Part shown: piece after piece, positions 1 to 31,564 of the stretch
How positions within the stretch are numbered: the stretch's first letter is position 1
How the letters are laid out: each line of letters starts with the position of its first letter
Virus record (IMG/VR): IMGVR_UViG_3300048589_001569
Coordinates: 1 to 31,564 of that record
Strand: one strand, 5' to 3'
DNA: 31,564 nucleotides
Source: a virus
Made by a program: the position numbers and the translations under genes
The notes under the pieces: generated by a model
What the model was told of the DNA's origin: nothing
Seen by the model: only the letters and a program-made list of their open reading frames with translations
The model's database searches: none

Positions 1-111
1 ATGGAGCGGCTGGCGGAACTGCTGCCCCAGCTGGTGGCAGCGAACATGGCGCTGGTGGAGGCACTGGCGGGCAATGACGACGAGGGCGATGGCGAGCCGC
101 AATACCTCTGA
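1..111 (+). CDS. small or 5'-truncated ORF, unknown function
   Basis: The frame is open from the first base of the window (an ATG) to a TGA at 109-111, giving at least 36 residues. It may be the C-terminal end of a longer protein that starts outside the window. The peptide is leucine/alanine rich and helical in its first two thirds, with an acidic end (NDDEGDGEP). It overlaps the start of the HNH gene by 23 to 38 bases in another frame, which suggests translational coupling. I do not recognise a family. Whether position 1 is the true start cannot be decided here. Confidence 0.4.
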   Translation: MERLAELLPQLVAANMALVEALAGNDDEGDGEPQYL

Positions 112-427
112 GGTAGCCGGCGACGATCGCAGGACAGCAGCCAAGCGCGGCTATGACCGTCGGTGGCGGAAGGCCCGAGAGACCTTCCTGCGCCGCCACC
201 CTTTGTGTGCCAAGTGCAGCGAGGGTGGACGCCTCAGGAAGGCCACCGTGGTCGACCACGTCATCCCCCACAAGGGCGATCAGCGCCTGTTCTGGGAGAC
301 GGGCAATTGGCAGGCGCTTTGCAAGCGCTGCCACGACTCCACGAAGCAGATTGAAGAGCACGGTCGGATCATCGGCTGCAACGTCGATGGCACGCCGCTC
401 GACCCGCACCACCACTGGCACCGATGA
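74..427 (+). CDS. HNH endonuclease
   Basis: A 117-residue HNH nuclease of the kind encoded beside phage terminase genes. Visible motifs are a zinc-ribbon pair (PLCAKC, C45/C48, and CKRCHD, C83/C86), the DH of VVDHVIPH (D61-H62) and N78 in the GNWQALC segment, in the usual ββα-metal order. In HK97-like and related cos phages such proteins are known to work with the terminase during DNA cutting and packaging, and the position just upstream of the small terminase supports that role here. ATG 74 has GGAGG at 58-62 with a long spacing. ATG 89 (MASRN), preceded by GAGGG, is an alternative start. Confidence 0.9.
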   Translation: MTTRAMASRNTSEVAGDDRRTAAKRGYDRRWRKARETFLRRHPLCAKCSEGGRLRKATVVDHVIPHKGDQRLFWETGNWQALCKRCHDSTKQIEEHGRIIGCNVDGTPLDPHHHWHR

Positions 428-542
428 GCCCGGGCACGGGGGGGGTGGTTCCGAAATGAAATCGGTCGGTCTGTAGACCGCGCCCACCGGTGCGCGCGTG
501 CGTCCGCAAGTTGATTCTGAAATACAGGTTGACGATCCCAGC
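428..542 (+). other. non-coding gap between HNH and terminase, candidate cos region
   Basis: This 115-base stretch has no convincing gene. It contains a run of eight to nine G (about 438-446) followed by TGGTTCCGAAATGAAATCGG, then a perfect hairpin CGGTCT-GT-AGACCG at 467-480, then GC-alternating sequence. In cos phages the cohesive-end site commonly lies between the HNH gene and the small terminase gene, and G-rich tracts are frequent there. Calling it cos is inference from position and composition. No end sequence can be read from the window itself. Confidence 0.35.
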
Positions 543-1010
543 ATGTCTGGTCCGCCTCGCACTCCCACATCGATCCGCAAGGCGAAGGGCAATCCGGGTA
601 AGCGCGCGTACAACAAGCGCGAGCCGAAGCTCGAGGCCGGCGTGCCGCCGATGCCGGGCGGGCTCGACCACGTCGGTCAGCTCGAATGGCGCCGGCTGGT
701 GGCCGATGCGACCAAGGCGCAGGTGCTCACGACGGTCGATCGCGGAATCCTCGAGCTCGCGGCCGAGGCGTACTCAACGTGGGCCGCTGCCCGCACGGCC
801 GTCATGGACAACGGCCTGACCTACGAGACGACGAACCAGAACGGCGACCTCGTCATCAAGGCGCGGCCCGAGGTTGCCATCCAGTCCGACGCCTGGCGCC
901 GCTACCGCGCGGCGGTGTGCGAGCTCGGCTTCACGCCGGCCGCCCGCGCCAAGGTGAGCACGATTGACCCGAACGAAGAAACGGACCCGGGCGCCGCCTA
1001 CCTCAACTGA
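543..1010 (+). CDS. terS: phage terminase small subunit, P27 family
   Basis: 155 residues from ATG 543. The N-terminus (MSGPPRTPTSIRKAKGNPGK) is the typical basic, proline-rich start of P27-type small terminases, with the conserved GNPGKR and the later PPMP segment. The helical body (DRGILELAAEAYSTW, DAWRRYRAAVCELGFTPAARAKV) also fits the family. The protein recognises phage DNA at the packaging site and loads the large subunit. The frame is open upstream to 498, but the family start matches ATG 543. The ribosome binding site is weak. The 3' end overlaps the large terminase start by 47 bases. Confidence 0.9.
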   Translation: MSGPPRTPTSIRKAKGNPGKRAYNKREPKLEAGVPPMPGGLDHVGQLEWRRLVADATKAQVLTTVDRGILELAAEAYSTWAAARTAVMDNGLTYETTNQNGDLVIKARPEVAIQSDAWRRYRAAVCELGFTPAARAKVSTIDPNEETDPGAAYLN

Positions 1011-2751
1011 CCCGGCGAGCAAGCACGGCGCCGATCCAGCCACCGTCTACGCGGAAGCGGTCGCTGCAGGGGACATCGTCGCCGGGCCCTGGGTGCGCAA
1101 GGCCTGCGAGCGGCACGTCGCGGACCTGTCGGGCGGCCCGAAGCGCGGGCTCAAGTGGTCGCTCGAGCGGGCGGACCACATCTACGGCTACTTCCGCAGC
1201 GTGCTGCGGCTGAACGGTGGCCAGTTCGAGGGTAAGCCATTCGAGCTGCGGCTCTGGCAGGCGTTCCTGGTTGGCTCATTGTTCGGCTGGCGGGGCGCCG
1301 ACGGGTTCCGGCGGTTTCGCACCGGCTACGTCGAGATCGGCAAGGGCAATGGCAAGTCGCCGCTCGCGGGCGGCATCGGGCTGTACTGCCTGACGGCCGA
1401 CCAGGAGGCCCGGGCCGAGGTGTACGCGGCCGCCTCGACCAAGGACCAGGCGATGATCCTGTTCCGCGACGCGGTGGCGATGCGCGATCAGTCGCCGACG
1501 CTCACGCGGGCGCTGATCAAGTACGGAGGCCTCAACCCCTGGAACATGTTCTTCCCGAAGAGCGACTCGTTCTTCCGGACGATCAGTTCCGACGACAAGC
1601 AGTCGGGCCCGCGCCCGCACTGCGCGCTGTGCGACGAGCTGCACGAGCATCCCGACGGCACGGTCGTCGACATGCTCGAGGCAGGCTTCAAGTTCCGGCG
1701 GCAGCCGCTGAAGCTCGAGATCACGAACTCCGGGTATGACCGGACGTCGATCTGCTTCCAGCACCACGAGTACTCGCAGCGGGTGCTCGACGGGCGAGTC
1801 GATGACGACGCCTGGTTCGCCTACGTCTGCGGCCTCGATCGCGGCGACGACTGGCGCGACGAGCGGGTCTGGGAGAAGGCCAACCCGAACTACGGCGTCT
1901 CGGTCACGGAGAAGTACCTGCGCGAGCAGGTGAAGAAGGCCGAGGGGATGCCGGCGTTCGCATCGAAGGTGCGGCGGCTCAACTTCTGCGAGTGGGTCGA
2001 TGCGGCCACGCCCTGGATCGATGGCGACGCCTGGCGCGCCTGCGAGGGCGAGCCGGACCTCGCGCAGTACCGCGGCTCGCGCTGCTGGGCCGGGCTCGAC
2101 CTCTCGGCCAGGAACGACCTCACGTCGCTCGCGCTCGTGTTTGCGCGCCCAGACGGCACCGGCTTCGATGCCTTCGTCTGGTTCTGGGCGCCGGAGGAGG
2201 GGCTGCGGCAGCGCGAAGAGCGCGACCGCGTCCCGTACACCGTCTGGCGCGACCAGGGGCACCTCGAGGCGACGCCCGGGGCCACGGTCGAGTACGAGTA
2301 CGTCGCGCGCCGGCTGATCGACTTCCGCGAGCACTACGGCCTTGAGGCCGTGGCGTTCGACCGCTATCGGATCTCTGACCTGCAACGCGATCTCGATGAC
2401 GCCGGGTTCGACTACACGGTCGTCAGCCTCGACACCCAGGAGGAGGAACTGCGCAAGGCCACCGGCCTGCTGCTGGTCAACCACGGCCAGGGGTTCCGCG
2501 ACATGACGCCGACGGTCGAGGCACTGAGCACCGTCGTCACCAACAAGACGCTGCAGGTGCACCGCAACCCGGTGCTGACCATGTGCTCGGCGAATGCCGT
2601 GATCACCTCGGGCCCGGCCGAGGAGAAGAAGTTCGACAAGCGCAAGTCCCGCGGTCGAATCGACGGGATCGTGGCGCTCGCGATGGCGATCCGCTGTGCG
2701 GAAAAGTTCAAGAGCCCGCACGGCGCCAAGTACGAAATGCTGTTTCTCTGA
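964..2751 (+). CDS. terL: phage terminase large subunit
   Basis: 595-residue packaging motor of the Terminase_1 family (ATPase plus RNase H-like nuclease). Walker A is GKGNGKS at 126-132. Walker B is ALCDE around 221-225, followed by HEH. Probable nuclease acidic residues are D379 (GLDLSARND), D466 (AFDRYR) and D567 (GRIDGIVALAMA). The start is TTG 964. No ATG or GTG occurs in frame before the conserved N-terminal segment DPATVYAEAV, and the next GTG (about 1091) would delete it. The gene overlaps terS by 47 bases, so expression is probably coupled. Length is close to the usual 550-600 residues. Confidence 0.95.
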   Translation: MTRTKKRTRAPPTSTDPASKHGADPATVYAEAVAAGDIVAGPWVRKACERHVADLSGGPKRGLKWSLERADHIYGYFRSVLRLNGGQFEGKPFELRLWQAFLVGSLFGWRGADGFRRFRTGYVEIGKGNGKSPLAGGIGLYCLTADQEARAEVYAAASTKDQAMILFRDAVAMRDQSPTLTRALIKYGGLNPWNMFFPKSDSFFRTISSDDKQSGPRPHCALCDELHEHPDGTVVDMLEAGFKFRRQPLKLEITNSGYDRTSICFQHHEYSQRVLDGRVDDDAWFAYVCGLDRGDDWRDERVWEKANPNYGVSVTEKYLREQVKKAEGMPAFASKVRRLNFCEWVDAATPWIDGDAWRACEGEPDLAQYRGSRCWAGLDLSARNDLTSLALVFARPDGTGFDAFVWFWAPEEGLRQREERDRVPYTVWRDQGHLEATPGATVEYEYVARRLIDFREHYGLEAVAFDRYRISDLQRDLDDAGFDYTVVSLDTQEEELRKATGLLLVNHGQGFRDMTPTVEALSTVVTNKTLQVHRNPVLTMCSANAVITSGPAEEKKFDKRKSRGRIDGIVALAMAIRCAEKFKSPHGAKYEMLFL

Positions 2752-2760
2752 GGTAACCCG

Positions 2761-3342
2761 ATGGATCGCGCATACAGCCAGTTCGAAGTGAAGGCGATCG
2801 ACGACGCCGAGGAGCGCATCGTCACCGGCGTCGCCTCGAGCATCAGCGCCGACCGCATGAGCGACGTCGTGGTGCCGTCCGGTGCCAAGTTCGCGTTGCC
2901 GTTGCCGCTGCTGCACCAGCACCGCCAAGACTCGCCGATCGGAGAGGTGTTCGAGGCCTCGGTCACCGGCAAGCGGATCACGGTCAAGGCGCGCATTGCC
3001 AAGGACAGCGGCCTCGACTACGTCGAAACCGCCTGGAAGCAGATCAAGGCGAAGCTCGTGAAGGGCTTCTCGATCGGTTTCCGCTCGTTGAAGCACGAGC
3101 CGCTCGACGCCGAGCGCCCGTGGGACGGCTGGAAGTTTCTGGAGTGGGAGTGGCTCGAGCTCAGCGCCGTGACGATCCCGGCCAACGCCGACGCCACCAT
3201 CCAGACGATCAAGATGTACGACTCTGCTGCGCGGGCCGCGACTGGCCAGGCGCGCGGCGGGGTCATTCTCGTGCCCGGCGTTTCGGGCGACCCCACCACC
3301 GTCAAACGCGGTGGCATCCCCCTGATTCCCCGAGGTAAGTGA
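2761..3342 (+). CDS. HK97-family prohead maturation protease (U35)
   Basis: 193 residues. It cleaves the scaffold-like N-terminal region of the capsid protein during prohead maturation. Family motifs are visible: a histidine in LLHQHRQDSPIGE (H52 or H54), the catalytic serine in KGFSIGFRS (S104), and the C-terminal strand EWLELSAVTIPAN (131-142). A basic, proline-rich tail follows. It begins nine bases after terL and ends one base before the capsid gene, so the three form a tight operon. ATG 2761 is preceded by GAGGTAAC, a good ribosome binding site. Confidence 0.93.
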   Translation: MDRAYSQFEVKAIDDAEERIVTGVASSISADRMSDVVVPSGAKFALPLPLLHQHRQDSPIGEVFEASVTGKRITVKARIAKDSGLDYVETAWKQIKAKLVKGFSIGFRSLKHEPLDAERPWDGWKFLEWEWLELSAVTIPANADATIQTIKMYDSAARAATGQARGGVILVPGVSGDPTTVKRGGIPLIPRGK

Positions 3343-3343
3343 A

Positions 3344-4747
3344 ATGAAGACCATTGCAGACCAGATCAAGGATCTGGAGAACACCCGCGCGGCCAAGGTC
3401 GCCCGGATGGAGGAGATCGCCCGCAAGTCGATCGACGAAGGTCGATCGATGGACGAGGCCGAGACCGAGGACTTCGACGGCATCGAGACCGAGATGAAGG
3501 CGCTCGACGCCGACCTGGTGCGCCTGCGTCGCCTCGAGCAGCTGACCGGCGCCCGCGCCAAGCCCGTGAGCCAGGAGCCGACGGCGAAGGCCGCTGGTGA
3601 CTCCCGCGGCACCGCCCCGGCGATCGTCGTCAACCGCGAGGCCGATGAGAAGTTCAAAGGCCAGAACTTCACCCGCAAGGTGATCGCCCGCACGCTCTCC
3701 CAGCTCGACAGCGAGAACCTGGGCGCCGAGCGCCGCAGCGCGGCCGACATCGCCCAGGAGCGCTGGGGCCGCAGCAACCCGCAGCTCGTCGAGGTGATCC
3801 GCGCCGGCGTGGCCGGTCACGGGTCGGGCAGCGGCGAGCCGGGCGCGGAGCTCGTCTCGGCGGACAACCGCTACACGGGCGACTTCATCGAGTTCCTGTA
3901 CGGCCAGACGGTCTACAACCGCCTGGGGCTCCGTGAGGTGCCGGCGAACGTCGCGATCAAGGGCCAGGACGGCGCGGCGACGGGCTACTGGGTGGGCGAG
4001 AACCGCCCGATCCCGGTGACCAAGGGCGACTTCAGCTCGGTCAGCCTGACCCCGCTGAAGGTGGCTGCCCTGGCGGCCGCCTCGATCGAGCTGTTCCGTG
4101 ACTCGAGCCCGGCGGCGGAGATGCTGATCCGTGACGCGCTCGTGAACGCCGCCGTGCAGCGCATCGACACCACGTTCGCGGGCATCTCCGCGGCCGTGGC
4201 GGGCGTGTCGCCGGCGGGCATCCTGAACGGTGTCTCCGCCTCCAACTCCTCGGGCATCGACGGCGATGCGCTGCGAGCAGACGTCAAGGCGCTCTACAGC
4301 GGCTTCATCACCGCGAAGAACGCCTCCGGCCTCACGTTCCTGATGAACCCGTCGCTCGCGAAGAGCATCCAGCTGCTGACGAACGCTCTCGGCCAGTCCG
4401 AGTTCCCGGGCATCACCGCCACCGGCGGCACGCTGCTCGGCGACCCGGTCGTGACCGGCGACAACGTTGGCGCGCAGCACTTCATCCTCCTGAAGCCGAG
4501 CGACATCTATCGCATCGGCGCGATGGGGGTCGAGGTGGCGCTCTCGCGCGACGCGACGATCGAGATGGACACGGCGCCCACCGGTGAAGGTGACACGCCG
4601 ACCGCCCAGTCCGCGAACATGGTCTCCATGTTCCAGGCGGGCATGGTGGCGCTGCGAGTGTTGGTCCCGATCAACTTCGCCAAGCGTCGCTCCACCGCAG
4701 TCGCGTACGTCAACAACGCGCACTACGGCACGGCCGGCAGCCCGTAA
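3344..4747 (+). CDS. HK97-fold major capsid protein
   Basis: 467 residues. Residues 1 to about 70 are a charged coiled coil (MKTIADQIKDLENTRAAKVA onward), the delta or scaffolding domain that the upstream protease would remove. The mature part contains recognisable HK97-fold segments: the E-loop/spine region around EFLYGQTVYNRLGLREVP, then GYWVGENRPIPVTKGDFSS, and KVAALAAASIELFRDSSP. The C-terminal half includes FLMNPSLAKSIQLL and MVSMFQAGMVALRV. This is the main shell protein. The start follows the protease stop by one base, with AGGTAAGTGA as ribosome binding site. A strong hairpin terminator lies just downstream. Confidence 0.96.
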   Translation: MKTIADQIKDLENTRAAKVARMEEIARKSIDEGRSMDEAETEDFDGIETEMKALDADLVRLRRLEQLTGARAKPVSQEPTAKAAGDSRGTAPAIVVNREADEKFKGQNFTRKVIARTLSQLDSENLGAERRSAADIAQERWGRSNPQLVEVIRAGVAGHGSGSGEPGAELVSADNRYTGDFIEFLYGQTVYNRLGLREVPANVAIKGQDGAATGYWVGENRPIPVTKGDFSSVSLTPLKVAALAAASIELFRDSSPAAEMLIRDALVNAAVQRIDTTFAGISAAVAGVSPAGILNGVSASNSSGIDGDALRADVKALYSGFITAKNASGLTFLMNPSLAKSIQLLTNALGQSEFPGITATGGTLLGDPVVTGDNVGAQHFILLKPSDIYRIGAMGVEVALSRDATIEMDTAPTGEGDTPTAQSANMVSMFQAGMVALRVLVPINFAKRRSTAVAYVNNAHYGTAGSP

Positions 4748-4762
4748 TCCACGGGCATTGAG

Positions 4763-4792
4763 GCGGGCCGGGGTAACTCCCGGCCCGCTTTT
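4763..4792 (+). terminator. rho-independent terminator after the capsid gene
   Basis: A 10-bp perfect stem GCGGGCCGGG (4763-4772) pairs with CCCGGCCCGC (4779-4788) across a six-base loop, followed directly by TTTT. It lies 16 bases past the capsid stop and just before the ribosome binding site of the next gene. Being inside a late operon, it is more likely an attenuator that raises capsid mRNA over downstream genes than an absolute stop. Confidence 0.8.
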
Positions 4793-4803
4793 CAGGAGGA
4801 CTC

Positions 4804-5055
4804 ATGGGACTGCGCACGACCCGGGCATTTTCAATCGGTGGCCGCCGCTACAAGGCAGGCGAGCCGATCGAGCTCGCCGGCAAGAACCTGCGGATCTTCC
4901 AGGCCATCGGCTACGTAGAGTACGGCCCCGAGGAGTACCAGGCGCAGCAGCTCGCGCCGGAGCCGGCCGCCGTCACGGAGACGCAGAGCGCCGACGAATC
5001 CGCGCCTCGTTCCCGTCGCACCTACCGCCGCCGCGACCTGAAGGCGGGGGAATAA
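4804..5055 (+). CDS. small protein between capsid and portal, unknown function
   Basis: 83 residues, with an excellent ribosome binding site (CAGGAGGACTC before ATG 4804). The N-terminal half looks like a small beta-rich fold (TRAFSIGGRRYKAGEPIEL, FQAIGYVEYGPEEY). The C-terminal half is an alanine/proline/glutamate linker ending in a strongly basic tail (RSRRTYRRRDLKAGE). Small proteins with similar basic ends sit next to head genes in other phages, so a head-associated or decoration role is possible, but I cannot name a family. It ends four bases before the portal start. Confidence 0.75.
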   Translation: MGLRTTRAFSIGGRRYKAGEPIELAGKNLRIFQAIGYVEYGPEEYQAQQLAPEPAAVTETQSADESAPRSRRTYRRRDLKAGE

Positions 5056-5059
5056 TTCT

Positions 5060-6502
5060 GTGAAGCTGAGGCAACGGATTGGCCAGGCGCTCGCAAAAGC
5101 CGCGAGCTACCTGTCGCCGCCGTTCGACCGCGGATCCTGGTTCACCGTCTACGACGGCCGCGCGGGCTCGTTCCAGCAGGCCTCGCCGATCACGACCGAG
5201 TCGGTGCTCGCGTTCCATGCGGTCTATGCCTGCATCACGCTGATCTCGAACGACATCGGCAAGCTGCGCATCAAGCTCGTCGAGCGTTCCACGGGGAACA
5301 TCTGGCAGGAGACCGAGAGCCCATCGTTCTCGCCGGTGCTGCGCAAACCCAACCACTACCAGAACCACATCCAGTTCAAGGAATGGTGGGTGCTCTCGAA
5401 GCTGACCTGGGGCAATGCCTACGCGCTCAAGGTCCGTGACGGTCGCGGTTTGGTCACCGCGCTGTACCTCCTCGACCCGAACCGCGCCTGGCCGCTGGTG
5501 GCCGACACCGGCGAGGTCTTCTACCGCATCGACAGCGACAACCTGTCGGGCGTCGAGGAACAGGTCGTCGTCCCGGCGAGCGAAATCATCCACGACCGCA
5601 TGAACTGCCTCTTTCACCCGTTGGTCGGCCTGTCGCCGATCTTCGCCTGCGGACTCGCGGCCCAGCAGGGGCTCGCGATCCAGAACAACTCATCGAAGTT
5701 CTTCGAGAACATGAGCCGCCCGAGCGGCATCCTCACCGCGCCCGGCGCGATCAGCAAGGAAACCGCCGAGCGCCTCAAGACGCAGTGGGAGGCGAACTAC
5801 GGCGGCGACAACATTGGCAAGGTCGCGGTCCTGGGCGACGCCCTCAAGTACGAGGCACTCTCGGTCAACCCGGTCGACGCGCAGATCGTCGAACAGCTCA
5901 AGATGACCGCCGAGGTCGTCTGCTCCACGTTCCACGTGCCGCCGTTCAAGGTCGGCGTCGGCTCGATGCCGACCTACCAGAACGCTGAAATTCTCAACCA
6001 GATCTACTACAGCGACTGCCTGCAGAGCCTCATCGAGCAGATGGAACTCTGCCTGGACGAGGGCCTCGGCCTTGCCTCGCCGAAGGACGGCCGGCTGATG
6101 GGTGTGGAGCTCGACCTCGACCAGCTGCTCCGCATGGACAGTGCGACGATGGTGAAGACCCTCGGCGAAGGCGTGAACCGGGCGATCTACTCGCCGAACG
6201 AGGCCCGCCAGCGGCTCGACCTGCCGCCGGTCGAGGGTGGCGAGAGCCCGCTGATGCAGCAGCAGAATTTCAGCTTGGCTGCGCTCGCGAAGCGCGACGC
6301 CGGCGAGGATCCGTTCGGTAAGGCTCCGGCGCCCGCTCCGGCGTCGGCGACTGCTGAGCCCGCCGAGGAAGAAGATGACGAGGCCGAGGAGCGCGCGGCG
6401 TTGGCCGTGCGAGTGGCCGCGCTCGAGCGCGCGACGCCTGCCCGTGCTGCGTTCGACGAGGACGAGTTCCTGCGCAGGCTTGCAGAACCGTTCGCCGCAT
6501 GA
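5060..6502 (+). CDS. HK97-family portal protein
   Basis: 480 residues. It forms the dodecameric ring at the head vertex through which DNA passes. Family segments are visible: TTESVLAFHAVYACITLISN near the N-terminus, LSKLTWGNAYALKVRDGRG, SEIIHDRMNCLFHPLVGLSP, and the clip/stem part FHVPPFKVGVGSMPTYQNAE followed by SLIEQMELCLDEGL. The last ~70 residues are an acidic, alanine-rich tail (EPAEEEDDEAEERAALAVRV) with coiled-coil potential. The start is GTG 5060, with GGCGGGGGAA upstream. It lies downstream of the capsid gene, whereas HK97 has portal, protease, capsid in that order. Confidence 0.95.
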   Translation: MKLRQRIGQALAKAASYLSPPFDRGSWFTVYDGRAGSFQQASPITTESVLAFHAVYACITLISNDIGKLRIKLVERSTGNIWQETESPSFSPVLRKPNHYQNHIQFKEWWVLSKLTWGNAYALKVRDGRGLVTALYLLDPNRAWPLVADTGEVFYRIDSDNLSGVEEQVVVPASEIIHDRMNCLFHPLVGLSPIFACGLAAQQGLAIQNNSSKFFENMSRPSGILTAPGAISKETAERLKTQWEANYGGDNIGKVAVLGDALKYEALSVNPVDAQIVEQLKMTAEVVCSTFHVPPFKVGVGSMPTYQNAEILNQIYYSDCLQSLIEQMELCLDEGLGLASPKDGRLMGVELDLDQLLRMDSATMVKTLGEGVNRAIYSPNEARQRLDLPPVEGGESPLMQQQNFSLAALAKRDAGEDPFGKAPAPAPASATAEPAEEEDDEAEERAALAVRVAALERATPARAAFDEDEFLRRLAEPFAA

Positions 6503-6894
6503 ACGACGCGGCCCTGATCGCGACCGAGATCCAGGACCTCGCCTCGAGCGTCGGCGACGTCGCGAGCGCCATCAAGGGGCGGCCGGAGACCCAGGTCACG
6601 GTCAACGTCCCCGAGCAGGCGGCCCCGCAGATCAACGTGCAGGTGCCGCAGCAGCCGGCGCCCACGGTCGAGGTGAACGTCCCGGCTCCGGTCGTGAACC
6701 TCGAGCCGCAGGTCAACGTGCAGCTGCCGAAGCAGGCCGCGCCGCGCGTCGAGGTCAACGTGCCGGCGCCGATCGTGCAGGTCGACTCGCCGGTATACGT
6801 GGCCGCCCAGCCGCCCCAGGCATACGACGTTCGGGTGACCGAGCGTGATCGCCAGGGGCTGATCGTGTCGTTCGTGATCTCGCCGAGAGGCTGA
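6499..6894 (+). CDS. repeat-containing probable virion protein
   Basis: 131 residues, coupled to the portal gene by an ATGA overlap. Two 27-residue repeats (about 45-71 and 72-98) alternate valine-rich strands and proline turns, of the form VNVQ(V/L)P(Q/K)Q.AP.VEVNVPAP(V/I)V; a partial earlier copy begins near TVNVPEQAAP. The pattern suggests an extended beta or polyproline-like shaft. The C-terminal segment (YDVRVTERDRQGLIVSFVIS) is a short, probably folded cap. I do not recognise a named family. The position next to the portal and the fibre-like block suggests a head- or connector-attached fibre component. That is inference. Confidence 0.75.
   Translation: MNDAALIATEIQDLASSVGDVASAIKGRPETQVTVNVPEQAAPQINVQVPQQPAPTVEVNVPAPVVNLEPQVNVQLPKQAAPRVEVNVPAPIVQVDSPVYVAAQPPQAYDVRVTERDRQGLIVSFVISPRG
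6631..6792 (+). repeat. two tandem 81-bp coding repeats
   Basis: 6631-6711 and 6712-6792 encode two 27-residue repeats with strong DNA similarity, for example CGTCGAGGT.AACGT.CCGGC in both. They lie inside the 6499-6894 gene, keep its reading frame, and probably arose by duplication. Confidence 0.7.
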
Positions 6895-9455
6895 TGGCTA
6901 ACCAGACCGTCAGCACCGACGCCAACCATGATGCCCTGACCGGGCGCGCGGCTGGCGAGGACTTCACGATCCAGTCGGGCGCGACGTTGACGCTGGATTC
7001 CATGCCGCACCTGACGGCTATGGGCATCCTCGGCGACATCACGATCACCGACGGCACGTTTCATATCGACGGGTCGCGCACGTTCGAGGTCACGTACTCG
7101 GGCGGCTCTGGCACGTTGCCTGCCGTCGGCGATGCGATCTCGTGGAACGGCGGCACCGATACCGGCAAGGTCATCCGCCTCAACTCTGGCGACAACGTCT
7201 CCGGTGTGCTGACGCTGACGAAGGACGCCGGCACGGTTACGCCGGACGACACAGACGCGATCACCGACGGCGCTTGGGCCGCCGACCTCGACAGCGTGAA
7301 GGTCGGCTTCCTGATCGTCTACGGCGAGGACCAGGACTACGGCGCGACAGACGCGCGAGCCACCATCCGCATCACGGGTGACTGGTACGAAATCGGCGTC
7401 GGCGATGGCACGAGCAGCCAGGCATTCACGCTGCCGCACACCGGGCACCAGCATGGCGTCTGGGTCGAGACCGGCAGCGGAACGGGGATCTTCGAGATCT
7501 GGCACCGCATCTCTAGCGGCGCATCGACAGTCTTTTACGACACGTTTACAGAGTTCGGCACGCACTTCGAGGGCGGCAAGGTCTTTCAGCAGACCTTCGG
7601 CTCCGCGACGCTGACGTTCGGCACGACGACCAACGGCGGGGCGCCGCCAAACGGGGCGCGCATCCGCATCCCGAACGTGCACATGGGCACGACGACGACC
7701 GGTGCACCGACCACGGAGATCAACAGCGCGACGTTCGCGAGCCATGTGGCGATCATCCCGCCCGCGGTGACCTGCAACGTCGAGATCGACCACCTCAACG
7801 CTTCGAGCGTCGCGGTCAATTTCAGCCAGACCAATGGCGCAACGCTGACCGATTCGGCGATCGGTCTCGCCGGCACGTTCATCGACCGCTGCGCGCTGCC
7901 GGTGTTGATCGACAACTGCTGCTTCTGCCATCCGTCGGTCAACACCACTGGCGGCATCGCGGCGTCGATGGCCTACACGATCCTCGACATGCTGAACGGG
8001 GTGACGATCCGCGACAGCGTGTTCTATGGCGGCATCGACGCGACGGCGGCGCAGGCTCTCTGGCTGCAGACCAGCCAGAACATCGCCTTCGAGGGTACGT
8101 GCAAGATCGCGCTCAGCATCACGGACGAGAATACGTCCTATCCGCTGCGCCTGACGACCTCGAGCAACATCACGGCGGAGACGCTGATCTGCCTCGGTGG
8201 CGGTATCCTCGCGACGGCAGCGTCGAACAACATCGACATCGCCGACTATCGCTACGGCTACCCGACCGGTCGCGGCACGACCGAGCAGAACCAGAACGGC
8301 CTGAACCTGACCGGTGTCGACAACTGGATCGTCCGGGCTGGCAACCTGGTCAACGGCGGCAAGTTCCCGACCGTCGGCGCGTTCGCCCTGGTGGACTCGT
8401 CGAACGTGACCATCCGCGGCTGGGGCTCGCCGTCGGCCAAGATCAGCGGCGGATCGCGGCTGACGTACGTGGCATCGCTCGCCGGCGTGTGCTCGAACAT
8501 CAAGCTGCAGCGGCTGTGGTTCGATACGCTGAACGCGACCGAGGCCTTCCTCGGTATCAACTCCTGCAAGGGCGTCACGGTCGAGAACTGCTCGACCGAC
8601 TACGGCGACGAGATGGAGGCCGACTGTAACGAGATGCTGGTGCGCGGCGTGCACGTCGCCTCCGGCACCGTCGACGCCGTGACCGGATTTGAAGGCGACA
8701 TGTCGAACGTCGTCGGCACGGTGTTCTACGACCACTTCAAGTCCAACACGACTGGCGCTGTCGGCCTGCTGTTCAACGATCCAGGCACCAAGTACGACGC
8801 CGATGTCGAGGTGACGGCCGGTACGCCGCTCTGGAACGGGCTGGCGGATCTGCTGCTGCGCACCAGCGGCGACCAGGTGGTCTACACCTGGCCATACTGG
8901 ATCCTCGGCCACACCGCGTTCCAGAATGCTGCGATTGCGGTGAGCGCGGTCGGCTCGTACACCTACGAGTACGACCTCGACACCGGCGCTGGCTTCAGCG
9001 GCTCGTGGACCACGATCAGCGGGGCGAATCTCTCGGCCGAGACGATCGATCCGAGCGGGTTCCGAATCAAGGTGCGCATCACCGCCACGGCGACCAACGC
9101 CTCGGCGGCGATCAAGGGTCTCGCGATCCTCACGAATACGACGCTGGCGGACCAGGCAGCCAACCTGTACCCGCTCGACATCAACACACTGACGCTGACC
9201 GGCCTCGAGCCGGGCTCGGACGTCGTGATCCTCACGGCCGGCACCGAGAGCGAACGGGTGAACGTCGACGCGAATGCCGGCTCGACCTACGAGTTCGAGT
9301 ACGAGTTCGTGTCCGGGTCGCCGACCGATGCGGTGGACATCGGCGTTTTCAAGACCGGATTCGTGCCCTTCTACATCCGCAACTACGTGCTGCCGGAGGG
9401 CGATAGCTCGCTCCCGATTGCCCAGATTGCCGACCGCAACTACGAGAATCCTTGA
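6894..9455 (+). CDS. large beta-helix-like virion structural protein
   Basis: 853 residues, start ATG 6894 in a TGATG overlap with the previous stop. The middle (about 230-640) is rich in N, T, S, G and short hydrophobic strands (NCCFCHPSVNTTGG, GVTIRDSVFYGGID, SSNVTIRGWGSPSAKISGG), the signature of a right-handed parallel beta-helix as in phage fibres and pectate-lyase-like proteins. Before it lies a beta-sandwich-like N-terminal region. The end carries a distinct domain with FYIRNYVLPEGDSSLPIAQ and DRNYENP. No catalytic set is evident. It probably forms a surface fibre or appendage. There are several cysteines around 343-350. Confidence 0.8.
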   Translation: MANQTVSTDANHDALTGRAAGEDFTIQSGATLTLDSMPHLTAMGILGDITITDGTFHIDGSRTFEVTYSGGSGTLPAVGDAISWNGGTDTGKVIRLNSGDNVSGVLTLTKDAGTVTPDDTDAITDGAWAADLDSVKVGFLIVYGEDQDYGATDARATIRITGDWYEIGVGDGTSSQAFTLPHTGHQHGVWVETGSGTGIFEIWHRISSGASTVFYDTFTEFGTHFEGGKVFQQTFGSATLTFGTTTNGGAPPNGARIRIPNVHMGTTTTGAPTTEINSATFASHVAIIPPAVTCNVEIDHLNASSVAVNFSQTNGATLTDSAIGLAGTFIDRCALPVLIDNCCFCHPSVNTTGGIAASMAYTILDMLNGVTIRDSVFYGGIDATAAQALWLQTSQNIAFEGTCKIALSITDENTSYPLRLTTSSNITAETLICLGGGILATAASNNIDIADYRYGYPTGRGTTEQNQNGLNLTGVDNWIVRAGNLVNGGKFPTVGAFALVDSSNVTIRGWGSPSAKISGGSRLTYVASLAGVCSNIKLQRLWFDTLNATEAFLGINSCKGVTVENCSTDYGDEMEADCNEMLVRGVHVASGTVDAVTGFEGDMSNVVGTVFYDHFKSNTTGAVGLLFNDPGTKYDADVEVTAGTPLWNGLADLLLRTSGDQVVYTWPYWILGHTAFQNAAIAVSAVGSYTYEYDLDTGAGFSGSWTTISGANLSAETIDPSGFRIKVRITATATNASAAIKGLAILTNTTLADQAANLYPLDINTLTLTGLEPGSDVVILTAGTESERVNVDANAGSTYEFEYEFVSGSPTDAVDIGVFKTGFVPFYIRNYVLPEGDSSLPIAQIADRNYENP

Positions 9456-10834
9456 TGGCCAAGATCACAGATCCGGACCTGCTGAACGTCGGCCAGGAGC
9501 TGATCCTCGACACGTCGGCGCGCACGATCGCGCTGTCGACCGCGGGCAGCCCGAACAACCTGAACGCGAAGGACGGCGTCACCGTCCAGGCGCTGTACTC
9601 GAAGCTGATCGAGTTGTGGACGAGCTCGGCGTACAACAAGTACCCGTTCCCGATGTACACCATCGACGCGCGGTCGGGTCAGTTCCAGTTCGGCACCGAT
9701 GGCCAGACCTTCAACGGCTGGGTCCCGCTCAATGACGCGACCCGCCAGATGCTTCGTGACGGTGGCTGGTCGGAATACACCTCCGGCGGCGTCCTCGACC
9801 GGCAGTACGTCGGCCTCGTGGCGCTGGCGTCCGGGTTCCCGGCCGGCGCGCAGTTCTACTACCAGCGCCAGGTGGGCGGCTCGGCGCTCGAGTTCACCTT
9901 CGACGACGCGCCGAACGAGGGCATCCTGGTCTACCAGGCGGGCTCGCCCGGCTTCGACACGCGAACCTACTTCAAGGCGTTCTGCCGCGAGTACGGGTAC
10001 ACCTACGACGACGCGGTGCTCGGGGACGTCGGCGAGACCAGTACCGGCGCGTTCAAGGTCTCGCTGCCGATCTCGGTCGCGGCCGACCTCAAGATCCAGG
10101 ACAACGACGCCACGGTGGCGGCCGACGCGCCCTACACGGCGATCGACGTCGAGTACTTCGGCAGCGACCAGAACCGCAGCATCGGCGGCGTCAATTACCC
10201 GTTCCGCATCATCATCGACGGCGCCGGGGCCTCGGCCGAGGAGATCTACACCAAGATCCAGTATTTGCTGCGGCAGGACACCGACATCGACTCGGGCGCC
10301 GGCACGGTCAATGGCAAGACCGCGAACTCGCTGCTGCGCTTCGTCGGCGACACGCTCTACACGACCACGGGCGTGTTCATCGACAACTACGATGCGAACG
10401 ACATCAACCGCATCGTCTTCACCGACCAGAATGGCGTCGAGCGGACCTTCCCGTTCACGGCCGCCGGCTCGCTGAACTTCAACAGCTTCCTGACCTCCGG
10501 CGGGACGGGCTACTACCGGATGTACTTCACCGCGCTGCCTGGCGCCGGCGATGACTACGGCGAGGCGGGTGCCGTGACGGTCGAGGATGCGACGCCGGGT
10601 TCGCCCTCGGTGCTGATCGAAGGCACGATCAGTGGTGCCTCGATCCCGTTCACGTTCGCCTACGACACGAACGCCCAGGGCGGCCGCACGCCGGCGACCG
10701 ATGCCGCGGTGACGATCGTGGCCGGCAATCCGGGCGTCGCGAAGCCCGTCGTCACGACTCACTCGATCACCCGGGCTGTCGGCCAGTCGGTCTCTCTGGT
10801 TGCAGAGCAGGATCGAGCCTACGTCAACCCGTAA
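9455..10834 (+). CDS. virion structural protein with SKYL/GW-type N-terminal domain
   Basis: 459 residues from ATG 9455, again in a TGATG overlap; a TTG directly before it could add one residue. The N-terminal ~90 residues (ALSTAGSPNNLNAKDGVTVQ, LYSKLIELWTSSAYNKYPFP, FNGWVPL) resemble the N-terminus of the 10844-11389 protein, so the two appear paralogous in part. The rest is beta-rich with glycine/threonine loops (RIVFTDQNGVERTFPFTAAG, GYYRMYFTALPGAG) and ends VAEQDRAYVNP. A structural role is inferred from location and composition. I do not know a named family. Confidence 0.8.
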   Translation: MAKITDPDLLNVGQELILDTSARTIALSTAGSPNNLNAKDGVTVQALYSKLIELWTSSAYNKYPFPMYTIDARSGQFQFGTDGQTFNGWVPLNDATRQMLRDGGWSEYTSGGVLDRQYVGLVALASGFPAGAQFYYQRQVGGSALEFTFDDAPNEGILVYQAGSPGFDTRTYFKAFCREYGYTYDDAVLGDVGETSTGAFKVSLPISVAADLKIQDNDATVAADAPYTAIDVEYFGSDQNRSIGGVNYPFRIIIDGAGASAEEIYTKIQYLLRQDTDIDSGAGTVNGKTANSLLRFVGDTLYTTTGVFIDNYDANDINRIVFTDQNGVERTFPFTAAGSLNFNSFLTSGGTGYYRMYFTALPGAGDDYGEAGAVTVEDATPGSPSVLIEGTISGASIPFTFAYDTNAQGGRTPATDAAVTIVAGNPGVAKPVVTTHSITRAVGQSVSLVAEQDRAYVNP

Positions 10835-10843
10835 GGGGGGCTG

Positions 10844-11389
10844 ATGGCCATCTCGTTCGATGGGCCGAACAAGCGCATCGTCCTGTCGAGCGGCACGACG
10901 AGTCTATCGGTCCGCGACCTGTGGTCCCGCTGGGTCGACTGGTGGCTGACGGACGACAACTCGAAGTACCTGCGGGCGATGGACACGGTCGGCGGCAACG
11001 ATATCGACCTCAGCGCGGGCACTAAGATTCCGGTCTATGCGTTCCTTCAGAACGGCTGGCGCTTGCGGCCGCAGGAGGCCAACCACACGCTGAACGTCGG
11101 CGACGGCGTGCTGCTGGTGGACGGCGGTGGCGATCCGTTCGTGAACACGACCGGCAGCTACGTCGTCCGCATCAACTACCAGCAGCCGGTGCAGGCGATC
11201 AGCTTCGACTCCGGCGGCGGCAGTGGCGGACTCACGACCGACCAGGCGACGCAGCTGCTCGAGGTGTACCAGCGCCTCGGCCTGGCGGCGGGCCTGCCGC
11301 TCACACAGTCGGCCACTGAGATCAGCACAGACGACTGGACGCTGAGCGTGACCGAGGGTGTCGGCACGGTCGTCGTCGAACGCCAGTGA
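10844..11389 (+). CDS. virion structural protein, SKYL/GW-type domain
   Basis: 181 residues. It starts at ATG 10844 with a purine-rich AAGGGGGGCTG upstream. The opening MAISFDGPNKRIVLSSGTTS, then LYSRW-like DLWSRWVDWWLTDDNSKYLR, the QNGWRLRPQEANHTLNVGDG motif and FVNTTGSYVVRINY form a conserved layout I associate with uncharacterised phage structural proteins. It shares its first ~80 residues in outline with the preceding protein. The C-terminal part is a helix (TTDQATQLLEVYQRLGL) and a short beta end. It is probably a fibre-attachment or head-surface protein. It overlaps the next gene by GTGA. Confidence 0.8.
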   Translation: MAISFDGPNKRIVLSSGTTSLSVRDLWSRWVDWWLTDDNSKYLRAMDTVGGNDIDLSAGTKIPVYAFLQNGWRLRPQEANHTLNVGDGVLLVDGGGDPFVNTTGSYVVRINYQQPVQAISFDSGGGSGGLTTDQATQLLEVYQRLGLAAGLPLTQSATEISTDDWTLSVTEGVGTVVVERQ

Positions 11390-11619
11390 GCCTGAACCCG
11401 CGCGCGATCGCCACACTCGGCGTCGGGTTCGGCGCCATATCGATCGCCTACCTCGGGCTGTGGCCGACCAGCACGCCGCCGGTCGAGCCTCCGGTGCCGC
11501 CCGCGGTGATCCTCGGCGGCGTCATTCCGTATCTGCCGATCGACCTGCTCCTTCGCGACGATCGCGACCTGCTGGAAATCATGCCGATCGTCATAGAGGT
11601 GATGAACCGTGACCGATGA
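11386..11619 (+). CDS. small membrane protein, unknown function
   Basis: 77 residues from GTG 11386, overlapping the previous stop by GTGA. One hydrophobic helix (ATLGVGFGAISIAYLGLW, about 9-26) is followed by a proline-rich stretch (PTSTPPVEPPVPP) and a second hydrophobic segment (AVILGGVIPYLPIDLLL), then an acidic end. It could be membrane-anchored or a hydrophobic virion component. No family is recognised. It overlaps the collagen-like gene by 11 bases, so it belongs to the same translational unit. Confidence 0.65.
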   Translation: MSLNPRAIATLGVGFGAISIAYLGLWPTSTPPVEPPVPPAVILGGVIPYLPIDLLLRDDRDLLEIMPIVIEVMNRDR

Positions 11620-12439
11620 GAACTTCGCAGAGCGAGCCGCAGTCGCCGTGCGCGCCGTGATCCAGCGGGAGCTCGCGAGGATCGAGGAACGCTGGAACGA
11701 GACCTTCGATCGATTCAGCAAGACGCTCGCGCTCCAGGTCGAGCGCGTCGCGGCACGGATCCCGGAGCGCGGCGAGAAGGGCGAGCAGGGGCCGCCGGGC
11801 GAGCGGGGCGAGAAGGGTGAGGCCGGTCAGGACTGCCCTCCGACCAATCCACGGGATGTGGCGCAGGCGATACTCGACACCCCATCCTCCAAGTCCTTCT
11901 TTGCCCACCTGAAGGGCGACCCCGGCGAGCGTGGGGAGAAAGGCGAAAAGGGTGAGCAGGGCCCACCTGGCGAGCGAGGCCTCGACGGAAAGGATGCGCT
12001 CGAGATCAGCATTCAGCCCGACCTGGACCCGGCCAAGTCGTACCCGCGCGGGACCTTCGCGGCCCACGCCGGCGGGCTGCTGCGCTCGACCCGCAAGACG
12101 ACGCCGATCGCCGAGGCCGCGGGCCTCGAGGGGGCCGGCTGGATCGTAATCGTGCGAGGCATCGCGAGCGCGGAGGTCGAGTACCCGAGCGATCGGACAA
12201 TGCGCACCGTGTTCACCTACACCGATGGCGCGAAGACCGTCACTGAGGTCCGCTATCCCGGGCCGCTCGACAAGGGCATTTTCCGCGAGGGCGAGGCCTA
12301 TGAGCGCGGCGACGGCGTCACCTTCGGTGGCTCCTGGTGGATTGCGCAGGTGGACGCACCAACGACAAAGCCCGGCACGTCGGCTGAGTGGCGCCTGGCG
12401 GTGAAGAAAGGTCGGGACGGCCGGGACGTCGAAAAATGA
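11609..12439 (+). CDS. collagen-like fibre protein with carbohydrate-binding-like C-terminus
   Basis: 276 residues from GTG 11609, with AGAGGTGATG upstream. Residues 1-50 form a charged helix, probably a coiled coil. Two collagen-type G-X-Y blocks follow, about 55-74 (GEKGEQGPPGERGEKG) and 103-129 (GDPGERGEKGEKGEQGPPGE), separated by a short helical segment. The C-terminal ~35 residues (EAYERGDGVTFGGSWWIAQV, then PGTSAEWRL) resemble the small tryptophan-rich CBM5/12 or chitin-binding type domain also found at the ends of phage fibres. Collagen blocks trimerise in phage fibres. Attachment to head or connector is suggested by gene position only. Confidence 0.88.
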   Translation: MTDENFAERAAVAVRAVIQRELARIEERWNETFDRFSKTLALQVERVAARIPERGEKGEQGPPGERGEKGEAGQDCPPTNPRDVAQAILDTPSSKSFFAHLKGDPGERGEKGEKGEQGPPGERGLDGKDALEISIQPDLDPAKSYPRGTFAAHAGGLLRSTRKTTPIAEAAGLEGAGWIVIVRGIASAEVEYPSDRTMRTVFTYTDGAKTVTEVRYPGPLDKGIFREGEAYERGDGVTFGGSWWIAQVDAPTTKPGTSAEWRLAVKKGRDGRDVEK

Positions 12440-12792
12440 CTCCGTCACTCGTCACGCTCGAGCAGGCCAAGGACCAGTGCGAGGTCATCGGCACGGACCA
12501 GGACGTGAAGATCACGCAGCTCGTGCGCGGCGCCTCGGCTGCGGTGCTGAACTACCTGGGCGACGGCGCGGATTTCTTTCTCGACAGCAGCGGCTGGGTG
12601 GACCCGGAGCCGGACTCGAGCGGCTACTCGATCGTGCCGGCCGAGGTCCAGCAGGCGACGCTGCTGCTTGTCGAGGAGTTCTTCGCGCATCGCGGCAGCG
12701 ACGGCGGCCAGGGTGCGCAGTGGGCACAGGGGTTCCTGCCGCCCGTCGTGACGGCGCTGCTCTACCCGCTGAGGGACCCGGCGCTTGGGTGA
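12436..12792 (+). CDS. head-tail connector, gp6-like
   Basis: 118 residues from ATG 12436 (ATGA overlap); the longer open frame upstream is ignored because it lies in the collagen gene. The opening MTPSLVTLEQAKDQCEV is the classic start of gp6-like DNA-packaging/connector proteins, followed by DQDVKITQLVRGASAAVLNY and the C-terminal helix VQQATLLLVEEFFAHRGSD and VTALLYPLRDPAL. It would bind under the portal ring and help close the filled head. The position fits, although a 6-kb block separates it from the portal. Confidence 0.92.
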   Translation: MTPSLVTLEQAKDQCEVIGTDQDVKITQLVRGASAAVLNYLGDGADFFLDSSGWVDPEPDSSGYSIVPAEVQQATLLLVEEFFAHRGSDGGQGAQWAQGFLPPVVTALLYPLRDPALG

Positions 12793-13423
12793 GTGGAGCG
12801 TGCCGCAGCTGTGGCCCTCCCAGACTGTTTCCATCCTGGCGAGCGGCCCGAGCCTGACCCGGGAGCAGTGCGAGCAGGTGCGCGGCCGCTGCCGGGTGAT
12901 CGCGGTCAGCAACCAGGGCATCGACAACGACGTGAACGGCCAGACGGTGCCGGCCTTCGCGCCGTGGGCCGATGCGCTGTACGCGGCGGACGCGAAGTGG
13001 TGGAAGTGCTACGCGGACCGGGCGCTCAAGTTCCCGGGGCTCAAGGTCTCGATCCGGCCCGATGCGGGCTATCCGGAGGTGCACACGCTGCAACCGTCCG
13101 ACCGCCGGCCGTTCGATGACCGTCCGACGCACCTGGTGACCGGCAGCAATTCCGGCTACCAGGCACTGCACCTGGCTGTGCACTTCGGCGCGACGCGGAT
13201 CGTGCTGCTCGGGTACGACATGCAGGACACCGGCGGCAAGCGCCACTGGTTCGGCAACCATCCGGGCCCGCTCAACACGCGCAACCCGTTCGCGACGTTC
13301 CTGAAGCGGTTCGGCGAGCTCGCCCCCGCCCTGGCGGAGCGCGGCATCGAGGTCATCAACTGCACGCCGACGACGGCGCTGCGGTGCTTTCGGCTCGCGC
13401 CACTGGCGGAGGTGTTTCCGTGA
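12785..13423 (+). CDS. MptE/DUF115-like protein, possible glycan-related enzyme
   Basis: 212 residues, start TTG 12785 or GTG 12800 (VPQLW), both with purine-rich upstream sequence. The opening contains ILASGPSLTREQCEQVRGR, a glycine-rich nucleotide-type loop like that of DUF115/MptE-like proteins (a family with pterin pyrophosphokinase and flagellin sugar-transfer members). Later come TGSNSGYQALHLAVHFGATR, IVLLGYDM and HWFGNHPGPLN, conserved in phage-borne relatives. It sits between two head-tail connector genes with short overlaps, so it is expressed with virion genes. The reaction is unknown. A role in sugar attachment is plausible because a glycan cassette lies 6 kb downstream. Confidence 0.7.
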   Translation: MGEWSVPQLWPSQTVSILASGPSLTREQCEQVRGRCRVIAVSNQGIDNDVNGQTVPAFAPWADALYAADAKWWKCYADRALKFPGLKVSIRPDAGYPEVHTLQPSDRRPFDDRPTHLVTGSNSGYQALHLAVHFGATRIVLLGYDMQDTGGKRHWFGNHPGPLNTRNPFATFLKRFGELAPALAERGIEVINCTPTTALRCFRLAPLAEVFP

Positions 13424-13758
13424 TCGAGGCCGGCAGACTGCGACACCGGGTCACGATCGAGCAGCGCTCGGACGTTCAGGACACGACGACCGGCGCGATG
13501 GTGCCGGCGTGGACGGTGTTCGCCGACGGCGTGCCGGCCGCGATCGAGGACCTGAGCGTGCGCGAGTTCCTCGCCGGCCAGGCGCTGCAGTCGGCCGTGA
13601 CGACCCGCATCACGATCCGGCACATGGACGGGCTGACCGCCGACATGCGCATCAAGCACGGCGAGCGGATCTATAACCCGCAGGGGTTCCTGGCCGACAA
13701 GGGCTCGGGGCGGGTGTACCTGACGATCCCGTGCAGCGAAGGCGTGAACGATGGCTAA
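13420..13758 (+). CDS. head-tail adaptor (SPP1 gp16 / HK97 gp7-like)
   Basis: 112 residues from GTG 13420, which has GGAGG seven bases upstream and overlaps the previous stop as GTGA; the earlier GTG at 13384 would add twelve residues unlike the family. Typical family features are the start IEAGRLRHRVTIEQRSD, the DTTTGAMVPAWTVFADGVPA segment and TTRITIRHMDGLTADMRIKH, followed by YNPQGFLADKGSGRVYLT. It is a beta-barrel head-completion protein joining connector and tail. It overlaps the next gene by eight bases. Confidence 0.9.
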   Translation: MIEAGRLRHRVTIEQRSDVQDTTTGAMVPAWTVFADGVPAAIEDLSVREFLAGQALQSAVTTRITIRHMDGLTADMRIKHGERIYNPQGFLADKGSGRVYLTIPCSEGVNDG

Positions 13759-14344
13759 CTTTGCGACGCAACTGCTGCGCGCGAGGGGCCGCTCGCTCAG
13801 CCGGCCCGGCTCCAGCCCGTTCGACATCGATGTCAGCATCACGGCGAAGGGCGACGTCATCAATCGCCTGAGCGCGCTGCCGGACAAGCTGCAGAGAAAG
13901 GGCGCGGTGCGTGCCTCGCGGCTTGCGATGCGTGTGGCGTTGAACGCCGCACGGGCGTCGGCTCGCGGATTCGATGACCCGGCGAGCGGCGAGAAGATCT
14001 GGCGCAACGTCGCGATCCAGAATTCAAGCCGCCAGGGCAAGCGCATCGGCGGCGTCGTCATGCGGCTCGGCGTGATGGGCGGGGCGAAGCAGTACGCCAA
14101 CACCCGCCAGAACCGACGCGAGCAGCGGGTGGGCCGGACGTACAAGACCGCCGGGAGCAAGAACAACCCGGGCGGTGACACCTGGTACTGGCGGTTCCTC
14201 GAGCTCGGCACCCAGCGCACGAGCGCCCAGGAGTTCCTGGTGCCGGCGCTGCAGGAGAACGCGCAGCTCATCGAGGGGCTGCTCGCCGAGTACCTCGAGC
14301 GCGAGATCGAGAAGCTGACACCCAATGAACCCACCCCTGTTTGA
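13751..14344 (+). CDS. HK97 gp10-like head-tail morphogenesis protein
   Basis: 197 residues from ATG 13751. After a variable N-terminus, ISITAKGD-like text (DVSITAKGDVINRLSALPDK) leads into helix residues KGAVRASRLAMRVALNAARA. The C-terminal half has WYWRFLELGTQRTSAQEFLV, the conserved 'FLE.GT....A..F' feature of HK97 gp10 family neck/tail-completion proteins, and a final helix. It would stabilise the head-tail joint. It overlaps the following gene by 20 bases. Confidence 0.88.
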   Translation: MANFATQLLRARGRSLSRPGSSPFDIDVSITAKGDVINRLSALPDKLQRKGAVRASRLAMRVALNAARASARGFDDPASGEKIWRNVAIQNSSRQGKRIGGVVMRLGVMGGAKQYANTRQNRREQRVGRTYKTAGSKNNPGGDTWYWRFLELGTQRTSAQEFLVPALQENAQLIEGLLAEYLEREIEKLTPNEPTPV

Positions 14345-14693
14345 AGCCTGCGCCGGCGACTCGAGCGTCTCCGGACTGCTCGAGGACGCGACCGGCCTGC
14401 GCCTGTACCCGTTCGGCGAGGCGCCGCAGAAGGCCGTGTTGCCGTACGCAGTGTGGGCGATCGGCAGCGGCGAGCCCGAGAACTATCTCGGCGCGGCGCC
14501 GGACGCCGATGCGATCACGACACACCTGGACGTGTACGGGGCGACGGCGGCCGAGGCCCGCGAGGTGAGCGACGTCCTCGTCGCCGTGCTCGAGGCCCTG
14601 GCGCACGTCGTCTCATGGGATGGCGAGGGCCGCGACCAGGAAACACGCGCCTACCGCAAGTCCTTCACGGTCGACTGGATCGTCGATCGCTGA
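14325..14693 (+). CDS. tail terminator-like protein, DUF3168 family
   Basis: 122 residues from ATG 14325. Family features are an N-terminal helix (ACAGDSSVSGLLEDATGLRL), LPYAVWAIGSGEPENYLG, and then DAITTHLDVYGATAAEAREV leading to a helix of VSDVLVAVLEAL. DUF3168 proteins cap the tail tube and define its upper end. The position between the gp10-like gene and the tail tube matches the usual order. It overlaps the gp10-like gene by 20 bases. A 46-base gap with GAGAGG follows before the tube gene. Confidence 0.87.
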   Translation: MNPPLFEACAGDSSVSGLLEDATGLRLYPFGEAPQKAVLPYAVWAIGSGEPENYLGAAPDADAITTHLDVYGATAAEAREVSDVLVAVLEALAHVVSWDGEGRDQETRAYRKSFTVDWIVDR

Positions 14694-14739
14694 CCAACCT
14701 TTTTCGACCACAGACCACTGCTGACGAGAGGTATTTTCG

Positions 14740-15204
14740 ATGGCCATGAAAACCCAGGGCACCAAGCTCTATTTCATCGACCCGGACGGCGATGTCATCA
14801 CGACGGTCGGCTGCATCACCGGCATGACGGGCTTGACCGCGGCGCGCGACCAGATCGAGACGACCTGTCTCGACTCGGACGCCCGCACCTACGAGCCCGG
14901 CATGGCGACGCCCGGTGCCGCGTCGTTCACGATCAACTTCGACACCAGCGACGCGAGCCACGTGCGCATGCACGAACTCTATCGCGCCGGCACGAAGCTG
15001 CAGTGGGCGCTCGGCTGGTCGGATGGCACCCTGCCGCCGTCGGGCGCGTCGGGCGGCCAGTTCAACCTGCCGACCAGCCGCTCCTGGATCGAATTCGAGG
15101 CCTACATCAGCGACCTACCGTTTGACTTCGCGCTGAACAGCGTCGTCAGCAGCAATATCTCGGTCCAGGTGTCGGACTTCCCGATTCTGCACCCGAAGGT
15201 CTGA
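14740..15204 (+). CDS. major tail tube protein
   Basis: 154 residues, ATG 14740, with ACGAGAGGTA nine bases upstream. The sequence is beta-rich and matches phage tail tube proteins: MKTQGTKLYFIDPDGD, ITGMTGLTAARDQIETTCLD (the 'D.IE.T' signature), RTYEPGMATPGAASFTINFD and HELYRAGTKLQWALGW, ending in LNSVVSSNISVQVSD. These rings stack around the tape measure to build the non-contractile tail. No sheath gene is present anywhere in the window, which fits a siphovirus. Confidence 0.92.
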   Translation: MAMKTQGTKLYFIDPDGDVITTVGCITGMTGLTAARDQIETTCLDSDARTYEPGMATPGAASFTINFDTSDASHVRMHELYRAGTKLQWALGWSDGTLPPSGASGGQFNLPTSRSWIEFEAYISDLPFDFALNSVVSSNISVQVSDFPILHPKV

Positions 15205-15216
15205 TCCGAGGCCGGC

Positions 15217-15582
15217 ATGGATCTGAAAACGCTGAGGGAGAAGGGCGGGTTCGTCCCGTCCGTGCCCGAGAAACGGGAAGTGTCCTGGACTCACGTGACC
15301 GAAGACGGCACCGAGGTCACGGATACCTTCACGGTGTTCATCCGCAAGGTCTCCTGCGGCGTGATCGATCGCATCCAGGCCGCGGCCCGCGCCGCGGTCA
15401 CCGGCGGCGGCCCCGGGATCAGCCAGCGTGCGCTGGTGATCAGCGAGGCCGTGCTGCTCGGCGAGGATGGCACCGAGCGACTGTCGTACGCCGAGGCTGA
15501 GGCGCTCGATCCGTCCCTGGCCGAGGTCCTGACCGGTGCAATCAATGCCGTCAACGGCGGCGAGGCCTCCTCAAAAAACTGA
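15217..15582 (+). CDS. tail assembly chaperone, short form (gpG-like)
   Basis: 121 residues from ATG 15217, twelve bases after the tail tube gene. It is the zero-frame product of a G/GT-type pair placed, as usual, between tube and tape measure. The N-terminus (LKTLREKGGFVPSVPEKREV) and the beta segment TDTFTVFIRKVSCGVIDRIQ are followed by helices (SQRALVISEAVLLG). The last sense codons, TCA AAA AAC TGA, contain the slippery heptamer A-AAA-AAC. Ribosomes that do not slip stop here. Both forms are expected to bind the tape measure during assembly and are not usually part of the mature virion. Confidence 0.88.
   Translation: MDLKTLREKGGFVPSVPEKREVSWTHVTEDGTEVTDTFTVFIRKVSCGVIDRIQAAARAAVTGGGPGISQRALVISEAVLLGEDGTERLSYAEAEALDPSLAEVLTGAINAVNGGEASSKN
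15573..15579 (+). promoter_or_regulatory. programmed -1 ribosomal frameshift site (AAAAAAC)
   Basis: The heptamer reads A-AAA-AAC in the zero frame, a canonical X-XXY-YYZ slippery site, immediately before the zero-frame stop (15580-15582). A -1 slip enters a frame that stays open for 100 more codons. A possible Shine-Dalgarno stimulator, GAGG, lies at 15562-15565. Downstream there is only a weak structure, the 12-base palindrome at 15603-15614. Confidence 0.85.
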
Positions 15583-15881
15583 CAGCCGCCGATGAGTTCT
15601 GGCACGAGCTCGTGCTGAACGGAGTCGGCGGCAGGACGATCGAGGAGGCCAAGGAGCGCATGTCCTTCGTCGAGGCTCAGCAGTGGTCAGCCTATCTGGC
15701 GCGACGCGGGTCGCTCCACATGGGCACACGCCTCGAGTGGGGCTTCGCGCTCATCGCCGCGGCGATCAATAACGCGCTCGGCGGGCACGCGCGGCAGGTC
15801 GACTTCATGCCGCACACACAGGACAGCCAGGAGCCGGGTTCGATCGACGACGTCATGAAAATCCTCTCAGGTAAGAAGTAA
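15579..15881 (+). CDS. -1 frame extension of the tail assembly chaperone (gpGT-like)
   Basis: After a -1 slip at 15573-15579 translation continues as LTAADEFWHELVLNGVGG and then TIEEAKERMSFVEAQQWSAY, to a TAA at 15879-15881, giving a fused chaperone of about 221 residues. The extension matches the T-domain style of gpGT-like proteins, including the EF/WH helix near its start and a conserved RLEWGFALIAAAINNALGG segment. An independent start at GTG 15612 is unlikely, since it has no ribosome binding site and would drop the DEFWHEL helix. The stop overlaps the tape measure ATG (TAATG). Confidence 0.85.
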   Translation: MTAADEFWHELVLNGVGGRTIEEAKERMSFVEAQQWSAYLARRGSLHMGTRLEWGFALIAAAINNALGGHARQVDFMPHTQDSQEPGSIDDVMKILSGKK

Positions 15882-17995
15882 TGGCCACTCGCAGTCTGGG
15901 CAGCCTCACCGTCGACCTCCTGCTCCGCATGGGCGGATTCAAGCAGGGCGCGGACCAGGCGACGCGCGAGATGGACAAGCTCACCCGGAAGATGCAGTCC
16001 GGGTTCCGCACGCTGCAGGGCGTCGTCACGGGTCTCGTTGCCGGCGTCGGGTTCAGTAAGATCGTCCAGGCGACGATCGAGGCCGAGGAGTCGACGGCCA
16101 AGCTCGAGCAAGTGCTCAAGTCGACCGGCGGCGTGTCCGGGTTCACCTCGAAGCAGCTGCAGCAGGTCGCCGGCCAGCTGCAGCGCGTCACGGCCTTCGG
16201 CGATGACGCCGTGGTGGCGATGCAGGCCGTGCTGCTCACGTTCACGAACGTCCGCGGGGACCAGTTCACGGCCGCCACCGAGGCGGTGCTCGACCTCTCG
16301 ACGGCGCTCGGCATGGATCTACAGTCTGCGGCGCTACTCGTCGGCAAGGCGCTGAACGACCCCGTGAAGGGCGCCACGGCGCTGCAGCGATCGGGGATCC
16401 AGCTCACAGCGTCGCAGAAGGACCTGATCAAGACCTTCGTCGAGACTGGTGAGGTCGCGAAGGCCCAAGAGATCATCATCCGGGAACTGGGCGTCCAGTT
16501 CGGCGGCCAGGCGCGCGCCATCCGCGACACGTTCGGCGGCGCGCTCAAATCCGTGCAGAACGCCTTCGGCGACCTGCTCGAGGTCAACACCGGCGTGCCG
16601 GCGGCCACCAAAGCGCTGAACGAACTGTCGGATGTGCTGATGGATCCGCAGACCAAGGCGGGCGCCGAAGCGCTGTTCTCGACGCTGATCCGCGGCGCGT
16701 CCACGGCGACGAAGTTCATCGCCGACACGCTGAACACGACGCGCTTCCTGGCCGAGGAGCTCGCCGCGATCCGGTTCGGCGCCGCCGCGGGCGACACGGT
16801 CCGGATCGAGCAGGACATCGCCAAGGTTCAATCGGCGCTCGAAAACCCCTCGGAGCGGCTGCGGTTCTTCGGTCGCGAGGGCATCGTCGAGTGGTGGTCC
16901 GAGGATGAGCTGCAGGCCGAGCTGAAGCGGCTGCAGGGCCTGCTCAAGGACTATGGTCAGAACGTCGAGGCACCGTTCGTTGCGCCCGTGCCGAACGTGC
17001 CGAATGTTCCCTACGGGCTCGGCACGGGCGACGATGGCAAGGCGGCAGCGAGATCCGCACGCGAGACCGCCGACGCTCTGCAGGATCAGGCGAAGGCGTA
17101 CCAGGACATCTACGCGGCGGGCATTGCCGCGATCGAAGGCCTGCGCACGCCGGTCGAAGAGCAGATCGCGCAATACCAGGAAACGAAGTACGCGCTCGAG
17201 CAGCTCGCCGCGACCTACCCGAACCTGGCCGACCAGGCCGCCGCGGCGCTCGCCCGCCTCGAGATGGAGGGACTCGAGCCAATCACCATCACGGCCGAGC
17301 GGATCTTCCCGGAGAAAGAGCAGGAGAAGCTCAGCGTGTTCTTTGAGGAGGCCAGCCGCAGCGTGCAGGGGATCCTGTCGGACTTCATCTTCGATCCGTT
17401 CGAGAACGGACTCGAGGGGCTCGCCGACTCGTTCGCGAAGATGCTGCAGCGCATGGCCGCCGAGGCGATCGCCGCGCAGATTGCCGAGAAGATCTTCGGC
17501 ACCGGCGGCACGGGTAGCGGCGGCGGGTGGCTCGGCACCGCGGCCGGTATCCTGGGCGGCATCTTCGGGGGTGGTGGCGGCACGTCCGGCCTGTCCGAAG
17601 TCGCCATCACAGCCAAGCGCATCCCGGGATTTGATGAGGGCGGCTTCACGGGCGCCGGCGGGAAGCACCAGCCGGCTGGGCTGGTCCACGCGGGAGAATT
17701 CGTGGCGCGCTCCGAGGTGGTGCGTCAGCCGGGCGCCTTGAGCTTCCTCGAATCGTTCAACCGCGTCGGCATGCAGGCGTTGCAGGCGATGCCCGGGTTC
17801 GCCGAGGGCGGGCTCGTGGCCGCGATGCCTTCGCCGATCCGCAGCCCGACGCTCGGCATGCGCTCGTCGGGCATGACCGTCCAGAACAACTTCACGATCA
17901 ACGCACCGAACGGCACCGTCTCGCGGGCCACGGAACAGCAGATCGCGGCGGCCGCGGCGCGCGGTGCTTCCCGCGCCAACGTCCGGAATAACTGA
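15881..17995 (+). CDS. tail tape measure protein
   Basis: 704 residues from ATG 15881. The N-terminus (SLTVDLLLRMGGFKQGADQA, then TREMDKLTRKMQSGFRTLQG) is typical of lambda/GTA-like tape measures, followed by long helical coiled stretches, a hydrophobic segment near 45-60 and a domain with ERSGIQLT-like LQRSGIQLTASQKDLIKTFV. Near the end is the glycine-rich hydrophobic stretch around 545-570 and the conserved GFDEGGFTG...GLVHAGEFV motif. The protein sets tail length and is ejected with DNA. Using the usual ~0.15 nm per residue rule, the tail would be near 100 nm (inference). It abuts the next gene by TGATG. Confidence 0.94.
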   Translation: MATRSLGSLTVDLLLRMGGFKQGADQATREMDKLTRKMQSGFRTLQGVVTGLVAGVGFSKIVQATIEAEESTAKLEQVLKSTGGVSGFTSKQLQQVAGQLQRVTAFGDDAVVAMQAVLLTFTNVRGDQFTAATEAVLDLSTALGMDLQSAALLVGKALNDPVKGATALQRSGIQLTASQKDLIKTFVETGEVAKAQEIIIRELGVQFGGQARAIRDTFGGALKSVQNAFGDLLEVNTGVPAATKALNELSDVLMDPQTKAGAEALFSTLIRGASTATKFIADTLNTTRFLAEELAAIRFGAAAGDTVRIEQDIAKVQSALENPSERLRFFGREGIVEWWSEDELQAELKRLQGLLKDYGQNVEAPFVAPVPNVPNVPYGLGTGDDGKAAARSARETADALQDQAKAYQDIYAAGIAAIEGLRTPVEEQIAQYQETKYALEQLAATYPNLADQAAAALARLEMEGLEPITITAERIFPEKEQEKLSVFFEEASRSVQGILSDFIFDPFENGLEGLADSFAKMLQRMAAEAIAAQIAEKIFGTGGTGSGGGWLGTAAGILGGIFGGGGGTSGLSEVAITAKRIPGFDEGGFTGAGGKHQPAGLVHAGEFVARSEVVRQPGALSFLESFNRVGMQALQAMPGFAEGGLVAAMPSPIRSPTLGMRSSGMTVQNNFTINAPNGTVSRATEQQIAAAAARGASRANVRNN

Positions 17996-18636
17996 TGTCC
18001 TTCCTCGAAACACCGCGCTTCCCGGGCTGTCCGCGCTACGGGTTCGTCTCCGAGCCCATGTACTCGGTCACCACGATCGAGCGGGCGAGTGGTGTCGAGC
18101 GGCGCAACCGCAACTGGGCGTACCCGCTCACGCGCATCACGCTCACCGCGGGCCCGAGCGAGGGCGGCGACCCGGCCGTGCAGGAGCTTCTGCGCTTCTA
18201 TCACGCGGTCGGCGGCCAGGCGTACGGGTTCCGGGTCAAGGACTACACCGACTTCAAGTCGTGCGACGTCGGCGATACTGCCGCCTCGACGGATGCCCCG
18301 CTGCTCGCCGTGGTCGGAGCGAGCCCCGCCGAGTACCAGCTCGTCAAGCGCTACACCTACGGCGCGCTGTCACAGGATCGGCCGATCTTCAAGCCGGTGA
18401 GCGGCACGATCCTCATCGCCGACAACGGCACGCTCAAGACCGAAACCAGCGAATACACGGTCGACTATACGACCGGGCGCGTCTCGCTGTTGTTCACGCC
18501 CGCCGGGACTTTGACCTGGGGCGGCGAATTCGATCTGCCGATGCGCTTCGACGGTTCCTTCCCAGTCGAGATCATCAGTCACCGCCAGCAGGCTGTCTCG
18601 TTCTCGCTCAAAGAAATCCGCGTCTCTGCGGATTAG
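17995..18636 (+). CDS. distal tail protein, DUF2460 (TIGR02217 family, GTA gp12-like)
   Basis: 213 residues from ATG 17995. Diagnostic segments are MSFLETPRFPGCPRYGFVSE, TTIERASGVERRNRNWAYPL, LLRFYHAVGGQAYGFRVKDY and the ending PVEIISHRQQAVSFSLKEIR. In Rhodobacter-type gene transfer agents this protein lies directly before DUF2163, NlpC/P60 and the hub. Here the same order is kept but is split by about 4.8 kb of inserted genes. It forms the ring at the tail tip that joins tube and hub. Confidence 0.93.
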   Translation: MSFLETPRFPGCPRYGFVSEPMYSVTTIERASGVERRNRNWAYPLTRITLTAGPSEGGDPAVQELLRFYHAVGGQAYGFRVKDYTDFKSCDVGDTAASTDAPLLAVVGASPAEYQLVKRYTYGALSQDRPIFKPVSGTILIADNGTLKTETSEYTVDYTTGRVSLLFTPAGTLTWGGEFDLPMRFDGSFPVEIISHRQQAVSFSLKEIRVSAD

Positions 18637-18657
18637 CCATCTGTCTTGGAGGTGATG

Positions 18658-18945
18658 ATGAGTCCAGAAAATATTGCGCGCTTCAGGGTGCCGCTCGGTT
18701 CCCTGATCGTCGACGGCGCCCTAGTGCTGTCGCTGGTCTTCAGCACCGGCCAGATGATGGAGCGGTTCGACACGATGGACCGCCGCATGCAGCAGCTCGA
18801 GGAGCTGCAGGCTGCCTCGCGGTTAAGCACCCTCGAGATGCGCGCGACCCAGATGGAGCGTTACCAGGGGGAGCTGAAGCAGGACATCGTCAAGCGCCTC
18901 GATCGGATCGAGACGCTGCTGGACAACCAACAGAATCGGCGGTGA
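18658..18945 (+). CDS. small membrane/coiled-coil protein
   Basis: 95 residues from ATG 18658; GGAGG at 18648-18652 sets the spacing, and ATG 18655 is a close alternative. One hydrophobic segment (VPLGSLIVDGALVLSLVFST, about 11-30) is followed by a long charged coiled coil (MMERFDTMDRRMQQLEELQA onward) to the C-terminus. The layout recalls small phage inner-membrane or holin/spanin-like accessory proteins, but no family can be named. It is the first gene of the segment that interrupts the tail-tip module. It overlaps the following gene by GTGA. Confidence 0.75.
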   Translation: MSPENIARFRVPLGSLIVDGALVLSLVFSTGQMMERFDTMDRRMQQLEELQAASRLSTLEMRATQMERYQGELKQDIVKRLDRIETLLDNQQNRR

Positions 18946-19751
18946 GGGCCTACGTCGCCGTCCGTGAGGCGCCGCTGTACCGGCGGGACGCTTTCTGCGA
19001 CGGCCTCCGCAGCTGCGGCTACCAGCTGGGGCCTGAGCTCGCGAAGCCCCAGCCCGGCGACCTGGCACTGGTCTGGTGCCGCTACGGCGCGACCGACCAG
19101 CTCGCCAAGCGCTACGAGGCGGCCGGCGCGACCGTCGTCGTCGCTGAGAATGGCTACCTCGGCCGCGACTGGCGCGGGAAAGCCTGGTACGCGCTGGCAC
19201 TCAACCAGCACAACGGCGTCGGCCGCTGGCCGGTCGGCGGGGCCGAACGGGCGGAGATCTTCGAGCCCGACTGGTGGCCCTGGCGCAACCAGGACGGCTA
19301 CGCGCTCGTCTTCGCGCAGCGCGGCATCGGCTCGCCGCTGGTGGCGCAGCCGTCGGGCTGGCACCAAAAGGCCGCGCAGCTGCTCGAGCGGATGGGGCAT
19401 CGGGTGGTCGTGCGGGGTCATCCCGGCCGGCACCAGGAGAACGAGTCGCTGTACGAGCACCTCAACGGAGCTGCCTTCGCGGTCACCTGGGGGAGCGGGG
19501 CGGCGATCAAGGCGCTGCTCTACGGCGTGCCGGTCTATCACGGCCTGCCGCAGTGGATCGGCGCACCGGCCGCCCGGCCGTTCGGAAAGGTCCTCGGCGA
19601 GCCCTTCCGGGGCGACCGCGGCGAGTTCCTGACCCGGCTCGCCTGGGCGATGTGGTCCGTCGAGGAGATCGGCTCTGGATACGCCTTCCGTCACCTGCTA
19701 CGCGGATCACAGGAAGCAGTACAGCAAGGATCTCTGCAGCGCACTGGCTGA
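18942..19751 (+). CDS. KpsC-like glycosyltransferase-like protein 1
   Basis: 269 residues from GTG 18942 (GTGA overlap); the long open frame upstream to 17964 is a shadow of other genes. The N-terminal part VRAYVAVREAPLYRRDAFCD, then RYGATDQLAKRYEAAGATVV and VAENGYLG, is followed by YALALNQHNGVGRW. The C-terminal half has VVVRGHPGRH and AFAVTWGSGAAIKALLYGVP, the ending typical of GT-B folds of the capsule transferase KpsC/LpsZ group, where a donor-site loop follows the 'T..S..A..AL..G.PV' motif. The substrate is unknown. It heads a six-gene glycan cassette. Confidence 0.7.
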   Translation: MRAYVAVREAPLYRRDAFCDGLRSCGYQLGPELAKPQPGDLALVWCRYGATDQLAKRYEAAGATVVVAENGYLGRDWRGKAWYALALNQHNGVGRWPVGGAERAEIFEPDWWPWRNQDGYALVFAQRGIGSPLVAQPSGWHQKAAQLLERMGHRVVVRGHPGRHQENESLYEHLNGAAFAVTWGSGAAIKALLYGVPVYHGLPQWIGAPAARPFGKVLGEPFRGDRGEFLTRLAWAMWSVEEIGSGYAFRHLLRGSQEAVQQGSLQRTG

Positions 19752-20568
19752 GGGCACGGGCGGGCAGGTCGTGTTCGACTGGCAGCCTAGACCCGGCATC
19801 GCAATCGTCTCCGGCATGGCCGACAACCAGCGCGCGGTCATGCGCTCGCCGGTGGTCACGGACTGGTACGAGGTCGACCACGCCTACTGGCGGCGCATGG
19901 AGTACCACCGGATCAGCCACCGGCGGCTATGGTGCGACGGGACCGGCGAGCCGGACTATGCGCGCCTCGACCGGCTTGGCGTGCAGTTCGCGCCGGCGAG
20001 GAGCGGCGGCCGGCACGTCCTGGTCGCGCTGCAGTCGCCCGAGTTCTACGCCCGCTGGGCGGGCATGAGCCAGCAGCAGTACGTGAACCGGCTGCAGGGC
20101 CAGCTGCGCGCCGTCACCCGGCGCCCGATCGTGATGCGGCACAAGCCAATTGGCCGCATGCGTCGCCAGCCGTCCATCGGACAGGCGCTGGCCAATGCCT
20201 GGATCGTGGTGACGCACTCGTCGGCCGTGGCGCTCGACGCCCTGGCCGCCGGCGTGCCGGTGATCGTCACCGAGCCGACCTTCTGTGCCGCGCGCCTGGC
20301 GACGCCATGGCACCGGATCGAAAACCCTTACCGCCCGACGCAGGACGAGCGCAGGGAGCTATTCGCCCGCATCGCGGGCCATCAATGGACCTTGGCCGAG
20401 ATGCGCTCTGGCGAGGCCTGGGAGCGTCTGAGTGGGAATCGGGGACGAGGTCCTGGCGATCGGCCAGGCGAAGGCAGCCAGGCAGAAGGTGGCGATCCTG
20501 GACAAGACGGGCCGGCGCCGCTGGCACCCGCTCTGGGAACGGGCGAGCTACATCGCGCGGCCGGGTGA
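19675..20568 (+). CDS. KpsC-like glycosyltransferase-like protein 2, start uncertain
   Basis: The frame is open upstream of the first standard start (GTG 19771) and encodes plausible sequence there, DTPSVTCYADHRKQYSKDLC then SALAEGTGGQVVFDW. CTG 19675 has AGGAG eight bases upstream and would give 297 residues; from GTG 19771 the protein has 265. Core features are SGMADNQRAVMRSPVVTDWY, VALQSPEFYARW, RPIVMRHKP and WIVVTHSSAVALDALAAGVP-VIV, the GT-B donor-loop pattern shared with the previous protein. About 45 residues after WERLS look like out-of-frame reading of the next gene, so the true C-terminus may be shorter in relatives. Confidence 0.65.
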   Translation: MDTPSVTCYADHRKQYSKDLCSALAEGTGGQVVFDWQPRPGIAIVSGMADNQRAVMRSPVVTDWYEVDHAYWRRMEYHRISHRRLWCDGTGEPDYARLDRLGVQFAPARSGGRHVLVALQSPEFYARWAGMSQQQYVNRLQGQLRAVTRRPIVMRHKPIGRMRRQPSIGQALANAWIVVTHSSAVALDALAAGVPVIVTEPTFCAARLATPWHRIENPYRPTQDERRELFARIAGHQWTLAEMRSGEAWERLSGNRGRGPGDRPGEGSQAEGGDPGQDGPAPLAPALGTGELHRAAG

Positions 20569-21169
20569 GCCGGGCGAGTTCCCGGGGCTGACGAACGGAC
20601 CGGCCTGCCGACCCTACATCGACTACAAGCGGACCACGAAGGACCGCTGGGCGTTCACCACCTGGCGCGCGAGTCCCGGCGAGCTGTTCGACGTGCGCCC
20701 GGACCCGCGGGCCGAAGGGCTGGTCCTGGTCGAGCCGCACATCAAGGCCACGGCGAGCCCGAACAAGCAGTGGGGCCGCTGGCAGGAGCTCGTGCGCTGC
20801 TATCCCGACGTGCCCTGGGCCCAACTCGGCAACCCGGGCACGAAGTGGCTCGCCGGCGTCATCCGGCTCGAGACACGCGACTTCGCCGACGCCTGCAACC
20901 TGATGGCCGGCTGCGCCACGGCCGTGCTGCCCGAGGGTGCGCTGCACCACGTCGCCGCGGCCCTCGGCCGGCGGGTCGTCGTGTTGTTCGGCGGTTACCT
21001 GCGGCCGGCGACCACCGGCTACGAGACACACAACAACCTGGCGGTCGACGACCCCGAGGCACTTGGATGGAGAATCAGGCACCCAGCTTGCCAGCGCGCG
21101 TGGTCACGAATCACGCCGGAGTCTGTTCGGACGGCAGTGGCATCGGTCCTCCGAATGCCCAGCTCGTAG
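20432..21169 (+). CDS. heptosyltransferase-like protein (GT9-like)
   Basis: 245 residues from GTG 20432, with GGGAGCG upstream; it overlaps the preceding frame by 137 bases. The start VGIGDEVLAIGQAKAARQ matches the 'GIGDE' N-terminal loop of ADP-heptose:LPS heptosyltransferase-like proteins. Then come DKTGRRRWHPLWERASYIAR, RPYIDYKRTT, VEPHIKATASPNKQWGRWQE and the nucleotide-sugar site-like VLPEGALHHVAAALGRRVVV-LFGG. The last residues (HPACQRAWSRITPESV) also suit the family. It probably transfers a sugar from a nucleotide donor. Acceptor unknown. Confidence 0.75.
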   Translation: MGIGDEVLAIGQAKAARQKVAILDKTGRRRWHPLWERASYIARPGEPGEFPGLTNGPACRPYIDYKRTTKDRWAFTTWRASPGELFDVRPDPRAEGLVLVEPHIKATASPNKQWGRWQELVRCYPDVPWAQLGNPGTKWLAGVIRLETRDFADACNLMAGCATAVLPEGALHHVAAALGRRVVVLFGGYLRPATTGYETHNNLAVDDPEALGWRIRHPACQRAWSRITPESVRTAVASVLRMPSS

Positions 21170-21804
21170 GCGGCGTCTGGCTGCCGGCCAACGAGAAGCA
21201 CCTCGTCGAGATGATGGAGGTGCACCAGCGGCGCGAGGTCGACGGCCAGCTGACCTACCAGTACCACAAGATCGAGCGGGCGCTCGGCATGCTGCCGCCG
21301 GAGCGGCGCCGGCGCTGTGTCGACATCGGCGCACACGTCGGGCTGTGGTCGAAGGAGCTCGTGAAGGCGTTCCAGTTCGTCATGGCGTTCGAGCCGAACC
21401 CGATCGTGGCGGACCTGTGGCGCTGGAACGTCACCGCGAAGAATGCGCACCTGCGCCAGGTGGCGCTCGGCAAGGCGGAGGCATCCGTCGGCCTGAAGCT
21501 CTACGACGGCCACAGCGGGCACACGCAGGTCAGTGGCGCGGGCGACGTGCCGATGAACACGCTCGACTCGTTCGGGTTCGTCGATGTCGACCTGATCAAG
21601 ATCGACGTCGAGGGCCACGAGCTCGCCGTGGTCGAGGGCGCAATCGAGACGCTGAAGCGGTGCCGGCCGGTCATGGTCGTCGAGCAGAAGGGCGAGGACG
21701 GCCGGCTCGGGCTGAAGCCGAACGGCGCGCTGCGCTGGCTCGAGAAGCTCGGCATGGTGTCCGTGGGCTGTCACGGTGGCGATTACTTCCTGGTGTGGCC
21801 ATGA
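21067..21804 (+). CDS. FkbM-family methyltransferase
   Basis: 245 residues if started at ATG 21067 (CCGAGG upstream); it overlaps the preceding gene by 103 bases, and a later start near 21098 is possible. SAM-binding motif I is CVDIGAHVGLWSKEL, followed by MAFEPNPIVADLWRWNV and VALGKAEASVGLKLYD. The FkbM C-terminal signature NTLDSFGFVDVDLIKIDVEG, then HELAVVEGAIETLKRCRPVM, is complete. Such enzymes O-methylate sugars or small molecules in glycan clusters. It is linked to the radical SAM gene by ATGA. Confidence 0.9.
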   Translation: MENQAPSLPARVVTNHAGVCSDGSGIGPPNAQLVGGVWLPANEKHLVEMMEVHQRREVDGQLTYQYHKIERALGMLPPERRRRCVDIGAHVGLWSKELVKAFQFVMAFEPNPIVADLWRWNVTAKNAHLRQVALGKAEASVGLKLYDGHSGHTQVSGAGDVPMNTLDSFGFVDVDLIKIDVEGHELAVVEGAIETLKRCRPVMVVEQKGEDGRLGLKPNGALRWLEKLGMVSVGCHGGDYFLVWP

Positions 21805-22754
21805 GCATTACCGAGCGCATCGACGCAATCACGAAGATCCCGGAGACGCACCGGTTCGCCGCTCCGCCGGCGCCGCGCTCCGTCAAGATCGAGCTCACGG
21901 GCCGCTGCAATTACAGATGCGGTTTCTGTGCGCTGCGCACCCGGGAAGTGCAGCCTCACGGCGATATGGATCTCGACCTGTTCCGCCGCGTCACGACCGA
22001 GATGCGCGAGGCGGGTGTCGAGGAGATCGGGCTCTTCTACCTGGGCGAGTCCTTCATGGCGCCCGAGCTGCTGCTCGAGGCGCTGAAGTGGGTCAAGGGC
22101 GAGCTGCAGTTCCCGTATGTATTCCTGACCTCGAACGCCAGCCTCTCGACACCCGAGCACGTCGAGCCGCTGATGCAGCACGGGCTCGATTCGCTCAAGT
22201 GGTCGATGAACGCGGCCGACGAGAAGCAGTTCCGCGAGGTCATGGCCGTGTCGCCGAAGTACTGGCGCAAGGCGCTCGCCAACGTCAAGGCCGCGTGGGA
22301 CATCCGCAACGCCGGCGGGTATGGCACACGGCTCTATGCCTCCTCGATTCGCTACGACGGCGAGCAGCAGGCCAAGATGGAGGCTCTGCTCGACGAGCAC
22401 GTCCTGCCGTTCGTGGATCAGCACTACTGGCTCCCGCTCTACTCGATGGGCGCGATCGCGGTGCAGCGCGAGGCCGAGCTCGGCTACCGGCCGACCGCCG
22501 GCAACCAGGGCCGCCTCGAGGCGATGCGCGAGCCGCTGCCCTGCTGGTCGGCGTTCACCGAGGGACATGTGCGGGCAGACGGCGGCTTGAGCCTGTGCTG
22601 CTTCGACAGCGACGGCCGGTTCCAGGTCGGCGACCTGACCCGCCAGTCGTTCATGGAGGCGTGGAACTCGCCGGAGTTCCAGACGATCCGCGCCGCGCAC
22701 CTGCGCCGCGACGTGACCGGCACCGTCTGCGAGCAGTGCGTCGCGTACTCATGA
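21801..22754 (+). CDS. radical SAM/SPASM protein
   Basis: 317 residues from ATG 21801. The 4Fe-4S/SAM motif CNYRCGFC (CxxxCxxC) lies in KIELTGRCNYRCGFCALRTR, about residues 36-43. The TIM-barrel region includes EIGLFYLGESFMAPELLLEA and LTSNASL. A C-terminal SPASM-like part holds further cysteines (LPCWSAF, LSLCCFDSDGRFQVGDL and VCEQCVAYS), suitable for auxiliary clusters. Related SPASM proteins occur in polysaccharide and peptide-modification loci. The exact reaction is unknown. It overlaps the next gene by ATGA, so it is part of the cassette. Confidence 0.92.
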   Translation: MSITERIDAITKIPETHRFAAPPAPRSVKIELTGRCNYRCGFCALRTREVQPHGDMDLDLFRRVTTEMREAGVEEIGLFYLGESFMAPELLLEALKWVKGELQFPYVFLTSNASLSTPEHVEPLMQHGLDSLKWSMNAADEKQFREVMAVSPKYWRKALANVKAAWDIRNAGGYGTRLYASSIRYDGEQQAKMEALLDEHVLPFVDQHYWLPLYSMGAIAVQREAELGYRPTAGNQGRLEAMREPLPCWSAFTEGHVRADGGLSLCCFDSDGRFQVGDLTRQSFMEAWNSPEFQTIRAAHLRRDVTGTVCEQCVAYS

Positions 22755-23470
22755 CCGCGCTGAAGGTCTACATCGGCTACGACCCGCGCGAGGAGGAGGC
22801 TTACAAGGTCGCGGAGTTCTCGCTGCGCCGGCACGCCTCGCGGCCCGTCGTCGTGACGCCACTCAAACTCGACAAGCTGCAGGCCTGCGGGCTGTCGCAG
22901 CGGCCTTACCGGATCCACCGGCATTCATTGTGGGACGTGCTCTCGGACGCGCCCTGCTCGACGGAGTTCTCGAACAGCCGATTCCTGACGCCGATCCTCG
23001 CGCAGACCGGCTGGGCGTTGTTCATCGACTGCGACATGCTGTTCCTCGGCGACGTCGCGCGCCTGTTCGCCCTGGCCGACCCGAAGTACGCCGTGATGTG
23101 CGTCAAGCACGAGCACGCCGGCGACGAGGGCACGAAGATGGACGGCTGCGAGCAGACCCGCTACCGGCGCAAGAACTGGTCGAGCGTGATGCTGTTCAAC
23201 TGCGACCACCCGTCGAACCAGGGCTTGACGCTCAAGATGCTGAACTCCGTGCCGGGCCGCGACCTGCACCAGTTCTGCTGGCTCACGGACGCCGAAGTCG
23301 GCGAGCTGCCGAACACCTGGAACTGGCTGGTCGGCGTGCAGCCGAAGCCGGCGGGCGTTCAGCTCGCGCACTACACGCTCGGCATGCCGTTCATGCCGGG
23401 CTACGAACGGGCCGAGCACTCGGATCTGTGGTGGACCGAGCAGCACCTGATGAAGGATCGCGTGGCGTGA
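22751..23470 (+). CDS. DxD glycosyltransferase, GT8-like
   Basis: 239 residues from ATG 22751. The start KVYIGYDPREEEAYKVAEFS and the SRFLTPILAQTGWALFIDCD-MLFLGD segment give a clear DxD-type metal/nucleotide-sugar site (D-C-D). Later parts are SVMLFNCDHPSNQGLTLKML and NTWNWLVGVQPKPAGVQLAH, followed by Y/TLGMPFMPGYERAEHSDLWW, consistent with GT-A enzymes of the glycogenin/LPS galactosyltransferase-like group. Donor and acceptor are unknown. It is the last gene of the cassette and overlaps the tail gene that follows by GTGA. Confidence 0.88.
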   Translation: MTALKVYIGYDPREEEAYKVAEFSLRRHASRPVVVTPLKLDKLQACGLSQRPYRIHRHSLWDVLSDAPCSTEFSNSRFLTPILAQTGWALFIDCDMLFLGDVARLFALADPKYAVMCVKHEHAGDEGTKMDGCEQTRYRRKNWSSVMLFNCDHPSNQGLTLKMLNSVPGRDLHQFCWLTDAEVGELPNTWNWLVGVQPKPAGVQLAHYTLGMPFMPGYERAEHSDLWWTEQHLMKDRVA

Positions 23471-24447
23471 GAACCCTTCCCGTCGCATTGCAGACTCATC
23501 TGCAGGGCGACGTCACCACGCTCGCCGTCTGCTGGCGCATCACCCGCCGCGACGGCGTGCTGATCCTCGGCACCGAGCACGACCAGGACCTGACGATTGT
23601 TACCGGTGGCTCGCCGCCGAACCCCTACGCCGGCACCTACCTCGCTCACGCCGGCATCACCGGCTCTGATGTGCGCTCGACCTCAGACATGAGCGTCGAC
23701 AACATGGAGGTCACTGGCGCGATCAATCAGGGCGACCTGAGCCTGGTCGACCTGTCGGCCGCGGACATCGAGGCCGGGCTCTTTGACGACGCCTCCGTCG
23801 TGCTGTTCATGGTGAACTGGCAGGCGCCCGACGACGGGCAGATCGTGCTCAGGACCGGCAACATCGGCGAGATCCGCCGCACGGCCGAGGGCCAGTATCG
23901 GACCGAGCTGCGCGGCCTCGCCCAGCGCCTGACGCAGAACATTGTCCGGACCTATGGCTCGAGCTGCGATGCGGAGCTCGGCGACACGCGCTGCGGCATC
24001 GACATCGACGCGCTCACGATCACCGGCACCGTCACGGCCGTTGGCAGCAATCGCCAGTTTTCGGCGAGCGTGGCCTATGGCTCTCCGGCGCTCGGCGAGG
24101 CGGGATACTTCAACGGCGGCCTGGTCACCTGGACGTCGGGCGCCAACGATACCTTCAGCATGGAGGTGAAGCAGGACGCGATCGGCAGCCCCGGCGACAT
24201 CCTGCTCTACCTGCCGATGCCCTACGACATCGAGGTCGGCGACACGTTCTCGATCCGTCCTGGCTGTGACAAGTCCGCGGCGATGTGCAAGGGCCGTTTT
24301 GCGAACCTCGTGAACTTCCGCGGTCACGGCGCCTGGGTGCCGGGCATGGGCGAGCTCGCGGCGTTCGGTGGCCAGACGGCCGAGAAGAAGCCGCGGCCGT
24401 CGCGCTTCCTCAACTGGCCGCGTGACGTCGAATTCGAGGAACCATGA
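23467..24447 (+). CDS. tail protein, DUF2163 (phage_BR0599 / TIGR02218, GTA gp13-like)
   Basis: 326 residues from GTG 23467, overlapping the previous stop. The N-terminus (LPVALQTHLQGDVTTLAVCW, RITRRDG) and the DMSVDNMEVTGAINQGDLSL segment are characteristic, as are the C-terminal cysteine-containing parts SSCDAELGDTRCGIDIDALT and RPGCDKSAAMCKGRFANLVN-FRG. GTA-like phages place this gene just after DUF2460 and before NlpC/P60. It is a baseplate/tail-tip component. Its codons and G+C resemble the rest of the tail module. Confidence 0.93.
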   Translation: MRTLPVALQTHLQGDVTTLAVCWRITRRDGVLILGTEHDQDLTIVTGGSPPNPYAGTYLAHAGITGSDVRSTSDMSVDNMEVTGAINQGDLSLVDLSAADIEAGLFDDASVVLFMVNWQAPDDGQIVLRTGNIGEIRRTAEGQYRTELRGLAQRLTQNIVRTYGSSCDAELGDTRCGIDIDALTITGTVTAVGSNRQFSASVAYGSPALGEAGYFNGGLVTWTSGANDTFSMEVKQDAIGSPGDILLYLPMPYDIEVGDTFSIRPGCDKSAAMCKGRFANLVNFRGHGAWVPGMGELAAFGGQTAEKKPRPSRFLNWPRDVEFEEP

Positions 24448-24848
24448 GCCCGGAGATCGTCATCGACGAGGCCCGCGGCTGGGTCGGCGTGCCGTTTCGC
24501 CACCAGGGCCGGGACTACAGCGGCATCGACTGCGTCGGCCTGCCGATCGTGGTCGGCCAGTCGCTCGGGCTGTTCGATCAACGGCTCGACATCGCGAATT
24601 ACGGCCGCCTGCCGACCGGCGAGCTCGTCGAGCGGCTGCGCGAGCACTGCCGGCCGATCCCGAAGGCCGTGCCGGGTGCGCTCGTCGTGATCGCCTGGAC
24701 CAAGATCGCCGCGCACGTCGCCATCTGCACCGGCGAGACGTTGATCCACGCCTATGAGTCGGTCGGGCGGGTCGTCGAGCACGGTTACCGCGGGCGCTGG
24801 ATCCGCATGACGCACAGCGCATGGGCGCTGCCGGGCGTGGAGTACTGA
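24444..24848 (+). CDS. NlpC/P60-family tail peptidase (GTA gp14-like)
   Basis: 134 residues from ATG 24444 (ATGA overlap). The likely catalytic cysteine is C30 in DYSGIDCVGLP, the histidine H91 in KIAAHVAICTG, and a further polar residue H102 (LIHAYE). The family cuts peptide stems of peptidoglycan. In tail tips it helps DNA entry through the cell wall. The order DUF2163, NlpC/P60, hub is the one known from GTAs and many siphoviruses. It ends one base before the hub start. Confidence 0.92.
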   Translation: MSPEIVIDEARGWVGVPFRHQGRDYSGIDCVGLPIVVGQSLGLFDQRLDIANYGRLPTGELVERLREHCRPIPKAVPGALVVIAWTKIAAHVAICTGETLIHAYESVGRVVEHGYRGRWIRMTHSAWALPGVEY

Positions 24849-24849
24849 C

Positions 24850-27800
24850 GTGTCGAATTTCGGCCAGGCCGCACTGACGATCGGCGGAGCAGCGCTCGGC
24901 TTCGTGCTGCCCGGCGTCGGCTGGGCGATCGGCGCGACGCTCGGCAACATGGCGGGCTCGGCGCTCTTCCCGACCGACCTCGGCACCGTCAGCGGCCCGC
25001 GACTCAACGACCTGAACGTGCAGTCCTCGGCGGTCGGGGCACCGATCCCGATCGTCTACGGCACCTACGCGATCGCCGGCAACGTGATCTGGTCGAGCGG
25101 GATCATCGAGAAGGTCTCGAAGAAGAAGCAGGGCGGCAAGGGTGGGCCGACACAGACCACCAAGACCTTCAGCTATTCGGTCAACTGCGCGGTCGGGGTT
25201 TGCGAGGGGCCCATCTCCGGCATCAGCCGGATCTGGGCTGACGCTGAGCTGATTTACGACGTGCGCGAGCAACTCACCGGCGAGAGTGACGCGGACTACG
25301 CCGCGCGCATTCTGGCCAGCACCGAGCTGCTCGCTAATACCGAGATCTATCTCGGCACCGCCGACCAGCTGCCGGACCCGACAATCGAGAGTTTCGAGGG
25401 CGTCGGCAACGTCTCGGCGTTCCGCGACCTGGTCTACGTGGTGTTCAGCAGCTTCCAGCTCGAGAGCTACGGCAACCGCGTCCCGAATTTCCGCTTCGAG
25501 ACATCCGTCACTGGCCGGCTCGAACTAGAGGCATTCACAGAGCCGGGCGTCTTCGAGTGGACCAAGCCACCCGGCGTCGTATCGGTCACGGTGACCTGCA
25601 TCGGCGGCGGTGGCGGCGGTGGCGGCGGCGCAGTTGGCAATGCGGCCAATTCGTTTGTCAGCGGCGGCCAGGGCGGCGGTGGCGGCGGTATTTCCGTGCA
25701 GACGTTCGCGGCCGCGAGCCTCGGTGCGACCGAGTCCGTGATTGTTGGGTCAGGCGGTAACGGTGGGCCTGGTGCCTCCTCAGCCTATGATTCAGATGGA
25801 TCTGACGGGTTGCCGGGCTCCGCGAGCAGTTTCGGCGTGTATGTGACGGCCGGCGGCGGCGGTGAAGGCTATCGAGGCCAGAATGGCGACTACATACAAG
25901 TTAACGACAACAATGGCGGCAGCGGCGCAACATCGACCGGCGGCTATGGTGCATTTTGGCTGAGCAATGCCGATCAGGGGTTCGGCACAGGCGACAAACC
26001 GAACGGTAACAATGGCCTCGGCCCGGGTGGCGGTGCCGGCGGTGGGACTCGCCGATTTTTTCAATCTCCCGGTGGTGTAGATGGCGGCGACGGAGCGGAC
26101 TCGCCCGACGGATTTTATGCAGGCGGCGCCGGCGGAAACAGCGACATCGATGATAATTTTGGTGTGACAGCTGGCGCCAGCGGCATCGACGCCGATCAAT
26201 ACGTCGCCGGACCTGGCGGCGGCGGTGGTGGCGTGGGCGGATACCTTTCGCCACAAGAGCCGGGTGCGTCCGGAAAGAGCGGTGGCATTGGTGGCCGTTA
26301 CGGCGGCGGTGGTGGCGGTGGCGGCGCCGCGCTGAGCTTCGGCCCACCGGCTTCTGTCAGCGGTGATGGTGCGGCCGGCGCAGACGGATTGGTCTTGCTG
26401 CAGTACAGCTACGCGCCCGAGACGACCTCCTGCGTGACGCTCGGCCAGATCGTGCGCGATCTCTGCGAGCGCAGCGGACTTGCCGAGGATCAAGTCGACG
26501 TCACAGACCTGACGGAATGCGTTGACGGCTACGTTGTGTCGCGCGTCATGGCCGCCAGGGATGCAATTGGCCCGCTGCGCTCCTATGGCTGGTTCGACTG
26601 TGTCGAATCGAACGGCGTACTCAAGTGGCCGACCCGCGGCAAGGCTGGGGTCTTCGATCTTTCGGCGGACGACCTTGCCGCGCACATCGCCGGGGACAGT
26701 CGCCCTTCATCGGCCGAGAGCGATCGTCAGCAAGAGGTCGAACTACCGCGCCGGCTGCGCGTGCACTATGCCCAGACCGCGCAGAATTACGAACCCGGAG
26801 AGCAGTCCGCCTCGCGGCTCGCCGCCGGAAATGTCGAAGTTCGCGACATGGAAGTCGCTGTGGCGATGAGCGACACCAAAGGGGCCCGGATCGCTGACGT
26901 CGTTCTCTATGACCTTTGGGTATCACGCAACCGGATCCGTGCGATCGTCGATCAGTCGTGGCTTCACCTCGAGCCGGCTGACGCCGGAACGATACCCCTC
27001 GACGGCCGCCAGGAGCGGGCGCGGATCACGAACATCGACCACGCACTGCCCGGCCTGCTGCGCCTCGAACTGGTACGTGACGACGATGGCGTCTATCAGT
27101 CCTACGCGATCGGCGCACCGGCCGCCTATGCAGGCACCGGCGGCGCCAGCATCAGCCTCCCAGGCACCGCCGAGCTCGTGCTGCTCGACTTGCCGCTGCT
27201 TCGTGACGCCGACAACGACGCCGGCTACTACGCGGCGATCCGCTCGATCGGCGGCACCAGCTGGGCTGGGGCGGCCCTGTTCCGCTCGTCGGATGGCGGC
27301 GCCAACTACGAGGAGGTCGCCGCCACGGCCGAAGAGGCGTCGGTTGGCCGTTTGGCCGCCGCGCTCGCGAGCGGCCCGACGACGATTATCGACGAGGGTA
27401 ACGAGCTGCTGGTCGATATGGATTCCGGCGAGCTCGAATCCATATCGTCGATGTCTTTGCTTGCCGGACTGAACGCCGCGGCGATCGGCGCCGACGGCCG
27501 CTGGGAGATCATTCAGTTTCGCGATGCTGAACTCGTTGGCAGTCCGGCGCTGTGGCGCCTGACCGGCCTGCTGCGCGGACGCCGTGGCACCGAATGGGCG
27601 GTCGGCAGCAGCCAGGACGACGACCGATTCGTGCTGCTCGACTCGGCGTTGATTCGCGTCGCAATGAATCTTGCCGCGATTGGCACAGAGCGCCCGCACA
27701 AGGCTGTTTTGTCGGGCACTTCGATCGACGCTGCGACGGCAGTCGATTTCACCGGACGAGGCGTGGCGCTCGAGCCGTTCTCCGTGACCGATGTCACTGG

Positions 27801-28107
27801 CGAGCGCAGTGGCGGCGATCTAATCATCAACTGGGTCCGCCGCGGTCGCATCGGCTCTGAGCTCGCTGGTAGCGGCGTCGATATCCCGCTGTCCGAGGAA
27901 ACCGAGTCATACGAGATCGACATCATCGATGCCGGCAGCCCGGGCGACGCGCTGCGAACACTGACCAGTAGTACGCAATCGGTGACCTACACCGAGGCGC
28001 AGCAGGCGGCGGACTTCGGCAGCCCGACGCCGGCCGGCATCACCGTGCGCATTTACCAGATGTCAGCCGCGGTCGGTCGCGGCTATCCCACTGAGGCGAC
28101 CCTATGA
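24850..28107 (+). CDS. tail hub / host-recognition protein with inserted glycine-rich domain
   Basis: 1085 residues from GTG 24850. The N-terminal hydrophobic part (LTIGGAALGFVLPGVGWAIG) and VQSSAVGAPIPIVYGTYAIA, then KTFSYSVNCAVGVCEGPISG-ISRIWADAELIYD, are standard for phage tail hub (gpJ/GTA gp15-like) proteins. After NFRFETSVTG (about 222) a glycine-rich block of about 290 residues is inserted, ending near 519; hub sequence resumes with CVTLGQIVRDLCERSGL, VDVTDLTECVDGYVVSR and later hub beta domains (LWRLTGLLRGRRGTEWAVGS). The C-terminal part is fibronectin-like. It links to the fibre gene by ATGA. Confidence 0.92.
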   Translation: MSNFGQAALTIGGAALGFVLPGVGWAIGATLGNMAGSALFPTDLGTVSGPRLNDLNVQSSAVGAPIPIVYGTYAIAGNVIWSSGIIEKVSKKKQGGKGGPTQTTKTFSYSVNCAVGVCEGPISGISRIWADAELIYDVREQLTGESDADYAARILASTELLANTEIYLGTADQLPDPTIESFEGVGNVSAFRDLVYVVFSSFQLESYGNRVPNFRFETSVTGRLELEAFTEPGVFEWTKPPGVVSVTVTCIGGGGGGGGGAVGNAANSFVSGGQGGGGGGISVQTFAAASLGATESVIVGSGGNGGPGASSAYDSDGSDGLPGSASSFGVYVTAGGGGEGYRGQNGDYIQVNDNNGGSGATSTGGYGAFWLSNADQGFGTGDKPNGNNGLGPGGGAGGGTRRFFQSPGGVDGGDGADSPDGFYAGGAGGNSDIDDNFGVTAGASGIDADQYVAGPGGGGGGVGGYLSPQEPGASGKSGGIGGRYGGGGGGGGAALSFGPPASVSGDGAAGADGLVLLQYSYAPETTSCVTLGQIVRDLCERSGLAEDQVDVTDLTECVDGYVVSRVMAARDAIGPLRSYGWFDCVESNGVLKWPTRGKAGVFDLSADDLAAHIAGDSRPSSAESDRQQEVELPRRLRVHYAQTAQNYEPGEQSASRLAAGNVEVRDMEVAVAMSDTKGARIADVVLYDLWVSRNRIRAIVDQSWLHLEPADAGTIPLDGRQERARITNIDHALPGLLRLELVRDDDGVYQSYAIGAPAAYAGTGGASISLPGTAELVLLDLPLLRDADNDAGYYAAIRSIGGTSWAGAALFRSSDGGANYEEVAATAEEASVGRLAAALASGPTTIIDEGNELLVDMDSGELESISSMSLLAGLNAAAIGADGRWEIIQFRDAELVGSPALWRLTGLLRGRRGTEWAVGSSQDDDRFVLLDSALIRVAMNLAAIGTERPHKAVLSGTSIDAATAVDFTGRGVALEPFSVTDVTGERSGGDLIINWVRRGRIGSELAGSGVDIPLSEETESYEIDIIDAGSPGDALRTLTSSTQSVTYTEAQQAADFGSPTPAGITVRIYQMSAAVGRGYPTEATL
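25537..26406 (+). other. glycine-rich adhesin-like domain inserted in the hub
   Basis: Residues about 230-519 of the hub. It opens with FEWTKPPGVVSVTVTCIGGG and continues with many GGGGG runs (for example at 25602-25630), alternating with short non-glycine loops (SYDSDGSDGLPGS, DNNGGSGATSTGGY). This resembles the glycine-rich, receptor-binding domains of some phage adhesins. Its central DNA is less G+C rich than the flanks, which suggests separate origin. Receptor binding is inference. Confidence 0.7.
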
Positions 28108-29318
28108 CGACACCGAATCTATCCTTGCCTGAGCTGGTCGCGAGCCAGTCGCAACCGCACCTGACGCTGAATTCAGCATTGCGACGATTGGATGCGGTCG
28201 TGCAGCTGTCGGTGGCGTCAATAACCAACACGCCGCCAGGTTCGCCGGTGGACGGCGATCGTTACATCGTGGGCACGGCGCCCAGTGGGGTCTGGGTCGG
28301 GCGAGAAGACAATGTGGCCGCTTACATCGGAACGGAATGGGTCTATTTTCAGCCGATGCTCGGCTGGGTGGCGTTCGTCATTGATGTCAATTCGCTGCAT
28401 TTGTATGGCGCCGGTTCGCCAATCGGCTGGGATGTTCTGGAAACAGGTAGCGGTGTCGGTAGTGGATCATTGCTGACAGATCAGGCCGTGCCGACCAATC
28501 CGGCGGCCGGCTTGGTCGAGATCTTCAGCTATCAAATCGGGAATATTGGTATCCCAATGTTCCTGACCCCGCTCAACGAACCGTTCGGCCTGTCCTTATT
28601 TAGTGGCGCACTGAAGCTCTGCACCATTCGGCCAGACGGTAATTATGATCTCTTTGGGTATTCGGGCCCGACGACGCTGGGCACGTTCGCAACCCAGGCT
28701 GGCAACATGACCGGGGCGACGCTCCTGGAATTCCAGCCGAGCATCAAGCTGACGAGCAACGCGGCCGCCAATAATACAGCGGGTTTCCGCTGGTCGGCTA
28801 CGGCAAATCTGGGTGTTTATCGCAACTACACCACGAACCCGAGCGTCGGCGGTTGCCTGCTGAGAATGCGCGTGTCGTACACGACGACGCTGGCGACTGC
28901 CAAGCATTTTTATGGCCTCAATAGCATCAACTCCCTGATTAACTTTGGTTCTGGCGCAGATCCCTCTGCGTCCGCCAATCTGATCGGAGTCGGAAAAGAC
29001 GAAGCAGACACCAATTTGTTTTTCATGCACAACGACGGCTCCGGCACCGCAACCAAGGTCGATCTTGGAATCAGCGCGAGCTCGTTGTCCGGTGGTGTTT
29101 TCGATCTCTATATCCAGCTCGCAAGAAACGGTAACGCCAAGATCGTCTTGCACGATCTCGAGTCCGGAAATGCCTACTCAACTGAAGTTACGACCAATCT
29201 TCCCGCCAACGACACCCTGCTCTATCCGAAGGCCCAAGCCGGCAATGGATCTACAGCGACGGCCGTCATTGTGAATTCCATGGGTGTGGCGCTGCTTGAT
29301 CAAATTGGCATTTTGTAG
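28104..29318 (+). CDS. DUF2793-type tail fibre / host-range protein
   Basis: 404 residues from ATG 28104. The first ~100 residues match DUF2793: LTLNSALRRLDAVVQLSVAS, PPGSPVDGDRYIVGTAPSGV, and YIGTEWVYFQPMLGWVAFVI. The rest is a beta-sandwich or lectin-like domain (AGFRWSATANLGVYRNYTT, VGGCLLRMRVSYTTTLATAK and FDLYIQLARNGNAKIVLHDL). It probably binds the host surface. G+C is visibly lower than in the tail genes (31 of 60 in 28921-28980, against 37 of 60 in 23401-23460), which suggests recent exchange. Confidence 0.82.
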   Translation: MTTPNLSLPELVASQSQPHLTLNSALRRLDAVVQLSVASITNTPPGSPVDGDRYIVGTAPSGVWVGREDNVAAYIGTEWVYFQPMLGWVAFVIDVNSLHLYGAGSPIGWDVLETGSGVGSGSLLTDQAVPTNPAAGLVEIFSYQIGNIGIPMFLTPLNEPFGLSLFSGALKLCTIRPDGNYDLFGYSGPTTLGTFATQAGNMTGATLLEFQPSIKLTSNAAANNTAGFRWSATANLGVYRNYTTNPSVGGCLLRMRVSYTTTLATAKHFYGLNSINSLINFGSGADPSASANLIGVGKDEADTNLFFMHNDGSGTATKVDLGISASSLSGGVFDLYIQLARNGNAKIVLHDLESGNAYSTEVTTNLPANDTLLYPKAQAGNGSTATAVIVNSMGVALLDQIGIL

Positions 29319-29323
29319 CCGCC

Positions 29324-29821
29324 ATGAGCGCCGCCGCCGATATGATCATCGCCCGCACCTACGCCGAGGTCCTGCCCGGCAAGTTCGCGAGCCTCGAGGC
29401 CACCGTGCTGCTGGTTGCGATCGGGCTGCAGGAATCGCGCTTCAAGTACCGCCAGCAGATGGGCGGCCCCGCGCGATCCTACTGGCAATTTGAGAAGGGC
29501 GGCGGGATCGCTGGCGTGCTGCGCCACCCGTCCACGGCCAGGCATGCCCACGCGGTCTGCGTGCTGCGCGGCATCGAGGCGACGCCGGACGCCGTGTACG
29601 CGGCGATGCTCACTGATGACCTGCTCGGCTGCGCCTTCGCGCGGCTGCTGCTGTACAGCGATCCGAAGCCGCTCCCTGAGCCTGGTCAGATCGTGACGAG
29701 CTGGGAGTACTACATCCGCAACTGGCGCCCGGGTAAGCCTCACCGCTCCACCTGGGACTCGCTCTACTCGGACGCGCTCGGCAGCGCGATCCCGACCGAT
29801 TCGCAGGCGCTGAACGCCTAG
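29324..29821 (+). CDS. putative lytic transglycosylase-like endolysin
   Basis: 165 residues from ATG 29324. The segment ATVLLVAIGLQESRFKYRQQ places a glutamate (E37, QESRF) where lytic transglycosylases hold their catalytic Glu-Ser. GGPARSYWQFEKGGGIAGVL then RHPSTARHA follows, a pattern I associate with phage muramidase-like proteins. The C-terminal half (LLGCAFARLLLYSDPKPLPE, WEYYIRNWRPGKPH) completes a small helical domain. No signal peptide is seen, so it would need the holin. It is the first gene of the lysis cluster. Cleavage activity is inferred. Confidence 0.75.
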   Translation: MSAAADMIIARTYAEVLPGKFASLEATVLLVAIGLQESRFKYRQQMGGPARSYWQFEKGGGIAGVLRHPSTARHAHAVCVLRGIEATPDAVYAAMLTDDLLGCAFARLLLYSDPKPLPEPGQIVTSWEYYIRNWRPGKPHRSTWDSLYSDALGSAIPTDSQALNA

Positions 29822-29830
29822 GAGGCCCCC

Positions 29831-30031
29831 ATGACCGAACCGAAGACCCCGTCCACGTCCACCGTCGCATCGGTGGGCATCGGCATCCCCGTCGCCACGC
29901 TCGTCGCGTGGCTGCTCAGCCAGTTCGCCAGCGTCCCGATGCCGGGCGAGGTGCAGGCCGCCCTCGGCGCCCTGGTCTCGGCCATCGTCGGCTACTTCTT
30001 CACAGGAGGCCGTCGTGTTGACACTGAATAA
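29831..30031 (+). CDS. holin-like protein with two membrane segments
   Basis: 66 residues, ATG 29831, with a very strong ribosome binding site (AGGAGGCCCCC). Two hydrophobic segments are visible: VASVGIGIPVATLVAWLLSQ (about 12-31) and ALGALVSAIVGYFFTGG (about 44-60), joined by a short loop FASVPMPGEVQ. Size, topology and place after the endolysin fit a class II holin that makes the inner membrane permeable. The gene overlaps the start of the lipoprotein gene by 17 bases. Confidence 0.78.
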   Translation: MTEPKTPSTSTVASVGIGIPVATLVAWLLSQFASVPMPGEVQAALGALVSAIVGYFFTGGRRVDTE

Positions 30032-30362
30032 ATTCGCCGCAGTCCTGGTCCTGGTGCTGCTCACGGGCTGCGCGTCGATCGGCATCCAGCCCGCCCGGTC
30101 CTTCGACCAGAACCTCGCCTATGCCTACAGCTCGCACACGGCGGTGCTCGATGCCGCCAGCAACGCGCTCGAGGCGGGCAGCCTGACGGTCGAGGACGCC
30201 GAGGCCGTGCTGGCGCTCGCCGACCAGTCCCGCACGCTGCTCGACTCCGCCCGGCTCGCCGCCGGTGCCGGGGACGTCACGACGGCCGAGGGCCGTTTGG
30301 CGCTCGCCACGAACGTGCTGCAGCAGCTGATCGCCTACCTGAACGCCCGAGGTGTCAAATGA
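30015..30362 (+). CDS. small lipoprotein of the lysis cluster
   Basis: 115 residues from GTG 30015 with AGGAGG upstream. An N-terminal signal (KFAAVLVLVLLTGC) ends with a clear lipobox, cysteine at residue 19 in LTGCASIG, so it is predicted to be an outer- or inner-membrane lipoprotein. The rest is helical and alanine/leucine rich (SHTAVLDAASNALEAGSLTV, LALATNVLQQLIAYLNARG). Spanin subunits are lipoproteins in the same operon position, but the length and composition are unlike Rz1, so a spanin role is only possible. It links to the next gene by ATGA. Confidence 0.75.
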   Translation: MLTLNKFAAVLVLVLLTGCASIGIQPARSFDQNLAYAYSSHTAVLDAASNALEAGSLTVEDAEAVLALADQSRTLLDSARLAAGAGDVTTAEGRLALATNVLQQLIAYLNARGVK

Positions 30363-30556
30363 GCGTTACCGCCGCCCTGGAACTGCTGCTCGCCTTGCTG
30401 GCCCGCACGCAGGAGATCTCGGTCCTGATCGCCAAGCTGAACACCGAGGGGCGCACCGAGCTCACCGACGAGGAGTGGGCGGTGATCGTCGCCGCCGATG
30501 ACCTCGCGCGAGCGCGGCTGCAGGCGCTGATCGATGCGAGGAAGGCGGGCGGCTAG
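30359..30556 (+). CDS. small helical protein, unknown function
   Basis: 65 residues from ATG 30359 (ATGA overlap with the lipoprotein). It is entirely helix-forming: a leucine-rich N-terminal helix (AALELLLALLARTQEISVLI) and a charged C-terminal one (LTDEEWAVIVAADDLARARL). It could be a lysis accessory or partner of the lipoprotein. No family is recognised. It is the last + strand gene before the attachment site; no clear terminator follows. Confidence 0.65.
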   Translation: MSVTAALELLLALLARTQEISVLIAKLNTEGRTELTDEEWAVIVAADDLARARLQALIDARKAGG

Positions 30557-30681
30557 GCGTCCAGTATTCTGAGGCCTACCTCTGTAAAACAAGCACTTCC
30601 CGATGCGAATCGGCGAAAATTACTGGACACTCAAACCGCCGAATCAGCCTGATTCGTCAGACGGTTAGGCCAGAGAGCGGG
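30557..30681. other. intergenic arm left of the att core
   Basis: Non-coding on the + strand between the last late gene and the tRNA fragment. It contains GCGTCCAGTATT at 30557-30568, the related element GTGTCCAGTAATTTTCGCCG on the - strand (30611-30630), and a hairpin CGAATCA-GCC-TGATTCG (30640-30656). These look like integrase or host-factor sites. The - strand HNH ORF enters from the right and stops at 30665. No complete tRNA 5' half is present. Confidence 0.5.
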
Positions 30682-31273
30682 TCTGGCTACGAACCAGAAG
30701 GTCGGGAGTTCGAATCTCTCCGGGCGCGCCACTTCCGCATTGCTGGCGTCCGATATTGTCGACTAGCGTCCGATATTTTCGACGCCGAAGATATCGCGAC
30801 GCAATCGCTGCAAAGACCTGCTCGCCCCATTCGTTCATCGCTAGGTTGATTGCCACCACAACCAGGCGGCAGTTGTCTGGACCGTATCCGACGCTCGAGT
30901 CGATCCTATCGATACTCGCTACGAACGGCCGGCGCCGGTGTCCCGCGAGGTTCAAGGTGTCGAACTTGATGTTCGTCAGCTCGCACCGACCACCCGATCT
31001 AATCCACAAGGCCGTGACGTCGGCCTTGGTGAGTTGGAAGGGAATGTCGCGCATCCGCGCATTCTTGCGAGCGCTGGAAAGCAATACTCCCAGGTGACGC
31101 TCATCGAAATGCCCTGCGCCGTCAGCGAGCGCTGGAAGAAGCTGGAATACCTTTTCGATATCCTTCCCTAGGTTGACCCACTTTTCCGATTTTGGGATGG
31201 CGTAGTAGTAGCTGCCGCGACGTTTGTATATTCGCACCGGCAGACCCAAATCGTGCACTCGTCTGCGACCCAC
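30665..31273 (-). CDS. HNH-type nuclease-like ORF with integrase-like N-terminal segment
   Basis: 202 residues from GTG (complement of 31271-31273), three bases after the integrase stop on the same strand. Residues about 10-50 (LPVRIYKRRGSYYYAIPKSE, WVNLGKDIEKVF) resemble the short N-terminal DNA-binding segment of phage integrases. Residues 90-155 look like an HNH-type domain: RSGGRCELTN (C97), FVASIDRIDSSVGYGPDNCR and INLAMNEWGEQVF. The classical catalytic histidine is not obvious. Residues about 182-198 (APGEIRTPDLLVRSQ) are read antisense to the tRNA fragment, so the natural C-terminus is probably earlier or altered by integration. Confidence 0.65.
   Translation of the reverse strand: MGRRRVHDLGLPVRIYKRRGSYYYAIPKSEKWVNLGKDIEKVFQLLPALADGAGHFDERHLGVLLSSARKNARMRDIPFQLTKADVTALWIRSGGRCELTNIKFDTLNLAGHRRRPFVASIDRIDSSVGYGPDNCRLVVVAINLAMNEWGEQVFAAIASRYLRRRKYRTLVDNIGRQQCGSGAPGEIRTPDLLVRSQTRSLA
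30682..30731 (+). other. 3' part of tRNA-Arg(ACG), probable attP core
   Basis: The segment carries a tRNA 3' half: anticodon stem TCTGG (30682-30686), loop CTACGAA with anticodon ACG, closing stem CCAGA (30694-30698), variable bases AGGTC, T-arm GGGAG-TTCGAAT-CTCTC (30704-30720), acceptor strand CGGGCGC, discriminator G and encoded CCA (30729-30731). The matching 5' acceptor GCGCCCG and a proper D-arm are absent upstream. This is the fragment expected in a phage that integrates into a tRNA gene and restores its 3' end. Confidence 0.85.
30746..30783 (+). repeat. 18-bp direct repeats, possible integrase arm sites
   Basis: GCGTCCGATATTGTCGAC (30746-30763) and GCGTCCGATATTTTCGAC (30766-30783) differ at one base and are spaced 20 bp apart. 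Related elements occur on the other side of the tRNA core (30557-30568 and, inverted, 30611-30630). Placement on both sides of the core is what arm-type integrase sites would show. They also lie within the C-terminal coding part of the - strand HNH ORF. Confidence 0.65.
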
Positions 31274-31276
31274 TGA

Positions 31277-31564
31277 TTACCTCAACGGCCTCACCGACAC
31301 CGGCTTGGTGATGTAGAACCGCCGCGTCGTCGCCTCGTCGGCATGCCCGAGCCGCTCCTGGGCGTCCTTCACGCTGTCGCTGTCGCTGGCACTCTTCCGC
31401 CGCAGGTCGTGGAACGTGAAGCGCTCGCCGCCGGCGGCAACATGCTTGGCCATGAGCCGCTGCCAGATCGCCGAGAACCCCTCGACGCTGTAGCCCTGGC
31501 CGGCGCGCGTCCGTAGCACATAGCGCCGCGGGATCTGCGGCGACAGCCGCTTCGCCCTGGCGAG
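31277..31564 (-). CDS. int: tyrosine recombinase (phage integrase), C-terminal part
   Basis: 95 residues are visible; the frame runs off the window end at 31564, so the N-terminus and the first catalytic arginine lie outside. The catalytic C-terminal motifs are present in order: FTFHDLRRKSAS (H-x-x-R), LGHADEATTRRFYI with the box III histidine in GHAD and the nucleophile tyrosine in RRFYITKP (codon at 31313-31315). The enzyme would recombine attP with the host tRNA-Arg gene. It is transcribed towards the attachment site and the structural genes, with the HNH ORF between. Confidence 0.93.
   Translation of the reverse strand, partial: LARAKRLSPQIPRRYVLRTRAGQGYSVEGFSAIWQRLMAKHVAAGGERFTFHDLRRKSASDSDSVKDAQERLGHADEATTRRFYITKPVSVRPLR

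Follow-up and report, generated by a model that had tools for sequence, protein, structure and literature searches.

A mobile block of glycosyltransferase, methyltransferase and radical SAM genes in a phage late operon, with a possible role in virion glycosylation

The gene block and its surroundings

The window, that is, the whole stretch of DNA analysed here, is a 31,564-base IMG/VR virus record whose late operon lies on the plus strand and comprises genes for terminase, portal, neck, tail tube, tape measure, DUF2460, DUF2163, NlpC and hub proteins, with a tRNA-Arg, an endonuclease and an integrase fragment to the right of the hub gene. Between the DUF2460 and DUF2163 genes, six intact genes (A to F) lie head-to-tail on the plus strand at 18942-23470, which agrees with the coordinates and flanks given in the initial annotation, and gene order and strand bear out its placement of this cassette inside the late operon (Table 1). 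A small gene lies directly upstream, and the ends of this gene and of A to F overlap or abut. The small protein contains a coiled coil and one possible membrane helix (19-residue hydropathy maximum of 1.93), and the corresponding maxima of A to F do not exceed 1.51, so that these six proteins have no clear membrane segment and look soluble.

Table 1. Positions of the block, its genes and the neighbouring features in the window
Feature	Position	Strand	Evidence or remark
Sialyltransferase-like (ST-like) gene, PHROG 4603, at the Ad1|Hc1 site	12785..13423	+	phrog_4603 4e-41, synteny
DUF2460 tail protein, left flank	17995..18636	+	Pfam 3.7e-39
Mobile block, from just before the small-gene start to the F stop	18645..23470	+	one continuous 87% alignment to L024:6445-11267
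Small coiled-coil protein, 99 aa	18646..18945	+	directly upstream of A at both sites (L024, L096, L101)
A, KpsC-fold GT-B protein	18942..19751	+	RXHP present, QRGIG replaces QXXXD
B, homologue of A	about 19675..20568	+	probable CTG start; lacks RXHP and QXXXD
C, GT9 (heptosyltransferase)-like, short N-terminal part	20432..21169	+	PF01075 8.6e-5, TIGR02195 1.1e-4
D, FkbM-family methyltransferase	21067..21804	+	Pfam 5.7e-16, TIGR01444 1.3e-19
E, radical SAM/SPASM protein	21801..22754	+	Radical_SAM 6.8e-12, SPASM 2.6e-12
F, GT-A type glycosyltransferase, PHROG 28018	22751..23470	+	phrog_28018 5e-54, DxD
DUF2163-type baseplate hub protein, right flank	23467..24447	+	Phage_phiJL001_Gp84_N 5.5e-52, Phage_BR0599 4e-23

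Compared with an 87%-identical relative (L202/L024; related loci are designated by L and a number), dN/dS is 0.30, 0.30, 0.18, 0.23, 0.04 and 0.20 for A to F, respectively, and 0.20 for the small coiled-coil gene. All six genes are under purifying selection, and since their values lie between 0.04 and 0.30, the reading frames are not due to chance; the cassette shows no decay, a condition under which the initial annotation would have been refuted. The conserved N-terminus of B has no ATG, GTG or TTG, and the CTG at 19675 is the best start candidate; because pN is below pS for the B frame within the A/B overlap, this N-terminus is coding. At the start region (19675-19690), CTG is found in the window, L202 and L184, and an ATG lies two codons downstream in L101.

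In the overlap of B and C, selection is seen in the C frame only, and the last ~45 residues of B, which are not under selection, are therefore probably read-through. Relatives of the L012/L013 type carry an extra glycosyltransferase-like gene between B and C, recognized from its translation, and their B ends earlier; an HNH-type gene, also judged from its translation, lies between B and C in L013. A programmed frameshift was considered for the long B-C overlap and dropped, given the shorter B and extra gene in L012, L013 and L184 and the unselected B tail. We prefer to see the overlap as read-through that would have followed gene loss or recombination.

Several other features of the window may be recorded. 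The tRNA-Arg, endonuclease and C-terminal integrase fragment at 30654-31564 are suggestive of a temperate lifestyle and of a possible attachment site, and L190 has the tRNA stretch and part of the integrase in common with the window. A Gly-rich segment of the hub protein (25500-26440), where a local GC-skew peak occurs, is unaligned at the DNA level in L188 and L190, and two large proteins of 853 and 460 aa that follow the portal (6894-10834) have no Pfam or PHROG match.

Families, folds and conserved residues

Searches of Pfam, PHROG and NCBIfam did not place A or B in any usable family, and structure prediction was needed. An AlphaFold2 model of A (pLDDT 88.5) was compared with PDB, and all 21 matches at E<=0.001 were the retaining Kdo transferases KpsC, WbbB and KrkA. 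B is homologous to A (hhalign E 1.6e-47), through which alone its fold is assigned. Members of the Kdo-transferase clan share a CMP-binding (K/R)XHP motif and a QXXXD motif whose Asp is the nucleophile (PMC12887879, PMC10148158). A resembles KpsC, WbbB and KrkA in fold, in the RXHP motif (R158-G-H-P, kept in 12 of 12 aligned cassette-type relatives) and in the conserved Gln, but it is shorter, phage-encoded and has Gly at the position of the nucleophilic Asp (QRGIG, again in 12 of 12 cassette-type members aligned). B differs further in that RxKP stands in place of RXHP and QXXXD is absent, which leaves neither the His nor the Asp. The label "KpsC-like" originally given to both proteins thus holds for the fold, by model comparison for A and by homology for B, but not for membership of the Kdo transferases, which in A fails with the replacement of the Asp. 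We regard A as a KpsC-fold and probably CMP-ulosonate-binding protein. Two distant homologues of A (L008 and L082) retain a Kdo-transferase-like QXXXD whereas cassette-type members have QRGIG, suggesting a change of chemistry or donor within the A family.

For the remaining four proteins, family matches agree with the earlier assignments as heptosyltransferase-like protein (C), FkbM methyltransferase (D), radical SAM/SPASM protein (E) and DxD glycosyltransferase (F). The Glyco_transf_9 match of C (8.6e-5) is barely above the Pfam cut-off, those of D and E are above theirs, and the Glyco_transf_8 match of F is weak (0.0047, below the cut-off); the DxD motif of F (D93 and D95) is invariant in 62 of 62 homologues. 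E contains the CxxxCxxC cluster motif, and C36, C40, C43 and the SPASM Cys residues are invariant or nearly so in 58 viral homologues. These gene identities support the proposed glycan-modification role for most members of the cassette. In the case of E, the radical SAM/SPASM identity stands, but in view of the neighbourhoods of its chromosomal relatives it is not clearly a glycan gene. E lies within 1.3 kb of F at 30 of 47 loci on viral contigs versus 4 of 64 loci in bacterial genomes. Its chromosomal relatives (L104-L183) are 64-74% identical, common and mostly from Betaproteobacteria, and they are often found beside fnr-type regulators, cbb3 oxidase genes, universal stress protein and nitronate monooxygenase, these neighbours having been named by reading the sequences.

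The ST-like protein was tentatively assigned to the GT42/MptE-like clan of sialyltransferase-like proteins. Its match to Pfam MptE-like (1.2e-5) is below the cut-off, its profile matches the structure of Campylobacter CST-II (2drj) at E=2.7e-4, and a Foldseek search with its model returned no match at E<=0.001. The family includes PmgO of phage P1 and orf7 of phage D3 at 29-36% identity.

Mobility of the block and its occurrence in other phages

The stretch 18645-23470 aligns with L024/L096 in one continuous 4.8-kb alignment at 87% identity, and the copy in these relatives sits between an ST-like gene and the head-closure gene Hc1. On the same relative contig, DUF2460 directly adjoins DUF2163, leaving the junction empty, and the DUF2163 part shares 88% identity with the window. 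The cassette is thus a mobile, gene-precise module. The small gene moves together with the six enzyme genes, so a unit of six genes, as originally defined, is too small: it comprises at least seven genes as well as the detached ST-like gene.

The DUF2460-DUF2163 gap is at most 150 nt in 44 of 71 loci having both flanks, counts that are not independent because some loci were drawn, with overlap, from one contig or from contigs that hardly differ. Adjacency of the two genes is the usual state, in keeping with the adjacency in GTAs mentioned in the initial annotation. At this junction, the window group has the A-F block, L188/L189 have another set made up of three genes (ST-like, GT-A and methyltransferase), and phages of the L207 type have lysis-type genes; the last two assignments were made mainly from translations. 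Further slots for glycosyltransferase and methyltransferase genes are found at Ad1|Hc1, Hc1|neck, tail-terminator|tail-tube and tail|lysis, and differing sets occupy the same slots. The junction initially presented as the place of the cassette is therefore one of several used by a mobile module.

The initial annotation had also made co-conservation of the genes in other phages a condition of its reading, and a search found the core set (the ST-like gene, A, B and F) together in unrelated phages. Most relatives are metagenomic fragments, and the E-values of the collection scan apply to candidate stretches only. Ten phages or groups have A at >=37% identity with enough flank (the window group, L012, L018, L026, L033, L167, L196, L229, CcrBL9 and CcrColossus); F is present in all ten and B in nine. 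An ST-like gene usually lies directly upstream of A in these ten. In the window it is detached, 5.5 kb upstream at Ad1|Hc1, where the complete cassette is found in relatives. The accessory genes are C, D and E, and E is absent from L012-L016 and the Ccr phages. The core set recurs as far as the Caulobacter jumbo phages and adjoins structural or lysis genes in these as well as in L167, L196, L229, L026 and others. Not all B and F homologues belong to structural operons, as the cases of Pelagibacter phage Mosig and cyanophage S-SCSM2R show. No description of this gene set was retrieved from the literature searched.

Among known phages, the closest resemblance is to CcrColossus gp126-131 and CcrBL9 gp527-522, which comprise ST-like, A, B, F, methyltransferase and GT9-like genes with the same core order, on the late-gene strand, right after the tail genes and before the endolysin. 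They differ in their tail|lysis site and in identities of 28-42%, and neither the radical SAM gene nor the co-moving small gene was detected in them; the Ccr phage genome paper does not discuss the cassette genes. The sets pmgN-pmgQ of P1 and orf7/orf13 of D3 likewise combine an ST-like gene with a methyltransferase gene or one annotated as a glycosyltransferase in a late or morphogenetic gene context, but A, B, C, E and F are all missing from them. The gene order in P1 is pmgO, pmgP (whose match to MptE-like is again weak), a phosphatase gene and pmgQ (annotated as a glycosyltransferase); pmgO, pmgP and pmgQ are nonessential on laboratory Escherichia coli according to a CRISPRi screen and an earlier deletion survey (PMC10695390). 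The D3 gene orf7 is flanked by the major head protein gene and Ad1, and the methyltransferase gene orf13 of this phage is at Hc1|neck. According to its record annotation, Tetraselmis virus S20 has two ST-like, two glycosyltransferase and one methyltransferase gene, among others, from the head genes to Hc1. In mycobacteriophage Corndog (cluster O), gp35-38 include an O-methyltransferase and glycosyltransferases encoded in the structural operon and proposed to modify the capsid (PMC4351075); here the host is actinobacterial and the genes lie between portal and protease, and the likeness is one of gene type and placement.

Seroconversion clusters (gtrABC; oac, wzy-beta and iap of D3) are similar to the block in that surface-sugar enzymes are encoded by a phage. 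The gtrABC clusters lie outside the structural block and include membrane proteins. The D3 genes iap, oac and wzy-beta (21-24.6 kb) are also outside the structural block and apart from orf7 and orf13, in line with the contrast to seroconversion genes drawn earlier, whereas the window has six soluble-looking enzymes in the late operon. The seroconversion hallmarks, namely flippase, lipid-carrier transferase, acetylase and polymerase genes and a position outside the late operon, are absent from A-F. The gene context is instead of the virion-glycosylation type, with intact, co-conserved glycosyltransferase genes among structural genes.

Candidate functions and their implications

With about even confidence, we propose that the block is a mobile, late-expressed module that glycosylates a virion surface component. 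Position and strand imply that the block would be expressed late. The small coiled-coil protein and the six soluble enzymes may work with the upstream ST-like protein; the ST-like protein and/or A would add acidic, ulosonic-type sugars from putative CMP donors, C and F would attach further sugars in an order suggested here, D would O-methylate the glycan and E might modify the acceptor or a sugar. The product would be a short, capped glycan on a component of the virion surface, presumably encoded by the same late operon. One candidate acceptor, a collagen-like repeat protein, was set aside: such repeats lie near the ST-like gene in several relatives with the same portal type, and since this proximity is absent in the Ccr phages and the L018 group, it probably reflects shared ancestry. 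In the window, this protein is encoded at 11609-12439, between portal-region genes and the head-tail adaptor, and towards its C-terminus it resembles the end of a large portal protein family (phrog_2271 and phrog_1289).

Virion modification is ranked first because of the late position, the soluble-looking enzymes, the lack of flippase and carrier proteins and the precedents in mycobacteriophages, in which virion glycosylation by phage glycosyltransferases has been described (Freeman 2023, as cited in PMC12619734). The finding of the block at another site in a relative, 87% identical and with the DUF2460-DUF2163 junction empty there, purifying selection across all its genes, the core set beside structural or lysis genes in unrelated phages and the use of the same slots by other glycosyltransferase and methyltransferase sets are consistent with it, as are the fold and RXHP motif of A, the lack of clear membrane segments in A-F, the separation of the D3 O-antigen genes from its ST-like and methyltransferase genes and the structural-operon precedent of Corndog (PMC4351075). 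On the other hand, the classical products of KpsC, GT9 and GT42 enzymes are capsule and LPS, the catalytic Asp of the Kdo transferases is missing from both A and B and their His from B as well, the chromosomal relatives of E occur in non-glycan neighbourhoods and some B and F homologues are found outside structural operons, in Mosig and S-SCSM2R. The same capsule and LPS affinities of A, C and the ST-like protein favour a more tentative reading that we rank second, host-envelope modification, which like virion modification is a hypothesis of the initial annotation. The enzymes would act at the inner membrane, late or in lysogens, on newly made LPS core or on precursors of the capsule, so that progeny escape adsorption to debris and infected cells. 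A membrane location of the small protein would fit this alternative, and the phage looks temperate from its tRNA-Arg and integrase fragment. In addition, the Kdo-synthesis genes kdsB and kdsA occur near an F homologue in a cyanophage, Synechococcus phage S-SCSM2R (L005:7010-10535), where the F homologue lies two genes upstream of them. However, genes for a flippase, a lipid-carrier transferase or a polymerase are missing from the block, the O-antigen genes of D3 form a set of their own, and in large phages the core set also lies between tail and lysis genes, where late expression would leave little time to remodel the envelope.

That the block is cargo with no role for the phage, as a recent, decaying or host-derived glycan cluster, appears very unlikely. 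The empty junction in close relatives and the change of sites might be read in this way, but selection and co-conservation largely refute it: dN/dS is well below 1 in all six genes, catalytic residues are conserved in E and F, and unrelated phages have the core set in common. Moreover, when 399 genomes from a single bacterial order were searched with a profile of A, without a positive control, only one marginal match (E 9.8e-4) was obtained. DUF2163 matches in that order, sought as a lead to the host, were at most 47% identical. Glycosylation of DNA by phage glycosyltransferases has precedent (Pyle 2024, as cited in PMC12619734), but we consider decoration of modified bases of the phage genome by the enzymes of the block highly improbable: the fold of A suggests a sugar-acid transferase acting on surface glycans, the cassette sits with structural rather than replication genes, and PF00303 (thymidylate-synthase family, base hydroxymethylase type) gave no match in eight cassette-bearing or related records, of which only two are complete genomes.

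A broader version of virion glycosylation, which we offer as speculative and rather doubtful, is that these modules form an unrecognized, widespread class of movable late-operon elements that decorate a virion protein with an O-methylated, acidic glycan derived from CMP-ulosonate, by means of KpsC-fold enzymes devoid of the catalytic Asp and a radical SAM enzyme that prepares the acceptor, with pmgO-Q of P1 and orf7/orf13 of D3 as reduced versions. KpsC-fold proteins without the family nucleophile would represent an unusual enzymatic case. If virion glycosylation by the block is true, the sugar coat of the virion would be the work of an exchangeable late module present in many phages that infect Gram-negative bacteria and not a speciality of a few mycobacteriophages. 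Since P1 and D3 carry a homologue of the ST-like gene, so far labelled "putative morphogenetic" without a function, the question can be addressed in laboratory strains.
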